A stretch of 64,000 nucleotides of DNA, taken from NCBI GenBank assembly GCA_020853095.1, contig JADYZN010000033.1, positions 1-64,000 on the forward strand, read 5' to 3'. This document shows positions 1 to 64,000 of the stretch, in pieces. This stretch comes from Phycisphaerales bacterium. GTDB lineage: Bacteria; Planctomycetota; Phycisphaerae; Tepidisphaerales; Tepidisphaeraceae. Each line of letters starts with the position of its first letter. Positions within the stretch are counted from its first letter, which is position 1. Position numbers and translations under genes: made by a program. Under the pieces are notes generated by a model that was not told the origin of the DNA, ran no database searches, and was given only the letters and a program-made list of their open reading frames with translations.

Positions 1-629
1 AACCGCATCCGCGCCGCGAACAACGATCCGGCCCGTATGCCGTGTTCCAGTGTGTTAAATCCTTGTGGCGCATCGGCCTCCGGCAGGCCATATCCCCCGC
101 CGCGCAACGTCATCCCGGGCGCTTCAATATGATGAATTTCCGCGATCTCGATCGTTTGTGTCTTCGGAACGAACGTCCCATGCTCTCCGGGCATCACCCA
201 CATCACCCCCTGATCCTCCAGCCATTGCCACGCCGCCCAGATCGTCGAATCCTCCGACCGCCCCACCAGCGACAATCGCCCCCCCTCGCCCACCACCGCA
301 AAGGCGTCGATCGTGTCGGGATGTTTCTGATTCAATTCATCAATGATCGCCTGGTTTTGCGGCTGATGTCCCACGAAAATCGCCGGCCCCTCCCCCGCCT
401 CCCCCCCCTCGGCCGCCTTGACGATCGGCAGCGTCGCCCCGCTCATCTTCTGGACAAACGCCTGAATCTCCTCGGCCGCGAACACCTCCCCTTTGCCCGC
501 CTGATCCGGAACCACGATCTTCCCGGCCGGCTTCCCATCATTCACCAGCGTCGCCGCGCCCCGCGCCATCGAGCCGATCCCCATCAACAGACTGCCAGAC
601 AGCAGAATCCGAGCCAATACGTTCATCAT
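1..629 (-). CDS. DUF4838-type secreted glycan-active protein, N-terminal part (cut by window edge)
   Basis: Reading the minus strand gives an open frame from the tandem ATG ATG (629/626) to the left edge without a stop. AAGGAG lies just upstream and fits the second ATG better. The first ~25 residues form a signal peptide (MMNVLARILLSGSLLMGIG, then ARGAA). About 185 further residues look like the alpha-glucuronidase (GH67) N-terminal-like domain that precedes DUF4838, with a GRSEDSTIWAAWQWLEDQG stretch followed by WVMPGEHGTFVP. The same WVMP landmark occurs in the complete homologue at 47612-49933. It is the last visible gene of cassette A, behind the pseudopilin at 716-1489. The catalytic region lies outside the window, so substrate is unknown. 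Confidence 0.75.
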   Translation of the reverse strand, partial: MMNVLARILLSGSLLMGIGSMARGAATLVNDGKPAGKIVVPDQAGKGEVFAAEEIQAFVQKMSGATLPIVKAAEGGEAGEGPAIFVGHQPQNQAIIDELNQKHPDTIDAFAVVGEGGRLSLVGRSEDSTIWAAWQWLEDQGVMWVMPGEHGTFVPKTQTIEIAEIHHIEAPGMTLRGGGYGLPEADAPQGFNTLEHGIRAGSLFAARMR

Positions 630-715
630 TTCTCCTTGTAATCGGTGCGCGGAATGTCCCGCCTTTTTCAGCATCCAAACCTCAATTTCTCAACGCCGGG
701 AACTTGTCCGCCGGT

Positions 716-1489
716 TTATTGATCCTTATTCGCGGCGATCCAGAACTGCATCTGCCAGGCCGTGCTGTTCCAGATGTCCGGCGGAGATGACAAATCCAAC
801 CAATATGGCTTGGAGACCGCCGAAACGTGACCATCCCCAAAGAGGACCGGAAATTTTCCCATGGTCCGATGCAGCATCACCGGCCAATTGTAGCCCGGCG
901 TCCACATGAAAAAACAGGATGCCAGCGCCCGGTTCTTCAGGCTCTGAAGCGTCTTACCAGGTAAACCCAGCGGATCGGTATTGGGTGAACCCCATGTGTT
1001 GGTGGGAGGTTGACGCCACCCCCGCAGACAATAACTGCCAAAGACGTTGTAATTGGGATTGGGAAGACTTTGCGGGAAGCCCGCGAAATTCAATCTCGCA
1101 TATCCGGCAGTGAATTCATCATTCGGACAGAAAAAGAGTCCCTGGTTTTTCATGTAAGGGTAGAGCCGGCCCAACGCCTGCCAGTTCCCAGGGCTGCCCT
1201 GTCCCCAGCCACCATATTGGAGCCACAGAATCGTCGTCGTCCAACCGCCACTGTCACCCGACGGGCCGTAGGTGGTGTCGCCGTCGTAATATCGCGGCCA
1301 AACCCCCTTCCAGTCGTTGGCGTACATGATGACACCCAGGCCGATCTGCCGCAGGTTGCTCTGACATTGAACCAGCTTGGCCGACAGCCTCGCCTTGTTC
1401 AACGCCGGCAACAGGATACTGATCAAAAGAGCTATGATGCCGATGACGACCAGCAGTTCCACGAGCGTAAAGGCAGTGCGCTGTTTCAT
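716..1489 (-). CDS. Prepilin-type pseudopilin with H-X9-DG-like C-terminus (cassette A)
   Basis: 257 aa. The N-terminus has the type IV prepilin signal: a short basic leader, then F-T-L-V-E-L-L-V-V with Glu at +5 of the mature protein, and a hydrophobic helix ending near residue 30 ([15 protein letters not shown]). The C-terminal part carries FGDGHV preceded by His; the spacing is 11 rather than 9 residues. Such proteins (DUF1559/SBP-type pseudopilins) are abundant in planctomycetes; their role is not established. AAAGGA precedes the ATG. It lies between the PEP-CTERM gene and the DUF4838 gene. No assembly ATPase or peptidase for pilins is in the window, so export must use machinery encoded elsewhere. 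Confidence 0.9.
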
Positions 1490-1516
1490 TATGTCATCCT
1501 TTCTTGATCCCCATCT

Positions 1517-1542
1517 CCCTCTCCCGGAATTCCGGGAGAGGG
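1517..1542 (-). promoter_or_regulatory. Perfect 26-base palindrome (hairpin) after PEP-CTERM gene A
   Basis: The 13-base arm CCCTCTCCCGGAA is followed directly by its exact reverse complement. The palindrome lies 31 bases after the PEP-CTERM stop codon and 27 bases before the pseudopilin start. No T-run follows on the transcribed minus strand, so it is not a classic intrinsic terminator. An mRNA 3'-end stabiliser or partial attenuator separating the two genes is the best reading. Comparable hairpins sit at the same place in cassettes B, C and D. Confidence 0.6.
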
Positions 1543-1573
1543 TTGGGGAGGAGGATCTTTGTCAAACCATGAC

Positions 1574-2392
1574 TTACATCTTTCGCCGGCGGAACAGCAT
1601 CAATCCACCCAGACCCACCAGCATCAGCGATGCCGGCTCCGGAACGGGAGTGAACGAGGCGTGATATCCCAACTGGGCATCGGTCAACGCCGTGTCCGAA
1701 ATTCGGATGTCGTCAAACCCCGCGTACCAATCTGTTGGAACGGCGGCGACATAAGTGGTGCCGGAATTCAGGCTGGTAGGCAATGCCACGCCCGCCTCAG
1801 CGCTGCCAACTTCCGTCAGCGAGGGATATGCGCTGTTCTTGACGTACATACGCATCCAGTTGCCGTCATAGACCAACGCCAGGTAATTCCACTCATTATT
1901 CTGCACAATTGAATTGGCGCTGGTCACCACCGGGCCGCCTCCGTTGTACACCCTGGACTGAACCTGTCCGGTATTGGCAACCACTTTTAGATAAATATCC
2001 GTTGTGTTCCCACCCTGGGTGCTTCCTAAATGAGCCACAACCGCCTCGACGTTGCTGGCTGCGGGGCGCACCCATCCTTCAATGGTAAACCGATTCGAAC
2101 CACCGTTGTTTAAATTGATGGTGCCCGGATCGGTCATGATTCCTGTGTTGTACCTGGCGACCAGGCTCTTGCTGTTGGCATTATCGAACGGATCCCATGT
2201 GTCTATAGCGGCGTAGTTGTTAGCACTATATGTCAAATTGTGTCCGTTGCCGCTGATGTCGGCGATTTTCGGTGGGGGTGACGACGAAAATGCATCAAAA
2301 TCGTACTTCGCGATCGTCGCCGCCCCGGCGGGAATTGTGGCCGCCAGAACCAGCAAAGCCGAACCCGATGTGAGAAATCTTCCGATACGCAT
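1574..2392 (-). CDS. PEP-CTERM-anchored LamG/concanavalin-like domain protein (cassette A)
   Basis: 272 aa. Signal peptide at residues 1-25 (ends in PAGAA), then a LamG-like jelly-roll domain: FTIEGWVRP near residue 105, NNEWNYLALVYDGNWMRMYV near 170, and a closing FDDIRISDTALTDAQL. The C-terminus is a canonical PEP-CTERM signal: VPEPAS, a short hydrophobic stretch, then FRRRKM. Such proteins are processed by an exosortase (none in this window) and exposed at the surface; LamG domains often bind glycans. GGAGG lies 5 bases before the ATG. It follows the LacI gene by 21 bases, so it is probably co-transcribed with it. Confidence 0.88.
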   Translation of the reverse strand: MRIGRFLTSGSALLVLAATIPAGAATIAKYDFDAFSSSPPPKIADISGNGHNLTYSANNYAAIDTWDPFDNANSKSLVARYNTGIMTDPGTINLNNGGSNRFTIEGWVRPAASNVEAVVAHLGSTQGGNTTDIYLKVVANTGQVQSRVYNGGGPVVTSANSIVQNNEWNYLALVYDGNWMRMYVKNSAYPSLTEVGSAEAGVALPTSLNSGTTYVAAVPTDWYAGFDDIRISDTALTDAQLGYHASFTPVPEPASLMLVGLGGLMLFRRRKM

Positions 2393-2413
2393 ACCAACCT
2401 CCAGAAAATGGAA

Positions 2414-3463
2414 TTACAAACCCCCTGACAATTTCACGTTTGTTTTGGGCGACAGCCGTTTCCCGGCCGATTCGCGCCAGATGAATTGCGATTGAACGTT
2501 TCGCCGCCGTGCCGGCAAATCGGAGTCATCCAGTCGGGAAAAAACCAACTTCTCGATCTCGTCAGCCACTTTTTCATCATGTCGTTCGATGCTCGCAAGC
2601 GGCGGCCAGAGCGATTCGGCGAGCATCGCGTTGTTGCAGCCGATCACCGCCACATCCTCCGGCACGCGCACCCCTCGCTCCCGCAACCAGGCGATCGCCG
2701 CCGCCGCCAGTTCATCGCACTGGCAAATCAACGAATCGAATGGAAACTCACGTGAAAATCGCTCATCCAGCGATTGCCGGCAGAGGGAGGCGAATTGCTT
2801 ATGAATTCCGTTGGCGGGGAAATTGATGATCGAGCGGTCCGATACATCCATCCCCAGTTCACGGCATTGCTCTAAAAATGCCTTGATCTTGTGAACTGCT
2901 ACCGCTGCATGAACCAGAAGCGCCGGGCGGGTACGCTTGCTGTCGGCCAGATGATTCACGGCCTGACGATAGCCATTGGGCATGTCGTGATGGATCCAAT
3001 CGATCTCATCGAACGGTTCCACCGGCCCCACCGCCACCGCCGCCGAAAACCCTTTCAACTGCCGGCAAATCTCCTCGGTCACAACCCCGCTTTCATATTG
3101 AATCACCACCGCATCCACCCCGCGCCGGCGATAGTCCGCCAACTGCCGACCGACAACATCAGGGTCTGAAAGACTGTCCGTCAGATGGGTCACATACCCC
3201 CGATGCTGCATCCGCAACGCAATATCCCGCGCCATCCCCTCGGCCGAATGAGGCCCGCCCAGGCTCCAGAGCAATCCAATGGTCCGGGTGCTTTTGCCCA
3301 GCAACCCCAACGCCAGCGGATTGGCGGTATATCCCAGTTCTTTTGCCGTCCGCTGTACCAATAGTTGTGTGGCCTTGCTGTACCCCGGCCGGCCGTTCAG
3401 CGTATTGGACACCGTCGCCACCGACAGGCCTGTTTTGCGTGAAATGTCCAATAGAGTCGGCAT
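2414..3463 (-). CDS. LacI-family transcriptional regulator (cassette A)
   Basis: 349 aa. The N-terminal helix-turn-helix reads LLDISRKTGLSVATVSNTLNG, typical of LacI/GalR, followed by a hinge and a periplasmic-binding-protein-like sensor domain (TIGLLWSLGG near residue 62, VIGCNNAMLAESLWPPLASI near 285). The ligand is presumably a sugar or oligosaccharide released by the neighbouring enzymes. It is the first gene of the minus-strand cassette and divergent to a glycosidase, with a TAACGTTA palindrome over its own predicted start site. Autoregulation plus control of the divergent gene is therefore likely. Confidence 0.92.
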   Translation of the reverse strand: MPTLLDISRKTGLSVATVSNTLNGRPGYSKATQLLVQRTAKELGYTANPLALGLLGKSTRTIGLLWSLGGPHSAEGMARDIALRMQHRGYVTHLTDSLSDPDVVGRQLADYRRRGVDAVVIQYESGVVTEEICRQLKGFSAAVAVGPVEPFDEIDWIHHDMPNGYRQAVNHLADSKRTRPALLVHAAVAVHKIKAFLEQCRELGMDVSDRSIINFPANGIHKQFASLCRQSLDERFSREFPFDSLICQCDELAAAAIAWLRERGVRVPEDVAVIGCNNAMLAESLWPPLASIERHDEKVADEIEKLVFSRLDDSDLPARRRNVQSQFIWRESAGKRLSPKTNVKLSGGL

Positions 3464-3490
3464 TGTTAATAAGCCTCTTAATTGGATTCG

Positions 3491-3547
3491 TAACGTTATT
3501 ATTCATCATGAAGAGAGGATTGTCAAGATAATTTTTTCGATTATTGT
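3491..3547. promoter_or_regulatory. Divergent promoter pair sharing one -35 element, with LacI-type operator (cassette A)
   Basis: Minus strand: TTGACA (3526-3521), 17-base spacer, AATAAT (3503-3498), driving the LacI operon. Plus strand: TTGTCA (3520-3525), 16-base spacer, TATTGT (3542-3547), driving the glycosidase. The two -35 hexamers occupy the same base pairs (TTGTCAA). The palindrome TAACGTTA (3491-3498) overlaps the minus -10/start region and has the central CG typical of LacI operators. Both promoters are inferred from consensus only. Confidence 0.55.
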
Positions 3548-3610
3548 GATGGAGGAGTTTGCCGTGTCAGGACATTGAATTTTCGCCATTGGTGGAAGGA
3601 TTTGAGGAAC

Positions 3611-5164
3611 ATGGATTCGTTTATTCTCCAGCCGGCGTGTTTTGCTCCTTATGTTGAAGCTTTCAACCGCCAGGACCAGGAGCTTTATCCTCAATTTGTA
3701 CCCAACCGCGATGCGGGGGACTTTTTGGCGCAAAACATTCCCTTGTTTGAATGTCCGGACAAGGAATTGGAGTTGACGTACTACTTTCGCTGGTGGACGT
3801 TCCGCAAGCACATCAAGCGGACGCCCGAAGGGTTTGTTTTCACTGAATTTCTGCCGAATGTCTCGTGGGCGGGCAAATACAACACGATCAATCTCACCGC
3901 GCCGTTGCACATCAACGAAGGGCGATGGCTGATCGACCGCCGGTTTGTGCGAAGTGAAGCCAATTTCTGGTGGCGTCAGGGAGGGACGGTGAACGGCCCA
4001 AGGGCCTATGCCAACTGGCTGACCCATGCCCTGTGGGAATGCGCCAAAGTCTGGGGCGAGGTGGATGAGATGGCGGGGTATCTGCCGGAAATGGTCGAAA
4101 ACCATCGTGCATGGGAACGAGGGTGGGATATTTCCGGCTTTGGGCCGGCCGAGGGCCGGACGTTTCGCACCGGGCTTCGTTCCAACGGCCTGTTTTTCTT
4201 TGGGGACAATTATGAAGGGACGGAATATTCCATCTCCGGGTATGGATATCGCCCCTTGACCAATGCCGCGATGTGCGCCAACGCCGCCGCCATCGCCGCC
4301 TTTGCCCGTCACGCGGGCGACAAACCCCTGGCGGATGAATTTGCGGCCGAATCGAGCCGGCTGGGTCAACTGATCCACCAGCGATTATGGAACGCCGATC
4401 TGGATTTTTTCTGCACGCGAACCGAGGGGGATGAATTGGCCGCCGTCCGCGAATTGTGCGGTTACGCGCCATGGTATTTCGGCATGGCCGACAAGGGGTA
4501 CGAAGCAAGCTGGGCGCAGATGCGCGACCCACAGGGTTTTGCCGCCCCGTATGGGCCGACATTCCCTGAACAACGACATCCGGGCTTTAGCCTGAGCTAC
4601 GAAGGCCACCAATGCCAGTGGAACGGCCCAAGCTGGCCGATGACGACTTCGATGGCGCTGACGGCGATGGCCAACCTCCTGAACGATTATCCGCAGAATA
4701 CGATCAATTGCCGCGATTATTTCGACACGCTGCTCTGTTATGCCCGCAGCCATCGACGACTTCGCGAAGATGGCACGCTGCTTCCGTGGATTGATGAAAA
4801 CCTCCATCCCTACAACGGCGACTGGATTGCCCGAACCCGATATCGTCAGGATTGGGCCGTGGATGGGATCAACGTGGAACGCGGCAAGGATTACAACCAT
4901 TCCACCTTCTGCGACCTGATCATCACCGGCCTGATCGGCCTGCGGCCGCGGGAAGATCGGGTGATTCAGGTCCATCCGTTGATTCGCGATCACGCCTGGG
5001 ACTTTTTCTGTCTCGACCGCATCCCCTACCACGATGCCCGATTGACGATTCTCTGGGATCGCACCGGCTCACGTTACGGCCATGGCCCGGGGTTGCGGCT
5101 GTTCCGCGACGGCGTGCCACTGGCCGACCGCCCGACACTGGGACCGCTTCAATCTTCGCTCTGA
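3611..5164 (+). CDS. MGH1-like (alpha/alpha)6-barrel glycoside hydrolase
   Basis: 517 aa from the ATG at 3611, preceded by GAGG; an upstream in-frame TTG at 3575 has no better ribosome site. No signal peptide, so cytoplasmic. The sequence resembles the MGH1-like/GH63-related (alpha/alpha)6 barrel family: repeated aromatic helical segments, HQCQWNGPSWPMTTSMAL near residue 340, DGTLLPWIDENLHPYNGDWI near 400, and KDYNHSTFCDLIITGLIGL near 440. Family members hydrolyse glucosyl- or mannosyl-linked small sugars; the substrate here cannot be read. It is divergent from the LacI operon and probably under the same regulator. Confidence 0.8.
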   Translation: MDSFILQPACFAPYVEAFNRQDQELYPQFVPNRDAGDFLAQNIPLFECPDKELELTYYFRWWTFRKHIKRTPEGFVFTEFLPNVSWAGKYNTINLTAPLHINEGRWLIDRRFVRSEANFWWRQGGTVNGPRAYANWLTHALWECAKVWGEVDEMAGYLPEMVENHRAWERGWDISGFGPAEGRTFRTGLRSNGLFFFGDNYEGTEYSISGYGYRPLTNAAMCANAAAIAAFARHAGDKPLADEFAAESSRLGQLIHQRLWNADLDFFCTRTEGDELAAVRELCGYAPWYFGMADKGYEASWAQMRDPQGFAAPYGPTFPEQRHPGFSLSYEGHQCQWNGPSWPMTTSMALTAMANLLNDYPQNTINCRDYFDTLLCYARSHRRLREDGTLLPWIDENLHPYNGDWIARTRYRQDWAVDGINVERGKDYNHSTFCDLIITGLIGLRPREDRVIQVHPLIRDHAWDFFCLDRIPYHDARLTILWDRTGSRYGHGPGLRLFRDGVPLADRPTLGPLQSSL

Positions 5165-5246
5165 GCGGGCCATTGCGTTGCTTGTCTCCCGCAGCCCCAT
5201 CATTTAAGCTGGCGCGGGTCAAAACTGGAAAGGAATTGTGCGGAAC

Positions 5247-5717
5247 ATGGAACGAACGTTGATCATCCTGAAGCCCGATGCGGTGCAGCGGGGATTGTGC
5301 GGGGAGATTCTCAGCCGATTTGAACGCAAAGGGCTGCAGGTGGCGGGGATGAAACTGATGCGGATTCCCCGGGCGCTGGCCGAAAAACATTACGAATCGC
5401 ACAAGGGCAAGGGATTTTACGAAGGGTTGTTGAACTTCATGACCTCCTCGCCGGTGGTGGTGCTGGCGCTGGCGGGCAAGGATGCGATCGTCATCGCCCG
5501 TAAGATGATGGGGGCGACGTTTGGGTCCAAGGCCGAGCCGGGTACGATCCGCGGCGATTACGGCGTGAGCAACTCGTTCAACCTGATTCACGGGTCCGAT
5601 TCGCCCGAGGCGGCGGCCCGGGAGCTGGGGTTGTTCTTCAAGTCCGATGAGCTGGTGGACTGGACGCCTGCGAATCAGGTCTGGGTGTATGACCTGTCCA
5701 AGGGTCAGCCGGAATAG
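5247..5717 (+). CDS. ndk: Nucleoside diphosphate kinase
   Basis: 156 aa from ATG 5247 (MERTLIILKPDAVQRGL). Transfers the gamma phosphate between NTPs and NDPs through a phospho-histidine. Family landmarks are present: TLIILKPDAVQRG, the RGDYGV motif, and NLIHGSDS with the catalytic His. Slightly longer than the usual ~140 residues at the C-terminus. A GTG three codons upstream (5238) lies 3 bases after AAGGA while the ATG is 12 bases away, so the true start could be either. The 3' end overlaps the convergent glycosyltransferase gene by 80 bases. Confidence 0.96.
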   Translation: MERTLIILKPDAVQRGLCGEILSRFERKGLQVAGMKLMRIPRALAEKHYESHKGKGFYEGLLNFMTSSPVVVLALAGKDAIVIARKMMGATFGSKAEPGTIRGDYGVSNSFNLIHGSDSPEAAARELGLFFKSDELVDWTPANQVWVYDLSKGQPE

Positions 5718-6600
5718 CGGCCAGAAACGTCGGTAGATCCGGGTGATGGCGATGGTGGTCGATAAAGGCCTGACGCAGGTCGTGGTGGCGACGTTGCCAG
5801 AAGGGGTCGGCCGGATCGAGGTTCGGATCGCGCACGCTGACCCCTCCGAACCGGCCGCGAAGCTGGTGTAATTCCTGTGGTTCAATCGCAAATCCGGGCA
5901 CAAAGGTGTGGATCGCCTTCATGGAGATGCGATCGTGGTTGCCGAGTTGTTCGGGTTTGCGGGTTTTGCTGATGCCGCCGCGCAGACGGTAATGAAGCAA
6001 CGGCTGTGGCAGATTGGCGCCGAGGGTGACGGCGAGCATTCGCACCCACAATTCGTAGTCCTGAGCGGTTTGAAACGATTCATCGTAGCGCAGGCCATGT
6101 CGGATCAAAGTCTCCGCCCGCAGCATCATGCTCGGATGGGCGAAGGGGTTGCCCAGCAGGCACTTGAATCGAATGGACAGGTCATCGCGACAGGCGGGGG
6201 CATTGGCGATGAACCGCCCGGATTCATCCATCATGATGCGGGATGTGCCCAGCAGGCCGACATCGGGATTCTCATTCAGAAAATTCACCTGCAATGCCAG
6301 ACGGTTGGCTTCGCATAGATCGTCGGCGTCCATGCGCGCGATGAACCGGCCGCGGGCGGCATTCAAGCCGAGATTGAGCGAACGGGTGAGGCCGAGATTT
6401 TTCGGATTGCGGGACAGTCGGATGCGATGATCCATCAGCGCGGCCAAAAGATCGGCCGATCCATCGGTGGAGGCATCGTCAATGATTATAAACTCAAAAT
6501 CCCCCATCGTCTGCCGCAGGATGCTCTCCACCGCCGGCGCGAGGTATGCCCGGTCGTTGTGAACGCACAGCAGAACGCTTACCAGAGGTTGCGCAGGCAT
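5638..6600 (-). CDS. Family 2 glycosyltransferase
   Basis: 320 aa starting at ATG 6600 (MPAQPLVSVLLCVHND); the open frame continues upstream only inside the preceding gene. GT-A fold signatures: VSVLLCVHNDRAYLAPAVES, then IIIDDASTDGSADLL, then RFIARMDADD (the DxD nucleotide-sugar/metal motif), and LLGTSRIMMDE. The start lies 22 bases inside the asparagine-synthase-like gene, so translational coupling is likely. It is the last gene of the polysaccharide operon. Its last 80 bases lie opposite the end of ndk. Donor and acceptor are not predictable. Confidence 0.9.
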   Translation of the reverse strand: MPAQPLVSVLLCVHNDRAYLAPAVESILRQTMGDFEFIIIDDASTDGSADLLAALMDHRIRLSRNPKNLGLTRSLNLGLNAARGRFIARMDADDLCEANRLALQVNFLNENPDVGLLGTSRIMMDESGRFIANAPACRDDLSIRFKCLLGNPFAHPSMMLRAETLIRHGLRYDESFQTAQDYELWVRMLAVTLGANLPQPLLHYRLRGGISKTRKPEQLGNHDRISMKAIHTFVPGFAIEPQELHQLRGRFGGVSVRDPNLDPADPFWQRRHHDLRQAFIDHHRHHPDLPTFLAAIPADPWTGHTPRPDSQASSPPAHRT

Positions 6601-8324
6601 GATGAATGTCTTTCCAGCCACAACCCCAGGCACAGCAGCGTCCATTGTCGCTGCGGACGAAGCGTTTGGGCAACCGTCGGCGTGCCGGGCAGCAGTTCGC
6701 ACAGGGCGCTGCCAGCCAGGCGGATGCGATCCCACATCGCCGCGACCGGTGGTTGTCGCATCCAATGATAAACCGGCGCGCCGAACCCCTGCTTGCCGCG
6801 CGATCGAATCGACGCCGGCCACCGATCCGAAAACGCCTGCCGCATCAGGTGTTTCAACCGCCCCCCTTTGAATCGCATCTCATGCGGCAACGACAAGATG
6901 AATTCCACCAGGTCCACGTCCAGAAATGGAGCGCGGGTCTCCAATCCATGCGCCATGGCCGCCCGATCCATCTTCACCAGGATGTCTCCGGGAAGATAAC
7001 ACCCCAGATCAAACGCGATGGCGCGGTCGATGCCGATCGTCTGATCATTGGGTCCGAATCGATCCCGTACGATCGCGGCCGTAGCCGGTTGGGGGCGATG
7101 ACCCCACAAGCTGCCCCGGTCGGCATGCAGATGGGTTGAAGATTGCGTGTGTCGTTGCCAAACGTCGGCCTGCGAAAGTTCCGCTTCAGGTTGCAGCAGG
7201 GGCGTATACCAGTCATATCCACCAAACAACTCATCCCCCCCATCACCGCTGAGCGCCACCTTCACCTCCTGGCGGGCAAACCGGCAGACGTGCCAGGTTG
7301 GGATATTCGAGGAATCGGCGAACGGCTCATCATACACCTCCAGCATCTGCTCCAATGCCGCCGCGACATCGATGTCCATCTCCAGCTCGCGATGCTCGGT
7401 TCCATACGCCTCGGCCGCCTCGCGAGCGAAAGGCAATTCGTTGATGAGATCGCCAAACCCCACCGCGTACGTTCGCACCGGCCGGCCGGACATCCCCGCC
7501 AATTCGCCGGCGATCGTCGTCGAATCCAGCCCGCCGGACAAAAAACACCCCACCGGCACATCCGCCACCTTCTGCCGACGCACGGCCTGCTGAACCAGCG
7601 TGCGGATCCCCTCCACCGCCTCTGATTCGCTGATCGAACGGTTTGAAAACACCGGTTCCCAATACCGCCAGCATTCCATGCGGCCCTGTGGCCTGAAAAT
7701 GGCCGCGTGCGCGGGAGGAAGGGTGAAAACATCCTGATAAATCGTCCGATCCGGCGGGACGTAAAACAACGACAAAACCGCATCCACCGACAGCAAGTCG
7801 ATGTGCGGGTTGATCAAATCGCTGGCCAGCAGCGATTTGATCTCCGATGCCGCCAGCCAATGCCCCTCCGGCGTGAGGGCATAATGGAACGGCTTTTCAC
7901 CAAACCGATCCCGTGCCGCAAAAAGGGTTTGCTCAACCTGGTCCCAGACCGCAAACGCGAACTGACCATTGAGCCGGCCCACGCACGATCGCCCCCATTG
8001 CATATACGCCCGCAACAGCACCTCGGTGTCGCTGCGGGTGCGAAAAACATGTCCAAACGACTCAAGCGCCCGCCGCAATGCCGGATGATTGAAAATCTCT
8101 CCATTGAAGACGATCCAGTGCCGCCCACCCTCATCGCCCATCGGCTGAGCGCCCCCTTCCGGATCGAGAATCGCCAACCGGGTATGTCCCAGATAACAAC
8201 CCTTGAGTCTTTGCGTGGCCCGCGCATCCGGCCCCCGATGCGCCAACGCGGCCGTCATCCGGTCAATCGTCCACGGGGCCACCTCCAGGGCGCTGTTGGG
8301 CAAGATGACCGCGATCCCGCACAC
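6579..8324 (-). CDS. asnB: Asparagine synthase-like glutamine amidotransferase
   Basis: 581 aa. Class II glutaminase domain with the nucleophile Cys2 (MCGIAVIL), RLAILD near residue 50 and FNGEIFN near 73, followed by an ATP-pyrophosphatase synthetase domain with the SGGLDS loop at 263-268 and SGDGGDELFGGYDWY further on. The family makes asparagine from aspartate, but members inside polysaccharide clusters amidate sugar carboxylates. Here it lies between two glycosyltransferase genes (3 bases after one, overlapping the next), so a role in decorating a glycan is as likely as amino-acid synthesis. The gene symbol names the family, not a proven function. Confidence 0.88.
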   Translation of the reverse strand: MCGIAVILPNSALEVAPWTIDRMTAALAHRGPDARATQRLKGCYLGHTRLAILDPEGGAQPMGDEGGRHWIVFNGEIFNHPALRRALESFGHVFRTRSDTEVLLRAYMQWGRSCVGRLNGQFAFAVWDQVEQTLFAARDRFGEKPFHYALTPEGHWLAASEIKSLLASDLINPHIDLLSVDAVLSLFYVPPDRTIYQDVFTLPPAHAAIFRPQGRMECWRYWEPVFSNRSISESEAVEGIRTLVQQAVRRQKVADVPVGCFLSGGLDSTTIAGELAGMSGRPVRTYAVGFGDLINELPFAREAAEAYGTEHRELEMDIDVAAALEQMLEVYDEPFADSSNIPTWHVCRFARQEVKVALSGDGGDELFGGYDWYTPLLQPEAELSQADVWQRHTQSSTHLHADRGSLWGHRPQPATAAIVRDRFGPNDQTIGIDRAIAFDLGCYLPGDILVKMDRAAMAHGLETRAPFLDVDLVEFILSLPHEMRFKGGRLKHLMRQAFSDRWPASIRSRGKQGFGAPVYHWMRQPPVAAMWDRIRLAGSALCELLPGTPTVAQTLRPQRQWTLLCLGLWLERHSSCLRNLW

Positions 8325-8327
8325 GCC

Positions 8328-9416
8328 TCAGGCGCTCCTCCGGCAAGCCGGCTTCAGCCCCATTTGTTCAAACGCCCGCTCGAACCTCCGCTGCCAGGTG
8401 TGTTCGGATCGCGCCCGAACCATCCCGGCCTGTCGAATCGTCTCCCGTTGACGCGGATGGGCCAGATAATACCGGCATTTTTCCGCCAGTTCATCGGCCG
8501 AACCAAACGTGACCATTTCCCGATCCGGCTCAAAAAACTCCGTCAACTCGTCAAAATGTTCCACCAGATAAAACGCCCCGCTCATCGGCGCTTCAAAATC
8601 ACGAAGCCTCACCTGCTTGATCGGCGGCGATCCATCCTTGGGCAGCTTCGCCACCGCGCTGAACCCCAAACTGATCCGGCTGCGCGAATACATGCGGATC
8701 AACTGCTCATCCTCCAACGCGCCCCCGGCACACGCTGCCAATTCCGCATCCAAAGTCCCCGACCGTTTCGGCGGATCGGTCCATCGCGGCCCCCAGACTC
8801 TGACCGGAACATCGTTGGCAATCAGATGTTTGACATAGTCCGGCCGATTGCCGTAACGCTGACCGACGAAAGTCACGTCAAACTCCACCGGAAGATCGTA
8901 TGGACGATAGATGTTCGGGTTGGCCGCCTCCTGACAATAAATCGGATTGGCCCCGACCGCGCGGTAATCCTCCAGCCTGAATTTTTCCGGCACCAGGCAA
9001 AAGTCATACGCCGGCGCGATTTCGCTCACCAGATCAAACTGATACGACCCGTTGCAATACCAGTTGACCGTCACGATCCCCATCCGACGAATTTCGCGGA
9101 TCACCTCCGGATCGACGTAAGCGGAATAGAAATAGGTAAACAGAAGATCGATCGGCTTGTGTCGATGCGCTGCGCGAATTTGATTTAAGAGTTGATCGCC
9201 CAGCATGGGCCGATGACGCAACATAAATTCACGCTGAATCGGATTCGCCGGATTCAGATGATTGTTATGCATCCCAAAATCATATTCAAACCGTATCAGC
9301 TCATGCCCCAAGTCCAACAGGGGCAGGTACAAGTTGCCATACCACAAACGTGACTGTGGCAGATCCCAGTAATTGGGTGAATCGGCGGCAGCGTGGAAAA
9401 TGCGCATATCCATCAA
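8328..9416 (-). CDS. CgeB-like glycosyltransferase (family 1-like)
   Basis: 362 aa. Resembles the CgeB/DUF3880-type glycosyltransferases: an N-terminal Rossmann half with YFYSAYVDPEVIREIRRMGI, FDVTFVGQRYGNRPDYVKHL near residue 190 (typical start of the C-terminal half), and KQVRLRDFEAPMSGAFYLVE followed by EFFEPDREMVTFGS. This second half is the hallmark Glyco_trans_1_2 region that binds the nucleotide sugar. No signal peptide. Three-base spacing to both neighbours places it within the operon. Substrate unknown. Confidence 0.85.
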   Translation of the reverse strand: MMDMRIFHAAADSPNYWDLPQSRLWYGNLYLPLLDLGHELIRFEYDFGMHNNHLNPANPIQREFMLRHRPMLGDQLLNQIRAAHRHKPIDLLFTYFYSAYVDPEVIREIRRMGIVTVNWYCNGSYQFDLVSEIAPAYDFCLVPEKFRLEDYRAVGANPIYCQEAANPNIYRPYDLPVEFDVTFVGQRYGNRPDYVKHLIANDVPVRVWGPRWTDPPKRSGTLDAELAACAGGALEDEQLIRMYSRSRISLGFSAVAKLPKDGSPPIKQVRLRDFEAPMSGAFYLVEHFDELTEFFEPDREMVTFGSADELAEKCRYYLAHPRQRETIRQAGMVRARSEHTWQRRFERAFEQMGLKPACRRSA

Positions 9417-9419
9417 TCC

Positions 9420-10475
9420 CTACGCCGCACATTGTACAGGCATCGCAGACCCCGCCGCAGACCCCGCCGTTCCCGTCGCTGATGTAGCACAAAATGCCGT
9501 CCGTCGTGCATCTTCACATCCCGCCTCGCCTAGCCACGACAGCAACTCCTCCTCGTCGTGCGTGGATGCGATTTCCGGCGTGATCGCATCGAATATATCC
9601 AGAAACCGCCAGCGTCGATCCTTCAACCCCAGCGAAACAATCCAGTTCTGCTCCAGGTGTTCCACCGCTCGTTTTAATTTCGCAAATCGTTTCAACCTCT
9701 GCAATACAGGTGAAATCACGCCCGCGGACAACCATGCGTACGCCAGCGCCGGCCCATATCCAAAACTCCGTTTCAGACGCAGATGCGCCTCACGCACCCG
9801 TTTCACCGAAGCATAATCATAAAACTTGCCTCGCGTGTAGACGCAAACGCCGATCCATCCACCCTGTCGGATGACGCCCGCCAGCGCTCGGACCCCCGCC
9901 GCCGGATCGGGAGTATGATGCAGTACGCCAATCGAATAACCACCATCAAATACACCTCGTGCAAATGGCGGTCGCAGCACGTCCCCCTGCACGATCAGCA
10001 CATTTGAATCGTCCGCGAAATTCCGCCGTGCCACATCCACCGCCTGGCTCATGTCCACCCCCACCGCAATCCCTCCTTTGCGGCGAACCACATCCAGAAA
10101 CCGCCCCGGCCCGCATCCGAATTCGACGATGGTTTTCCCATCAATCCGCCCGGGATGAGCCTCGGTAATTCGTTCAAACATTCGGGTTGTATGCCCTTCC
10201 ATCGGCCGGCCAATGTTCTCCGCCTCGAATTGCGCTCTTGGCCATCGATTCCATTCATATCCAAAGCTGCTGGCGTAGCGCTCACTGGAAACGAATCGCG
10301 GGATCCCCCGTATAATCGGATATTCCCGGCCGCTTTGGGTCATCAGCATTCCACGTTCCACCATCCCGTTGGAACTCTCCCGATCCACCCGCAACGACAA
10401 TCGTTCCTGAGTCACCGGGCAACGCAATAAATCAACAAAACCAGGATGCATGGCAAGGGTCCATTCAAATGACAT
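9420..10475 (-). CDS. Class I SAM-dependent methyltransferase with N-terminal Trm112-like domain
   Basis: 351 aa. The first ~60 residues look like a Trm112/UPF0434-like element (LLRCPVTQERL, then GREYPIIRGIPRF), commonly fused to methyltransferases of polysaccharide clusters. The catalytic domain has motif I TIVEFGCGPGRFLDVV near residue 112, GVDMSQAV (acidic residue after beta2), and FDGGYSIGVLHHTPDP (motif IV/post). It probably methylates a sugar or a biosynthetic intermediate. It sits between the second methyltransferase (upstream by 39 bases) and the CgeB-like gene. Confidence 0.87.
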   Translation of the reverse strand: MSFEWTLAMHPGFVDLLRCPVTQERLSLRVDRESSNGMVERGMLMTQSGREYPIIRGIPRFVSSERYASSFGYEWNRWPRAQFEAENIGRPMEGHTTRMFERITEAHPGRIDGKTIVEFGCGPGRFLDVVRRKGGIAVGVDMSQAVDVARRNFADDSNVLIVQGDVLRPPFARGVFDGGYSIGVLHHTPDPAAGVRALAGVIRQGGWIGVCVYTRGKFYDYASVKRVREAHLRLKRSFGYGPALAYAWLSAGVISPVLQRLKRFAKLKRAVEHLEQNWIVSLGLKDRRWRFLDIFDAITPEIASTHDEEELLSWLGEAGCEDARRTAFCATSATGTAGSAAGSAMPVQCAA

Positions 10476-10514
10476 TCGTGCGAATCGAACTTCTATGCTT
10501 GTCCCTGTAATTGG

Positions 10515-11219
10515 CTAATGTTGTTTACGGGCAAACACGTGACAACCAAAATGCAGCAGTTCCGCCGATCCGGCATCCGCCGCCGAAAAACGTTGCAATG
10601 CCTCCAGGATCGTCCCGATCGCGGATTGTTCCTGTTCGCCCAACCCGGCGGAGGCATATCGATCGGCGATCCCGCGCAGCCGTCTGACTTCCTGCGCCAG
10701 ATATTCAAAATAATTTCCGTTTTCCTCCAGCTCCAGGATTTCAAACCCTCTGGCCGGCAGATGCGCCCGATACCAGTACCGGCTGAAACCGGTCGCGAAA
10801 TGATACGGCGTGAAATGCGACAAGCTGCAAAACGGCGCCGTCAGCAGCAGATATCCACCCGGCCGCAACAATCGCGAAAATTCATTCAACGCCGCCAGCG
10901 GATCAGGAACGTGTTCCAACACTTCCGTGCACATGATCGCGTCAAAACTGCCATCTTCGCGCGGGATCGCCGCAATGTCGCTGACGATGTCCAGTTTTTC
11001 CTGGTTCCACGTCTTCGTTTGAAGAGCCTTCCCATCCCCGCTGCCGTCGTATTCGGCGAAATCCTGACTGGTGTATTGCAGATGGCCGCAGAACTTTTGA
11101 AACTGCCTCTGTCCCGCCCCCGCATCCAGCAGCGACCAGCCGGCCGGAATTCGCCCCAGCGTCTTTTCGACCCACGCGACCCGGTTCGACTCGTTGTGCC
11201 TGCCGACCTCGGTCATCAT
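10515..11219 (-). CDS. Class I SAM-dependent methyltransferase
   Basis: 234 aa. Motif I is SLLDAGAGQRQFQKF near residue 28, motif II region YDGSGDGK, and FDAIMCTEVLEHVPDPLAALNEFSRLLRPGG for motifs III-IV, typical of Methyltransf_11-type enzymes. No membrane segment. Its ATG overlaps the stop of the acyltransferase gene by four bases (11216-11219), a sign of translational coupling. It probably adds a methyl group to a sugar of the same glycan; the exact acceptor is unknown. Confidence 0.87.
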   Translation of the reverse strand: MMTEVGRHNESNRVAWVEKTLGRIPAGWSLLDAGAGQRQFQKFCGHLQYTSQDFAEYDGSGDGKALQTKTWNQEKLDIVSDIAAIPREDGSFDAIMCTEVLEHVPDPLAALNEFSRLLRPGGYLLLTAPFCSLSHFTPYHFATGFSRYWYRAHLPARGFEILELEENGNYFEYLAQEVRRLRGIADRYASAGLGEQEQSAIGTILEALQRFSAADAGSAELLHFGCHVFARKQH

Positions 11220-11752
11220 CCGGTCCTCCGCAGTTGCAGTTGCTTGCGATTAAACAGCACCCGCGCCGCCATCCCCCCCACCACGTCAAACGCCCCCACA
11301 TCCCGCGTCACCACGCTGTTGGCCCCGATCACCGCATCACGCCCGATCCTCACCCCGTCCGTGATCGTCACGTTCGCTCCGATCCAGACGTTGTCTTCGA
11401 TAATGATCGGGCCTTTGCTCAGGTTCCCCGCAAAACGCATCGGCTTTTCGGTTTGCAGATAATCGTGATTTCCCGCCGCGATCACCACGTGGGGCGCGAT
11501 CATCACGTTGTCACCGATCGTCACTCCAAATCCCCCCAGGATGACCGTAAACGGCCCCACCTGGCTGAACGCCCCGATCTCAACCGGATGATCGTGAGCG
11601 CGGATGATGGCGTATTCCCCCACCTGCGCCCGCCGGCCCAGGTGGATCATCTCCCGGCGATTCAGGCTCGCCGTCGGATGTATCGACACATCCCCCCGCC
11701 GCTCACACCGCCGCATCGGCATCCGCCCGCGCTGGCCAAATGGCAGTTTCAT
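11216..11752 (-). CDS. Hexapeptide-repeat acyltransferase (maltose/galactoside acetyltransferase-like)
   Basis: 178 aa. A left-handed beta-helix is indicated by repeated isoleucine/valine hexapeptides: AQVGEYAIIRAH, IGAFSQVGPFTVILGG, IGDNVMIAPHVVIAAGNHDY, IEDNVWIGANVTITDGVRIG, IGRDAVIGANSVVTRDV. The catalytic His is probably the one in AAGNHDY or APHVV. Such enzymes transfer acetyl groups from acetyl-CoA to sugars or antibiotics; context indicates glycan O-acetylation. Starts 3 bases after the GT2 gene stop and overlaps the next gene by four bases. Confidence 0.9.
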   Translation of the reverse strand: MKLPFGQRGRMPMRRCERRGDVSIHPTASLNRREMIHLGRRAQVGEYAIIRAHDHPVEIGAFSQVGPFTVILGGFGVTIGDNVMIAPHVVIAAGNHDYLQTEKPMRFAGNLSKGPIIIEDNVWIGANVTITDGVRIGRDAVIGANSVVTRDVGAFDVVGGMAARVLFNRKQLQLRRTG

Positions 11753-11755
11753 CGT

Positions 11756-12961
11756 TCACGCCACCTTGCTCAAGGGTTCATCACCCGCCCCGCCCGCCGG
11801 CCGCAGATACTTCGGCTCCCACAGCCGCAGCACCGGCCCGCGGAAACACCACGACAACTCTTTGATCCTCCCATCAACCTGCGCCGGGTTCACGTTCGAC
11901 AGAACCACCCCCTGCACGTCCAGCTTGTCGATCGTGATCACCGGGCAGATCGGCAATCCCCGATACGACCTTCCCGCGAACGCCGGGTGCGAATCCACAA
12001 TCGCCGCGATCTCCAAACCCGCCCTCCGGGCCGCCCGAAACGTGGCGTACAGGTTCTTGGACATCCCCGCGATGGCCACGCGCCCAATGCCCCGCGTCAC
12101 GGCCCATTGTTTGACCATCCCGGCCTGCATCTCCAGATCAAAAATCGACTCGATGGTCCGGCTTTTCAGGATTCGCCGGCCGGCATCCGACTCCGTTCTG
12201 GCCATCCGACGCGCTTCGGCGATCGCCTGCATCGCCGCCTGTCGATGCCCCTCGTGCAACGCCAGCAACCCATACCGCCGCAGCCAATCCCGCCGATATT
12301 CCCTTCTCAATGGCTTGGGCAGATATCGCTCCGCAAGGATCAGATTGTTGCGAAGGTCCATCCGTGCCGTCAGGTCGCTGCTACGGCTGGCCGGCACTTT
12401 GTCATGCCCGAACAGCACATCCTCAAACCGCTCGATGATGTACCCCGCCTCCCAGATGCGAAAACTCAGGTCATATTCCTCCGCCTGCCGGAAAAATTCG
12501 GCCGCAAACCCTCCCACCTTTTTCAACACTTCCCTCCGCACCACGCTCGCACCCCCCAGTGTCACGGCCGGCATCGCCGGGGCTTCGCACTCCCCATTGG
12601 GCAGCACCACCCGCCCCACCACTGCGGCGGTCTTCGGATGGGCTTCCAGGTACGCCACCGAATCCTTCAAGGCCGTTCCCATCGGGTAGCTGTCATCGTC
12701 CAGGAAGACGATGTATTTCCCCCGCGCGGACTCTATCGCATGGTTGCGGGCGCTCATCCCCTCGTTGGTCGGCCGTCGAATCAGATTCACCGTTGGAAAC
12801 CAGCTCGCCACCGTCTGGGCCGTCTGGTCGGTCGAGGCATTGTCCACCACGAACAACTCCCACTGATCCCGCCTCCAGGGCGTCTGCCGTTCCAATCTGG
12901 CCAGATTCGCCATCAACGTCTGACAACGATTGTGCGTGATGATGATGTAACTGATGATCAT
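11756..12961 (-). CDS. GT2 glycosyltransferase fused to a C-terminal Rossmann-like domain
   Basis: 401 aa. Residues 1-240 are a family 2 glycosyltransferase: ISYIIITHNRCQTLMANLAR, FVVDNASTDQTAQ, and KYIVFLDDDSYP (DDD metal-binding). After ~270 the sequence changes to a Rossmann-like unit beginning IGRVAIAGMSKNLYATFRAA and continuing with IAAIVDSHPAFAGRSYRGLPI, similar in pattern to CoA/nucleotide-sugar-binding PglD-like N-terminal domains. Such a fusion is not usual for GT2 enzymes. The start overlaps the stop of the 769-aa gene by four bases. I am sure of the GT2 part, less so of the C-terminal domain name. Confidence 0.85.
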   Translation of the reverse strand: MIISYIIITHNRCQTLMANLARLERQTPWRRDQWELFVVDNASTDQTAQTVASWFPTVNLIRRPTNEGMSARNHAIESARGKYIVFLDDDSYPMGTALKDSVAYLEAHPKTAAVVGRVVLPNGECEAPAMPAVTLGGASVVRREVLKKVGGFAAEFFRQAEEYDLSFRIWEAGYIIERFEDVLFGHDKVPASRSSDLTARMDLRNNLILAERYLPKPLRREYRRDWLRRYGLLALHEGHRQAAMQAIAEARRMARTESDAGRRILKSRTIESIFDLEMQAGMVKQWAVTRGIGRVAIAGMSKNLYATFRAARRAGLEIAAIVDSHPAFAGRSYRGLPICPVITIDKLDVQGVVLSNVNPAQVDGRIKELSWCFRGPVLRLWEPKYLRPAGGAGDEPLSKVA

Positions 12962-15267
12962 GCGGCCAATCCTTCCTGCTTAATGACTGATTCGCTCAAC
13001 AACCTTCCGATCCTATCCAACACCCGCCTCATCCCCGCCGGATAGGTGAAGCGCCGGCGAATGCTGGTTGCCTGTTGCCGGACGATCCGCTCCGCGGCCT
13101 TCGGATCGTTCAAAAACCGCTCGATCATCTCCCGCAACGCCCGCGCCGAATTAAACGCCACCTCGTCAAACCTCGGCACAATTTGTTCGCCCGGCGAAAT
13201 AATTCGCGCCTCCTCAAAACATCGCGCCATCTCCACCGGATCATCCAATTCCGAGGTCTTCGTACACGCCGCCACCGCCTCGGCCAGATGTACAAATCGC
13301 TCCCGATCCGCGCCCGACAACCTCGCCAGCGCATCCCGGCTGTGCAACGCCGAATCCATTCCAATTTGGTGCAGAAAATCCAGCAATGCCGGCATCGCCC
13401 GATCCACCGGATGTTCGCGAATCAGGAAAAATCCGCCCGCCATCACCCCATCCAACAGCCGCTGATGCACGCACGGAAACGGAACCACCTGCAGATTGAT
13501 CCGGGATCCCCGCGTCAATTGTGCCAGTTCCCGCCCGTAAGCCACCGGCCCCCGCGCATATTTCCCCAGCGTCGGATGCGACTCCCACCCCTTGCCGTAC
13601 AACCCCATCGACAACGACAGCTCGTCGGCCGTCTCACCCGCCCAGATCAAAGCCTGCTGGCGATACAACGCATCGTTGAACGGATGCGACAACCAGTTCG
13701 CATAATGCTCCATTTCCTGCGCCCCCACCGCCAGCCCCATCTCGCGCTGCGCGGCTTGAACACATTCGCGCACCGCCACGAACGTCGGCACGCATTCCCC
13801 TTTCTCATAAACATCCAATATCCGCCGTCCGCATTCGCCCACAAGCTCTTGCAGCGCCGGAGCTGGCCGCAATTCGTCCAGTTTCTGTTCCAGCAGCCGT
13901 CGCGGGTCGTGCGATGCGTTGGAAACAAACGAAATCACCGGCGCATCGGCCGACGGCTCCACGTCTTCCATCTCATCGCGGGTCAGCTTCGGCAGCGCGA
14001 TGCACTGCCGCCGGGGATAACCATAGGCGTTGACGTACGTCGGCACCGCATCGGTCAGCAGAAAATCGGCCGAGGTCCATTTTTTTCCCACGGCGACGGT
14101 CTTCAAATTCGGCAGATGATCCTGCCCCCAGCAGACAAACGGCAACTGTGGCGGATACAGATCACCATATTCCTGGCGGTGATGATCAATCTGCATCACC
14201 AGGTCCGGCCGAAACTCAGCCAGCATCCGCCGGATCGCGATCTTGCTCAATCGGTGATACGCCGACGGCTCGATAATTATCCGAACCTCAAACCCCATCC
14301 CCTCCAGCGCCTCGGCCACATCCGCCGTCGAGTATTGCAGCACCGTCGAAAATTTCGTCGTAATCAACCCCACCCGCGGTTTAATGCAATCGCCCTGGTT
14401 CCCCATCAACCGATTGGCGACATCCGTCCACGCAAACCCCTCATATGCCGCCTTCACCTTCGCGTTCAATTCGTCATACGCCTCCACCACCGCCCGATTC
14501 GCCTCCATCACCCCCCCAACCATCTCCGGCGCATGAATCCCAAGGCTGACATTGAATCCCGGCAGCGGCAGCATTCCATCCCCCAGAAGCCTGCGTCGAA
14601 GCGATTCCGCCCAATCCTCCCCCACAAACCACTGAAACCGCTTCTGTTCGATCGGCCCATTCTCCCCCGACAAGTCGTGAATCATCAGGCACGCCAGCAG
14701 CCCATGCACATCCGGCTCAAGCACGTACAACGCCTGCTGCCCGCCCAACAGCAGTGTCGGCGGGTTTTTCGCGGCATGATTCAGGAAATACCCATCCCCC
14801 ACCCCCAGCAATGCCATGGCTTCGCCGGCCGCGTAGGGCGCCCTCAAGCTCCCGATCACCCCGGCCAAACCCTCCACTGGCCGATGATTTGGCGACAACC
14901 CAACCTGCTTGTCACCCTTCCGGCACAACACGGTCGGATGCCCCGTCGCCGATGCCACGACGCTGTAGCGGTTGTCCACCCCCGACGACATCAATTGTTC
15001 GTAAATGCCGGGCCGATGCTCCCGCATTGCCGCCAGGTTGCGGCACAAATTCCGTTTCATCCGCCCCCCCGCATCCTCCTCCGCCAGCCGGTCCAGCACC
15101 GCCGCCGCCTTTTCCCATCGACGGCCGGCCATCAACACCCCCGCCGCGGAGTGAAGAAATTCCCCCTCCTCCCGTGCATGCCAATCCCCATCGAGCGCGC
15201 GATCCAGTCCCCCCGCATCCTGCCGATCAATCGCATCCCGCGCCGCCTGTCGATCCATGCACGCCAT
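12958..15267 (-). CDS. Large multidomain glycosyltransferase-like protein
   Basis: 769 aa, first gene of the operon. The N-terminal ~75 residues are helical and TPR-like. Residues ~95-230 contain GVGDGYFLNHAAKN followed by ALYVLEPDVHGLLACL, reminiscent of Maf-type (flagellin glycosylation) N-terminal regions. The middle has a Rossmann segment PRVGLITTKFSTVLQY with DLVMQIDHHRQEYG. The C-terminal third has SMGLYGKGWESHP and QVVPFPCVHQRLLDGVMAGGFFL, which is the CgeB/Glyco_trans_1_2 pattern. I infer a glycosyltransferase, possibly with two catalytic units; no single family covers the whole length. Confidence 0.7.
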   Translation of the reverse strand: MACMDRQAARDAIDRQDAGGLDRALDGDWHAREEGEFLHSAAGVLMAGRRWEKAAAVLDRLAEEDAGGRMKRNLCRNLAAMREHRPGIYEQLMSSGVDNRYSVVASATGHPTVLCRKGDKQVGLSPNHRPVEGLAGVIGSLRAPYAAGEAMALLGVGDGYFLNHAAKNPPTLLLGGQQALYVLEPDVHGLLACLMIHDLSGENGPIEQKRFQWFVGEDWAESLRRRLLGDGMLPLPGFNVSLGIHAPEMVGGVMEANRAVVEAYDELNAKVKAAYEGFAWTDVANRLMGNQGDCIKPRVGLITTKFSTVLQYSTADVAEALEGMGFEVRIIIEPSAYHRLSKIAIRRMLAEFRPDLVMQIDHHRQEYGDLYPPQLPFVCWGQDHLPNLKTVAVGKKWTSADFLLTDAVPTYVNAYGYPRRQCIALPKLTRDEMEDVEPSADAPVISFVSNASHDPRRLLEQKLDELRPAPALQELVGECGRRILDVYEKGECVPTFVAVRECVQAAQREMGLAVGAQEMEHYANWLSHPFNDALYRQQALIWAGETADELSLSMGLYGKGWESHPTLGKYARGPVAYGRELAQLTRGSRINLQVVPFPCVHQRLLDGVMAGGFFLIREHPVDRAMPALLDFLHQIGMDSALHSRDALARLSGADRERFVHLAEAVAACTKTSELDDPVEMARCFEEARIISPGEQIVPRFDEVAFNSARALREMIERFLNDPKAAERIVRQQATSIRRRFTYPAGMRRVLDRIGRLLSESVIKQEGLAA

Positions 15268-15401
15268 CCTTGTTGATCGCTTCTACCACATGGTTATCGG
15301 ACGAAACGGCCATCACGGATCAACTTTTCCGGCTCCTTCAATGTCCGATAATCTCAAGCCTATTTCATCCCAATGCCGATGTTGAACATGGGAGTCTCCT
15401 T

Positions 15402-16949
15402 ATGTCCGCCAAAGACAAAATCCTGAATTTTTCCCAATTGCTCGAATTTCGTCGATCCGTCCGCCGCGAGGGGCAAACTCTGGTTCATTGCCACGGCTGT
15501 TTCGACATCGTTCACCCCGGCCACATCCAGCACCTTGAGTTCGCCCGGTCCCTTGGAGACCGCCTGGTTGTCTCCATCAGTGCCGACACCCACGTCAACA
15601 AAGGGGTCAACCGCCCATTGATTCCGGATGATCTGCGTGCCGCCAGCGTGGCGGCGCTGCAATGCGTCGACGCGGTGTACATCAACAGCCAACCCACCGC
15701 GGTGGAATTGCTAAACTCTTTACAGCCCGATATTTACGTCAAAGGACGCGAATACGAAAAAAACCACGATCCCCGCTTTATCGCCGAGCGCGATGCCGTG
15801 ACGACCCACGGCGGGCGGGTGGTTTTCTCCAGCGGCGAAATCGTCTACTCCTCCACCGCGCTCATCAATTCGATGAATCGCCGCGCGTTCGATCACGATC
15901 GCATCACGCGATTTACCGAACAATATGGCCTGACGATGCCGAATCTTCATCAGTTGATGCAACGCGCCCGAGGTCAGCGCGTTCTGGTGATCGGTGATTA
16001 TCTTCTGGATCGCTACCACTTCTGCGCCGCCGGCGGCGTGGCGGGTGAAGCGCCCATGATGAGCCTTCGTTCGCTCCAGCGGCAGGATTTTGATGGCGGC
16101 GCCGCCGTTGTCGCCTTGCATCTGGCCGGCCTGGGCGCTGATCCGGTCCTGTTGACATCCTTGGCCGACGATTCCGCCAGCGCCCAAACCGAATTGCGCC
16201 TTCGCGGCGCGGGCGTTGACGTCCAGGCCATTCGACAACGCCGACAGCTTGTCACCAAAAACCGATTTCTGGTCGAACAGCAAAAATTATTCAAAGTGGA
16301 TGAAGGGGCTGAATCTCCACTTGATTCACGAGCCGAACAAATGTTCGCGGACAAGATTCTGCAATCCGCCGAGGGGGCGTCGGCCGTCATCTTTACCGAT
16401 TTCGGGTACGGCACGCTGACCGCCGGCCTGCTGGATCGCATTCTGGTTCCATTGCGGAAAACCGTTCCGATTTTGACCGCGGACATCAGCGGTTCCCGCA
16501 GCAATTTATTGCAATTCAAAGGGGTGGATTTGCTTTGTCCCACCGAACGAGAGGTGCGACAAACCCTGAACGATTTCACCAGCGGGCTGGGGGCGGTGGT
16601 GTGGCATCTGCTTCATCAGACCGGCGCGCAACAGGCCCTGATCACGCTTGGCAAGCAGGGTTTGTTGACCTTTGATTGTCCGCCGGAGGAGGCGGCCGCC
16701 GGCGAGCGACTGCGCAGCGAGTACCTGCCGGCGTTTGTCAGCAACGCCGTCGATCCGCTGGGATGCGGCGACGCCCTGCTGGCGACGGCCAGCCTGTGCC
16801 TTGCGGCCGGCGGGTCATTGTACGCCGCCGCCTTATTGGGATCGTTGGCCGCCGCGATTGAAGCCGAACAGGTCGGCAATCATCCGATCACCGCCGACCA
16901 GCTTCTGTCGCAACTCCATCAGACCCCGCCCCTGTCGGTGGCGGCATGA
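15402..16949 (+). CDS. HldE-like bifunctional protein in permuted order: nucleotidyltransferase then PfkB sugar kinase
   Basis: 515 aa from ATG 15402, with GGGAG seven bases upstream; the frame is open further upstream, but only opposite the divergent gene. Residues ~25-150 are a cytidylyltransferase fold with GCFDIVHPGH (32-41) and ending in VYSSTALIN. Residues ~165-515 are a PfkB kinase: VLVIGDYLLDRYHF, FDGGAAVVALHLAGLGADP and DPLGCGDALLATA near 455. In E. coli HldE, which makes ADP-L-glycero-D-manno-heptose, the kinase comes first. Here the order is reversed. It is divergent from the glycosyltransferase operon and probably supplies activated heptose or a similar sugar. Confidence 0.88.
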   Translation: MSAKDKILNFSQLLEFRRSVRREGQTLVHCHGCFDIVHPGHIQHLEFARSLGDRLVVSISADTHVNKGVNRPLIPDDLRAASVAALQCVDAVYINSQPTAVELLNSLQPDIYVKGREYEKNHDPRFIAERDAVTTHGGRVVFSSGEIVYSSTALINSMNRRAFDHDRITRFTEQYGLTMPNLHQLMQRARGQRVLVIGDYLLDRYHFCAAGGVAGEAPMMSLRSLQRQDFDGGAAVVALHLAGLGADPVLLTSLADDSASAQTELRLRGAGVDVQAIRQRRQLVTKNRFLVEQQKLFKVDEGAESPLDSRAEQMFADKILQSAEGASAVIFTDFGYGTLTAGLLDRILVPLRKTVPILTADISGSRSNLLQFKGVDLLCPTEREVRQTLNDFTSGLGAVVWHLLHQTGAQQALITLGKQGLLTFDCPPEEAAAGERLRSEYLPAFVSNAVDPLGCGDALLATASLCLAAGGSLYAAALLGSLAAAIEAEQVGNHPITADQLLSQLHQTPPLSVAA

Positions 16950-16953
16950 TGGC

Positions 16954-17277
16954 TTATCGCTTCTGTCCCGGCTGTTGCGGGATTTCGCCAAACTGCTGCT
17001 CGTAACGCTTGACCAACTGGCTCAGGGACAGCGCCAACCGCTTGGCGGCCGGATAGCTCATGATGACCCGGTCGGTCACTTTGAAGAGCAGTTGCTGCTG
17101 CTGATTGGGCTGCTGGTTGGGGTTGGGCATGTTGAAGCCCAGGTCCAGCACCACTTCTTCCGAAGCCGTGTGGATCCGATAGGCATTGCTGTAGACCGTG
17201 CGCAGTTCGCGCTCGTCCAGCAACACCTGCACGCCCTGCTGACCTTCGATCGCCTGGGGCTGATTCTCTTCCGCCAT
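16954..17277 (-). CDS. DUF3467 domain protein
   Basis: 107 aa. Matches the DUF3467 pattern: VYSNAYRIHTASEEVVLDLGF, then DRVIMSYPAAKRLALSLSQLVKRYEQQFGEI. A Gln/Pro-rich linker (about residues 52-62) lies between the halves. No signal peptide or membrane segment, so cytoplasmic; function unknown in the family. Convergent with the HldE-like gene (4-base gap), and divergent from the PARG-like gene with ~150 bases between starts. Confidence 0.9.
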   Translation of the reverse strand: MAEENQPQAIEGQQGVQVLLDERELRTVYSNAYRIHTASEEVVLDLGFNMPNPNQQPNQQQQLLFKVTDRVIMSYPAAKRLALSLSQLVKRYEQQFGEIPQQPGQKR

Positions 17278-17424
17278 GGTTTTGTCCTTTCCTTTGGTTC
17301 AACCAACTTGGTCCGATGGACCGTAAAGGCCCGATTGTGCATCTTCCCCGCCGCGCGGCAAGATTGCGCATCACGCATTTTCAAAATCGAAATTGTCCGC
17401 GATGGGAGCTATCATCTGTCCTCC

Positions 17425-18417
17425 ATGCAGCCGCAATATCGATTCCAGTTCGATGCCCCATCACTCCTGCGTGACCATCCACCTTATTTCCGCAACGCGA
17501 ACAAGGACCTGCTGTTTCATCTGGCCTATCCCGATGGCCAGCCGACGCCGGCGATGATCCAAGTCACGCGCTGGCCGAAAACGGCGCCGACGGGGCCGGT
17601 GGTCCTGTCGCCCATGCCGGTTGAATTGCGGCCTGATTTTTATGATTACCAGCCGGCCGCCGACCCGCAAGCCATGCTGGAATGGCACGTCAACTTCGCC
17701 GATCCGAACCTGTTTTATGGGTACAGTTCGGGGCTGTTCGCGCAGGATGAGATGCAGGTGGCCGAACACCCGCTGCTGGCAAGCGTCCGGCAGGCGTTGC
17801 TGGACAGGCGGCTGGAGGTTCGCGCCAATGGCCACAACGGAGCCGCGCCGGTGCTGGTTCGCAACGTTGAACGGCGGCTGTCGATTGCCACCCATCCTGA
17901 TCCCGCCGCCGGCCGGCCGCACGGGCTGTATGGCAATCGTTTCGCCACGGCGCCGGCCGACGCGGTTCGCAAGGCCGCCCGCAGGATCGATCCCCCGACT
18001 TTCAGCAACATCATCGCCATGGCCGCCCCGGCCGGGGGATTTGGCGCCTATATGCCACAGCAGATCGACGGGATATTTCTCACCGCCCACACCGCTTTTG
18101 CCGCGGCCGTCCATGAATCAACGCAAGGGGGTGCAAATCCACTACAAACCCTCATCCACACCGGATTCTGGGGGTGTGGAGCGTTTGGCGGCAATCGCCA
18201 CATGATGATCATCTTGCAGGCGATGGCGGCCCGCACGGCCGGCGTTTGCCGCCTGGTTCTCCACGTCGGCGACAACCATGGAATCGAATCGGCCAGACAT
18301 GCCCTGGAGATCGTCGAAAATCTGGTTCAAACCAACGGCCCGATGCCCGATCACACCCCGTTGATCGATGCCATCGCCCGGCTGGGATTGCGTTGGGGGA
18401 ACAACGACGGCCACTAA
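17425..18417 (+). CDS. PARG-like (poly(ADP-ribose) glycohydrolase C-terminal motif) protein
   Basis: 330 aa from ATG 17425 (MQPQYRFQFDAPSLL); frame open upstream without good starts. The clearest signal is HTGFWGCGAFGGN at ~245-257, followed by an amphipathic helix (MIILQAMAARTAG) and RLVLHVGD. This matches the TG-x-WGCG-x-FGGD block of eukaryotic-type PARG macrodomain-like enzymes and their following helix and strand. The PARG catalytic Gln-Glu-Glu signature is not visible; the nearest candidate region is GGFGAYMPQQID (about 207-218). So it may be an atypical or inactive member. It shares a short 150-base divergent region with the DUF3467 gene. No toxin partner adjacent. Confidence 0.6.
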   Translation: MQPQYRFQFDAPSLLRDHPPYFRNANKDLLFHLAYPDGQPTPAMIQVTRWPKTAPTGPVVLSPMPVELRPDFYDYQPAADPQAMLEWHVNFADPNLFYGYSSGLFAQDEMQVAEHPLLASVRQALLDRRLEVRANGHNGAAPVLVRNVERRLSIATHPDPAAGRPHGLYGNRFATAPADAVRKAARRIDPPTFSNIIAMAAPAGGFGAYMPQQIDGIFLTAHTAFAAAVHESTQGGANPLQTLIHTGFWGCGAFGGNRHMMIILQAMAARTAGVCRLVLHVGDNHGIESARHALEIVENLVQTNGPMPDHTPLIDAIARLGLRWGNNDGH

Positions 18418-18467
18418 ATTGATGTGGCGGGTGCCGCAATTGGACTACAAGCAATTCGCGAAATCGT

Positions 18468-18480
18468 TATAATCCATGAA
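18468..18480 (+). promoter_or_regulatory. Candidate -10 element of a leaderless transcript
   Basis: TATAAT at 18468-18473 ends seven bases before the preferred ATG at 18481. A start site placed 6-7 bases downstream would coincide with the start codon, and there is no Shine-Dalgarno sequence. A good -35 at 16-18 spacing is not seen; TTGGAC at 18440 is too far (22 bases). Support is therefore partial. Confidence 0.35.
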
Positions 18481-19794
18481 ATGGGCACATGGCCGGGGCT
18501 GGGATGGATCGGGTTGGCACAGTCGCTTTGGTCGACACATACCTTTGAACCACACGATGTGGCGTTGAAAATCGCGTTGTCCACCGGCATCGGGCTTCTG
18601 GTGGGGCTGGAACGGGAGTGGGCGCAAAAGGAGATCGGGGTCCGCACGTTCGCGATCGTGGGGTTACTGGGGACATTAACCTATCTGTTGGCGCCGATTT
18701 TTGTGGTCGGCGGGTTGCTGGGGGTGTTGCTGCTGGTGGCGTTTTTGAACACGCACAGCCTGCTGCAGGATCGGTCGCTGGAATTGACCACCTCGATCAG
18801 CCTGGTGATGGTCTTTTTCCTGGGGGCGCTGGTGGGCGAGGGGACGGTGGGTGGATGGCAGACTTTCGCGGCGTCCAGTGCTGCCATCGTGATGATGATG
18901 CTCCTGGCGTGGAAGCTGGAACTGGAGCGGTTCGCGGGGGCGTTGCGGCCGGATGAGATTCGCAGCGCGGTGCTGCTGGGGCTGCTCAGTGTCGTCATTT
19001 ATCCGCTGTTGCCCAATCGGTTTGTGGACAGAACCGAACTGCTCAATCCGCGACAGGCATGGAAGATCGTGGTGGTGATCGCGGGGCTTGGGTTTGTAAA
19101 CTACACACTGTTAAGGATTTACGCGGCCAGGGGACTGTTCCTGTCGGCTTTGCTGGGCGGATTGGTCAACAGCACGGCGGCGGTGGTGGAACTGGCGGCC
19201 TGTTTTACGGGCCAGCCGGGATTGCTGCCGGTGGCGGTTCCGGTGTTGCTGCTGACAAACGTGGCGTTGTTCGTCCGCAATGGGGTGATCCTGGCGATTT
19301 TCGCGCCGACTGCCGTGAGGAGCGCGCTGTTGCCCCTGTCGGTGATGGCGGCGGCGACGTTGATCTACATCTGGGCGTATCGCAAACAAAAACAGGTGGA
19401 TGGATCGTTGAATCTCCCCTCGCCGATTTCGCTGAAGCGCGTCCTGAAATTCGCCGCATTGTTCGTGCTGTTGGCGGCGATGGGCACGTTGGCTCAGAAA
19501 TATTTTGGAAATTCCGGCTTCCTGGTCCTCAGCGTGATCGGCGGCCTGGTCAGCAGCGCCAGCACCACCGCGACGGCCGCGGCGCTGGTGGCATCGGGCA
19601 AAATTTCGCCGCAAATGGGCGGCGTCGCGACGGTGATCACGTCCATGGCCAGTGCCGTGATCGACATCCCGCTGGTCTACCAGCAGATACGGCCAAAATC
19701 GGTGGTCTGGAAACTGACCGCGATGACCGCGATCATCACCCTCCTGGGCGTGGCGGCGATGCTGTGGGAATATTGGCGCGGATTGCTGGGATGA
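18481..19794 (+). CDS. MgtC/SapB family membrane protein with DUF4010 domain
   Basis: 437 aa from ATG 18481; an in-frame GTG at 18424 is possible. The N-terminal ~130 residues are MgtC/SapB-like: KIALSTGIGLLVGLEREW, then GVRTFAIVGLLGTLTYLL. The rest is DUF4010: EIRSAVLLGLLSVVIYPLLP, FLSALLGGLVNSTAAVVELA and GGLVSSASTTATAAALVASG. About a dozen hydrophobic segments indicate an inner-membrane protein. MgtC proteins modulate Mg2+ homeostasis and F-ATPase; the function of the DUF4010 fusion is unclear. Convergent with cassette B. Confidence 0.9.
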   Translation: MGTWPGLGWIGLAQSLWSTHTFEPHDVALKIALSTGIGLLVGLEREWAQKEIGVRTFAIVGLLGTLTYLLAPIFVVGGLLGVLLLVAFLNTHSLLQDRSLELTTSISLVMVFFLGALVGEGTVGGWQTFAASSAAIVMMMLLAWKLELERFAGALRPDEIRSAVLLGLLSVVIYPLLPNRFVDRTELLNPRQAWKIVVVIAGLGFVNYTLLRIYAARGLFLSALLGGLVNSTAAVVELAACFTGQPGLLPVAVPVLLLTNVALFVRNGVILAIFAPTAVRSALLPLSVMAAATLIYIWAYRKQKQVDGSLNLPSPISLKRVLKFAALFVLLAAMGTLAQKYFGNSGFLVLSVIGGLVSSASTTATAAALVASGKISPQMGGVATVITSMASAVIDIPLVYQQIRPKSVVWKLTAMTAIITLLGVAAMLWEYWRGLLG

Positions 19795-19807
19795 TTCCGC
19801 CAAAGGT

Positions 19808-19826
19808 CCGGCCGGCAAATGGCCGG
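19808..19826. terminator. GC-rich hairpin between convergent genes
   Basis: CCGGCC (19808-19813), seven-base loop, GGCCGG (19821-19826) in the 50-base gap between the stops of the MgtC/DUF4010 gene and the DUF6259 gene. No T-run on either side, so termination would be weak or Rho-assisted. Short stem; low confidence. Confidence 0.35.
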
Positions 19827-19844
19827 TGAGGATGAAAACGACAA

Positions 19845-22079
19845 TCAACTCAGGCCATAGGGTTTTTCACTGCCGAGGGTGACGATAGCGCAGGAGAGGG
19901 GTTTGAGGGACAGCTCAAAACCGCGTTCGGAATCGCCATCGGCGATGGATTTCCTGAATTGGCCGTCGGTCACGGTGCGGATTTCGCCGCCGGTGCGCTG
20001 GGGGAGCGGATAATAATGAGACAAGGTGGCCTCATCGGCATGGACGATCGCTCCCTGCTTCATAGCCTGGGCGTACATGCTTTGCGGGCTGGGGAGTCGA
20101 ACGGTCAATGAGATGGTGTCGGTGGTGATGTTGACCAGGACGACGCCGATCGATCCATCAATCCGCAGGAAGACGCCGTTGAGGACGGGCGAAAGTTTGA
20201 CCTCGGTCCCCTCGGCATCCTGCCAACTGGTCGCCCAGCGGCGGGTGATGGGTTGCAACTGGTCGGAAAGGTCCAGCGGGCGCAGCATCCGTCCCTGGGC
20301 GAGAAAGTCATAACTGTGGGTCCAGGTGTGGGCCAGATGTCGAAGGAAGGATGCGGTTTGGGGGGATTTTTCGATGATCAACGACAGCGGGATGTCGCAC
20401 CAACCGATCTGTGAACCGAAGACGAACTGCTGGGCGTGCTTTGATTCGATCGCGCCGGCGAATTTGGGGTCCATCAATTCTGGGGTCCAGGTGTAACGGC
20501 CAAAGGCCATGACGTGGTCATGGTAGACGGTTTCAAACAAGGGGATGGCGTTGCCGCGGATGGCGTTGCCCATCAGCAGGGCGTCAAACTGGCCAATGTA
20601 CGGTTCTGCGCATCCTTCGGTGGTGAGGACGGGGCCTTGGGGATAAACCTGGGCGGCTTCTTCGCGGATGAGGGCGAGGGTCTGGTTGATGCTTTTGACG
20701 AAGGTGGTCCCGCCGCCGGCCGGGTGGCCATGATGGGTGTCGTGGCAGGGCCACGCCGCGCTCATGGCGATTTCATCGAAATAGACGGCGCTGGCCCCCT
20801 GCTCGAAGAGTCGCATGGCGGTCAGTTGCGAGATCCGGCGAGTCAGGTCGGTTGAGGGGCAGAGGACGGAAAAGGATCGGTTCTGGCTCCAGACCTTGGT
20901 GTCCAGATCGCCCGCGGGAGTGATCTGGAGGGCACAGTGTTTCATTCCCTGCTCCCATGCGGGCATCTGCATATCGCAGGACCACATGTTGATGTAGGGC
21001 ATGGTGTGGATGCCGCGAGCCTGAAATTTTTTGATGGTGTCACGGAAGGTGGGGACGGCCGGGAAGAAAAAGGGATATTGCGCATCGAAGGCGTTCTGGT
21101 GCCACAGGTAATAGTGGCAGACCATGGGGGTGTTCATGAAGGCGTGTTCGGCGATGACATCCTCATCTTCAAAGGCCGGACCGCGCATCAGCCGCAGCGT
21201 GACTAGGCCGATGCGCTGATACCAGAGTGGCGTTTTGCGTCCTTCGACCAGCGGGCCGGGTTTGGTCCAGTCGGCGGTGAGGGCGAATTTGCGGTAAATC
21301 TGGGCCGCGTCGTACCAGTCACCGCGTTGGAGTCGCAGAATCCATGGAAAAGGCTGGGACCAGTCTTGCCCATAATGGATTTCGGTATCGACCCAGGGGT
21401 GGATGTAGACCAGCTCGTTGTCGGGGTCCGGTCCGATGAAGAAATTTTTCAAATGCCCTGCGGGGTCGTGGGCGGCCATGTAGAGCAGTTGATCCTCACG
21501 CTGAAGGGCGAGAAACTGCATGGTGAAACTGCCGTGGGGATAAGGACGGCGGCGAAGTTTTTCGTGGATGCCGCCGGTGGGCATGGAGGAAAGCGGATCG
21601 CGGTAGAGGACGCCACGATCATCGGGAACGACCAGGCAATCGGTCTGGCAGCCGGGGGTAACGGCCAGATCAAGGCGGGGGAAATGCACACGGAAGACCG
21701 ACCAGTCGGCGGGGACATCTTCAACGGCCAGTCGAAACGCGATCTCGCCGTTTTCATCATTCAGGTGGATGAGTGCCTTAACGGTGACACGCTCGGAGGT
21801 GCTGGCGATGTGGACGTTGCGCCAGGTGAGGCGAACCTGATCGTTGCCATTGCGGAGTTTTGGGGGCGATTGACGCATGTCCAGCTCGACGATGCGTTTC
21901 TGGCGGTCGATCATCTCGATCTTCCAGAGGATGTTGGGCCGGCGAAGATATTCGCGGCCATCGGCATCCGCCAGGCTGATGAGCTGGGTTCCGCCGTCGT
22001 TATGTTCCAGCCGCAGTCGCGTCTGGCGGGCGGCGATGGCGAATTGCAGGTCAGAGGATGATTTGGAAGTCGATTTCAC
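19845..22079 (-). CDS. DUF6259-type glycoside hydrolase-like protein (cassette B)
   Basis: 744 aa, starting at GTG 22079 behind GGAGAG. No signal peptide. The N-terminal ~230 residues form a beta-rich supersandwich-like region (LRLEHNDGGTQLISLADADGRE). The middle is TIM-barrel-like: ADWTKPGPLVEGRKTPLWYQ, VCHYYLWHQNAFDAQYPFFFP, GIHTMPYINMWSCD and SAVYFDEIAMSAAWPC near residue 430, which presents an Asp-Glu pair after a strand. A C-terminal beta domain follows. This is the DUF6259 pattern, related to GH101-like barrels. Substrate unknown. Last gene of cassette B, 21 bases after the M24 peptidase gene. Confidence 0.78.
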   Translation of the reverse strand: MKSTSKSSSDLQFAIAARQTRLRLEHNDGGTQLISLADADGREYLRRPNILWKIEMIDRQKRIVELDMRQSPPKLRNGNDQVRLTWRNVHIASTSERVTVKALIHLNDENGEIAFRLAVEDVPADWSVFRVHFPRLDLAVTPGCQTDCLVVPDDRGVLYRDPLSSMPTGGIHEKLRRRPYPHGSFTMQFLALQREDQLLYMAAHDPAGHLKNFFIGPDPDNELVYIHPWVDTEIHYGQDWSQPFPWILRLQRGDWYDAAQIYRKFALTADWTKPGPLVEGRKTPLWYQRIGLVTLRLMRGPAFEDEDVIAEHAFMNTPMVCHYYLWHQNAFDAQYPFFFPAVPTFRDTIKKFQARGIHTMPYINMWSCDMQMPAWEQGMKHCALQITPAGDLDTKVWSQNRSFSVLCPSTDLTRRISQLTAMRLFEQGASAVYFDEIAMSAAWPCHDTHHGHPAGGGTTFVKSINQTLALIREEAAQVYPQGPVLTTEGCAEPYIGQFDALLMGNAIRGNAIPLFETVYHDHVMAFGRYTWTPELMDPKFAGAIESKHAQQFVFGSQIGWCDIPLSLIIEKSPQTASFLRHLAHTWTHSYDFLAQGRMLRPLDLSDQLQPITRRWATSWQDAEGTEVKLSPVLNGVFLRIDGSIGVVLVNITTDTISLTVRLPSPQSMYAQAMKQGAIVHADEATLSHYYPLPQRTGGEIRTVTDGQFRKSIADGDSERGFELSLKPLSCAIVTLGSEKPYGLS

Positions 22080-22100
22080 GATTCTCTCCGGGCGAAATAG

Positions 22101-23291
22101 TTAAAAATCAGGTCGTTCGTGCAGTTGATCCGATTCGGTCGTCAGCCGATTGGAACCCTCGGGGGTGATGACGTGGACGTCCTCGTAAAGGAACTCGACA
22201 TCGCCCAGGCGGATGCCCGGTTCGGTGCTGATGATCATTCCTGGTTCGAGGATCGTATGATCGCTGGGCATGATGCTGGGGGGTTCGGTGATGATCATCC
22301 CCATGCCATGACCCATCCGGCCGCTGGTCAGACGGGATGGATCGTCGATTTTGGCGCCGGCTTGGTCGATGGCGTCCATGCAGACGGCAAACAACTCCGA
22401 ACAACGGATGCCGGGACGAAGGGCCTCGGTCATTTTACGATTCACAAAAAGGATGGCGTCGTAGGCTTTTTTCTGGGCATCGGTCGCCTTGCCGAGGACG
22501 ACCATGCGGGGGTAGTCGATGGTGAGCAGGCCGCAATACGCGCCGGTGTCGATGGCGAGGATGTCGCCGCGTTCCAGCGGGCGGTCGGGTTTGAAGGGGC
22601 TGGCCGCGCCGGGCTTGGGGCTTTGCAGGATGACAAACGCCGTGCGGTCGCCCCCTTCTTCGAGGATCAGTTGCCGCATCAGGCGATCGACCTGTCGTTC
22701 GGTGATGCCGTGACGGAGCTTGTCGTGGTGAAACAGCCGTTGACGAGCCCGCGCGGTGATGTCGGCGGCGGCGCGCATGCAGGCAATCTCCTCCCCGGAC
22801 TTGATCATACGCAGGCGGTGCAGCAGCGGGCCGGCATCGATGGGGGTGATGCCCGGCAGGGATTTCAACAAATCCAGATACCCCCCCACCGGTATGCCCA
22901 TGCGCTGTTCATGGCCAAGCTCAAAACCGATTGCGGAATGATCAAGGCCAAGCTCGCCAAACAACCCCACCAGATCGGTTAATGGAAAATCCAGCAGATC
23001 ACGGTATCCGCGGATGTCTTTGAGGAACCCGCTCGCCAGCAGGTTTCCACGGCCCATGGTCAAAATGACAGGCGGCGCCTTGATCGGGATGATCAGGACC
23101 GAGGGGCGGGTGAGGGAGAAATTCAGCGCCATCGACGAGGTGGTGCCGACGAAATATTGAAGGTTTTCCTCCTGTGATATCACCAGCGCATCAAGGCCCT
23201 TTGTCGCCATCAATTCCCGCACGCGATCATGCCGTCGCTGCATTTCATTCAGCGAAAACATCGGATATGGAGGCTGGACGAGCTGGGTCAT
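22101..23291 (-). CDS. M24 family Xaa-Pro peptidase/creatinase-like metalloenzyme
   Basis: 396 aa. Creatinase N-terminal domain (residues ~15-150) followed by a pita-bread M24 domain. Metal ligands are visible: IDTGAYCGLLTIDYPRMV (two Asp), GRMGHGMGM (His), IISTEPGI (Glu) and YEDVHVIT (Glu). No signal peptide; cytoplasmic. Members cleave Xaa-Pro bonds or C-N bonds of small metabolites such as creatine. In a glycan operon it may act on an N-linked or amide-bearing product, which is inference. Overlaps the upstream gene by four bases (23288-23291). Confidence 0.9.
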   Translation of the reverse strand: MTQLVQPPYPMFSLNEMQRRHDRVRELMATKGLDALVISQEENLQYFVGTTSSMALNFSLTRPSVLIIPIKAPPVILTMGRGNLLASGFLKDIRGYRDLLDFPLTDLVGLFGELGLDHSAIGFELGHEQRMGIPVGGYLDLLKSLPGITPIDAGPLLHRLRMIKSGEEIACMRAAADITARARQRLFHHDKLRHGITERQVDRLMRQLILEEGGDRTAFVILQSPKPGAASPFKPDRPLERGDILAIDTGAYCGLLTIDYPRMVVLGKATDAQKKAYDAILFVNRKMTEALRPGIRCSELFAVCMDAIDQAGAKIDDPSRLTSGRMGHGMGMIITEPPSIMPSDHTILEPGMIISTEPGIRLGDVEFLYEDVHVITPEGSNRLTTESDQLHERPDF

Positions 23292-25576
23292 TGCGATTCA
23301 CCCTCTTGTTGGAGCAGGTGTTCGCAGTTGAGGATTTTTTCGGCCAGATCAAAGCGGGCAAAGGCGTATTGCATGGTGGCTTCAAAACCGATGCGCGAAT
23401 CCTGCCGGACCAGGTCGAACATCCGTCGGGCCAGGTCCAGTTCATCGCGCAGAATCTCCCGGCAGGTGGCCGGATCGGTCTGGCGATATCGCACGTACCG
23501 GATCTGATTGGCGGTGCTGAGATAAGAAAGTAGGCAGGATTCGGCGATGCGCCATTCCGCTTCCAGAGCGTCCGAAGGGTGGGCCTTGCGAATCCGGTCG
23601 AGCGCATCGACCCCTTTTTGCCATCCAGCGGCCATCTTTTCAAATTGTTGCTGGAAAGTCTGGACGGAATAGGGACCGCGCCATCCATCGAGGTCATCGT
23701 ATGGGAAAGTGATCATGCAGGCGGGCAGGCCGGTTGGTTTTGGATGGAACAAATTGGCCGGCCCAAGGCACTGTGGCGCGTTGTAGACGGTGCTCATGTC
23801 GAAGGGAAATTCGCCAAATGCTTCGCTGAGCAGGTTCCAGGCCTCGACCACCTTGTCGGCCGCATCGGGGCCAAAACGTCGGCCGGCGACGGTGCGCATC
23901 GCCTCATCGACGCTCGGACGCGGCAGCCGGCCCATTTCGGCGGCCACCTCCAGATTGGTCGAAGGCCATCCACCCAGACTCCAGCCGAGCATCAGGGCGT
24001 CCACGCCCGCGTCGGCCAGGTTGGAAACGTGCTGGGCGACGTTGCGCGTGGCCGGCAGATAGGGGGAGAGGAACATTTCAAAGGATGTTCCCGCCTGCAT
24101 TTTGGCGACGGTTTTGAGATTGCGCTGTTGCGCCAGTTTCCATTGGCGCAAACTTTGTTCGCTGGGGCCGATGACGGAGATGGAATATTCGTTGACCTTG
24201 CCGGTGTAATCGCCGCGGGTGAAGACCTTGCCCCATTCACTGATGCACAGCACCCAGCAGGTGTCGGGAAGTTTTTCGATGATGCCGGGGATCCATTCTT
24301 CGGGGGTGCTCCAGACGTACCAGAACAACTTCGCCTTGGAACCGGCCTGTCGCATGCCCCGTTCGATCAGGGTGTTGATTTCGGCGTTGATGACCTGCGG
24401 GCCGCGGGCCTTGCATCGCGGACAGGGAGCGGCCACCTTCGGGGCGGCGTTGGCTTGATCCGCATCCGTGGTGGAACGAAGGGCATATTCATCCCCGATG
24501 CCGTATTTGCGCGAATAGCAGTTGGTCAGGTTTTCGCTGTAGGTGATGGTGAAGATGCCGCCGAGATCGGGCACGCGGGTGAACAGGTGGCGGACGGAGT
24601 TGGTGATAAAATCCTGAACCTCTTTGGTGCTGGTGCACAGGGCGATGACGTTGGGGGAATATGGCGCGCGGTCGGGGGTTTCATTGACGCCGCGCAGGTG
24701 GGGATAACGGTCAAAAAACGCCGGCGGCATGGCGCGCGGCTCGTTGAGATATAAAATCACGTCGATGCCATACTTGCGGCATCGCTGCACCAGGCGGTTG
24801 AGATTGGCGATGCGTTCCTCCCAACCGGCGGACAATTCCGGCGCCAGTTCCCATGGGGCGAGCTTGTTCAACAACGCCTGAAACCAGATCGCGTTGACGC
24901 CGCACGCGGCGAGTTGTGAAAGATACCCTTCGGGAATGTCGTCGATGCCGTTGCCGACCAGCGGATCGCCGAATCGAAGGAAATAGGGGTAGCACATCCG
25001 GACCTGAAAGGCGCCATCGGCTTTGGGAGCGTTGGGATTCGGTGGTTGAATCCGCTCAAGTTGTTTGACAAAACCAAAGGGAGGCTCGGCCGGGGCGGTC
25101 ATCCCCTCGCCAAGGTGGGATTTAAGGATTTTTGCGATTTTTTTGGCCTTTTCGCGGGTTTCGGCGGTTGGGGGTTGGTAATAGACCGGCCGGCATTGCG
25201 GTTTATATCCGCCAAGTTTGACCCACATGAAGTCATCTTCATTGAGCGAATAAAGCATCTCGGCCGCATCCCAGTTGAGCAGCTCGCAAAGCTGTTCATA
25301 AGGCAGCAGATGCCAGTTGCGCATGAGAATGGACATGTAATTGCGTTGTTGATCCCGCGGGGTGATGGTTCGCTGCGGAGGCAACCCCATGGAGCGGGCC
25401 AGATCGGTCAGTTGCTCCGGCGTGACGCGCAGAACCTTTGCCAGATGATTGACGTTGATGAAATCCCAGTTTCGCCAGATGACCGCGTGCAGGGTGTCGG
25501 GAAAATGAGGGTACGAGATCGGCTGTGGGGCACGGCCGACGGGGAGCGAGTCGATGCTGGTCATGGTGTTGGACAT
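23288..25576 (-). CDS. Unrecognised large glycan-cassette protein, TIM-barrel-like, with CPRC motif
   Basis: 762 aa from ATG 25576, chosen because AGGA lies upstream and the longer open frame runs into the symporter gene. No signal peptide. Residues ~50-170 are helical and resemble a small DNA-binding-like or regulatory region (LAKVLRVTPEQLTDLARSMG). From ~190 to ~560 a barrel-like pattern follows: GVNAIWFQALLNKLAPWEL, YGIDVILYLNEPRAMPPAFF and FTITYSENLTNCYS, then CPRCKARGP, and AGVDALMLGWSLGGWPSTN. The last ~150 residues are helical. The layout recalls GH20-like or DUF4838-like hydrolases. I cannot assign a reaction. Confidence 0.75.
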   Translation of the reverse strand: MSNTMTSIDSLPVGRAPQPISYPHFPDTLHAVIWRNWDFINVNHLAKVLRVTPEQLTDLARSMGLPPQRTITPRDQQRNYMSILMRNWHLLPYEQLCELLNWDAAEMLYSLNEDDFMWVKLGGYKPQCRPVYYQPPTAETREKAKKIAKILKSHLGEGMTAPAEPPFGFVKQLERIQPPNPNAPKADGAFQVRMCYPYFLRFGDPLVGNGIDDIPEGYLSQLAACGVNAIWFQALLNKLAPWELAPELSAGWEERIANLNRLVQRCRKYGIDVILYLNEPRAMPPAFFDRYPHLRGVNETPDRAPYSPNVIALCTSTKEVQDFITNSVRHLFTRVPDLGGIFTITYSENLTNCYSRKYGIGDEYALRSTTDADQANAAPKVAAPCPRCKARGPQVINAEINTLIERGMRQAGSKAKLFWYVWSTPEEWIPGIIEKLPDTCWVLCISEWGKVFTRGDYTGKVNEYSISVIGPSEQSLRQWKLAQQRNLKTVAKMQAGTSFEMFLSPYLPATRNVAQHVSNLADAGVDALMLGWSLGGWPSTNLEVAAEMGRLPRPSVDEAMRTVAGRRFGPDAADKVVEAWNLLSEAFGEFPFDMSTVYNAPQCLGPANLFHPKPTGLPACMITFPYDDLDGWRGPYSVQTFQQQFEKMAAGWQKGVDALDRIRKAHPSDALEAEWRIAESCLLSYLSTANQIRYVRYRQTDPATCREILRDELDLARRMFDLVRQDSRIGFEATMQYAFARFDLAEKILNCEHLLQQEGESQ

Positions 25577-25643
25577 ACGATTTGTGGTCCTGTTGAGGAT
25601 GAAACGCCTGCCCGCCATACGAATTGGCGGTTTGGTCGCGATT

Positions 25644-27200
25644 CTACAGTTGGGACCTCGCGATTGCATCCGACTTGGCGAACAGGTCACCCTCCGGCGT
25701 ATTGGTTGCCACGGCGGTACTGGGCAAAATCAGGCTGACCAGATACCCGACGATGACACAGACGCCCATGCCGACGACGTAATACCACATGAAGTGAATT
25801 TGCGTTTCCCACATCACAAACGCCGTGGCCATCGTGCCGGCGACGGCGCCGACGATGGTTCCGGTGGAATTGGCCCGCCTGGTGAACAACCCCAGGAAAA
25901 AGATGCCGCCCAGCCCCCCGCCCACCAGGCCGGCCAGTATCTGGGTCTGTTCGATGATCATCCCCAGCCGGTCCACGTAACAGGCCAGCAGCGTGCCCAA
26001 TCCACCCCAGAAGATCGTGAGCCATCGCGAAAGGGCCACGTCCGATCGCCCGGATGCGGGGCGGGATTTGCGGAATCGCTGATAAAAATCGGTCACGGTG
26101 GCGGTGCAGAGCGAGTTGAGGACCGAACTGACGGTGCTGAGCGTGGCGGCGACGATGGCCGCGATCACCAGGCCTTTGAGGCCGGTGGGAAGCTGGGTGC
26201 TGACGAAAAAGGGGAGGACTTTGTCGCCGTTGGCGCGGATTTCATCGGGGATCGGATTCCGGCCGGTTCCGTAAAATCCAAAGAGCAGGATGCCCAGAAC
26301 GTACAACAGCACGACCGTGGGCAACGCCACCAGCGTGGACATGACGTAACTTTTGGCGACGGCTTTGCTGCCGCCGGCGGCGAAATAACGTTGCATCATC
26401 ACTTGGTCTGAAAACGTGCTGCCCAGGCCGGCCATGGCCATGCAGACGATGATGGACCAGGTGGTCAGTTCCTTGAGATTGAAGGAAAAATCCCAAAGCC
26501 GGGTTCGGCCGGCGTGATCGGCGATTTTCCAGTATTCGGCCGCCCCGCCGTGTCCCTGGCTGTCGGGGACCAGCAGCACGAACAGGATGACGCCGATGCC
26601 CAGCATCATGATGACGAATTGAATCGCATCCGACCACATGACGGCCTTCATGCCCCCCATCATGGTCAGGGCGGTGGCGATGCACCCCATCAGCAGGATC
26701 GACGGCAGCAGAGGCATGCCGACCGAGGTGCTCAACAGCAGCGCGGGCGTATAAATCACCACGCCGACGTAGATGAATTTGGTCCCCAAAAACAGGGCGC
26801 TGGCGATCAGCCGCAGGGCGACCGAAAAGCGATGTTCGAGATATTCGTAGACGGTGGTGATGCGAAGCCGTACCAGGAACGGCAGCACCAAAAGGATGAT
26901 CGGAAGCGTCAGCAAACTGGCCGGCGCGGTCATCAGCATCCGGCTGTCGTTGGAAAAGGCGTATCCCGGAGCGCCGATGAGGGAGACGCCGCTGAAAGCC
27001 GTGGCCACCGCCGCGAACGTCACCAGCAGCCAGTGCATCGACCGGCCGCCCATGAGGAATTCCTCCTCGTTTTCCTGCCCGCGCGAAAACCAGACCCCGA
27101 TGCTCACCATGCCCAGCATGTAGACGCCCAGGATCGCGTAATCCAGGATGCTCAGGTGGGTGTTTTGCTGGGCCAGGATGATGGGGCTGATCATGGGCAT
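25644..27200 (-). CDS. Sodium:solute symporter (SSS family)
   Basis: 518 aa with about 13 hydrophobic segments. SSS/SGLT features: DYAILGVYMLGMVSIGVWFS in TM1, GGRSMHWLLVTFAAVATAFSG (Na+-site region of TM2), YEYLEHRFSVALRLIASALF, GGMKAVMWSDAIQFVIMM and LVIAAIVAATLSTVSSVLNS (TM8-like, with Ser/Thr for Na2 site). It probably imports a sugar acid, sialic acid or another monomer released by the cassette enzymes; the adjacent sialidase makes an acidic sugar plausible but this is inference. Located between the sialidase-cupin gene and the unrecognised enzyme. Confidence 0.93.
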   Translation of the reverse strand: MPMISPIILAQQNTHLSILDYAILGVYMLGMVSIGVWFSRGQENEEEFLMGGRSMHWLLVTFAAVATAFSGVSLIGAPGYAFSNDSRMLMTAPASLLTLPIILLVLPFLVRLRITTVYEYLEHRFSVALRLIASALFLGTKFIYVGVVIYTPALLLSTSVGMPLLPSILLMGCIATALTMMGGMKAVMWSDAIQFVIMMLGIGVILFVLLVPDSQGHGGAAEYWKIADHAGRTRLWDFSFNLKELTTWSIIVCMAMAGLGSTFSDQVMMQRYFAAGGSKAVAKSYVMSTLVALPTVVLLYVLGILLFGFYGTGRNPIPDEIRANGDKVLPFFVSTQLPTGLKGLVIAAIVAATLSTVSSVLNSLCTATVTDFYQRFRKSRPASGRSDVALSRWLTIFWGGLGTLLACYVDRLGMIIEQTQILAGLVGGGLGGIFFLGLFTRRANSTGTIVGAVAGTMATAFVMWETQIHFMWYYVVGMGVCVIVGYLVSLILPSTAVATNTPEGDLFAKSDAIARSQL

Positions 27201-27240
27201 ACCGTTGAATGTCGTCGTCGGGCAAACAGGCTCAATCCAG

Positions 27241-28818
27241 TTATTTTGATTCCGCTCGCTTGATCATCAGCACTTCCACAAAACCATCGGGGCAGGTGAT
27301 GCGGTGTACGGTGCCGCGCGGGACAAAAACCACGTCCCCCGGTCCCACGACATATTCCCTGGCTCCCTTTTGTTCGTGGCCGGCCTGATTTCCCGGCGAA
27401 TAGGTCCAGGTGTCGTGCAACGTCCCGCCCAGATGAAACGTGGCGCCGCCGTCGAGGATGTAGAAAATGTCATCCTCGTTCTGATGGACCTCCGCATCAT
27501 TGCTGGTGCGGTTCTCGATTCGCTGCGGCGTCATCTGCAATCCCCTGCCGGCCGAGGCATCAACCAGCGCCGGGGCCGCCGTCGGCCCGCTGATGATCTG
27601 CGCCCGCAGAATCGCGCCGATCTGCGACATCGGAAAGACCTGTTCCGACCCGGCGAGGGTGTTATTTTTGGGGTTGCTGATCAGATGCCCCATCAACCCA
27701 TAAGTGTCCCGCCCCGGCGCGGCCGGCGGGCTGTGGATGTTGTGAACGTGCGAGAGGACGTAGACATTCCCATCGGGCAGTTCCACGATCGCCGGATACC
27801 CCGTATGCCCCTCGCCCGGTTGCCACGACTGGTCCACTTTGGGCCGATCCCATCGCTGATTGGGTAGCGCCGGAACCCCTTCGGGGGCCTGCAACGAAAA
27901 CAAATATCGCCAGTTGTTGCCCGCATCGTGGCTTTGATAAATGTTCAGCCCCACCCGCCCCGCATCGCGAATGGCGATGATCAGACTCCCATCGGCCATC
28001 AACTGCAGCGCCGGCGAACCACCCAGAATCGCCAGCGGCAGCGGCTTGGACCAGGTGCGGCCGTTGTCTTTGGATTCAATGCGATAAAACAGGTCGTTCA
28101 CGTCATTTCGCGCGATCGCGACGATCGACCCATCCTTCAAAACCTCGTAGGCGGTTTCATTGAACCACAAATGCTGTTTGACGCCCTCGGGCGGATCCTG
28201 CCAGACGACGCGGAAATCGCTCCAGGTTTTGCCGCTGTCGCGCGTCTGCCAATAACCGTTGCCGACGTTCTGGATAAACCCCGGCATGATGATCGACCCA
28301 TCCGCCAGTTTCACCATCGGTCCATACGGGGCGGCCAGTTCGCCCTTGGGAAACCTGACCGAGCTGATCTTGTTGAACGTTTTGGCGTTGTCGGTGCTTT
28401 GCAGAATGTCCAGCCGGGTGGTTTGATGTTTGCTCAACTGTCCGCCGGGCATGTAAATGTCAGTGCGGGCGGCCAGCAGATGGCCGTTGTCCAGCTTGAA
28501 CAGGTCATAAACCGCCGTGCCGGTCTCGCTCGGATCGTCCGCGCCGATCTTCAGATAGACATCCGACCAGGTTTTGCCCCCGTCGGAGGAACGGATGAAC
28601 AACGACTCGGCCCCTGGCTGCACATCGCCATGATTGGCGAAAACGACGATGATGTCCCCGTTGGCCGCCACCACCGCATCGGGACATTCGGCCGTCCCCT
28701 TGGCGTAAATGTTGTCGGCTCGAATAACCTTGATCTCGTCGGCCAGAGTCCGCTCGACGCCGATTCCCGTCAAGACCATCCCCATCGCCATCAGCCATGT
28801 GATTGCCAGGTGCTTCAT
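27241..28818 (-). CDS. Secreted exo-sialidase-like six-bladed propeller with C-terminal cupin domain
   Basis: 525 aa from ATG 28818 (MKHLAITWLMAMGMVL), giving a signal peptide ending near LADE; the longer frame runs into the pseudopilin gene. Residues ~30-400 are sialidase/BNR-like with repeated Asp-boxes: SSDGGKTW, STDNAKTF, TRDSGKTW, SKDNGRTW, SHDAGNNW. Residues ~430-525 are a cupin: EVHQNEDDIFYILDGGATF, later HEQKGAREYVVGPGDVVFVP and RGTVHRI, with the usual His/Glu/His metal ligands. The fusion suggests that a released sugar or a lactone is further handled by the cupin. The specificity is not certain: many planctomycete BNR proteins are not true sialidases. Confidence 0.82.
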   Translation of the reverse strand: MKHLAITWLMAMGMVLTGIGVERTLADEIKVIRADNIYAKGTAECPDAVVAANGDIIVVFANHGDVQPGAESLFIRSSDGGKTWSDVYLKIGADDPSETGTAVYDLFKLDNGHLLAARTDIYMPGGQLSKHQTTRLDILQSTDNAKTFNKISSVRFPKGELAAPYGPMVKLADGSIIMPGFIQNVGNGYWQTRDSGKTWSDFRVVWQDPPEGVKQHLWFNETAYEVLKDGSIVAIARNDVNDLFYRIESKDNGRTWSKPLPLAILGGSPALQLMADGSLIIAIRDAGRVGLNIYQSHDAGNNWRYLFSLQAPEGVPALPNQRWDRPKVDQSWQPGEGHTGYPAIVELPDGNVYVLSHVHNIHSPPAAPGRDTYGLMGHLISNPKNNTLAGSEQVFPMSQIGAILRAQIISGPTAAPALVDASAGRGLQMTPQRIENRTSNDAEVHQNEDDIFYILDGGATFHLGGTLHDTWTYSPGNQAGHEQKGAREYVVGPGDVVFVPRGTVHRITCPDGFVEVLMIKRAESK

Positions 28819-28846
28819 AAGTTGTTTCTCGCTTGATGTTTGCGGG

Positions 28847-29575
28847 CTATTTTCCCGAATTCCAGATGTTATTGGTGTTGTTTTCCCATTCCGTAATCGG
28901 GACGGCGACGACGTGGCCGTCGGCGAAGAGGAAATTGGCGGTTTTGCCAGGATGACGGGGGTCAAGACGGTTGTATTTGGCTTCCCAACCGACGCTGGCG
29001 TTGGTGTCGTTGACCCCATTGCCATCGAAGTCTGAATTGAACGTCCAGACTTCGGGCGAATAGACCAACAGACCCACCGCATCGGCCGCCAGAAAAGTGT
29101 CGGCCTTCAACCGGGTCAGCTTCTTGGTTCCCGGTGCCCACCAAGGCTTGGTGTCATCCGCCAGATCATACGAAAAGACCCGGCAATAATTCACCCCGTA
29201 GGTGTTGAGGATAGTGCCCGGATTATCGGCCGTTCCTCGAACCATGACTTCGCAGCGCATGTAATCGCGCCCCGGTTCCTGGCCGGTGGAACGATTCAAA
29301 TAGGGATGAATCAACGATGCCCAGGGGGTAAAATTGGTATCAGGCCCCAACGAGGGCAGCATCTCGTGATTGGCCTGCGCATACATCGTAAACGCAAGGC
29401 CGATCTGACGAAGATTGCTGGAACAGGAGACCGCCTGCGCTGATTGCCTGGCCCGCGTCAGCGCCGGCATCAGGATCGAGATCAAAAGCGCTATGATGCC
29501 GATCACCACAAGCAGTTCCACCAGGGTGAAACCATGACCGGAACGCGATGGATGGGAACCCGTCAAGTTGTTCAT
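28847..29575 (-). CDS. Prepilin-type pseudopilin with H-X9-DG-like C-terminus (cassette B)
   Basis: 242 aa from ATG 29575 ([18 protein letters not shown]), placed seven bases after AAGGAG. Class III prepilin signal [20 protein letters not shown] with Glu at +5 after the cleavable Gly-Phe, followed by the hydrophobic helix. The C-terminus has [16 protein letters not shown], His-X10-Asp-Gly, the family C-terminal signature. It sits 28 bases before the sialidase gene and after the PEP-CTERM gene. Confidence 0.9.
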
Positions 29576-29592
29576 GTTCGTTCTCCTTAACT

Positions 29593-29624
29593 GGCCCATC
29601 AGCGCGGTGGCGCGCCGATGGGCC
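29593..29624 (-). promoter_or_regulatory. GC-rich hairpin after PEP-CTERM gene B
   Basis: GGCCCATC (29593-29600) pairs with GATGGGCC (29617-29624), extended internally by GCGCG/CGCGC with one mismatch. It starts 29 bases after the PEP-CTERM stop and ends 17 bases before the pseudopilin start, overlapping no coding sequence. No U-tract follows on the minus strand. Same position as the hairpins of cassettes A, C and D, but different sequence. Confidence 0.55.
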
Positions 29625-29653
29625 GAAGATTCAACAACAATCCCTTACTTCCT

Positions 29654-30469
29654 TTACCTCGACTCTTTGCGCCGACGAAGCATCAATCCCGACCCGGCCA
29701 GCAGCAGTCCCATCGCCGTCGAAGGCTCAGGAACGGGAGCCGGAGAGTAGGCGCCTTCGGTGGTCCAGCGCAGATAGTCGATGTCGATGTTCACTTCTGG
29801 GGCACCGGAAACGTAATCGCCAAAGGCCAGCAATGGGCCGGAATAATCCGTATTTTGCGCAAACGTTCCGATTTCAACACCATCGCGCCATACTTTATAT
29901 ATCTGCCCGGCACTGGAACCATCGGGAGTATAGGATGCGATCCGGAACGTATGCCATGTGTCGCTGTTGTCGGTCGTGGAGACGGACGAGAGATCACCGG
30001 ATACCTTGTTGTTCCAGAATTGGAACAGTCCGGATGAGTTGGGATCTTCAAACCGGAAGGCCGCACCGTAAGTTCCACTGTTGGCGGCCCGGACAATCGC
30101 CCGGAACTCGGCGGTGAAACCGCCTACATAATTAGGATCCCAGCTTGTGCTGGTACCACCGGTGATCCCATACCAATACGCATCATTCGCTGTCGAGTTC
30201 GTATCGGTGTCAATCCGAAGGTAATCAACTCCACTGTTGGTTCCAAGCCCAATGGTGCTGGTGTCGATCCCGCCGGAAGCGGTCAATACAAACCCCAGCG
30301 ATGAATAGGAAGGATCGGTGGGCAGGGCATCGCCTTCATATTTATACGTAAACAAGCTCGAATCCAATGAACCATCCAGGCCGGTTAACGATGGGGCCGC
30401 CATCGCCGATCCCGCCAGACCCGTCCCCGCCACCACCGCCGCCAGAACCGTACTTTTCCAATTCCGCAT
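29654..30469 (-). CDS. PEP-CTERM sorting domain protein, beta-sandwich type (cassette B)
   Basis: 271 aa from ATG 30469, five bases after GGAGG; the longer frame has no ribosome site. Signal peptide ends AGSAMAAPS. The middle is beta-rich with many Ser/Thr/Asn, containing FTAEFRAIVRAANSGTYGAAFRFEDPN and WHTFRIASYTPDGSSAGQIYKVWRDGVEIG, a concanavalin-like layout. C-terminus PVPEPSTAMGLLLAGSGLMLRRRKESR is the exosortase signal. Surface exposure is expected. It follows the LacI gene by 64 bases and precedes the pseudopilin. Confidence 0.87.
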   Translation of the reverse strand: MRNWKSTVLAAVVAGTGLAGSAMAAPSLTGLDGSLDSSLFTYKYEGDALPTDPSYSSLGFVLTASGGIDTSTIGLGTNSGVDYLRIDTDTNSTANDAYWYGITGGTSTSWDPNYVGGFTAEFRAIVRAANSGTYGAAFRFEDPNSSGLFQFWNNKVSGDLSSVSTTDNSDTWHTFRIASYTPDGSSAGQIYKVWRDGVEIGTFAQNTDYSGPLLAFGDYVSGAPEVNIDIDYLRWTTEGAYSPAPVPEPSTAMGLLLAGSGLMLRRRKESR

Positions 30470-30533
30470 GGGAACCTCCAAAATGAAATGAACAGGACAC
30501 AAAAAAATGACCCGCGCCACACGGCGAGGGAGA

Positions 30534-31610
30534 CTATTGTTTGGGTTGTTTGGTAACGTCCGTCACCGCGTCAAAATCGTGCAGCGTGGCGGCATAAGTG
30601 AACTGCGCCTGCCGCGAAAACCGGTGTTTTTGCTCAATGCCATCCAGCGCCAATTCCACCATCAGGCGGGAAATTTCCTGAAATCGTTCGCACGTGAACG
30701 TCGGCAGCGGCTCAACGTGTTCCCAGGCGGGAATCGCCCCCATCGTCACCACCGTCAGGTCCTGCCCGACCACGTATCCCATCCGCGTCAGCGCCGCGTA
30801 GGTTCCGCTGACGCCATCGGCCCCATCCTGAATCAGGCAGACTCCTTTTTCGATCCGATGGTTCGACAAATACGCCATCATCGCATCGTATCGGGCCTTG
30901 GCCCCCCGTTCGGGCGTGCGGATCATCGCATGGTCAAAATCCATCGGCACGCCCATCGCCTGTGATGTGTCGCGGATGGCGCGTTCTTCGTGATCCGCCA
31001 ACAGCCGGCCATGATTGCGCAACTGTGGCCGCGTGGGGTCATCCTCGGCGATGAACATGAACTTGCGCCAACCGCGCCCGATGACGTGCCGCAACAATTC
31101 GCAAATCCCCTCGTAATAATCGACCAAGACGCACGGGAAATTGGGCCTTGGCAATTTTGGATCGGTCATCCGAACCACCAGCGGATAACCGGCCAGCCGG
31201 GCGGACAAATCCGCCCCATCGTCGGCCGGCTGATAATCCAGAACGATCATCCCGTCGACGTGGACCCGCCCCAGATTCAGCGAGGATTCTTCAAACAATG
31301 ACCGCCGACCCACCGCCAGCGGCACGGCGTGATACCCCGCCTGGTCGCAGGCTTCGCTGATCAGATTGAAATAATAGTTATAGGGATAACAGTCGAGATA
31401 GCTCAGGACCACGCCGATGCACATGGTTTTGCCCCTGGCCAGATGGGTTGCCGACAAATTGGGCCGATAGCCGATGCTCGCCGCCACCTCGCGAATCTGT
31501 CGAACCCGCTGGGGCGACAACTTGCCGGCCGTCCGGTCGCTCAGTGCCAGCGACACGGCCGACGGATCCACCCCCACCTTGGCCGCGATGTCCTTTAACG
31601 TCACCCGCAC
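30534..31610 (-). CDS. LacI-family transcriptional regulator (cassette B), GTG start
   Basis: 358 aa from GTG 31610 (VRVTLKDIAAKVGV), preceded by AGGAG at ~9 bases. The open frame extends upstream to 31688, but a longer start would place the operator palindrome inside the gene. HTH: LKDIAAKVGVDPSAVSLALSD. Sensor domain: TMCIGVVLSYLDCYPYNYYF near residue 60, HVDGMIVLDYQPADD, and DLTVVTMGAIPAWEHV. It heads the minus-strand cassette and is divergent from an esterase, so it is probably an autoregulated local repressor. Confidence 0.88.
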   Translation of the reverse strand: MRVTLKDIAAKVGVDPSAVSLALSDRTAGKLSPQRVRQIREVAASIGYRPNLSATHLARGKTMCIGVVLSYLDCYPYNYYFNLISEACDQAGYHAVPLAVGRRSLFEESSLNLGRVHVDGMIVLDYQPADDGADLSARLAGYPLVVRMTDPKLPRPNFPCVLVDYYEGICELLRHVIGRGWRKFMFIAEDDPTRPQLRNHGRLLADHEERAIRDTSQAMGVPMDFDHAMIRTPERGAKARYDAMMAYLSNHRIEKGVCLIQDGADGVSGTYAALTRMGYVVGQDLTVVTMGAIPAWEHVEPLPTFTCERFQEISRLMVELALDGIEQKHRFSRQAQFTYAATLHDFDAVTDVTKQPKQ

Positions 31611-31664
31611 TTGGAAAGTCTCCTGATGCCTGGGATCGGACAATTCAACCGCATGAACCATTAG

Positions 31665-31678
31665 TTCAAGCGCTTGAA
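31665..31678. promoter_or_regulatory. Perfect LacI-type operator palindrome
   Basis: TTCAAGCGCTTGAA is a perfect 14-base palindrome with central CG, the classic LacI/GalR half-site arrangement. It lies 55 bases upstream of the GTG start of the LacI gene, immediately downstream of the predicted minus-strand -10, where bound repressor would block transcription start. Only one copy is seen in the window. Confidence 0.7.
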
Positions 31679-31726
31679 TTATGACCAATAAAATACGATT
31701 GTCAAGAAAAATATTTCAACTATTTT
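31678..31726. promoter_or_regulatory. Divergent promoter pair sharing one -35 element (cassette B)
   Basis: Minus: TTGACA (31705-31700), 16-base spacer, CATAAT (31683-31678). Plus: TTGTCA (31699-31704), 16-base spacer, TATTTT (31721-31726). Both -35 boxes use the TTGTCAA heptamer, embedded in GATTGTCAAGA, which is identical at cassette A (3518-3528). The minus start site would fall on the operator; the plus transcript leads to the esterase at 31804. Confidence 0.55.
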
Positions 31727-31803
31727 TTTTGATTTTCCTCGAACTGGACAAGCACCGACCAATCCATACGCTTAAATCAGCATACGCATTAACGAGGAAA
31801 AAA

Positions 31804-32844
31804 ATGTCCCGCAATTTGTCGATCAATCAATATTTTAATGGCCTGAGTCAACGGCACGTGCCCCGTTTTCGATTTGGCTCGCAGGGCAACACCGACTGGA
31901 AATCCTGGCATGGCAAACTATTGGAGGCGGCCAAGGCTTCGCTGTTGAAGATGCCCCGCCGCGTGCCGCTCAATCCGCAGGTATTGGTGGAATGGGAGGG
32001 GGATGGGTTGATCAAACAGCGGTTTGTGATCGATGTCGAGGAGGGATTGGCCGCCACGGGTTATCTGTTCCGTCCGAAGAACGCCTCCGGCCGGCTGCCG
32101 GCCATTTTGTGCTGTCATGGTCACGGGCCATATGGCAAGGAAGCGGTGATGGGACAGGCTTCCGATTCGGCCGTCAGCGCCAATATTCGTGAACTGAATT
32201 ATGACTACGGCCTTCAGATGGCCAAGGCGGGATTTGTCACCATCGCGATCGACTGGCGTGGCTTTGGCGAACGCGACGACCGCAAATCTCCTTTCATGCA
32301 GGATATCGCGCGCGGCCGCGACCAGTGCAACGTTCATTTTCTGATGGCGACCATGCTGGGAATGACCCTGCTGGGAATGGACATCCACGACGGCCAGCGG
32401 ACGCTGGATCACCTGTGCGAACAGCCGTTTGTCGATCCCAATCGCATCGGCGTCATGGGGCTGAGTTTCGGCGGAACGATGACGACCTGGATGAGCCTCT
32501 GCGATGACCGCATCAAGGCGACCGACATCATCTGTTACAGCGATCGCTTCGAGCAGTTCGCGATGCGACGGGCCAATTTCTGCGGCAGCCAGATGACGCC
32601 GGGATTATTCGACCTGTGCGATGTGCCGGACCTGCAAGGCCTGATCGCCCCACGCCCGCTCCTGGTTGAGATCGGCATCTCCGACAACTGCTTTTTGGCC
32701 GATGATGCGATAAGCTGTTACCGCGAGGTGGAAAAAATCTACTCCGCCGCCGGCTCACGTGAACGCCTGGAGCTGGACCTGTTCCAGGGTGGCCACGCCT
32801 GGGGCGCCAACAAGTCGGTCGATTTCTTCCGCAAGCACCTCTAA
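31804..32844 (+). CDS. Alpha/beta-hydrolase, dienelactone hydrolase/acetyl xylan esterase-like
   Basis: 346 aa from ATG 31804, after GAGG. Alpha/beta-hydrolase fold: LPAILCCHGHGPYGKEAV (oxyanion region, ~residue 97), GFVTIAIDWRGFGERDD, nucleophile elbow GLSFGGT (Ser near residue 221) and a C-terminal GGHAWGAN with the presumed catalytic His. No signal peptide, so cytoplasmic. Such enzymes deacetylate sugars or open lactones. Divergent from the cassette B regulator and sharing its control region, so it probably removes ester decorations from imported products. Confidence 0.85.
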   Translation: MSRNLSINQYFNGLSQRHVPRFRFGSQGNTDWKSWHGKLLEAAKASLLKMPRRVPLNPQVLVEWEGDGLIKQRFVIDVEEGLAATGYLFRPKNASGRLPAILCCHGHGPYGKEAVMGQASDSAVSANIRELNYDYGLQMAKAGFVTIAIDWRGFGERDDRKSPFMQDIARGRDQCNVHFLMATMLGMTLLGMDIHDGQRTLDHLCEQPFVDPNRIGVMGLSFGGTMTTWMSLCDDRIKATDIICYSDRFEQFAMRRANFCGSQMTPGLFDLCDVPDLQGLIAPRPLLVEIGISDNCFLADDAISCYREVEKIYSAAGSRERLELDLFQGGHAWGANKSVDFFRKHL

Positions 32845-33030
32845 CGGGGTGAGGTACATCACAATTACCCATGCAATGCGATGATTTTCATCCGCAGGAA
32901 TTAAAAACTGCGCCGCCCCAAAAGAATTCCATCAGGCTGGTCGATATATCTTGTGTTGCTTCAATGTACGCTTCGTAAGCAGCGGGCTTCTTAACACAAG
33001 GGATCGTCGGCAGGAGACGATCGAAGTACC

Positions 33031-33453
33031 ATGTCCCATCAAAACCCTGGCCATCGTCATGCGGACCTGACGTCAAATGCTCAACTGGCGGCAGGCGCTG
33101 CGGAACAACGTCGCGAGCGACGATTTTCCTGTGATCACAAAATAGCAATCGTCTCAACCGGTAGTTCGGACAACCAGGGTTTGCACGAAGTTGAATTGCT
33201 GGATTGTTCGGTGCATGGACTGGGGTTGTTAGTAAACAATCCGATGGAAGTGGGTTCGCAATTCATCGCCAAGCTCAAACCCGAACGTTCATTGCTGGTG
33301 CTTTACACGGTACGGCATTGCGTGCCGGTGGAACAAGGCCGATTCAAGATCGGCGCCAGCTTCGATGCGTTTTTCGGCACGCCCGCGACACACGATCCGC
33401 AGGAGATCCTCAAGATTCTGTTTGGCGATTCTTCAACGGATCACATAGGATAA
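33031..33453 (+). CDS. PilZ-domain protein
   Basis: 140 aa. Matches PilZ, the c-di-GMP-binding beta-barrel: RRERRFSCDHK near residues 27-37 gives the Arg-rich switch motif, and LLDCSVHGLGLLV gives the (D/N)xSxxG motif. The rest, VGSQFIAKLKPERSLLVLYTVRHCVPVEQGRFKIGASFD, forms the barrel strands. Usually couples c-di-GMP to motility or exopolysaccharide. Stand-alone gene; convergent with dihydroorotase (7-base gap). No clear Shine-Dalgarno. Confidence 0.78.
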   Translation: MSHQNPGHRHADLTSNAQLAAGAAEQRRERRFSCDHKIAIVSTGSSDNQGLHEVELLDCSVHGLGLLVNNPMEVGSQFIAKLKPERSLLVLYTVRHCVPVEQGRFKIGASFDAFFGTPATHDPQEILKILFGDSSTDHIG

Positions 33454-33460
33454 AAAGATA

Positions 33461-34741
33461 TCATTTGTGAGCTAAGTTCCACTTCACATCCCCACTGACG
33501 ATGGTGGCCACCGCACGGCCGGTGACCTGCCAGCCGTGAAATGGGCAATTGCGGCTTTTTCCGGCGAACTGTTCCACGTCGATGGTCCATCTGGCCTTGG
33601 GATCGATGATCGTGATATCCGCATCGGCCCTTTCGCGCAGCGTGCCTTTGTCGAGTTGAACGATTTTGGCCGGGCGGGTGCTCATTAAATCGATCAGTTG
33701 CATCCAGTTGATGTGACCCGGTTCGACCAACGCCTTGATGTACAGCGGCAAGGCGCATTCCAGCCCGATGATGCCGAACGGGGCGTACTGAAATTCCAGC
33801 TCTTTTTCCTCCGGCAGGTGCGGGGCGTGATCAGTGGCCAGGCAATCGATGGTCCCATCGCGAACCCCGTCGATGCAAGCCTTCACATCCGCGGCGGTTC
33901 GCAACGGCGGGTTCATCTTGAAATGGGTGTCGAAGGTGCGGCAGGTTTCATCGGTCAACAGCAGGTGATGGGGCGAAACTTCGGCCGTGACGTTCTGGCC
34001 AAGCCGTTTGGCCTGACGGACCAGCTCGACGCTGCCGGCGGTACTGATGTGCTGGATGTGATAGCGGCAGCCGATGGTGCGATTGAGCAGCAGGTCGCGG
34101 GCGATCATCAATTGTTCGGCCTCGGCCGGGATGGCGGGCATTCCCAGGATCGTCGAAACCGTCCCCGCGTGCATCGCCCCGCCGCTGAGGGTCGGCTCCT
34201 CGCAATGTTGCATCAGGACCGTGTCGAACATTCTGGCGTATTGCAGGGCCTTTCGCATCACCGAGGCATCCGCCACGCCCACCCCGTCGTCGCTGATGGC
34301 GATGGCGCCCCGCTCGTGCATCGAACCGATCTCGGCCAGTTCCTTGCCGGCTCGTCCCTTGGTGATGGCGCCGACCGGATAGACGTTGGCCAGGCCCACC
34401 CGCTCCGATTCGCGAAGCACAAACTCGACCTGCGCCTCGTTGTCCAGTGCGGGCTTGGTGTTGGGCATGCAGCAGGCGGTGGTGAACCCCCCCGCCACGG
34501 CGGCGGCCGATCCCGAGGCGATGGTCTCCTCCTCCTCATCGCCCGGCTCGCGAAAATGAACGTGTATGTCGATCAATCCCGGCGTGACATAACAACCGGT
34601 GGCGTCGATGGTCCGGTCGGCATCGCCGAGATTCTGCCCAATCGCGGCGATCCTGCCATCCCGCACCAGCACGTCCGCCCGTTGCTCCAGATTCCGCGAA
34701 GGATCGAGCACGGTCCCGTTTTGAATCAGCAATGAAGGCAT
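33461..34741 (-). CDS. pyrC: Dihydroorotase
   Basis: 426 aa, the usual length of class I dihydroorotases. Converts carbamoyl aspartate to dihydroorotate in pyrimidine synthesis. Amidohydrolase metal sites: DIHVHFREPG near residue 57, then CRYHIQHISTAGSVELVR and DHAPHLPEEKELEFQYAPFG with the catalytic Asp. Also GAITKGRAGKELAEIG, typical of the PyrC type. Convergent with the PilZ gene. No other pyr genes adjacent. Confidence 0.95.
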   Translation of the reverse strand: MPSLLIQNGTVLDPSRNLEQRADVLVRDGRIAAIGQNLGDADRTIDATGCYVTPGLIDIHVHFREPGDEEEETIASGSAAAVAGGFTTACCMPNTKPALDNEAQVEFVLRESERVGLANVYPVGAITKGRAGKELAEIGSMHERGAIAISDDGVGVADASVMRKALQYARMFDTVLMQHCEEPTLSGGAMHAGTVSTILGMPAIPAEAEQLMIARDLLLNRTIGCRYHIQHISTAGSVELVRQAKRLGQNVTAEVSPHHLLLTDETCRTFDTHFKMNPPLRTAADVKACIDGVRDGTIDCLATDHAPHLPEEKELEFQYAPFGIIGLECALPLYIKALVEPGHINWMQLIDLMSTRPAKIVQLDKGTLRERADADITIIDPKARWTIDVEQFAGKSRNCPFHGWQVTGRAVATIVSGDVKWNLAHK

Positions 34742-34810
34742 GGACAGGGATCATCCGCCAACAAGGGGGCGGTGTAAAGCCGCCGGCGGTGTCCTTTCCG
34801 CCAACAAGGA

Positions 34811-35323
34811 TCAGCGTTGATCGACCCGGACCATTTGAACCGGCGGCGGCCGTAGCAGCATGTCCCGTGGGATGATCAACAAGGGCCTGACGGCCGGCTG
34901 CGTGGATGCCGACCGGCGGTGAAACGGCTTGATTTCAATCCGCTGCACGGCCGGCGCGCGGGCCGGCACGATCAACGCGCCATCAACCCAGACGGCCGAA
35001 AAGAGCAGGTCCGCCTTGCGAAAATAACGAGGAACGGACCGATACGCCTGGTTGCTGGCATCGTTTGGCGTCATGCCATACAGCGCCGCATTGGCCCAGG
35101 GCAGACAATCGCTGTAGACGGGCAACGGCACGTTGCTGACCGACCGGTGCAACGAAACAATGGCTTGCGCGCACGAGTCGCGGTGTGCCTTGGCGAACAT
35201 GGCCGGGTCATCCCCGCCGTAATAAAACCCATCGTATTGATATTGCACCGGCTGATAGATGATCTGGGCCGATGCGGTGGATGCGGCCAGCAGCAACCCG
35301 AACAAAAACAGGTGGCGAAGCAT
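34811..35323 (-). CDS. Secreted hypothetical protein
   Basis: 170 aa. Clear signal peptide: MLRHLFLFGLLLAASTASAQ. The mature part begins with Tyr/Gln-rich IIYQPVQYQYDGFYYGG, contains one pair of Cys (DSCAQ and SDCLP), and ends in a basic, proline-rich tail (LLRPPPVQMVRVDQR). No recognised domain. Preceded by GGAG-like AGGGAGAATC. It stands alone between dihydroorotase and the DUF167/NAD kinase pair. Confidence 0.75.
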   Translation of the reverse strand: MLRHLFLFGLLLAASTASAQIIYQPVQYQYDGFYYGGDDPAMFAKAHRDSCAQAIVSLHRSVSNVPLPVYSDCLPWANAALYGMTPNDASNQAYRSVPRYFRKADLLFSAVWVDGALIVPARAPAVQRIEIKPFHRRSASTQPAVRPLLIIPRDMLLRPPPVQMVRVDQR

Positions 35324-35391
35324 GAGATTCTCCCTTCATTATCGGACGTTCACCTTCAACTATACCCCCGAAATGGGGATTGACGGGAGGG

Positions 35392-35685
35392 TTAAATGAT
35401 CGATTCAACCCATTTGTTCACCTGGGCCTGGGTCAGGCCGTCAATCTGGAGAACCTTGTTCGGATTTGCGTGGCCTCGGAGCAATTTCAGGTGCGTCTGC
35501 GGGATGTCCAGGGCCGTTGCGATTAAACGCATGACCCGATCATTGGCCCTGCCCCCTTCCGGGGGCGCGCTGGTGCGAATTTTGATCGCATCGCCCAGGC
35601 AGCCCATGATCCGATCCTGTCGGGCGCCGGGAACCACCTTGATGCGGAGCAGAGCGGCCGGTGTGGGGCGATTAGGTTCAGTCAT
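35392..35685 (-). CDS. DUF167 (YggU-type) family protein
   Basis: 97 aa from ATG 35685 (MTEPNRPTPAAL). Family pattern: LRIKVVPGARQDRIMGCLGDAIKIRTSAPPEGGRAN split by position, with the conserved APPxxGxAN and later LLRGHANPNKVLQIDGL. Small alpha/beta protein, function unknown in bacteria, conserved and cytoplasmic. The start overlaps the stop of NAD kinase by eight bases, so the two are translationally coupled. Confidence 0.9.
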   Translation of the reverse strand: MTEPNRPTPAALLRIKVVPGARQDRIMGCLGDAIKIRTSAPPEGGRANDRVMRLIATALDIPQTHLKLLRGHANPNKVLQIDGLTQAQVNKWVESII

Positions 35686-36568
35686 GTTCGTGGACATGGT
35701 TGTAACGCGGGCCGGCCGCCCAGTGGAGTTTTTCGGCCAGGCTGCGCCACTGGTGGGAGTCGGGGTTGTCATACAGCAGCGCATCATGGTCGCTGCGGCG
35801 GATGATGATGGTGTCCCGCGCGTGCAGGCGGGTGCTCTCCTGACCATCGCAAAAGAGCGTGGTTCCTTCGTTGACGTGAACCGCGGAGAGATAAATCGTG
35901 CCGCCGGATGAGACCACCACAGGCCTAAACGAGAGGCTGTGGGGACACAGTGGCGTGATGCAGAAGCAATCGACATCCGGATTGACGATCGGCCCGCCGG
36001 CCGAGGCGTTGTAGGCGGTCGATCCGCTGGGCGTCGAGACGATCACCCCATCGCCATGGAAACGAACGCCCGGTTCATCGCCGCTGGCGACACCCAGTTC
36101 GATCATGCGAAAGGGCGGCCCGGCCGTGATCACCGCATCATTCAACGCCGTGGCGACAAACCGCCTTCGGGCGGCCACCTCGGCCGGGTCGTAACAATTG
36201 GCCGATGCATCCGCCCCCACCACCGAGACCTGCAACATCAGTCTGCGTTGGATCGGCAACCGCCCGGCAACCAGCGCCTCAAGCTGTTCGGGCAACTCAT
36301 CGGGCGTAAAGCTGGCCAGAAACCCAAGCCGGCCGAAATTGACCCCCATCAGAGGGATCGGCCGCCCCGCCAGTCGCCGGGCGACCGACAACAACGTCCC
36401 ATCGCCGCCCAGTACAATGATGGCATCCGCCTGAAGCTGATCGAGCGGAGCGTCCGGCCGCTCTTCAATGCCGACGATTTCCGCCCGATGCCGAAGCTGT
36501 GCGATGGCTTGATCCATCGCGGCACGAACACCGGCCTTTTGTGGTTTGGTGATGAAAAACAGACGCAT
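35678..36568 (-). CDS. nadK: NAD kinase
   Basis: 296 aa. ATP-dependent phosphorylation of NAD to NADP. Signature GGDGTLLSVARRLAG near residues 54-68, NFGRLGFLASF near 77, ALNDAVITAG near 141, HGDGVIVSTPSGSTAYNASAGGP near 172-194 and a C-terminal DGQES. These cover the conserved GGDGT, NE/ND and TPTGSTAY-like sites. First gene of the pair with DUF167. Starts about 100 bases from tRNA-Pro, divergent. Confidence 0.95.
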   Translation of the reverse strand: MRLFFITKPQKAGVRAAMDQAIAQLRHRAEIVGIEERPDAPLDQLQADAIIVLGGDGTLLSVARRLAGRPIPLMGVNFGRLGFLASFTPDELPEQLEALVAGRLPIQRRLMLQVSVVGADASANCYDPAEVAARRRFVATALNDAVITAGPPFRMIELGVASGDEPGVRFHGDGVIVSTPSGSTAYNASAGGPIVNPDVDCFCITPLCPHSLSFRPVVVSSGGTIYLSAVHVNEGTTLFCDGQESTRLHARDTIIIRRSDHDALLYDNPDSHQWRSLAEKLHWAAGPRYNHVHEHD

Positions 36569-36664
36569 GAGTGGTATTTGACCCTACGGCCACCCGGAAG
36601 GCAAAAGGAATTCACTGTTCCCATCATCGCCAACCCGCCAATCGCCTGTTATGATGCCCCCATC

Positions 36665-36738
36665 CGGGGCGTAGCTCAGTTTGGCAGAGCGCGTGGTTTG
36701 GGACCACGAGGTCGCAGGTTCAAATCCTGTCGCCCCGA
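36665..36738 (+). tRNA. tRNA-Pro (anticodon TGG)
   Basis: 74 bases without encoded CCA. Acceptor CGGGGCG pairs with CGCCCCG; C1-G72 and discriminator A73 are typical of bacterial tRNA-Pro. Anticodon stem CGTGG/CCACG holds loop TTTGGGA with anticodon TGG. T-arm GCAGG-TTCAAAT-CCTGT. Its 3' part (from the anticodon loop) is duplicated at 42495-42555, marking it as the integration target of the adjacent element. Confidence 0.96.
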
Positions 36739-36757
36739 TTGATTGTAAATCCTGATG
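36697..36757 (+). repeat. attL: 61-bp direct repeat inside and beyond tRNA-Pro
   Basis: 61 bases, identical to 42495-42555. It begins in the anticodon loop (TTTGGGACC) and continues 19 bases past the tRNA end, finishing ...AAATCCTGATG. This copy belongs to the intact tRNA; integration therefore left the tRNA functional. Integrase lies 110 bases downstream. Confidence 0.93.
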
Positions 36758-36814
36758 GAATCTTCGGTTAGCGGCCAGTACGCCCTAGCGTTTGGCGACT
36801 CTAAGCCCCGCTGA

Positions 36815-36835
36815 AAAACGGAATTGTTCCGTTTT
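36815..36835. terminator. Bidirectional intrinsic terminator at left end of element
   Basis: AAAACGGAA, TTG loop, TTCCGTTTT: a perfect nine-base stem with A/T tails on both sides. It lies between tRNA-Pro and the integrase gene, and would insulate integrase from tRNA transcription. The same hairpin core is found at 42347-42361. Confidence 0.6.
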
Positions 36836-36866
36836 CTTCTCTGGGACCCCGCTTGGAGGCAGCGCC

Positions 36867-38048
36867 ATGAGCGAAACTGGTGATTCACGCATTCCATCCT
36901 ATCGCCGTCACAAATCCAGTGGACAGGCTATTGTCACCCTGAACGGCAAGGATCATCTGTTAGGCCGGTACGGGACGGTGGCCAGTCGCCAGAAATATAA
37001 CCGGCTGATTACTGAATGGCTGGTCAACGGCCGCCGGTTGCCCGCACCAGAGGCCCCGGTGCTGGTGGCGGAGGTATTGGCGGCCTACTGGCGGCACGCC
37101 CAGGCGTACTACCGGCATTCTGATGGGACGCCGACCGGGGAATTGAACAGCCTCAAGGGAGCCATGCGATTTTGCGCCAAACTGTATCGGGATACGGCGG
37201 CGGCAGATTTTGGTCCGCTGTCGCTCAAGGCAGCGCGGCAGGCCATGATTGAGCATGGACTGGCCAGGGGGGTGATCAACAACCACGTCAACCGCATACG
37301 GCGGGTGTTCAAATGGGCGGCGGGCAATGAGATGATCCCCGCATCGGTCTGGCACGGCTTGGCGGCCGTGGAAGGGTTACGCGCCGGCCGATCCGCCGCC
37401 CGCGAAACCGAGCCGGTCAAACCCGTACCGGTGGAGAATGTCCAGGCCATCCTGCCTCACGTCAGCCCCCAGGTGGCGGCGTTGATCCAATTACAGCTTT
37501 TGACCGGGGCGAGGCCCGGCGAAATTTGCGCCATACGGGGGATGGACTTGGACACCAGCGGCCAGGTTTGGGTTTATACGCCGCGACAGCACAAGACCCT
37601 GCATCATGGCCACGCCCGACAAATCCCCATCGGACCCAGGGCGCAGGCCATTATCCGCCCCTTCCTGCTGGCCGATCTGGAATTGCCCTTGTTCAGCCCC
37701 AGGGAAGCGGAACGGATTCGCCGGGAGAAGATGCACGCCAGCCGCAAGACCCCCCTGTCCTATGGCAACTCGCCGGGATCCAACCGCAAACGCAAACCCC
37801 GCTGGAAACCGAGCCATGAATACACGGCCGCCAGCTACCGGCGAGCGATTACGCGAGCTTGCGAGGCGGCCGGGGTGCCCCACTGGCATCCCCACCAGTT
37901 GCGGCACACCCGCGCCACCGACCTGCGAAAACAGTACGGCATCGAAAGCGCCGGGGTGATGCTGGGGCATCGCAACTTGAACGTGACCGAAATCTACGCC
38001 GAAAAGGACTTGGCCCAAGCCATGCGAATCGCGGGGGAAGTGGGGTAA
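36867..38048 (+). CDS. int: Tyrosine recombinase/integrase
   Basis: 393 aa from ATG 36867 (MSETGDSRIPSYRRHK), with GGAGG eight bases upstream. N-terminal SAM-like core-binding domain (~70-180), then the catalytic domain with Arg216 (TGARPGEI), His343-x-x-Arg346 (HQLRHTRATDLR), His368 (MLGHRNL) and nucleophile Tyr377 (VTEIYAEKD). All five readable catalytic residues are present, so it should be active. Adjacent to attL at tRNA-Pro, it presumably catalyses integration and excision at the 61-bp repeat. Confidence 0.95.
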   Translation: MSETGDSRIPSYRRHKSSGQAIVTLNGKDHLLGRYGTVASRQKYNRLITEWLVNGRRLPAPEAPVLVAEVLAAYWRHAQAYYRHSDGTPTGELNSLKGAMRFCAKLYRDTAAADFGPLSLKAARQAMIEHGLARGVINNHVNRIRRVFKWAAGNEMIPASVWHGLAAVEGLRAGRSAARETEPVKPVPVENVQAILPHVSPQVAALIQLQLLTGARPGEICAIRGMDLDTSGQVWVYTPRQHKTLHHGHARQIPIGPRAQAIIRPFLLADLELPLFSPREAERIRREKMHASRKTPLSYGNSPGSNRKRKPRWKPSHEYTAASYRRAITRACEAAGVPHWHPHQLRHTRATDLRKQYGIESAGVMLGHRNLNVTEIYAEKDLAQAMRIAGEVG

Positions 38049-38088
38049 AAGTTTCAGATACCCCAGGGGGACCAACTGACAAAACTGA

Positions 38089-38137
38089 CAAAAGCCCCCG
38101 CCGGATAAATCATTACCGGCGAGGGCTTTTGTTTTTT
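38089..38137 (+). terminator. Intrinsic terminator after integrase
   Basis: AAAAGCCCCCGCCGG, 11-base loop, then CCGGCGAGGGCTTTTG and TTTTTT. A long stem with one bulge and a strong T-run, 40 bases after the integrase stop. It separates int from the replication operon. Confidence 0.85.
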
Positions 38138-38181
38138 GACCACCCGACACCACCGACACCGACACAACCCCCCGGATCAAT
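38138..38181 (+). repeat. GACACC-rich repeat, copy 1
   Basis: GACCACCCGACACCACCGAC followed by ACCGACACAACCCCCC and GGATCA. An imperfect ~40-base copy lies at 40901-40940 inside the end of the primase-like gene. Repeats of this kind within a replicating element may be iteron-like protein-binding sites, but the number of units is small. Confidence 0.45.
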
Positions 38182-38429
38182 GGAAAATGGAGGTTGTGTC
38201 GCCTACCCCCATCCGCATGGCCAGCGCCTACCGATTCAGGAGGTGTTGCAAAATGGTCCAAAATTAAAAACTTTTCTTCCCTTGCCACGACTGTTACATA
38301 ATTCCCCACAAAATTCATCGCAGAATCTCCACATTTTCTGCCTTTTTCGCACCCAACCGCAAAAACTAAAAATCAGCGTCGAATAACCCCGCGGCTGGAA
38401 TGGTCCAGCCCATTAAATGGAGGTTCAAA
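38182..38429. other. AT-richer non-coding stretch with two DnaA-box-like sequences, candidate replication origin
   Basis: Part of the 381-base gap between int and the DUF1580 gene. The section 38260-38380 is clearly richer in A/T than the rest of the element. TTCCCCACA (38302-38310) and ATCTCCACA (38325-38333) each differ from TTATCCACA at two positions and lie in the same orientation 23 bases apart. GACACC repeats lie upstream. It must also contain the promoter of the downstream operon. No open frame with a ribosome site was found. Confidence 0.35.
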
Positions 38430-38720
38430 ATGAACCTGCAAAGCGAAACGTGCATGAGTTTGAAAGAGGCGGCCGGTTTACCAGAGCTGCAATCGGGCGG
38501 CCGTGGCCCGCACTTGGCCACGGTCTGGCGCTGGGCCAGCGCGGGAGTACGGGGGGTGGTGCTGGAAACCGGCCGCATCGGCGGCAAAAGGGTGACATCG
38601 GCCGAGGCCGTCCGGAGGTTTCTGGCCCGGCTGGCCGGTGACCAGGTGATGCCCGCATCGGCGGCAAGAGCCAAACAAATCGAAACAGCCAACGCCGAAC
38701 TGGCGGCCGCTGGTATCTGA
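38430..38720 (+). CDS. DUF1580-type helix-turn-helix protein (element regulator or excisionase candidate)
   Basis: 96 aa from ATG 38430, six bases after GGAGG. The sequence MSLKEAAGLPEL, then HLATVWRWASAGVRGVVLET and GGKRVTSAEAVRRFLARL matches the DUF1580 pattern known from planctomycetes, with a MerR/excisionase-like winged helix. It probably binds element DNA, as excisionase or as repressor of the downstream operon. It is the first gene after the candidate origin region; the primase-like gene follows by 69 bases, with the hairpin CCGCCGCCC...GGGCGGCGG in the gap. Confidence 0.82.
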   Translation: MNLQSETCMSLKEAAGLPELQSGGRGPHLATVWRWASAGVRGVVLETGRIGGKRVTSAEAVRRFLARLAGDQVMPASAARAKQIETANAELAAAGI

Positions 38721-38731
38721 GACCAAAACCC

Positions 38732-38772
38732 CCAACAAAAAAACCGCCGCCCGGTGCAGATCGGGCGGCGGT
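38732..38772. terminator. GC-rich hairpin between DUF1580 gene and primase-like gene
   Basis: ACCGCCGCCCG, nine-base loop (GTGCAGATC-type), CGGGCGGCGGT, preceded by an A-run (AACAAAAAAACC) and followed by GAAAAAAGG. The A-run before the stem would be a T-run on the minus strand, so it could terminate leftward transcription; rightward it would act only as a weak attenuator ahead of the replication gene. Confidence 0.5.
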
Positions 38773-38789
38773 GAAAAAAGGTGATTACG

Positions 38790-41018
38790 ATGCAAATTAT
38801 ATCTGATTCAGCTACTCAAATTCAAGATTTTGTTTCTGCCATTTTCGACCGCGCCGATGTGGTGGAGGTGCGGCTCATTTGGCCGGATCGCGGAGCGAAA
38901 GAAGGAGCCAGAAGCGAATGGTTTTTGGCGTCCGAATTGGCGGACCAGGCGGACCAGCTTATCCAGGCCAACGTGGCCAGATGGAACATCTATGTTGGCG
39001 CAAACCCCAGGCCAACAAAGGGCAAACGTGGGGATGCCTGCATCGAATTGGCAAGAACCATCTTAACCGACATCGAACATATTGACGCTGATGAGGCCAA
39101 GGCGCGAATCGCCGCGGCGGGATTGCCGGCGCCGACCCTGCTGTTGAACAGCGGCCACGGCGTACATGCCTACTGGCGGCTGGCCGAGCCAATGACCGAC
39201 CTTGCGGCATGGCGGGAGATTCAAAAAGACTTGGCCGACCTGCTCCACGCCGACCCGAAGGTTATCAACCCCGAACGAGTAATGCGATTGCCGGGGTTCG
39301 CCAACCACAAGCCGCCGGTGGCGCAATGCGAAATGGTCGAGGCCGCCCCAGAACGGATTTACTATCTGGCGTCGCTGCGGAAGATCATCCCACGAATGGA
39401 ATCACGCAAGGCGGCCAGCGCACAGGCCGGCGACAGCGATGAAATCACAGAAGGCCATCGCAACGCCACCTTGACAAGCTTGGCAGGTGCAATGCGGCGG
39501 AAAGGCATGGGTGAAGCGGAGATTTACGCCGCGCTGGCGGCGGTCAATTTGAACCGGTGCAAGCCGCCGCTGGACGACGGGGAGGTACGGTCGATTGCCA
39601 GGAACGTTTGTCGGTATCCGGCCGGTGAAGCAAAACAAACCCAGCGACCGCCCGACCGGCTGGCCGAGGCGGCTTTTCACGGACTGGCCGGGGAGATTGT
39701 TCGCAAAATCGAACCCCATACCGAGGCCGACCCGGCGGCACTGTTGACTCATCTCTTGGGGAGTTTTGGGAGCATCATTGGGCGTAGTGCGCACTTCTAC
39801 GCGGGCGGGCAAAGGCACTATGGCAACCTGTTCGCAGCGCTGGTGGGCAATTCCGCCAAGGGGAGAAAGGGGACGGCCAGCGCCAACGTGAATTTTGTGA
39901 TAGGGCAAATCGCGCCGGACTGGCTGGACGAACGCCAGCAAAGCGGGATGAGCAGCGGCGAAGGACTGATATGGGCGGTACGCGACAAGATCATCCAGCA
40001 ACAGCCGATTCGTCAGAGGGGAGAAGTAACTGGTTATCAGGACGTTGAGATTGATCCGGGCATCAGCGACAAGCGACTGATGGTGATTGAGGGAGAGCTT
40101 GGTCAGCCCCTGAAGGTAATGTCCCGTGAGGGGAATACGCTTTCTCCCATCATCCGCAAAGCATGGGATTCTGATGGGAGGCTACAGAGTTTGACCAAGA
40201 ACTCCCCCGCCAAGGCGACGGGGGCGCATATCTCAATCATTGGTCACATCACCTTGACAGAACTACGGCAACTGCTGGCCGGGACCAGCGAATTATTTAA
40301 CGGCTGGGCCAACCGTTTTCTGTGGGTTTACACGCGACGCCGAAAGCTGTTGCCCGATGGTGGCCAGCTTCACGCGGTTGACCTCACGGGCGAGAAAAAG
40401 CGGCTGACGGCGGCTATTGAACACGGAAAGCAGGACCTGCTGATCGCCAGGGACCGCGAAGCGGCGGACCTTTGGGAACGGCTTTATCCTGAATTGGAAG
40501 TCGATCATCCGGGCATCTTCGGCGCGGTGACGGCTCGCTCATCTGCCCAAGTGCTGCGGCTGGCCATGATTTACGCCCTTCTCGATTGCGAGGCATGGGT
40601 GCGGCCGGTCCATCTTCAAGCCGCCGTGGCGGTATGGCGGTACTGCGAGGTCAGCGCGGCATACATCTTTACCAATGGTGGCGAACAGGCCGCCGATCCA
40701 CTGGCGGGACTGGCGGCGTGGATTGAGAGGCGGGGCGGCCGGGTAACGGTGCGCGATCTGGTGCGTTACCTACATCGTTACAAGGGCAAGGCAGGCCAAG
40801 CCGAGGCAGACTTACAAATGCTCATTGATGCGGGGCGCGGGCGGTGGGAATGGACCGACCCCCAAGAGACCGGCGGGCGGCAATCCAAAGCGTTTATTCT
40901 GACCACCGACACCACCGACACTGACAAAACCCCCGATCACGACACCGAAAACGAGCCTTTTGTCGGTGTCGGTGCTGTCGGTGGGGATACGGATCGCGCG
41001 GAAGGGGGTGCGAAATGA
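38790..41018 (+). CDS. RepB-type DNA primase fused to PriCT and DUF3987 helicase-like region
   Basis: 742 aa from ATG 38790, eight bases after AAAGG; GTG 38781 is also in frame. N-terminal ~210 residues: RepB-like primase, with DIEHIDADEAKARI, LLNSGHGVHAYWRLAEPM and NPERVMRLPGFANHK. Residues ~222-285: primase C-terminal-like (LTSLAGAMRRKGMGEAEIYA). From ~300: DUF3987 with a P-loop-like ALVGNSAKGRKGTA, MVIEGELGQPLKVMSREGN and HISIIGHITLTELRQLL. The acidic tail is TDTTDTDKTPDHDTENE. It is presumably the replication protein of the element. Confidence 0.85.
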   Translation: MQIISDSATQIQDFVSAIFDRADVVEVRLIWPDRGAKEGARSEWFLASELADQADQLIQANVARWNIYVGANPRPTKGKRGDACIELARTILTDIEHIDADEAKARIAAAGLPAPTLLLNSGHGVHAYWRLAEPMTDLAAWREIQKDLADLLHADPKVINPERVMRLPGFANHKPPVAQCEMVEAAPERIYYLASLRKIIPRMESRKAASAQAGDSDEITEGHRNATLTSLAGAMRRKGMGEAEIYAALAAVNLNRCKPPLDDGEVRSIARNVCRYPAGEAKQTQRPPDRLAEAAFHGLAGEIVRKIEPHTEADPAALLTHLLGSFGSIIGRSAHFYAGGQRHYGNLFAALVGNSAKGRKGTASANVNFVIGQIAPDWLDERQQSGMSSGEGLIWAVRDKIIQQQPIRQRGEVTGYQDVEIDPGISDKRLMVIEGELGQPLKVMSREGNTLSPIIRKAWDSDGRLQSLTKNSPAKATGAHISIIGHITLTELRQLLAGTSELFNGWANRFLWVYTRRRKLLPDGGQLHAVDLTGEKKRLTAAIEHGKQDLLIARDREAADLWERLYPELEVDHPGIFGAVTARSSAQVLRLAMIYALLDCEAWVRPVHLQAAVAVWRYCEVSAAYIFTNGGEQAADPLAGLAAWIERRGGRVTVRDLVRYLHRYKGKAGQAEADLQMLIDAGRGRWEWTDPQETGGRQSKAFILTTDTTDTDKTPDHDTENEPFVGVGAVGGDTDRAEGGAK
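40901..40970 (+). repeat. GACACC-rich repeat copy 2 plus 8-base inverted repeat
   Basis: 40901-40940 repeats the 38138 motif. Immediately after it GACACCGA (40941-40948) is complemented by TCGGTGTC (40963-40970) with a 14-base loop. The stretch lies within the last codons of the primase-like gene and encodes its acidic tail, so the repeat may be a binding site, a coding repeat, or both. Confidence 0.45.
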
Positions 41019-41371
41019 CCCTCACCGCAAGAACCTTAAACCAGCTTCGATCCGAAGGCTGGACCTGTCAGACGGTGGAGCAATGGATACCGCGACTAAA
41101 CATCCGTCGCGACCTTTGGAGGGTGGGTGACGTGCTGGCCATGCGGGAGGATTCGCCGGTGCTGCTGGTTCAATGCACCAGCGGATCGAATGTCGCGGCC
41201 AGAATCGCCAAGGCCAGGGCGGAACCGCGTTTGCGAACATGGCTGACTTGCGGCCAGCGGTTTGAAATTGGGGGATGGAGCAAGCGGGGGAAGGGCCGCA
41301 AACGCTGGCAGTTGCGGAAGGTGACAATATCGATTTTGGGGGATGAGCTTTCAATCAAGGAAAACCCATGA
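41015..41371 (+). CDS. Small element protein, possible PDDEXK-like nuclease fold
   Basis: 118 aa, overlapping the preceding stop by four bases (ATGA). The core RRDLWRVGDVLAMREDSPVLLVQCTSGSN, read across positions ~31-59, has Asp on a strand followed by a second strand ending in Gln-Cys-Thr, which recalls degenerate PD-(D/E)xK nucleases (D...QxT/K). The C-terminus is basic: WSKRGKGRKRWQLRKVTI. Related proteins occur in planctomycete elements and phages. A resolvase or nuclease role is inference only. Confidence 0.6.
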   Translation: MTLTARTLNQLRSEGWTCQTVEQWIPRLNIRRDLWRVGDVLAMREDSPVLLVQCTSGSNVAARIAKARAEPRLRTWLTCGQRFEIGGWSKRGKGRKRWQLRKVTISILGDELSIKENP

Positions 41372-41661
41372 GCTACGAAACAATGACCTTGCCTTATGGA
41401 AAATACCGCGGCTGGACACCGCATGAGGTGATCCAGCAGGACCGCCAGTACCTGACGTGGTTCGTCCGCAACTGCCGGGCCGATCCGACGCTGCTGTCCA
41501 CCATTGGCCGGTTGCTGCACCAAAAACAACCGCCCATGCTTGACGCTGACGCATTTTCGAAGGACGGGACGACCCAGAACCCTTCCGACATGGCAAAACG
41601 CGCCAACGGCCAACAGAACGCCGGCAATGGGAATCGAGCAGAAGACGGGGGTGACTCGTGA
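41368..41661 (+). CDS. DUF3820-like small protein
   Basis: 97 aa, overlapping the preceding gene by four bases. The N-terminus MTLPYGKYRGWTPHEVIQQD and QYLTWFVRN match the DUF3820 pattern (PFGKYKG...YLxWLL), a short domain often attached to exonucleases and recombination proteins of mobile elements. The last ~40 residues are low-complexity, polar (NGQQNAGNGNRAEDGGDS). Function unknown. Confidence 0.7.
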   Translation: MSYETMTLPYGKYRGWTPHEVIQQDRQYLTWFVRNCRADPTLLSTIGRLLHQKQPPMLDADAFSKDGTTQNPSDMAKRANGQQNAGNGNRAEDGGDS

Positions 41662-41822
41662 TCCTGATTACCCTCTTTTTCTACCATCGCAAGATATGGA
41701 CGTGGTGGCGTGCCGGATTGACCGTGGAGGGTAGGGGTATGGGCGCGGAACAGGGGCGAATAACCCGCCTGTTGATTGATAAGCGTGCCCGGCAAGTGAA
41801 AGTGAAAGGAATAAAGCAATGA
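41658..41822 (+). CDS. Very small coupled ORF (54 aa) with aromatic N-terminus
   Basis: GTG start at 41658 overlaps the previous TGA (GTGA) and its TGA at 41820-41822 overlaps the next ATG (ATGA). Translation begins VILITLFFYHRKIWTWWRAG: hydrophobic and aromatic, then basic, ending KRARQVKVKGIKQ. An internal ATG at 41739 gives a 27-residue alternative. The exact four-base overlaps at both ends are the main reason to believe it is translated. A membrane-touching peptide or just a coupling ORF are both possible. Confidence 0.5.
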   Translation: MILITLFFYHRKIWTWWRAGLTVEGRGMGAEQGRITRLLIDKRARQVKVKGIKQ

Positions 41823-42283
41823 CTACCCATCTCATCGACACAGAACCGACGTTCACCAGCAGCTTGCGGGATTACTGGTTGGACTTGAATCGGCAGGCCA
41901 GAGCCATGCGGGAGCATCGGCTTGAACAAATGAAAGCCGTGATGAAGGGGCGGCCCAAATGTCGATGCCATGCCTACCCTTGGCCCCATCGACCCGGCGG
42001 CGGATTGTGCCGCTGGCCGGACCCGCCGACCGAGATTTATCAGCGGAAGAAATCTGCCAGGCCCTACCGCCAGCGTTATGCCGGGCTGGTCAAGCAGATA
42101 TGCCGCAACAACGGATTGCATCCGATCAAAGACAAGGCCGCCATCCAAAGCATAATGCCAACAATCGTCTTGCTGGCCAGAGAACTCAAGCGACGGGAAC
42201 CCAGGGCCAAATACCGCAACATGGAATTGACGTCAAACGGCAGCCTCAAAGCCGTCTGGCAAACCGCCGGGCCGTGCATGTAA
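41819..42283 (+). CDS. Element protein with Cys/His cluster, function unknown
   Basis: 154 aa, last gene of the element operon. A compact motif KCRCHAYPWPHRPGGGLCRW near residues 48-67 has Cys-x-Cys-x-...His...Cys, suggesting a small zinc site. A C-terminal helical region follows (IKDKAAIQSIMPTIVLLARELKRREPRAKYRNMEL). No signal peptide. Possibly DNA-binding; similar Cys/His proteins occur in planctomycete mobile regions. I do not recognise a named family. Confidence 0.6.
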   Translation: MTTHLIDTEPTFTSSLRDYWLDLNRQARAMREHRLEQMKAVMKGRPKCRCHAYPWPHRPGGGLCRWPDPPTEIYQRKKSARPYRQRYAGLVKQICRNNGLHPIKDKAAIQSIMPTIVLLARELKRREPRAKYRNMELTSNGSLKAVWQTAGPCM

Positions 42284-42346
42284 CCCCCTTGTATTGCATC
42301 ATCCTTTGCAACCGTAGTCAGTCACAACCATATCCATGACTCAAAG

Positions 42347-42366
42347 ACGGAATTCTTCCGTTTTTG
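42347..42366 (+). terminator. Intrinsic terminator at right end of element
   Basis: ACGGAA (42347-42352), TTC loop, TTCCGT (42356-42361), then TTTTG. It ends the small-gene operon 63 bases after its last stop. The stem sequence is the same as in the hairpin at the left end (36815-36835), although the flanks differ. Confidence 0.6.
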
Positions 42367-42494
42367 ATTTTCCGACTCATCATTTTCCCGAGAGAAATTG
42401 CAATACAATACAATTGACCGCGATGGGGATGATTGCTATGATAATAGCAGATTTACCTAGGAATATGGGGTTTTTCCTAGGATATCTGAAGATT

Positions 42495-42555
42495 TTTGGG
42501 ACCACGAGGTCGCAGGTTCAAATCCTGTCGCCCCGATTGATTGTAAATCCTGATG
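42495..42555 (+). repeat. attR: 61-bp copy of tRNA-Pro 3' half
   Basis: Identical to 36697-36757. It contains only the anticodon loop onward and is not a tRNA gene, because the D-arm and 5' acceptor strand are missing. Marks the right boundary of the element. Beyond it the two flanks are only loosely alike. Confidence 0.93.
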
Positions 42556-42696
42556 AATCCTTCAATTATCAGTCATAATGCATGAGCATATGACTATCAA
42601 AGCCCCGTCACATTCGAGGTGGCTTTGAACTGATGCACCATGATGTGTTCACTATTTGTGGGGAAGGTCGATCCTTGGCGTAAATCGCTCAATTGA
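42556..42696. other. Short intergenic region right of element, with inverted repeat
   Basis: TCAAAGCC (42597-42604) pairs with GGCTTTGA (42621-42628) around a 16-base loop; no T-run. It may be the original downstream terminator of tRNA-Pro, now separated by the insertion. Nothing else coding was found up to the enolase-family stop. Confidence 0.4.
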
Positions 42697-43839
42697 TTAC
42701 GCCTTGCCGATCACCACGCCATCGCTCAATCTTTTGATCCCCTCCACGTTCCACTGGAATCCATAACCCGGCCCATCCGGCACGCGCAGCATTCCTTCTT
42801 CCAGTTGCAATGGCATGGCGAAAACATCGTCCATGTATGGCTCCGGTGTCAGGTATTCCACCCAGCCGGCGTTGGCGGCGGCGGCGGCCAGGTGCAGGTC
42901 GGCCGCCAAGCCCACGCCGGTGTTCCAGCCGTGCGCAACGACCATGATCGAATGGTCATCGGCGTACTGGCCGATGCGATGCTGCTCGCTCAATCCCCCC
43001 ACCTTGGTCACGTCCGGTTGCAGAAAATCCACCGCCCGGCGCTCGATCCACGGGATAAAGCTCTGCCGCCGCGTCAGACACTCGCCCGAAGCGATTTTCA
43101 CGCGGGAATGGCGGGTCAGCTCAACGTATCCATCGATGTCATCCGGCCGCAGCGGCTCCTCAAACCAGTTGACGTCGTAAGCCCGCAGCATGTGCGATTT
43201 TTCCAGCGCCCATTTGTATCCATGCGGCCAGAAGGCATCCGACCCGCCGGCATCGACCATCAGGTCGCACTGATCCCCCACCGCTTCGCGTGCGGCTTTG
43301 ACGATCGACTCATCGGTCCGGTCATCGCGCCGGCCAAACGGCCCCCACCCGATCTTGAACGCGCGAAACCCCCTGCCGTGGGCCGATTGCAATTTGGCCG
43401 ACAATTCCTTCGGCTCGGTCATCAGCATCGAGGCGTACGGTTTGATCCGATCCCGATATTTTCCGCCCAACAGCCGCCAGATCGGTTGGCCGGTCACTTT
43501 CCCCAGGATGTCCCACAACGCCATGTCGATCCCGCTGATGGTGTGCGTGACGGCCCCGCCCCGCCCCTGCCAGAAGGTGTTCTGGTGCAATTTCTCGCAG
43601 GTGGCCGCCGGGTCGATGGCGCTGGCATCCTGATACAGCGGCCGCAGCAGCTTCAACGAACCTTCCACCAGTTCGGCCGACGTATAGACGCACCCCAGGC
43701 TTGTGAAGCCGCTGTGGGTGACGACCTCCACCAGCGTGCGCGTCTGCTCCCGTTTGCCAAATCGAGCCGGCCAGTCCGAATAGGGCACGCCATAGAGCGG
43801 AATCACACGGATTTCTCGAATGGAATGGGATTCATTCAT
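42697..43839 (-). CDS. Mandelate racemase/muconate lactonizing-like enolase superfamily enzyme
   Basis: 380 aa. Capping domain then TIM barrel. Metal ligands: DLMVDAGG (Asp ~197), NWFEEPLRP (Glu ~225) and IASGECL (Glu ~251). The Asp-His dyad is visible as QPDVTKVGG and VVAHGWNTG. The Lys-x-Lys motif is replaced by FKIGWGP, so one catalytic Lys is missing, as in several sugar-acid dehydratase subgroups. It probably dehydrates an aldonate or related sugar acid; cannot be narrowed. Downstream member of the run SDR, amidohydrolases, GH1. Confidence 0.86.
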   Translation of the reverse strand: MNESHSIREIRVIPLYGVPYSDWPARFGKREQTRTLVEVVTHSGFTSLGCVYTSAELVEGSLKLLRPLYQDASAIDPAATCEKLHQNTFWQGRGGAVTHTISGIDMALWDILGKVTGQPIWRLLGGKYRDRIKPYASMLMTEPKELSAKLQSAHGRGFRAFKIGWGPFGRRDDRTDESIVKAAREAVGDQCDLMVDAGGSDAFWPHGYKWALEKSHMLRAYDVNWFEEPLRPDDIDGYVELTRHSRVKIASGECLTRRQSFIPWIERRAVDFLQPDVTKVGGLSEQHRIGQYADDHSIMVVAHGWNTGVGLAADLHLAAAAANAGWVEYLTPEPYMDDVFAMPLQLEEGMLRVPDGPGYGFQWNVEGIKRLSDGVVIGKA

Positions 43840-43858
43840 GGAATTCGACCCAAAAGTA

Positions 43859-44617
43859 TTAAAACGTGACGGTCAGGCCGCCATCCACGGTCAGCACCGA
43901 ACCGGTGCAATAGGTATTTCGCGGATTGGCGAAAAATAAAATGGCCTCGGCGATCTCGTTCGGTTCTCCCGGCCTCAACAGCGGCACGCGCGGCCGGCGC
44001 GGATTGAGGAAAAACGTCTTGCACCATTCGCTTTCCAACTCGTTGACCCCCGAAACGTAACTCATCGGCGTATGCACAAAACCCGGCGCGACGACGTTGA
44101 CCAGAATCCGATGCGCGGCCCATTCCACGGCCAATTGCCGGGCCAGTTGATTGATGGCGGCCTTGGCCATGCCGTAGGGCGCGCTGCCCGGTTCGGCCAG
44201 TTCGGCCAGAATCGAGCTGACGATCACGATCCGCCCGCCGGTCCCCTGCCGGATCATCCGTTCGCCGGCCAGCCGGCAGACGTTGACCGTCCCCCACAAA
44301 TTGACCTCCATCATCTGCCGCCATTTGTCCGGCGAATCCGCCAGCGGGTCCACCGGAAAACTGACGGCCGCGTTGGAAACCACCACGTCCAGCGCCGGCA
44401 TCTCGTGGACGATCGACCGCAGGGTTTCAACGTCCGTGACATCACCCTGTCGAGAGGTGCAGGCCGACCCGATGGCGGCGGCTGTTTCGGACAAATGTTT
44501 CTGTTGCCGGCCGGTAATCCAGACCCGGGCGCCCTCCTCGGCAAAACGCTGCGCGGCGGCCCGGCCGATTCCCGTTCCACCACCCGTAATCAGGCACGTT
44601 TTATCCTTGAGCATCAT
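43859..44617 (-). CDS. SDR family NAD(P)-dependent oxidoreductase
   Basis: 252 aa. Rossmann signature LITGGGTGIGRAAA at ~9-22, NAA motif (VVSNAAVSFP), IVSS Ser and YGMAKAA Tyr-x-x-x-Lys active site. Classical SDR length. Overlaps the upstream amidohydrolase by four bases. Expected reaction: oxidation of a sugar or sugar derivative to a lactone/keto form. With the amidohydrolases and enolase-type enzyme it suggests an oxidative, non-phosphorylative sugar route, which is inference. Confidence 0.9.
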   Translation of the reverse strand: MMLKDKTCLITGGGTGIGRAAAQRFAEEGARVWITGRQQKHLSETAAAIGSACTSRQGDVTDVETLRSIVHEMPALDVVVSNAAVSFPVDPLADSPDKWRQMMEVNLWGTVNVCRLAGERMIRQGTGGRIVIVSSILAELAEPGSAPYGMAKAAINQLARQLAVEWAAHRILVNVVAPGFVHTPMSYVSGVNELESEWCKTFFLNPRRPRVPLLRPGEPNEIAEAILFFANPRNTYCTGSVLTVDGGLTVTF

Positions 44618-45417
44618 GGAATGGTCGCCCCGAACAACCGCCGGGCGTTGCGGTGAAGAATGTCCTGTCGATCCTCATCGGTCAAATCGGCCGACAACAA
44701 CGCCCCGATGCCCTGATGCGGATGAAACCACGGATTGTCCGTTCCGAACAGCAGTCTTTTGACCAGTCCCGCCTTGACGAATTTTTCCACCGGCCCCCGG
44801 TCATCCAGCACGGCGCATAGATCCAGATGGACGTTCTCAAATCGTTTCGCCATGTCAATCGCATCATCCCATAGGCCGTGCAGCGCATGGGCCATGATGA
44901 TCCGGGCGTTGGGATGACGGGTGGCGACGTTTCTGAGGGATTGTTCCGAACCATCGCTTCCCCACGTGTGGCACAGCACCGGCAACCGGTGGGCATCGGC
45001 AAATTCCCATGCCGGACGATACGCATCATCATCCATCAAAACCCGATGATACGAGGCCAGCATTTTCAAGCCGGCCAGCAGATCACGGTTGCGGCCAAAA
45101 TTCGACAGGTCTTTTTCAATGTTACGCGGGTGGGCCGGGTTGATCCCCAGGTATCCGCGGATGCGTCCGGGATGGCGTCGGGCCGCTTCGATCGTCTCAT
45201 CGTTGCCGATGTCCGGCGAAAACAGCGCGCTATGCGGACACAGCACCGACACCTCCACGCCCGCCTGGTCCATCGTGTCAATCAGACCATCAATGGACCA
45301 TTTGGGCATCCACCCGGCATAGACCGGCCCAAGGTGAACGTGAACGTCGATGACCGGGCAGGAGGCGCTGCGGCCCTGTTGGACGAACTCGCGGGATAGG
45401 GCGCTGTCGCAGATCAT
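44614..45417 (-). CDS. Amidohydrolase family (Amidohydro_2) protein
   Basis: 267 aa. TIM-barrel metallohydrolase: PVIDVHVHLGP near residue 22, LPVLCHTWGSDG near 133, NARIIMAHALHGL, VHLDLCAV and LLFGTDNPWFHPH with the catalytic Asp. Members hydrolyse lactones or decarboxylate ring acids. Flanked by four-base overlaps on both sides, so it is part of a strict operon. A sugar-lactone substrate fits the context, but COG2159-type enzymes also act on aromatic acids. Confidence 0.85.
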   Translation of the reverse strand: MICDSALSREFVQQGRSASCPVIDVHVHLGPVYAGWMPKWSIDGLIDTMDQAGVEVSVLCPHSALFSPDIGNDETIEAARRHPGRIRGYLGINPAHPRNIEKDLSNFGRNRDLLAGLKMLASYHRVLMDDDAYRPAWEFADAHRLPVLCHTWGSDGSEQSLRNVATRHPNARIIMAHALHGLWDDAIDMAKRFENVHLDLCAVLDDRGPVEKFVKAGLVKRLLFGTDNPWFHPHQGIGALLSADLTDEDRQDILHRNARRLFGATIP

Positions 45418-46169
45418 GGTCGCACCTGTTCAATAAGCCGTTGCAGATTTCCGCCGGCGATGGCCGCCTTGTCGGCCTCCGATATTTTCGCGTGGGCCGT
45501 CAACAACATCAAAGCGCCGTGATAACAGGCCGGAAAACCCGAACCGTACAACAATCGACCCGCCCCGTATCGCATCACGTTGGATTCTACCCCGCCGGGG
45601 ACGAAATACTGGCTGATCTCGACCATGACATTTGGATACAAATCCAGCAGAGGTCGAAACATCCGATCCGCCGGCCAGACCCCCAGGTCGCTGATGATGA
45701 TTCGAAGTTCGGGAAACGCCTTGAGCAGGTCGTACAGCTCGTTCCAGTTGCCGCCGCGTTCGATGGAGTAGATGAGCGGAATTTGATGTTGAAGCAGTTT
45801 CCTGGCGATCCCCCCCACCACCTCCGGCCGGACCAGATAACTGCCGCGCGGCTGGCAGATTTGCATCGCCCCAACGCCCGTCGACAGCGCCCGGGCGAAC
45901 CATTCATCCATGTCCCCCATCTCGTCGGTGTGCGGGCATGGAATGGCCAGGCGCGGGATCAACCGATCCTTAAACGGTTCGATGTCGCGCAACAGCAGGT
46001 CGTTGCCCACGCTGGGATGCAACTCCAGCTGCGCGATGTGCCAGACCAGCGCCTTGGCGATGCCGGCCTGGTCCATCTGGCCCACCAACGCCTTGGCATC
46101 CACCGGTGACCAGATGTCGCGGTGGACCGGCGTGCCGACAAAACAGTTGCAATCCAGAAATTTCATCAA
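45414..46169 (-). CDS. Second amidohydrolase-like protein, divergent metal site
   Basis: 251 aa. Related fold to its neighbour but with changed ligands: MMKFLDCNCFVGTP replaces the usual D-x-H-x-H start, and YGSGFPACYHGA replaces the GTD region. Other landmarks remain (IPLIYSIERGGNWNELYDLLKAFPELRIIISDLG). ATG codons at 46169 and 46166 are tandem. The missing canonical His pair suggests altered or no metal catalysis, perhaps a regulatory or partner subunit of the neighbour. Overlaps it by four bases. Confidence 0.75.
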   Translation of the reverse strand: MMKFLDCNCFVGTPVHRDIWSPVDAKALVGQMDQAGIAKALVWHIAQLELHPSVGNDLLLRDIEPFKDRLIPRLAIPCPHTDEMGDMDEWFARALSTGVGAMQICQPRGSYLVRPEVVGGIARKLLQHQIPLIYSIERGGNWNELYDLLKAFPELRIIISDLGVWPADRMFRPLLDLYPNVMVEISQYFVPGGVESNVMRYGAGRLLYGSGFPACYHGALMLLTAHAKISEADKAAIAGGNLQRLIEQVRP

Positions 46170-46178
46170 TCTACCCCT

Positions 46179-47603
46179 TCATTCCACCGCGCGATGATGA
46201 ATGACCCGTTGATAATAACTCCAGCTCTTTCGGCGCGTCCGCTGAAGCGTCTGAAAATCCACGTTCACCAGCCCGAAGCGATAACGATATCCGTTGACGG
46301 ATTCAAACGTATCCAGCAGCGTCCAGAGATAATACCCCCGCACATCCGCCCCAGCCCGCAGGCAACGATGAACTTCGCGAAGATGCTCGCGAATGTAGGC
46401 CGAGCGGTCGTCATCCTCCATCAATTCCTTCTCCGGGCGCGTCCCCTCATGCGCCATCCCGTTTTCAGTGATGTAGATTTGCGGATTGTTGTATTGCCGC
46501 GACACCGTCATCACCGAGTCGAACAACCCCTGCGGATAGATGACAAACCCGTAATCGGTCTGGGCGGCAAAAGGCTTGACCCCCTGCGAATTCAAAAATT
46601 CATCCGCGCTGTATCCAACCACCGCCGGCGTGTAATAATTCAACCCGACGTAGTCCATCGGCACGTACGCCCGCCCGCAATCCCGCAAAAAGTTCTTCGG
46701 CAACTTCGGCCCATAATGCGGATGCTCCAGCAGCACGGCCGGATACTGCCCGGCCAGCATCGGGTCCAGCCAGCGATCGGTGACGTGGGCCTGTTGTCGC
46801 TGGGCGGCCTCGATGTCGGCCTGTTCCTGGCTGGCCGCGTAGACGGGCACGTAGGCGATCACCGTCCCGATCTTTCCATGGCCGCGGTCGTGCTGTCGAT
46901 ACGCCCGCACCGCTGCGAAATGCATCAGCAGCGAGTTGCGGTCAATGATCTGTCGCTTTTCGATGTCGCTGTTGCCCTCGCAAAACGGGTTGTAATGGTC
47001 GATCGCGGACGGTTCGTTGAGCGTGCTCCACCGCTTGACGCGATCGCTCAGCCGCTGATAGCACAGCGTCGCGTACGCCTCAAAATCCGCGACAATCCCG
47101 TCGTTGGTGAACCCTCCATTTTCCGCCAGCGCCTGGGGCAAATCCCAGTGATACAAATCCAGCAGCGGCTCGATGCCGTTCTCCAGCAGGCAATCCACCA
47201 GCCGCTCGTAAAACGCCATCCCCTTTTCGTTGACCCGCCCCCGCCCATCCGGCATCACGCGCGACCAGGAGATCGAATAGCGGAAACTGGTCAATCCCAG
47301 CTCCCGCATCATCGCCACATCCTCGCGATAACGATGATAAAAATCCGCCGCCACCGCGGGCGAATGACGCTGATAAAACAGGTTGGCATCCCGCGCCCAG
47401 GCCGCATCCCAGACGCTTGGCCCCCGCCCATCGGCCTGCGCGCCCCCTTCGATCTGGAACGCCGAACTGGCGACGCCCCACTGAAACGATTCGGGAAATA
47501 CAAACCGCCCCTGGGCCTTCTCCCGCCGTGCGCTCAATGACGGCGACTCCAGCGCCGTTTCATCTCGACGAATTTCTTTCAATGCCATGGAACTCATGAT
47601 CAT
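46179..47603 (-). CDS. GH1 beta-glucosidase-like enzyme
   Basis: 474 aa, close to the usual ~450. GH1 landmarks: FQWGVASSAFQIEGG near residue 41, FRYSISWSRVMPDG, STLNEPSAIDHYNP with acid/base Glu, LNYYTPAV and YITENGMA with the nucleophile Glu, then WTLLDTFESVNGY. No signal peptide, so cytoplasmic: it would hydrolyse imported beta-linked disaccharides or short oligosaccharides. Several possible ATGs (47603, 47597, 47588) exist with no clear Shine-Dalgarno. Eight bases after the DUF4838 gene stop. Confidence 0.93.
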   Translation of the reverse strand: MIMSSMALKEIRRDETALESPSLSARREKAQGRFVFPESFQWGVASSAFQIEGGAQADGRGPSVWDAAWARDANLFYQRHSPAVAADFYHRYREDVAMMRELGLTSFRYSISWSRVMPDGRGRVNEKGMAFYERLVDCLLENGIEPLLDLYHWDLPQALAENGGFTNDGIVADFEAYATLCYQRLSDRVKRWSTLNEPSAIDHYNPFCEGNSDIEKRQIIDRNSLLMHFAAVRAYRQHDRGHGKIGTVIAYVPVYAASQEQADIEAAQRQQAHVTDRWLDPMLAGQYPAVLLEHPHYGPKLPKNFLRDCGRAYVPMDYVGLNYYTPAVVGYSADEFLNSQGVKPFAAQTDYGFVIYPQGLFDSVMTVSRQYNNPQIYITENGMAHEGTRPEKELMEDDDRSAYIREHLREVHRCLRAGADVRGYYLWTLLDTFESVNGYRYRFGLVNVDFQTLQRTRRKSWSYYQRVIHHRAVE

Positions 47604-47611
47604 ACCGTATT

Positions 47612-49933
47612 TTATGGACTATATTGCAATCCGTTGATCGACTGGCCGTTCGCATCGGTGATGCGAAAATAAAATCCCCAGTGAAACCCCACACCTTCAA
47701 AACTCTTGCCCACTTTGATCAGGATCGTGCTCTGTCCCGCCGGAAGTTCCACATTGACGATGCGTTTGTCCGGCGAATCGGCATTCAGCCCCGGCCTCTC
47801 ATACACCTGTTTGCCATTCAGATACACCCGAAACCCGTTGAAACTGTCCATCCGAAATTGAACCGTGCGGGCCTGTTTGTTGTTGATTCGCACGCCCGCA
47901 TAGGCGGTGCTGAATCGCCACGGCCGTTGATCCTTCTCAAACGCCTTCTCAAAACTGACAAAGCCGCCCGAACTGGCATACGTTCGCCATCGCGCCTTGC
48001 GGCCGGCATGGTCGGATAATTCCCCCATCAATGTTGGCTTCGCATCGGCTTCAAAATCCTCGTGCAACACCAATGCATCCCGCTTGTCGTTGTCGAACGG
48101 ACCGATGATCCGCCACGTCCGCACAAACCCCAGCCGATCCGGGAAATATTCCGCAATCGTCTTCAACCGCGCGGTTTTCAGGCGGATGTGCCCATCCTTC
48201 GCCAGGTATTCCACCACGCCCATCTCATCGAGCAGCGCATCGGCCCGATCAAATCCTTCCACCGACTTTTCATAATGACTCGTCTGGGCCTGATGAATCC
48301 CCTGCAAATAGGCTTCCAGATACCGCTGCGTCGTCTCCACCATCTTCACGCGGCTCTGGAAAGCGCCCTCCAAACCGGCCGTCTCCATCGCCTGATTGAT
48401 TGCCGATCGCGACTCGGCCATCAACGAATCGCTGAACATGCGGTCATACCCCTCCAACCCGCCCCCCACCCGGCCCGTGTCGGGATGCGTATATTCCGAC
48501 ACCCGCGCCAGCGACAGGTAATATCGGCCCATCGCTCCGCCAGCCGGTCCGAAAAACGCATTGCAAAGGTCCGACAGTTCCTTGTCGGCATCCAACTTCA
48601 GATCATTCCTCATCCGAAGCGTCATGTAATGATCGAGATAATTGGAAGTGCTGCCCGGATACGAAGCATCCTCGTGCCGGTCGTAAATCCTCTGTGCCTG
48701 CTGGCGGCGAACCGTTTTCGCCTGTTCCAGGTAAATCGGACAGGGCAATTGCGCCGTCCAGTAAATCGGGTTGTATTCATAGGCGAACAGGTGATCGCAC
48801 ACCTTGCCCCACCCATCCACCATCGTCTCATACGTCGCAAGGTCGTGACAGAAATCCGTCGGCGTCAGATGCACGTAACAGTAATTCGCCCGACAAATGA
48901 TGACGTAAACGTTCGGCAAAGGCTTGATGCGCACCGGCGGCTGCTGGTGGCTCTGATATGCGTACAACGCCACCACGCGATCGGGAAATTCCTTCTCGAT
49001 GCGCCCAGCCACTTCGTTGGCGAACGCGATCACACGATCGGTAAGCAACGGCTGTCCCTGCCATTGGCCCGGCGGGTCCAGCGCTGTGCATCGGTCGCAC
49101 TGGCAGAAATCGTAATTGTCTTCCGGATCCATCGGATAACTGACGGCCGCCGGATGCTTGCGCAAAAACTGTCGCGCATCCTCCGTCACCAGTTCGATGA
49201 CCTGCGGATTGGTCGTACACAACTGCGTCGCCTTGCGCTGGCCGCCGATCAAGGCGTAATATTCGGGATGATCCTTGAAATATTTCTCCGGCGGCAATGC
49301 ATAAAAGTAATAATGCTGGCCGCTCATCCATCGGTCATAGCCGGAACGGTTGCGTCGAAGCCATTCGGCATTCTGCTGGCCGTTGCCCCCATAGGCCGAA
49401 TTCATCGTCGTCACCCCCGGCGGCTGGAAAACAACCATCCCGGCCGGCAATTCCAGTGCATTCTTCGTAGGAACGACTTCTCCGATCTGGCTTGGCATCA
49501 CCCATCGGCATCCCCACCCATCCAGCAGCGTATATAGACCGTTCACCAACCCAAGCCGGCTGGCGGCGGTGAGGATGATCCGGTCGGCCGAAACCTCGAT
49601 CCGGCAGCCCCGCTCCTTCAACTCCCCCAGAAGGTCGCGTTGATATTGCAACGTCAGCGGAATCAGCCCCTCGCCCGCCTCGGTCGGCAATGCCGTGCCG
49701 GTCATCCCCTGATAACACCTCGCAAAATCCGCAATCGCCGCTCCCAACCCATTGCCCCCCTGCGCCCCATCCAGAATCGGCCCATCGCTTTTCACCCATT
49801 GTTCCAGCTCGGCCGGATCAATGGGAGCGAAATAAATCCGTGCCTTCCCGTCTGTAAAAACCGGAATCGTCGCGGCACAAGCCCCACTCAAACTCAACAA
49901 GACCACAATCAGGCCCAATACAACATGGCGCAT
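47612..49933 (-). CDS. Secreted DUF4838 protein with C-terminal carbohydrate-binding-like domain (cassette C)
   Basis: 773 aa from ATG 49933; AAGGAG ten bases upstream. Signal peptide MRHVVLGLIVVLLSLSGACAA. N-terminal GH67-like domain (WVMPSQIGEVVP), then DUF4838 with FCQCDRCTALDPPG (Cys-x-Cys-x-x-Cys) and VVALYAYQSHQQPPVRI, HLFAYEYNPIYW and DHYMTLRMRND. Residues ~620-773 are a beta-sandwich (FNGFRVYLNGKQVYERPG, IKVGKSFEGVGFHWGFYFR) that may bind sugar. It is the cassette C counterpart of the truncated gene at 1-629. Substrate is not known. Confidence 0.85.
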   Translation of the reverse strand: MRHVVLGLIVVLLSLSGACAATIPVFTDGKARIYFAPIDPAELEQWVKSDGPILDGAQGGNGLGAAIADFARCYQGMTGTALPTEAGEGLIPLTLQYQRDLLGELKERGCRIEVSADRIILTAASRLGLVNGLYTLLDGWGCRWVMPSQIGEVVPTKNALELPAGMVVFQPPGVTTMNSAYGGNGQQNAEWLRRNRSGYDRWMSGQHYYFYALPPEKYFKDHPEYYALIGGQRKATQLCTTNPQVIELVTEDARQFLRKHPAAVSYPMDPEDNYDFCQCDRCTALDPPGQWQGQPLLTDRVIAFANEVAGRIEKEFPDRVVALYAYQSHQQPPVRIKPLPNVYVIICRANYCYVHLTPTDFCHDLATYETMVDGWGKVCDHLFAYEYNPIYWTAQLPCPIYLEQAKTVRRQQAQRIYDRHEDASYPGSTSNYLDHYMTLRMRNDLKLDADKELSDLCNAFFGPAGGAMGRYYLSLARVSEYTHPDTGRVGGGLEGYDRMFSDSLMAESRSAINQAMETAGLEGAFQSRVKMVETTQRYLEAYLQGIHQAQTSHYEKSVEGFDRADALLDEMGVVEYLAKDGHIRLKTARLKTIAEYFPDRLGFVRTWRIIGPFDNDKRDALVLHEDFEADAKPTLMGELSDHAGRKARWRTYASSGGFVSFEKAFEKDQRPWRFSTAYAGVRINNKQARTVQFRMDSFNGFRVYLNGKQVYERPGLNADSPDKRIVNVELPAGQSTILIKVGKSFEGVGFHWGFYFRITDANGQSINGLQYSP

Positions 49934-49985
49934 GAATGAACAACTCCTTGTGTGATTTGCGATAATCAATTCATCCCCCCCTGTA

Positions 49986-50684
49986 TCAATCCGGCCACCA
50001 GTATTTGGCATATTGATCCGGACCGATCAAAAATGCAGTCTTGAAATACTCCACGTGACCATCCAGAAACAGCGCGTTGGCCCCCTGGCTGTGTCGATCG
50101 CCCAGCGGGAAGGTTGTGGACGAAGGCCAGACACAATACCCATAATTGGGTGCCGAGAAACTGACCACGTTCGCGCTGTCGGCCGCCAATACCACCTGCT
50201 GTTTGGGATTCTTCTGGTGCTTCGCGGCGGAAGTGATATTGGGATTGCTGGAAAAATAAGCGTAATTGTAACCATACGACTGTGGCTGGGCATTGGCCAC
50301 GGTGCTTTCGTACGTCTGGTTTTGTCGAATTTCCATTTCGAGGGCCGGATCGGATGGGCAATGAAACACCCGCGAAAAGGTCATGTTCGTGGTGTCCCCA
50401 TTCCATCCCAGGTATTTCGCCAGAAATCCATACCACAGTGTTGCGACTGACCCCGATGGCCATTGATACGTGGCCGACCCCCAGTGCGGCGGGAAAAAGA
50501 GCTTGTTGTCGTTGCGATACATGATGAACGCCATCCCCACCTGCTTCAGATTGCTGGCGCATTGCACCGTCTTGGCCGCCTCGCGCGCCTTGTTCAACGA
50601 AGGCAACAGGATCGAGATCAACAGCGCTATGATGCCTATGACCACAAGGAGTTCAACCAACGTAAACGCACTGCGATTCTTCAT
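49986..50684 (-). CDS. Prepilin-type pseudopilin with exact H-X9-DG motif (cassette C)
   Basis: 232 aa from ATG 50684, six bases after GGAG. N-terminus [18 protein letters not shown] and helix to SLNKAREA. C-terminus: [19 protein letters not shown] gives His-X9-Asp-Gly exactly. Lies between the PEP-CTERM gene and the DUF4838 gene, as in cassette A. Sequence after residue 45 is Trp/Tyr-rich and unlike the other three copies, suggesting cassette-specific binding surfaces. Confidence 0.92.
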
Positions 50685-50715
50685 GGTGATCTCCAATGTT
50701 CCCTTCACTCCCTTC

Positions 50716-50739
50716 CCTCTCCCTGAAACCAGGGAGAGG
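50716..50739 (-). promoter_or_regulatory. Hairpin after PEP-CTERM gene C
   Basis: CCTCTCCCT (50716-50724), six-base loop, AGGGAGAGG (50731-50739). Nine-base perfect stem, 19 bases after the PEP-CTERM stop and 31 before the pseudopilin start. On the minus strand it is followed by GGGAAGGGAGTG, not a U-run. Shares the CCTCTCCC core with the cassette A hairpin. Confidence 0.55.
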
Positions 50740-50758
50740 TTTTCAACTTCAACTTATT

Positions 50759-51619
50759 TCAAGCCTTTCGTCGCCGAACCAGCAACAACCCGCCCAACCC
50801 CAACAACCCCAACGATGCCGGCTCCGGCACGACCGCCTGCAACATCTGCGTGGTCATCAACGGTGAATCATAAATCCGCAGTTCGTCAATCAACCCGCTG
50901 AATGGATTGTTGGCGCCGATGTTGTAATTGGCGGTAGAGGTGGCGAAATTCGGCCCTGAATTGCCCGACGATCCGGAACTGGTCGGCCCGAAAAATCGAA
51001 CCGATGATCCGGTGGCCACGTAATCCACGAAAAGTTGCACATCCGTAAAATCAACCAGGTCCTGTCCCGTTCTTTCCGAAAAAGTGCCCACCGCCGCGAC
51101 GTGATGCCATGTGTTGGCCGTCAGCGCATCCGTGGAACTGACTTCCTTATAGGCCGCACCATTGTTCTGTACGCCGGAAAACCGCAACTTGCCCGAACCG
51201 TTAATCCCGAACAGCCACCCTTCCGTTCCCGCACCATTCATATTTCCGAAGATCAAATCGAATTTCACATCGTTCACATCGGAAGAAGACAATTTGATGA
51301 ATGCCTCGATCGTGAACCCATGTGTACTCACAGTATTGTTCAAGATGGATGTGTCCGACAGCGTCGATGCGGATCCCGTGCCATGGTCATACGACTTGGT
51401 ATTGGCAACCGTCGTACTCCCGATCGGATCAAAAATGGAACTGCCCGGCACATCGCTCGAATACCCGACCGTCGAGCCGGCCGTCGCGTCCAGCGTCGGC
51501 GAGTTGTCCTGACTGGTCAGGTTGTTCTCAAACCGATAATACGCCACCGCCGAAAACGCCGGTGCCGCCGTCACCAAAGAGACCAGCCCCGCGCCCAAAA
51601 TCGCATTCATCCGCAACAT
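50759..51619 (-). CDS. PEP-CTERM LamG-domain protein (cassette C)
   Basis: 286 aa. ATG 51619 is preceded by GGAGGATGAATC. Signal peptide ends PAFSA. LamG/concanavalin fold: FTIEAFIKLSSSDVNDVKFD near residue 100, NTWHHVAAVGTF and GLIDELRIYDSPLMTTQML at the end of the domain. C-terminal VPEPASLGLLGLGGLLLVRRRKA is the exosortase signal. It is the first gene of the minus-strand cassette C, transcribed from the promoter at 51678-51705. Confidence 0.9.
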   Translation of the reverse strand: MLRMNAILGAGLVSLVTAAPAFSAVAYYRFENNLTSQDNSPTLDATAGSTVGYSSDVPGSSIFDPIGSTTVANTKSYDHGTGSASTLSDTSILNNTVSTHGFTIEAFIKLSSSDVNDVKFDLIFGNMNGAGTEGWLFGINGSGKLRFSGVQNNGAAYKEVSSTDALTANTWHHVAAVGTFSERTGQDLVDFTDVQLFVDYVATGSSVRFFGPTSSGSSGNSGPNFATSTANYNIGANNPFSGLIDELRIYDSPLMTTQMLQAVVPEPASLGLLGLGGLLLVRRRKA

Positions 51620-51653
51620 GATTCATCCTCCAAAAAAGGTTGAAATGACCGTA

Positions 51654-51705
51654 GAGCGAACGCTCATGTATCAATTGAGTATAACTACGGAACTAATCAA
51701 GTCAA
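51654..51705 (-). promoter_or_regulatory. Promoter and palindromic operator of cassette C
   Basis: TTGACT (51705-51700), 16-base spacer, TATACT (51683-51678) on the minus strand, close to the sigma-70 consensus. The predicted start is near 51671. The palindrome GAGCGAACGCTC (51654-51665) follows within the first 20 transcribed bases and could be the GntR-regulator site. The gene start at 51619 leaves a ~50-base leader. Confidence 0.6.
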
Positions 51706-51733
51706 CAAAAATCTTTTCCTGGCGATAATTTTC

Positions 51734-51762
51734 TTGCATATACCCAAGTTGTACCTTATTAT
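51734..51762 (+). promoter_or_regulatory. Promoter of the GntR regulator gene, probably leaderless
   Basis: TTGCAT (51734-51739), 17-base spacer, TATTAT (51757-51762). The ATG at 51772 follows nine bases after the -10, so the transcript would begin about three bases before the start codon. No Shine-Dalgarno is present. Fits a leaderless mRNA. Confidence 0.5.
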
Positions 51763-51771
51763 TGATGCGAT

Positions 51772-52902
51772 ATGTCACCCAATCAACTGCTTTTCACGAA
51801 AGTTCGCGACCATATTCTGGCCGACTTGGCGACATTGGACGTCAAATCAGGCCAGCGATACTTCACCGAATCGCAGCTTTCCAGCCGTTATCAGGTCAGT
51901 CGAAACACCATCCGGCGGGCCATGGGAGAGCTTGAACACCGCGGCTACCTGCAACGCCAGCGCGGCCGGGGGAGCATCATTCTTCAGATCCCCGGCCAGA
52001 GCGGCACGCCGGCAACCCCACGCAGTCCTCGTCAGCAAACCTTGGCTAATCGTCCATCGGCCTCAACCGGCCATCGCCGGCTGATCACCATGTTGCCGCA
52101 ATGGGATGACACCACCGAAGGGTTTTATGCCGCCCATGTCATTCATGCCATGACCGCCACGGAGGATTTACGGCGGTATGCACTTGAAATCCGTCATGCG
52201 AACGACCCGCTGGATTTCGCCGAGCCAACCGAGTTGACGTTTCTTGCCATCGACCCGCGTGGATCGACGGTCCATCGCCTTTCCGCCCTGGCATCGGCCG
52301 GAGCGCGGATCGTGGTGGCCACACCGTCGCATCCCATGAATTTCGCCTTGAACCTGCACGATGACATTCGCCCCGCAGTGAATCAGGCCGTGCGGCTCAT
52401 GGCCGAGGCACAGCACCGCAGCGTGGGCATCATCCTGCATGACCTGGAACACAACGACTTTCGACAGGCGATAAATGGGTATCTTGATGCGTGCGGCGAA
52501 TTGGGCTTGTCCATCCATCCCAAGGGGATCGTTCGCTGTTTCACCGGCAAGCCGGAACCAGGCCCCGATGAATTCCCGCTCGATGACGTCCGCGCGTGGA
52601 TCAGCACGCACGCCAGCGGCGTCCACCGGTTGGCCGACGCCGCCCGCAAGCATAAGTTGAATGCTTCACAGGATTTATCCATCATCGGGATGGACGATCC
52701 CAACGACCACTACATCGGTGTCCTCGGCCGTGAGATTTCGGTCATCCGATCCGATCCGCTCGCCATGGCCCGGACGGTGGGCAATTGCCTCAACCGCTGG
52801 GATGATGCCCTGCGCGGCCAGACCATCGCCATTCCCATGCAATACCTCGACCGCCAGTCGGTGGCATCGCCCCGACATACAACCGAAACCCGAATGTATT
52901 GA
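51772..52902 (+). CDS. GntR-family regulator with sugar-sensor-like C-terminal domain (cassette C)
   Basis: 376 aa. N-terminal winged helix (FTKVRDHILADLATL, FTESQLSSRYQVSRNTIRRAMGELEHRGYLQRQRGRGS) is GntR type. After a linker (residues ~75-100) comes a PBP1/LacI-type sensor: HRRLITMLPQWDD, HRSVGIILHDLEHNDFRQAI and LSIIGMDDPNDHYIGVLGRE. This AraR-like combination binds sugars. It is divergent from cassette C and presumably controls it. Confidence 0.9.
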   Translation: MSPNQLLFTKVRDHILADLATLDVKSGQRYFTESQLSSRYQVSRNTIRRAMGELEHRGYLQRQRGRGSIILQIPGQSGTPATPRSPRQQTLANRPSASTGHRRLITMLPQWDDTTEGFYAAHVIHAMTATEDLRRYALEIRHANDPLDFAEPTELTFLAIDPRGSTVHRLSALASAGARIVVATPSHPMNFALNLHDDIRPAVNQAVRLMAEAQHRSVGIILHDLEHNDFRQAINGYLDACGELGLSIHPKGIVRCFTGKPEPGPDEFPLDDVRAWISTHASGVHRLADAARKHKLNASQDLSIIGMDDPNDHYIGVLGREISVIRSDPLAMARTVGNCLNRWDDALRGQTIAIPMQYLDRQSVASPRHTTETRMY

Positions 52903-52914
52903 TCGGCCGGCGGT

Positions 52915-55900
52915 TTATTTGCGAATCAAAGCCACCGAATATCCTTCACCGATCCGCACTTCGGCGAAGACTTTGCCATCTTTCTCGATGCGCGGGATTT
53001 TCACCTCGTCGGTCTTGTTGCCGCGGGTGTCAAAGACCACGGCCTCGAATTCGCTCTTGTCGCCCCACCCGAAATAGCCGCTGGTGTTGGTCAGGATTCG
53101 CTCCTTGCCAATGATGTACCCATGGCCGAGATTGACCGGCGTGATGGGGAACATGTAGCTGGTCAACGTCGGGTGCGTGGCGATGATCTCCGGCCGATAC
53201 CAGTAATACACCCCGCCAAAATCCAGACCGCGAACCATGTTCCGATAGCAATCGACCTCGTTGCGTTCGGTCAGGTGATCGCCCAGTTGAATCGGCGTGT
53301 ACAACTGCGCCAACAACAGGTTGTTGATCGAGCTGGTCTCCACAAACCGCAGGAAATGCAACCGGGTGAACGTGCGCGTGTGCGGCGCGCCGTTGCCCAT
53401 GAGCACGTGTTTGCTCATGATCTTTTTCGCCAGGTTTTCCCGCCATGACAAGCTGGCCAGCGTCACGCTGGTGATTCTGCGGGCGATTCGATGGGTGTTC
53501 GGGTCGATGTCCGCCGTCACGCCATCCCAGTGGTTGGGATTGTAATCGTATTTGTCCGAGCTGTAGGCGGTTTCATCCCAGAAGACGCCCTCAAACTTGC
53601 TGCGTTCCATGCGGTAATCCAGAACGCCCTCCTCGGTTGCCCTGGCCCAGGCCGATCCTTCGGTGGGCAAAAACAATGGCATGTTCGGATTGGAATAATC
53701 CGCCTGTTGTCCATTGGGCCGCAAAATCGCATCCGCCTTGAAATGCGATTTCAGATAGGCGGCGTTCTCATCGGTCATCGTCCGCGGGTCCTGGAACGCC
53801 GCGAAGCAGTGATAGTACATCAACCGGCAAAAATCCGGTTTCGCCCGCTTGATGCGGTCCAGCATCCGCTGCCGCCGCAGGACCAGGTCGTCATCGTGCC
53901 AGTTGTTGCCGGGGAGATTGTAATACGACACCCAGGCGATGCCGTAAATGGCCGACTTGTTGTCCAGGATCGCCTTGATCGCCTCATCGGACATCTCCAG
54001 GTTCATGCCCGGAGCTTCGGAATGGGTGTCGGCGTGCGAGCCGGTCAACTGGAAATTGACGTTCCAGGTGCGGCGGACGCGATTGATAAAATCAAAATAT
54101 TCACCCGTCTCCATCGGATAAATCGAGAATTCCAATTCGATGGTCTTCCCCTTGCCGACGACCAGCCGGTCGTTTTGAATGCCCACCACATCCTCATCGG
54201 CGATGTTGCTCGCCTGCACGCGGGTCAGGTCATCCTCGCCGATCAATCCCAGGCCACTGTGATCCCAGAGCATCAACGTGACGGGATGTTCGGGGGTGCT
54301 GGTCATCGATTTGCCCTGCGTGATCGGCATCCCGGCCAGAAACAGCCGGCCGGTCTTGCGGTCCACCTTCGTCCGGTGGCCATACATCACCGGCAGGTCT
54401 TCATCGAGCGTGTTGGTGATGCGGTCGACCACCTGCAAATGATCATCATGCCGGGTGATCGTGCGTCGCAGTTCAAATCCGGTGGCCGTGGCGTTCAGGC
54501 CGCCGGCGGTTTTGTTCAACGTTTTCCATTCCGATTTGGGTTCGGTTCCCATCCCCAGTTTCGCCCAGCCGGGGGTGATGGTTGAGAAGGAGGATTCAAT
54601 CACCCACTTCTGATCGCCAAGGGCCACCTCGATCGCCCCGCCGGGGGTCTGTTCAAAGGTGTATGGGGGTTTGGCTTCGGTTTTGGGCACGATCGTCGGG
54701 ATTTCGCCGGTTGGGGCCGGCCGGAGCTTGGGCGGCTCGATCTTCCGGCTCAGACGCTCGCTGACACCCACTTCCGCCATCAGGATGTACTCATTGCTTT
54801 GCGCCAGGTTGTGAATTTCAACGCTGTTTTGCCCCTGCTTGTTCCACAGGTCCGAAACGTCAAAGCGAAACTCGAATGGATCGACCCCCTGCACGGCGTA
54901 TCCCGTCTCATTGGGGATCGGATTGAAATCCGGCGAGAAAAAGACGAACCAAACCCCTTTGCCGCCCATGCTGGCGATTTGCCGCGCCCCCATGTCCATA
55001 AATTGCAGGCGGTTGCGCACGCGGTCGATGTCCAGCAGTTTGCCGTTGACAAACACCTGCATGAACGCATTGCCGCCGGCGACGGTTTTGAAATCAAGCC
55101 GGGCGCGGACGACCAGCTCCTCGATCGGCTTGCGGTCGAATTGGCCCGCTTCCACCTTGACGGTCTTTCCCGCATCGACGCGAATGTCCGACCGGACCAG
55201 CTCAAAGGCCGACTTGATCCAGTTGGGATCGATTTTCCCATCGCCGCTGGCCAGGACGCCTTCCACCAGGTGATCGGGATTGCGCAATTCCCATTTGTCC
55301 GGCATCAGGCTGGTCAGTTTGTCCTGAATCGAATCGCCGGTCTGATCCGAATCGCTCAGGGAAACATCGTATCCGATGCGCATTCCCTTGTCGGCTTTAT
55401 CGACGCCGAGGCTTTTCCACGGAATCGCCGCCTCGATCTGGTATCCATCGCTCGTCCTGACCGCCCCCACCCGCGCGCCGACGATCGAGCCTCGCGTGGG
55501 CGCCCACTGATAAACCTCGGCCGCGATCCCGTTGGGTTTGAAATTGCCCGGGCTGATTCCGATCTGGAAAATTTTATTCTTGTCCCGCACCCCTTCCTGT
55601 CGGGGCACATCCAGCACCAGCATGACGTGATCCCCCTGCCACAGGATGTCGCCGGTATACGTCTGCGAAATCACCTGGTCGCGCACGCGGGCGGCGACGT
55701 ACAGAAACTGCGGATCCCACCCCAGCACGACACTGCCGCCAAGGTCCTCATCGCCTTTCCATTTGTCGGTGCCGAACGCGATCGACCCCGCTCCCTTGAC
55801 ATCCACCCAACCCGGCACGCGCCCCAGCCGCCCAAGATCGCCACTGACAGGCGGCGGCGGATCACCCACCTCCGCAACCGCCACCGGCAATGACTCCGGT

Positions 55901-55977
55901 GTATTCGCACTCACAATCGTAACAATCCCGAAAAGAACCAATCCCACAATCGCGGCGAAAAGACCCGAACGCATCAT
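52915..55977 (-). CDS. Large secreted CBM9-containing glycan-active protein (cassette D)
   Basis: 1020 aa from ATG 55977 (MMRSGLFAAIVGLVLFGIV), a signal peptide ending near SANTP. Residues ~40-230: CBM9/DOMON-like domain (DPQFLYVAARVRDQVISQTYTGDILWQGDHVMLVLDVP with the usual calcium/sugar-binding layout). Middle: beta-rich (EFRFDVSDLWNKQGQNSVEI and IEVALGDQKWVIESSFSTI). C-terminal ~450 residues: barrel-like, with PDFCRLMYYHCFAAFQDP, GVFWDETAYSSDKYDYNPNHW (Asp-Glu pair) and GGVYYWYRPEIIATHP, similar to DUF6259-type hydrolases. Transcribed after the PEP-CTERM gene. Substrate unknown. Confidence 0.78.
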   Translation of the reverse strand: MMRSGLFAAIVGLVLFGIVTIVSANTPESLPVAVAEVGDPPPPVSGDLGRLGRVPGWVDVKGAGSIAFGTDKWKGDEDLGGSVVLGWDPQFLYVAARVRDQVISQTYTGDILWQGDHVMLVLDVPRQEGVRDKNKIFQIGISPGNFKPNGIAAEVYQWAPTRGSIVGARVGAVRTSDGYQIEAAIPWKSLGVDKADKGMRIGYDVSLSDSDQTGDSIQDKLTSLMPDKWELRNPDHLVEGVLASGDGKIDPNWIKSAFELVRSDIRVDAGKTVKVEAGQFDRKPIEELVVRARLDFKTVAGGNAFMQVFVNGKLLDIDRVRNRLQFMDMGARQIASMGGKGVWFVFFSPDFNPIPNETGYAVQGVDPFEFRFDVSDLWNKQGQNSVEIHNLAQSNEYILMAEVGVSERLSRKIEPPKLRPAPTGEIPTIVPKTEAKPPYTFEQTPGGAIEVALGDQKWVIESSFSTITPGWAKLGMGTEPKSEWKTLNKTAGGLNATATGFELRRTITRHDDHLQVVDRITNTLDEDLPVMYGHRTKVDRKTGRLFLAGMPITQGKSMTSTPEHPVTLMLWDHSGLGLIGEDDLTRVQASNIADEDVVGIQNDRLVVGKGKTIELEFSIYPMETGEYFDFINRVRRTWNVNFQLTGSHADTHSEAPGMNLEMSDEAIKAILDNKSAIYGIAWVSYYNLPGNNWHDDDLVLRRQRMLDRIKRAKPDFCRLMYYHCFAAFQDPRTMTDENAAYLKSHFKADAILRPNGQQADYSNPNMPLFLPTEGSAWARATEEGVLDYRMERSKFEGVFWDETAYSSDKYDYNPNHWDGVTADIDPNTHRIARRITSVTLASLSWRENLAKKIMSKHVLMGNGAPHTRTFTRLHFLRFVETSSINNLLLAQLYTPIQLGDHLTERNEVDCYRNMVRGLDFGGVYYWYRPEIIATHPTLTSYMFPITPVNLGHGYIIGKERILTNTSGYFGWGDKSEFEAVVFDTRGNKTDEVKIPRIEKDGKVFAEVRIGEGYSVALIRK

Positions 55978-56085
55978 GCCAAACTCCCAATTGGGTTGTA
56001 CGGACTCAATGATTGCCGGATGGGCATCCAACCCATCCAACACTCTCCACCTGCCCCATTTCCGGAGGGTAAACCAATCGTCAAT

Positions 56086-56117
56086 TTCCCCTCCCCCGGC
56101 GCTGCGGGGGAGGGGAA
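56086..56117 (-). promoter_or_regulatory. Hairpin after PEP-CTERM gene D
   Basis: TTCCCCTCCCCC (56086-56097), eight-base loop, GGGGGAGGGGAA (56106-56117): a perfect twelve-base stem, 12 bases after the PEP-CTERM stop. On the minus strand the bases after the stem (ATTGACGATTGG) hold no U-run. The next gene starts 108 bases beyond the hairpin. Confidence 0.6.
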
Positions 56118-56129
56118 TCGATCACATCA

Positions 56130-56915
56130 TCACTTGCGGCTTCGTCGGCCCATCAATCCAAGGCCAACCAACCCCAACACGGCCATCGACGCCGGTTCGG
56201 GGACGGCGGTGGTCACGGTCAAAAGCGGGCGTCCGGATGCGGTTGCAAATTCCGAGCTTTGAAACTGGATGCCATTATAGTATTCGCTGCTGTCCACGAT
56301 CAGGCCCGGATTGGCCCCGCCATCCACCCATTGCTGCACCAATGGGGCAGGCAAAGTAAAAGTTATCGCCACACCATCAGTTAGATAAGGAAAGGTTTGC
56401 GTATCGAGAGGTGCGAGAACATCCGACGTGTTGAATCCCGTCAAAGCCGCAGTATTAGGCCATGGAGTCGTGTTGTAGCTCAAATAAGCTCCCGTCGCTT
56501 CGCCAGAACTGGCGACATTGGAATAATGTCCGACGCCTTGTTGCCAGCCTACATTCTCATTTTCGAAAGCATAAATACTGGCCGGGTGACTGGTTGCATC
56601 ACCTTCGTGTGTCCCGTAGCTGTTGGCGGATGTGTACAGCGTGAGGGTAGCCGACTGGACGGTCTGTCCTGTCAGGCTTCCCAAATTGTCAAATCGCAAG
56701 AGGGCTCTTGAACTATAGCCCACGTAAATGCTGATATCCGCTCCCGCATTAATATTGTTTTCGACATCGTTAATATAATAAACCGTCAAATCCTGCGTTC
56801 CGTTGTACCCGTTCACATCGCCATCCTGGAACGTATAAGTCACAGCCGCACCGGCCAAAGGTGCAATCGCGAGGCACGCCGCCGCGAAAATCGCGGCTGA
56901 TTTACGAACAGACAT
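56130..56915 (-). CDS. PEP-CTERM protein with DNRLRE-like domain (cassette D)
   Basis: 261 aa. AGGAG precedes the ATG at nine bases. Signal peptide ends LAGAAV. The body resembles DNRLRE/carbohydrate-binding-type modules: YVGYSSRALLRFDNLGSLTGQTVQSATLTLYT near residue 65 and FTLPAPLVQQWVDGGANPGLIV near 190. C-terminus VPEPASMAVLGLVGLGLMGRRSRK is the exosortase signal. Located between the pseudopilin and the large CBM9 protein, so gene order is swapped relative to cassettes A-C. Confidence 0.88.
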   Translation of the reverse strand: MSVRKSAAIFAAACLAIAPLAGAAVTYTFQDGDVNGYNGTQDLTVYYINDVENNINAGADISIYVGYSSRALLRFDNLGSLTGQTVQSATLTLYTSANSYGTHEGDATSHPASIYAFENENVGWQQGVGHYSNVASSGEATGAYLSYNTTPWPNTAALTGFNTSDVLAPLDTQTFPYLTDGVAITFTLPAPLVQQWVDGGANPGLIVDSSEYYNGIQFQSSEFATASGRPLLTVTTAVPEPASMAVLGLVGLGLMGRRSRK

Positions 56916-57003
56916 GATTCATCTCCTCTCAAAAGGAACTTTATTTTCCCATCCAGCACACATTGTGCCGATGGGGTTGGTTCATCCATTTACGTCAAAC
57001 CAT

Positions 57004-57768
57004 TCACTTGCGATCCCAGTAATTGACCAGGTCGGTGACGCTGGTGAGCCCTGATGTATAAGGATCACCCGCCTTGCACAGCACGCCGGTGACGTGGCCA
57101 TCGGCCCACAACACGTTGACACTGGGGCCGGGATGCCGCGCATCCAGCGTGTTGTACGTCCCCGGATTGTCATCAATGGTGCTTGAGCCGCGGACCATGT
57201 AGGTGTATCGGGCATCCGCCGCCACGATGGTCTCGGCCGGGTTTTTCACGTTCGTGATCTTGGCTGGGGTCAAATCGCCGGAGATCGCCCGCCAGTTGGA
57301 ACCCAGGTGCATGTAGTTGTAACCGTACGGCGTAAATATGAACGGGAAATCCTCGTTATAAGCCGAAGTGCTGTTGGTCGCGCCGTCCGCATATTGCTGA
57401 TTCTGGTGATAGGCCGGCAGATCATTGAATGTGATGTCGCTGTCCTGGAACGCCGGATCATCGTAAATTTTGGGTAAAATATAATTCAACGACCAGAGCA
57501 TCTTCGCCCAGCTCGCACGGTAGATGGTGGGATGCTGCGGGACCATCAGATGGGTGTCCCAGGGAACAAACGATCCCTTGTTCTGGTTTTGATACATGGC
57601 CATCGCCAGGCCGATCTGGCGAAGGTTGCTCATGCACTTGATGCTGTTGGCCGACTGGCGGGCCTTGTTCAGACTGGGCAGAAGGATGCTGATCAAAAGA
57701 GCGATGATGCCGATGACGACCAGCAGTTCGACCAACGTAAATCCTTTACGGATATGATGTTGTGACAT
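57004..57768 (-). CDS. Prepilin-type pseudopilin with H-X9-DG-like C-terminus (cassette D)
   Basis: 254 aa from ATG 57768 ([18 protein letters not shown]), six bases after GGAG. Basic leader, [10 protein letters not shown] processing site and helix to SLNKARQ. C-terminal [20 protein letters not shown] carries His-X10-Asp-Gly. It starts 14 bases after the GntR stop, so is co-transcribed with it. The middle of the protein (residues 50-230) is Tyr/Asn-rich as in the others. Confidence 0.92.
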
Positions 57769-57782
57769 GCGAATCTCCATTG

Positions 57783-58970
57783 TCAGGCCGTTGAAACCTG
57801 TTCCGCCGGTTGCCACCGTGCCGCCGGCTTCTCCAAAACAGGTTCAATTCCCAGTTCTCTACAGATTGAGTCGGGAATGGCCAGCGATTCTTTCAGGATT
57901 AATTGAGAGGGAACGCGGCGGCCGCTGATTCGACGGACGTCGCCGCGAATCATTTCCAACAGGCACAAAGCCAGTTGACGTCCAACTCCTTCGACCGGCT
58001 GGCGCATCTCGGTCAAGGGCGGGTCGCTGTGCAGGTCCTTGCTGGGCAGGCCGGTGCTTCCGATCACGCCCAAATCCTCCGGCACGCGCAGGCCGATCTC
58101 CTGGCAGGCCCGCATCGCACCAACCGCCAGCGTGTCGGATGTGGCGAAAATCCCCTGTGGCGGCTGGTGGGTGGCCAGATGTTTTTTCATGGCCGAGTAA
58201 CCCATATTCGTTTCCATGTTCCGACAGATCACCTGTTCGATGCCGGTGGTGGATTTGCCTTCAAGCAGATACCCCTGATAAACGCCGGTCATTTTTTCCA
58301 GCGGGGAGGCGTTTTGCACATCGTCAAAAATCAACGCAACCCGTTCATAACCCAGCTTGGCAAAGCATCGCCCCACCAGCCGGCCGGCCGATATCTGGTC
58401 GGCCATGACAAAGTTGTGATGCGTCTCCAGACTCATCGGATTGACCGACATCCAAGGCATGTCGATTTGTTCGAAATGATTGACCATTTCGATGACATCA
58501 TCACATGAAAAAACGCACATTCCCGCCAGAGAATCCCTCATACCCGACATCTGGTCGATCACCTGACGGGCGTAATCCGGCTTGTTGTTCCAGTAATTAA
58601 ACAAAGTCAGGAGATAACCGCTTTCGGCCAGTGCCATCTGGGCATGGTGGATAATTTGTTGTGCCCACCAGAGCGGAATATGAATCGAGGGGTCCAGGCC
58701 AACCACGCAGCCAACCTGGCATTTTGTTTTCGGCGTGGCCGATGGCGCGGTGATGATGCTCGACTGGCGATGACGCCGTTTGATGATCGCTCGATCACTC
58801 AGTTCGCGAATCGCATTTTGAACGGTCGTCCGGCTGACTTGAAACCGGTCGGCCAATTCCCGCACGGTGGGCAGGCTGGAACCGGTGGACCAAACCCCAT
58901 CCTCGACCTGGCGTTGAATCTGCCGGGCAAGCTGCTGGGCGGCCGAAAGTTTGGTAAATGTCTGTGGCAT
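57783..58970 (-). CDS. GntR-family regulator with LacI-type sensor domain (cassette D)
   Basis: 395 aa. N-terminal GntR winged helix: [42 protein letters not shown]-terminal PBP1-like sensor: [39 protein letters not shown], and [18 protein letters not shown]. It heads the minus-strand cassette, as the LacI genes do in A and B. The ligand is probably a sugar. Starts 186 bases from the divergent lipoprotein start. Confidence 0.9.
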
Positions 58971-59000
58971 TGACTATAAAATAGGCCAGACTGGACCTGT

Positions 59001-59031
59001 ATATGGTACATCATGGCATACAAAAAGACAA
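59001..59031 (-). promoter_or_regulatory. Weak promoter and imperfect palindrome upstream of GntR gene D
   Basis: TTGTCT (59031-59026), 17-base spacer, TACCAT (59008-59003) on the minus strand. In the spacer the segment TATGCCATGATGTACCATA (59002-59020) has two TATG half-sites in inverted orientation with mismatches. The -10 matches the consensus at four of six positions only. Confidence 0.3.
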
Positions 59032-59155
59032 GAAAAATTTATCGGAGGTGAATTTTTTCGTTAATCCTCGTTTTCGGCCTGAATTTCCGCTTGTGAGCGT
59101 CAGAGAAATTGGCTCGGCTCTGGTCAATTGCCCCGCGGATTCGCACAATGGGGGG

Positions 59156-59863
59156 ATGAATCAATATCTGAAAGCCATCGTTGTCGTGGGGTTGATGGGG
59201 GTGATGGTGGGTTGTCACGGGTCAACGGCTCCACAATCGACGACCCGCGAAGCTCTCGAATCGCCCGCGGATGGGAATGAAACGATGGAGATCAATCCGT
59301 TGGCCGGGCCGACGTTGATGAGGAAAGTGGCCGGCGGATATGAATTGAAAAATCGGCATATCCGCGCGGTGATCGCCGATGACACGGGCAATTTGATTTA
59401 TTGGGGACGGGCCGGAATTGACCGGAATTTGTTGATGAAACCGGGGGCATCGGTTCAACTGGCCGGCGTCGTCGCGGCACCGATGAAGGGATACGTCGAA
59501 AAGCGAGACGATCAGACCTGGCAATTCATTGGCGAAGACGACCAGCACGTTGAGTGGAGAAAAATCTATTGCCTGGAAGGGAATTCACTGCTGATCAGCG
59601 TTTTGGTGAAAAATCTGCGCGATCAGCCGTTGGACGCCACCATTGAGTTTCAAGCTCCATTCGCGGGGGTGCGCATCGCCCAGCGCGGGCGCGATGTGTT
59701 TGAAGCCATCACGGGTTTTGGCACGATCCACCTGCAAGCCTACAACGAATTCCCCGCCACCGCCCCGGCCGTGCCGTTGCCGGTGGTCTTGATGAGCGAT
59801 CCGCATACCCTTCAACCCCAGCAACGCATCAGTTTCACGACCGAGTGGAAACTGGAGGAATAA
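59156..59863 (+). CDS. Lipoprotein of unknown function
   Basis: 235 aa from ATG 59156, following a GGGGG stretch. Signal peptide with lipobox: VVGLMGVMVGCHGS, so acylated at the Cys near residue 21. The mature region is a beta-rich domain (IRAVIADDTGNLIYWGRAGID, DDQHVEWRKIYCLEGNSLLISVLVKNLRDQPLDATIEFQ and RIAQRGRDVFEAITGFG), resembling the N-terminal sandwich of DUF6259/DUF4838-type proteins rather than an enzyme. Divergent from GntR D. Possibly a surface or periplasmic sugar-binding accessory protein. Confidence 0.7.
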   Translation: MNQYLKAIVVVGLMGVMVGCHGSTAPQSTTREALESPADGNETMEINPLAGPTLMRKVAGGYELKNRHIRAVIADDTGNLIYWGRAGIDRNLLMKPGASVQLAGVVAAPMKGYVEKRDDQTWQFIGEDDQHVEWRKIYCLEGNSLLISVLVKNLRDQPLDATIEFQAPFAGVRIAQRGRDVFEAITGFGTIHLQAYNEFPATAPAVPLPVVLMSDPHTLQPQQRISFTTEWKLEE

Positions 59864-60048
59864 ACCCCCATCACGGCGATAATCGGGCTGAACCATTGTC
59901 CTGTCGCAACAAATGGCCGTTTGAGGCGTTGTAGTTCGGTTGGGGTATGCGCCATGGCGATTGGCCGAACGATCGTCCATGGGATGAACTTGGCAAGATC
60001 GAGATAAAATCCCAAGGTTATTATTTGATTGTGGTTTGGAGTTGATTG

Positions 60049-61434
60049 ATGAGATGGTTCAAACGAATTCTCCTGCTGCTGATACCACTGATATTGCTGG
60101 CGGCGGCCGCCGGGTGGTATTGGCGAAAGGATGCCGCGCCGGCCGTGTCGTATCGAACCGCGCCGGTGGTTCGAGGCGATCTGGTCGTTACCATCGGAGC
60201 GACCGGCACGGTTGAGCCGGAGGAGGTGATCGATGTCGGAGCGCAGGTGGCCGGGCAGATTGTCTCCTTTGGCAAGGACAACCACGGCAAAACCATCGAT
60301 TACGGATCATCGGTGCAAAAGGGGATGGTGCTTGCGCAGATTGATGACACGCTGTACACCGCCGACGTGACCGAGGCCGAGGCGCAACTGGAGCAGGCGC
60401 AGGCGGGCGTCAAGCGGGCGGAAGCGGACCTCAAGCAGATGCGGGCCAAATTCGCGCAGGCCCAAAGCGACTGGAAACGGGCCGAAAAGCTCGGACCATC
60501 GGATGCCCTGGCCGAATCCAGCTATGACAATTACAAGGCCGTCTATGAGACCGCCGACGCCAATGTCAGCATCGCCGAGGCGGCGATCGTGCAGGCAAAG
60601 GCGGCGGTGGATCAGGCCCAATCCACCCTCAAACGGGCACAGCGCAATCTGGCGTTCTGCACGATACGGTCTCCCGTTGATGGGGTGATCATCGACCGGC
60701 GGGTGAACATCGGGCAGACGGTCGTTTCGAGCCTCAATGCGCCAAGTTTGTTTCTGATCGCCAAGGATTTGAAGCAGATGCAGGTCTGGGTGGCGGTCAA
60801 CGAGGCGGACATTGGCAGCATCCGGCCGGAACAACCGGTGACGTTCACGGTGGATTCGTTTCCCGGCCAGATGTTTCATGGAAGCGTGAACAAGGTTCGC
60901 CTCAACGCTTCGATGACCCAAAACGTCGTGACGTATACGGTGGAGGTGAACACCGACAATGCCAATGGGAAATTGCTGCCTTATCTGACGGCCAACGTGC
61001 AGTTTGAAGTCAACCGGCGGGATGGGGTGCTGATGGTTCCCAATGCGGCGTTGCGATGGACGCCACAGGAGCGACAGATCGCGCCCGATGCGCAAAAAAT
61101 GGAACAACCGGCCGGCCCGACAACCCAGCCACACCACGGGCCGCGCATGGCGACGCTGTGGGTGGCCGACGGGACGTTTGTCAGGCCGGTCAACGTGCAG
61201 GTGGGGTTGACGGATGGGTCGCAGACGCAGGTCAGCGGGGATCAGGTCAAGGAAGGGATGGAGGTGGTGACCGGTGAGATGCGGCCGGATGAGGTCGGGG
61301 GTGGGGATGCGGCGGGCAACAATCCGTTCGCGCCGCGAATACCAAGGCGACGGGCGGCCAATACGAGTGTTGAAAACCGCGGCGGCGGGGGCAGCGCGGG
61401 TGGAACACACGGCGGCGGACCAGGAGCGCATTAA
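60049..61434 (+). CDS. Periplasmic adaptor of ABC efflux system (MacA/HlyD-like)
   Basis: 461 aa. N-terminal membrane anchor (residues ~7-25). HlyD-type layout: barrel-sandwich start VTIGATGTVEPEEVIDVGAQVAG, coiled-coil hairpin ~95-190 (AEAQLEQAQAGVKRAEADLK, SIAEAAIVQAKAAVDQAQSTLKRAQ), CTIRSPVDGVIIDRRVNIGQTV, then beta-barrel. A Pro/Gly-rich tail with RRR at the end (~410-461) is unusual. It links the inner-membrane ABC complex to the outer-membrane channel encoded downstream. Confidence 0.92.
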   Translation: MRWFKRILLLLIPLILLAAAAGWYWRKDAAPAVSYRTAPVVRGDLVVTIGATGTVEPEEVIDVGAQVAGQIVSFGKDNHGKTIDYGSSVQKGMVLAQIDDTLYTADVTEAEAQLEQAQAGVKRAEADLKQMRAKFAQAQSDWKRAEKLGPSDALAESSYDNYKAVYETADANVSIAEAAIVQAKAAVDQAQSTLKRAQRNLAFCTIRSPVDGVIIDRRVNIGQTVVSSLNAPSLFLIAKDLKQMQVWVAVNEADIGSIRPEQPVTFTVDSFPGQMFHGSVNKVRLNASMTQNVVTYTVEVNTDNANGKLLPYLTANVQFEVNRRDGVLMVPNAALRWTPQERQIAPDAQKMEQPAGPTTQPHHGPRMATLWVADGTFVRPVNVQVGLTDGSQTQVSGDQVKEGMEVVTGEMRPDEVGGGDAAGNNPFAPRIPRRRAANTSVENRGGGGSAGGTHGGGPGAH

Positions 61435-61465
61435 ACAGAGCCTCAAACCCCAGGCGGAGCGGTCG

Positions 61466-62191
61466 ATGCAATTGATCGAATTAAAGGATGTTTACAAGAC
61501 CTACCACCTGGGCGAGATGGATGTGCCGGTGTTGAAAGGGGTGTCGCTGGAGGTTGCCCGTGGGGAACTGGTGGCGTTGATGGGGGCCAGCGGGTCGGGC
61601 AAGAGCACGTTGATGAACATTCTGGGATGTCTGGATCGGCCCACATCCGGTGAATACTGGCTGGATGATCAACTCGTCAGCGGATTGCCGCGAAATGAAT
61701 TGGCGCACATCCGCAATCAGAAGATCGGGTTTGTGTTCCAGAGTTTCAACCTGCTTCCACGCACCAGCGCGCTGGAAAACGTGATGATGCCGATGACGTA
61801 CAACGCGCGGGGAATTTCAGATCGCGAGTCGAGGCGGCGGGCGATCGCCCTGCTGGAGCGCGTGGGGCTGGGAGACCGGATTCACCATCACCCTTCCCAA
61901 CTGTCGGGCGGCCAGCAGCAGCGCGTGGCGATCGCGCGGGCGCTGATCAATCAGCCGCCGCTGTTGTTCGCCGATGAGCCGACGGGAAACCTGGACTCGC
62001 ACACCAGCGAGGAGGTTTTGAAGATGTTTCAGCGATTGAACGCCGAGGAGGGGATCACGATCATCCTGGTGACGCACGATGCGGAAGTGGCCGAACATGC
62101 GGGGCGGACAATCCGGATCCGGGATGGGCTGATCGAATCCGGCGCGTTCGCGCACGAAGGATCAATGGCCGGAGCCGGAGGGGCGATATGA
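61466..62191 (+). CDS. ABC transporter ATP-binding protein (MacB-type)
   Basis: 241 aa from ATG 61466, with GGAG eight bases upstream; a longer frame overlapping the adaptor gene is open but not needed. Walker A GASGSGKST near 40-48, Q-loop FQSFNLLPR, ABC signature LSGGQQQRVAIARALI and Walker B LLFADEPTGNLD, with H-loop VTHDAE. Typical of the lipoprotein-release/MacB type. E. coli MacB is a fusion of this and the permease; here they are separate. Overlaps the permease gene by four bases. Confidence 0.95.
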   Translation: MQLIELKDVYKTYHLGEMDVPVLKGVSLEVARGELVALMGASGSGKSTLMNILGCLDRPTSGEYWLDDQLVSGLPRNELAHIRNQKIGFVFQSFNLLPRTSALENVMMPMTYNARGISDRESRRRAIALLERVGLGDRIHHHPSQLSGGQQQRVAIARALINQPPLLFADEPTGNLDSHTSEEVLKMFQRLNAEEGITIILVTHDAEVAEHAGRTIRIRDGLIESGAFAHEGSMAGAGGAI

Positions 62192-63564
62192 GGTCGGTCC
62201 GCACGTTTATGACCGCATTTCGCGCGATCCGCCGCAACATCATGCGGGCGGTGTTGACGACGCTGGGGATCGTCATCGGCGTCGGAGCGGTGATCGCGAT
62301 GATGGAGATCGGCAAGGGGTCATCCACCGCGATCCAGCAGTCGGTCGCCAGCATGGGGGCGAACAACCTGCTGATATTTCCCGGAACCGCCTCCAGCGCG
62401 GGGGTGAGTTTCGGTTCGGGGAGCATCATGACGCTGACGCCGCAGGATGCGGAGGCGATTTTGCGGGATTGCCCGGCGGTGGGCACGGCCGCGCCGATCG
62501 TACGGGTCCGCACGCAGGTGATTTACGGCGGGCGGAATTGGGTTCCACAGACCATTTATGGAACCACGCCGATGTACCTCGATGTGAGGGATTGGAACAC
62601 GCTGGCCGAGGGAGAGCCGTTTACCGACCGGGATGTGCGCAACGGCAGCAAGGTTTGTCTGATCGGCCAGACGCTGGTGCGGCAGTTGTTTGACGAACAG
62701 TCGCCGCTGGATAAGGAAATTCGCATCAACAACGTCTCGTTTCGGGTGGTTGGCGTGTTGTCACGCAAGGGGGCGAACATGATGGGATCGGATCAGGATG
62801 ACATCATTCTGGCGCCGTGGACGGCGATCAAATATCGCGTCTCCGGTTCGTCCGCCCAGTCGGTCAACCAGAGCGCCGCCGCCAAAACCGACACGTCGCA
62901 GCAGGTGAACAGCCTGAACAACCTGTATCCCAGCAGCGGGGTGCAACTTTACCCCGCCCCATCGCCCACGCAGGCGGCCGACACCCCTCTGCCGGTGCGG
63001 TTCACCAACGTGGATCAGATTGTCGCGGCCGCCCGATCGACGGCACAGATTCCGATGGCGGTCGAACAGATCACCGACCTGCTGCGCGAACGCCATCGCA
63101 TCCGGGCGGGTCAACCGGATGATTTTATCATTCGAGACTTGACCGAATTGACCAGCGCCCTGTCGGGAACATCCGCGTTGATGACCAAGCTGCTGTTGTG
63201 CGTGGCGTTGATCTCGCTGGTGGTGGGCGGCGTGGGGATCATGAACATCATGCTGGTGTCGGTAACCGAACGCACGCGCGAAATCGGTTTGCGGATGGCG
63301 GTGGGAGCTCGCGGGAGCGACATTCTCCGGCAGTTTCTGACCGAGGCGGTGGTGCTGTGCCTGGCGGGCGGGGCGTTGGGCATTCTGCTGGGTTGGGGCA
63401 GCTCGCGGCTGGTGACGATGCTGCTGCGCTGGCCGACCGAATCATCGCCGGAGGCCATCCTGGCGGCGGTGGCGGTGTCGTTTTTTGTCGGGGTGGTGTT
63501 TGGGTTTTATCCCGCATGGAAAGCCTCGCGGCTGGACCCGATCGAGGCGTTGCGCTATGAATGA
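62188..63564 (+). CDS. ABC transporter permease (MacB/FtsX type)
   Basis: 458 aa. First membrane segment at ~20-45 (AVLTTLGIVIGVGAVIAMME), then a large periplasmic MacB_PCD domain to ~330 (SVASMGANNLLIFPGTAS, MTLTPQDAEAIL), and three C-terminal segments (LLLCVALISLVVGGVGIMNIMLVSV, AVVLCLAGGALGILLGW and the last one ending PAWKASRLDPIEALRYE). The coupling EALRYE-like end is typical of FtsX permeases. Together with the ATPase it forms an export pump. Its last seven bases overlap the outer-membrane channel gene. Confidence 0.94.
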   Translation: MRSVRTFMTAFRAIRRNIMRAVLTTLGIVIGVGAVIAMMEIGKGSSTAIQQSVASMGANNLLIFPGTASSAGVSFGSGSIMTLTPQDAEAILRDCPAVGTAAPIVRVRTQVIYGGRNWVPQTIYGTTPMYLDVRDWNTLAEGEPFTDRDVRNGSKVCLIGQTLVRQLFDEQSPLDKEIRINNVSFRVVGVLSRKGANMMGSDQDDIILAPWTAIKYRVSGSSAQSVNQSAAAKTDTSQQVNSLNNLYPSSGVQLYPAPSPTQAADTPLPVRFTNVDQIVAAARSTAQIPMAVEQITDLLRERHRIRAGQPDDFIIRDLTELTSALSGTSALMTKLLLCVALISLVVGGVGIMNIMLVSVTERTREIGLRMAVGARGSDILRQFLTEAVVLCLAGGALGILLGWGSSRLVTMLLRWPTESSPEAILAAVAVSFFVGVVFGFYPAWKASRLDPIEALRYE

Positions 63565-64000
63565 TCGTCGATTCAGGCATTTTGGAACCGCAACGGCGGC
63601 GTTGTCGTCGTTGCTGTTGTTTAGCGGATGCATGGTGGGGCCGGATTATCAACGGCCCAAGGTGGATTCTCCCGCGGCCTGGTCGGGGCCGACGACAACC
63701 ATGGCCGCCACGACGCAGGCCACCACCGCGGCCACCCGGCCGGTTGAACTGGCGCGCTGGTGGTTGTCGTTCAAAGACCCGGTGCTGGATTCGCTGGTTG
63801 ATCGCGCGGTCCGGTCAAACCTGGATTTGTTGCAGGCGTCGGCGCGGGTTCGACAGGCCCGCGCGGCACGGGGCGTGGTGGCTTCCTCGTTCTGGCCCGG
63901 GGTTGATGTCGGCGGCTCCTACACGCGCAGCGGAGGGGGCAATCGCTCGAATTTGCCCGGATCTTCGCAAGACCTGTATCGAGCTGGGCTGGATGCCACG
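63557..64000 (+). CDS. Outer-membrane efflux lipoprotein (NodT/TolC type), partial
   Basis: 148 codons to the right edge. ATG 63557 overlaps the permease stop. Signal peptide with lipobox LLLFSGCMVGPDY, typical of NodT family proteins (GC-x-x-GPDY), then the start of the outer-membrane efflux domain with FKDPVLDSLVDRAVRSNLDL and ASARVRQARAARG coiled-coil. A threonine/alanine-rich linker (GPTTTMAATTQATTAATRP) follows residue ~45. It completes the tripartite exporter; most of the barrel and hairpin lies outside the window. Confidence 0.9.
   Translation, partial: MNDRRFRHFGTATAALSSLLLFSGCMVGPDYQRPKVDSPAAWSGPTTTMAATTQATTAATRPVELARWWLSFKDPVLDSLVDRAVRSNLDLLQASARVRQARAARGVVASSFWPGVDVGGSYTRSGGGNRSNLPGSSQDLYRAGLDAT

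Follow-up and report, generated by a model that had tools for sequence, protein, structure and literature searches.

A 5.8-kb integrative element in tRNA-Pro of a planctomycete and its possible kinship with small phage satellites

On contig JADYZN010000033.1 of a Phycisphaerales bacterium (assembly GCA_020853095.1), a tRNA-Pro gene is followed by a short run of genes that ends in a displaced fragment of the same tRNA, and the locus raises the question of how so small a piece of DNA could be copied and moved. The window analysed comprised the first 64,000 nucleotides of the contig. A sequence-only reading had called the locus a minimal self-replicating element or a satellite, a view that gained support when a candidate replication origin was found. 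That origin, a pair of candidate recombination arm sites and a partial prophage resident in the host genome are additions to the earlier reading.

The element and its target

The 5798-bp DNA enclosed by two 61-bp repeats is an integrative element in tRNA-Pro. The repeats are letter-perfect, outside them similarity ends on either flank, and ARAGORN and repeat comparison bore out the earlier claims that they are att sites in this tRNA gene, beginning in the anticodon loop and leaving the left tRNA intact. The anatomy shows that integration into the anticodon-loop half leaves the tRNA restored. The features, from left to right, are:

36665–36738, + strand: tRNA-Pro(TGG), intact, integration target (ARAGORN)
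36697–36757, + strand: attL core, 61 bp, starting at tRNA base 33 (exact repeat)
36815–36835, no strand: palindrome AAAACGGAATTGTTCCGTTTT, candidate arm-type or excisionase site, centre about 86 bp behind the tRNA
36867–38048, + strand: tyrosine integrase, 393 aa, PF00589, R-K-HxxR-H-Y present (Pfam, alignments)
38076–38172, + strand: second iteron cluster, CTGACAAAA twice and CCGACAC-CACCGACAC-CGACACAAC, enclosing the terminator hairpin of int
38088–38132: int terminator hairpin, within the second iteron cluster
38400–38720, + strand: candidate excisionase of the DUF1580 family, with a predicted Xis/MerR winged-helix fold (Pfam, AF2)
38781–41018, + strand: primase-helicase, AEP (TDIE, SGH), PriCT_1 and DUF3987 (Walker-A-like GNSAKGRKGT) (Pfam, alignment)
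40903–40984, no strand: candidate replication origin, inside the primase gene at its 3' end
41015–41371, + strand: 118-aa protein, fold of the PD-(D/E)XK type, resembling Hjc Holliday-junction resolvases (Z 7-8)
41368–41661, + strand: 97-aa ExoX-like_C protein (PF20600, E 5e-7)
41658–41822, + strand: 54-aa ORF, doubtful gene, open frame only
41819–42283, + strand: 154-aa protein, CxC...C motif, weak phrog_5016
42344–42364, no strand: palindrome AAGACGGAATTCTTCCGTTTT that matches the left one, close to the right end, candidate second arm-type site
42495–42555, + strand: attR core, 61 bp, exact copy of attL

The gene list of the sequence-only reading held, with the qualifications that its RepB_primase match was sub-threshold (1.5e-4) and one small ORF doubtful. 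The integrase (PF00589, E 6.7e-17) is better started at ATG 36867, with GGAGG upstream, than at TTG 36792; in the primase-helicase, PriCT_1 matched at 4e-13 and DUF3987 (PF13148) at 6.7e-9, above the cut-off. A promoter scan found 6 where 3 were expected and was set aside. No relatives of the ORF at 41819 were found in viral contigs, and PADLOC defence models did not match the primase or the small genes. The reported lack of packaging and conjugation genes was also upheld: no structural or packaging family was matched (Pfam, PHROGs), no terminase, portal or capsid gene of the kind that marks a prophage lies between the att sites (Pfam, PHROGs), and no relaxase or conjugation family, the mark of an integrative mobilizable or conjugative element, was matched (Pfam). 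Nor did the 5.8 kb contain a recognised packaging site or interference gene.

The site can also be seen without the element. A same-genus genome (G009) has the tRNA-Pro and no element behind it, which answers the concern that relatives might never have an empty site. Its tRNA contig stops 386 bp further on and the right flank is on a separate contig; the element is thus missing from its site there, yet no one-contig empty junction was seen.

A recurrent tRNA-linked module

Searches of a genome collection with the integrase alignment, chosen because an alignment of DUF1580 had no conserved stretch, revealed that the element belongs to a family that recurs among planctomycetes. Family integrase genes lay directly behind a tRNA in 30 of 40 genome matches and had a DUF1580 gene within 6 kb in 33 of 40, both counts containing duplicates because the two sets of DUF1580 loci overlap (e.g., L131 is L186, and L159 is L165). 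Among the best 20 DUF1580 loci, which are distinct, this integrase was within 6 kb in 15 and directly behind a tRNA in 12. The order integrase-DUF1580 at tRNA genes of other Planctomycetota, part of a check proposed earlier, recurs, sometimes with a DUF3987 primase, and the fear that integrase orthologues would never be tRNA-linked was unfounded. The suggestion that the combination is planctomycete-specific is nearly right, though not strictly, as one Hydrogenedentota MAG contig has tRNA-int-DUF1580.

Complete family elements span 3.9–38 kb, with repeats that nearly all begin at tRNA base 29–33, the exception (J157) being a 27-bp repeat that begins at base 48. The small architecture, with exact repeats, was found at other tRNAs in elements of 6.1 kb (L131/L186) and 3.9 kb (L169). 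The integrase-DUF1580 combination is not specific to such minimal elements, since the same module runs cargo islands of 15–38 kb, which carry efflux, type I restriction and BREX (BrxC) genes and no recognised structural genes. Reading the large islands as prophages was rejected, most genes of a 36-kb island (J163) having no structural family.

A palindrome stands behind the tRNA in 29 of 38 loci, its centre 82–88 bp from the tRNA in most, compared with 0 of 38 control windows and 3% of shuffles. Of the 9 complete elements, 7 have a matching palindrome close to attR, against 0.17 expected. By their letters and placement, the paired palindromes look like recombination arm sites.

The DUF1580 protein (PF07618, E 5e-17, 61.6 bits against a gathering score of 24.4) had been taken for a regulator, a claim that needs correction. 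The best structural neighbours of its AF2 model (pLDDT 91) were phage excisionases, Pukovnik Xis at Z 6.6 (VIA) and lambda Xis at Z 5.1–5.5; both an Xis/MerR winged-helix fold and linkage to an integrase, as expected of an excisionase or RDF, were found, with modest fold scores (Z below 8) and a fold common to excisionases, MerR regulators and terminase-small wings. The model weakly favours an excisionase-type winged-helix protein over a generic regulator. DUF1580 could instead be a transcriptional regulator only, an AlpA-like activator or int repressor standing outside the excision complex, with the palindrome behind the tRNA as its operator: attL and the start of int have the left palindrome between them, transcription factors too have the MerR fold, and AlpA of a Gram-negative PICI activates transcription (PMC6092414). 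This we consider rather unlikely, though deserving of attention, since most loci have the palindrome at a fixed distance from the tRNA and att core, and its counterpart is present near attR, where no gene starts.

The primase-helicase and its candidate origin

The candidate origin, inside the primase coding sequence at its 3' end, has three 9-bp GACA iterons per arm, inverted, around a 28-nt spacer (z −7.5). An inverted repeat scoring at least 13 was present at 38% of 58 primase ends, versus 3% at the ends of other ORFs and 0.3% in shuffled sequence, and period-9 identity at primase ends was 0.59 versus 0.29; the repeat is missing from the gene end in about half of related primase genes. A second primase set, from other contigs, gave 17% versus 5% (p 0.005), and there the inverted repeat stood at only 11 of 46 ends, not all of them iteron arrays. 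Judged from such comparisons of sequence, related genes of phages and elements are enriched for this origin architecture at their ends, though the letters differ. The exact GACA iteron was rejected as a universal motif: a viral-contig scan produced five unrelated matches, none near a DUF3987 gene; the architecture is common and the letters are not. In the Anabaena sp. 90 plasmid pANA03 (NC_019440), TTGACC/GGTCAA iterons in both orientations lie inside the 3' part of a DUF3987 gene, an array comparable to the one here, although that plasmid is free, measures 20 kb, has 10-bp iterons and showed no integrase in the 7 kb examined.

Satellite, plasmid or remnant

The reading we lean towards, with measured confidence, is that of a minimal integrative replicon working like a small phage satellite of the PICMI, PICI or P4 style. 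As the anatomy shows, the integrase recombines attP and the anticodon-loop half of the tRNA-Pro gene, restoring the tRNA. DUF1580 would be the directionality factor: together with the integrase it would occupy the palindromic arm sites that lie close inside attL and attR, and so free a circle of 5.8 kb. The AEP-PriCT-DUF3987 protein, to go by the conserved architecture, would bind the inverted iterons in its own gene's end, then melt, prime and replicate the circle, while the Hjc-like and ExoX-like proteins may process replication or packaging intermediates. Because capsid, terminase, relaxase and mating genes are absent, the element probably needs a helper to move between cells, most likely a tailed phage. 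A capsid-bearing sibling, helicase relatives near terminases and a related primase domain on a resident prophage, all described below, speak for this reading; the use of the integrase-DUF1580 module by islands with no recognised phage genes speaks against it.

Among known satellites, P4 has two iteron loci, ori and crr. The element shares with P4-like satellites tRNA attachment, a Vis/AlpA-type factor, an apparently iteron-binding primase-helicase and two iteron loci, and differs in its primase-helicase family and in that no sid/delta/psu-type genes were detected. PICMIs of the Vibrionaceae, which combine int, alpA and a DUF3987/5906 prim, are defined by a tyrosine (or listed serine) integrase, an AlpA matching PF05930 or PF12728 and a primase matching PF13148 or PF19263, with insertion next to fis an optional marker in the wider search of that paper (PMC10803314). 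The likeness extends to a size of about 6 kb, a protein of Xis/AlpA fold, few small genes and no capsid genes, and both the tyrosine integrase (PF00589) and a primase with PF13148 are present; DUF1580, however, matches PF07618 alone, its fold being Xis-like, the site is the tRNA-Pro anticodon loop instead of fis, and the host is a planctomycete. PICMIs are mobilised in particles of a virulent helper phage; for this element both helper and packaging are putative. In PICIs the origin has two sets of iterons and lies directly 3' of rep (PMC6092414), and the element likewise lacks structural and lytic genes and has a predicted initiator with a candidate two-iteron-set origin on its 3' side; PICIs and SaPIs differ in their 12–15 kb, their Stl/Rpr or AlpA master regulator (none matched here by Pfam), their known interference genes and an origin that does not overlap the coding end. 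The tRNA site, DUF1580 in place of AlpA, and size thus put the element outside PICMI and PICI membership. Like tRNA genomic islands (Islander, PMC4383910), it has a tyrosine integrase adjoining the target tRNA and, at the opposite end, a displaced piece of that tRNA; it differs from them in bringing a replication initiator and a candidate origin of its own.

An autonomous integrative plasmid, a tRNA-integrating replicon spread by transformation, vesicles or unrecognised conjugative mobilisation with no phage involved, is an unlikely but serious competitor. The comparable iteron array on the free pANA03 speaks for it, as do the sister 3.9-kb element (L169), which has a Rep_trans-like initiator in place of the primase, and the cargo of the DUF1580 islands, free of recognised structural genes; it is weakened by the missing relaxase, by relatives of both the helicase and the Hjc-like protein that sit in phage early regions, the helicase relatives near terminases in viral contigs, and by a sibling element (L055) that also has a protease-capsid gene. 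Such phage relatives would also suit a temperate phage remnant that lost its late genes and its mobility, and the host genome holds part of a prophage, at a contig end, with an AEP domain 46% identical to that of the element, plus TerS. We regard a remnant as very improbable, as both att copies are exact, the main frames are all open, and the candidate origin and arm sites are intact; the recurrence of the small architecture with exact repeats at other tRNAs also points to a stable type of element. (A proposed homologue of the ExoX-like protein on the resident prophage was dropped, because the alignment spans a low-complexity tail only.)

In the literature searched, we found no published description of this tRNA-targeting element family, no mention of DUF1580 and, among the phage-satellite papers that one search listed, no mention of planctomycetes. 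It is an evenly balanced judgement that these elements form an unnamed Planctomycetota family, defined by the integrase, a DUF1580 excisionase and a fixed palindromic arm site, whose smallest members are phage satellites with an origin, inverted 9-bp iterons in the primase-helicase coding end, that follows a design common to many uncultured phages and pANA03. The analysis yields a function for DUF1580 that can be tested, a sequence fingerprint for finding islands (a tRNA followed at about 86 bp by a palindrome and next by an integrase) and a candidate origin signature for a DUF3987 replicon family common in uncultured phages. BREX, type I restriction and efflux genes are carried by the same module, through which defence genes may thus travel within the phylum.

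The tRNA-Pro site and the predicted att recombination

The element lies in a planctomycete genome of 3.6 Mb in 77 contigs, with related genome records in the Planctomycetota. The exact 61-bp att repeats seen in the sequence-only reading (36697-36757 and 42495-42555) were borne out, the first starting at base 33 of the tRNA and extending beyond its end, with a predicted excised circle of 5798 bp. The GC content of the element (0.586) does not differ from that of the host (0.587).

36665-36738, tRNA-Pro(TGG)
36815-36835 and 42344-42364, candidate arm-site palindromes of the element

An empty site had been proposed as a check, and a genome of the same genus (G009) provided part of it. Its left flank is collinear with the window as far as the tRNA (82%), behind which the sequence differs and stays free of the element until the contig stops 386 bp later, and the tRNA there is therefore unoccupied by this element; the right flank (83%) is on a separate contig, adjoining a different neighbour, and the exact empty junction is absent from the G009 contigs. 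Across window 2263-42704, compared with G009 contigs C59 and C130, gene order appears broken at tRNA-Pro.

Comparison of both ends of nine complete elements revealed 9-mers in common at matched offsets in seven, with 0.17 expected. Behind the tRNA, a palindrome reaching a score of 8 was present in 29/38 family loci, its centre in most of them 82-88 bp from the tRNA end, as against 0/38 control windows and 3% of shuffles. The half-site letters vary among elements (the CGGTA/TACCG type is common), which suggests that recognition of these candidate arm sites is element-specific.

The AlphaFold model of the DUF1580 protein (pLDDT 91) aligned best in VIA-align with the mycobacteriophage Pukovnik Xis (Z 6.6, 2.4 A, 52 residues), followed by BldC and then terminase small-subunit winged helices, with lambda Xis at Z 5.1-5.5. 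This predicted fold is common to excisionases and MerR regulators; due to the integrase linkage and att geometry the former reading is favoured, and DUF1580 is likely an excisionase. Of 392 planctomycete genomes, 42 have a DUF1580 match that exceeds the cut-off; the 14 control genomes have none.

An integrase family at tRNA genes

An integrase profile search of genomes, MAGs and viral contigs produced relatives in MAGs of Planctomycetota, in single MAGs of Hydrogenedentota and Nitrospira (the latter without DUF1580) and in viral contigs. Integrase and DUF1580 recur at tRNA genes: among 40 genome matches with enough upstream sequence, duplicate loci included, 30 lay directly 3' of a same-strand tRNA and 33 had DUF1580 within 6 kb. 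Starting instead from DUF1580, the 20 best loci had the integrase at 15 and a tRNA at 12.

Family elements for which both att copies were located (J, contiguous L loci joined)
Window element: 5.8 kb, tRNA-Pro
L131/L186: 6.1 kb, tRNA-Met, int-DUF1580-DUF3987 protein
L169: 3.9 kb, tRNA-Arg, Rep_trans-like initiator (sub-threshold)
L055 (G018:C76), 1089-11500: 10.3 kb, tRNA-Val, int-DUF1580-primase-prohead-protease/major-capsid fusion
L156: 11.1 kb, tRNA-Ala, DnaB-type helicase
J161 (L161, G091:C1), 7399-22600: 15.2 kb, tRNA-Pro, AcrB-family RND efflux pump
J157: 22.9 kb, tRNA-Asn
J159: 31.9 kb, tRNA-Gly
J163 (L163+L313+L314, G282:C194): 35.8 kb, tRNA-Ala, type I restriction genes, same int-DUF1580 module
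J145 (L145+L307+L308, G146:C4): 38.3 kb, tRNA-Met, BrxC (BREX) gene, same int-DUF1580 module

The att repeats start at tRNA base 29-33 in every listed element but J157, where a 27-bp repeat starts at base 48. Exact repeats also bound DUF3987 elements at tRNA-Sec (L132 5693-13644, 67 bp), tRNA-Lys (L129 5011-16503, 54 bp) and tRNA-Arg (L141 6579-14436, 45 bp), all three without DUF1580 or a match to the window element's integrase subfamily. Near a relative of the element, peptides that recur in L058 1-984 (HPHMRGEY, SPPHAWGI) have the look of a CRISPR array read as protein.

Candidate replication origin and gene content

Besides the integrase and DUF1580, the element encodes an AEP/PriCT_1/DUF3987 protein and ExoX-like_C. 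The 3' end of its primase gene holds a 26-pair inverted repeat of 9-bp GACA iterons (folding, z -7.5), and 40903-40984 is a likely candidate origin. The best inverted repeat reached a score of at least 13 at 38% of 58 related primase-helicase gene ends; among 382 other gene ends from those loci the share was 3%, and among shuffles 0.3%. The arms showed identity at lag 9 only (0.59 vs 0.29). In 46 further gene ends on other contigs the values were 17% vs 5% (p 0.005), again with lag 9; in these more distant relatives the signal was weaker and part of the repeats were not iteron arrays.

PICI origins have two iteron sets just 3' of the initiator gene (PMC6092414), and the DUF3987 gene of plasmid pANA03 contains, in its 3' part, TTGACC/GGTCAA iterons of both orientations. 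Second iteron arrays in the window (38076-38172), L198, L055, L213 and L126 resemble the ori plus crr of P4. On the viral contig L198, one primase gene sits between two arrays (1256-1340 and 5088-5170), possibly a dual origin.

ORF 41015 had no match in a Pfam search. Its relatives are located in phage early regions, with invariant residues including E22, D39, Q53 and K66, and its model (pLDDT 88) aligned best with PD-(D/E)XK enzymes (Z 7-8), among them tRNA splicing endonucleases and Hjc resolvases, making it likely a putative nuclease or resolvase.

A candidate helper and the mode of transfer

Related DUF3987 helicases share short viral contigs with terminase large subunits (L193, L194, L202, L203 and L204). 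The element's own genome has a candidate helper, by co-residence only:

L057 (G000:C61:170000-185427), about 7800-15428, partial prophage cut off by the contig end

It encodes an AEP domain 46% identical to that of the element, a DUF5906 helicase and a terminase small subunit, with an inverted repeat of TGGTCCGC units directly behind the helicase gene (L057 12175-12280). From the same bacterial family, L055 resembles capsid-forming PICIs in its capsid gene and looks like a capsid-forming satellite.

The window element works like the PICMIs, but is no member by their published gene model. That it is integrative and probably self-replicating is well supported, and its most likely mode of transfer would be that of a phage satellite.
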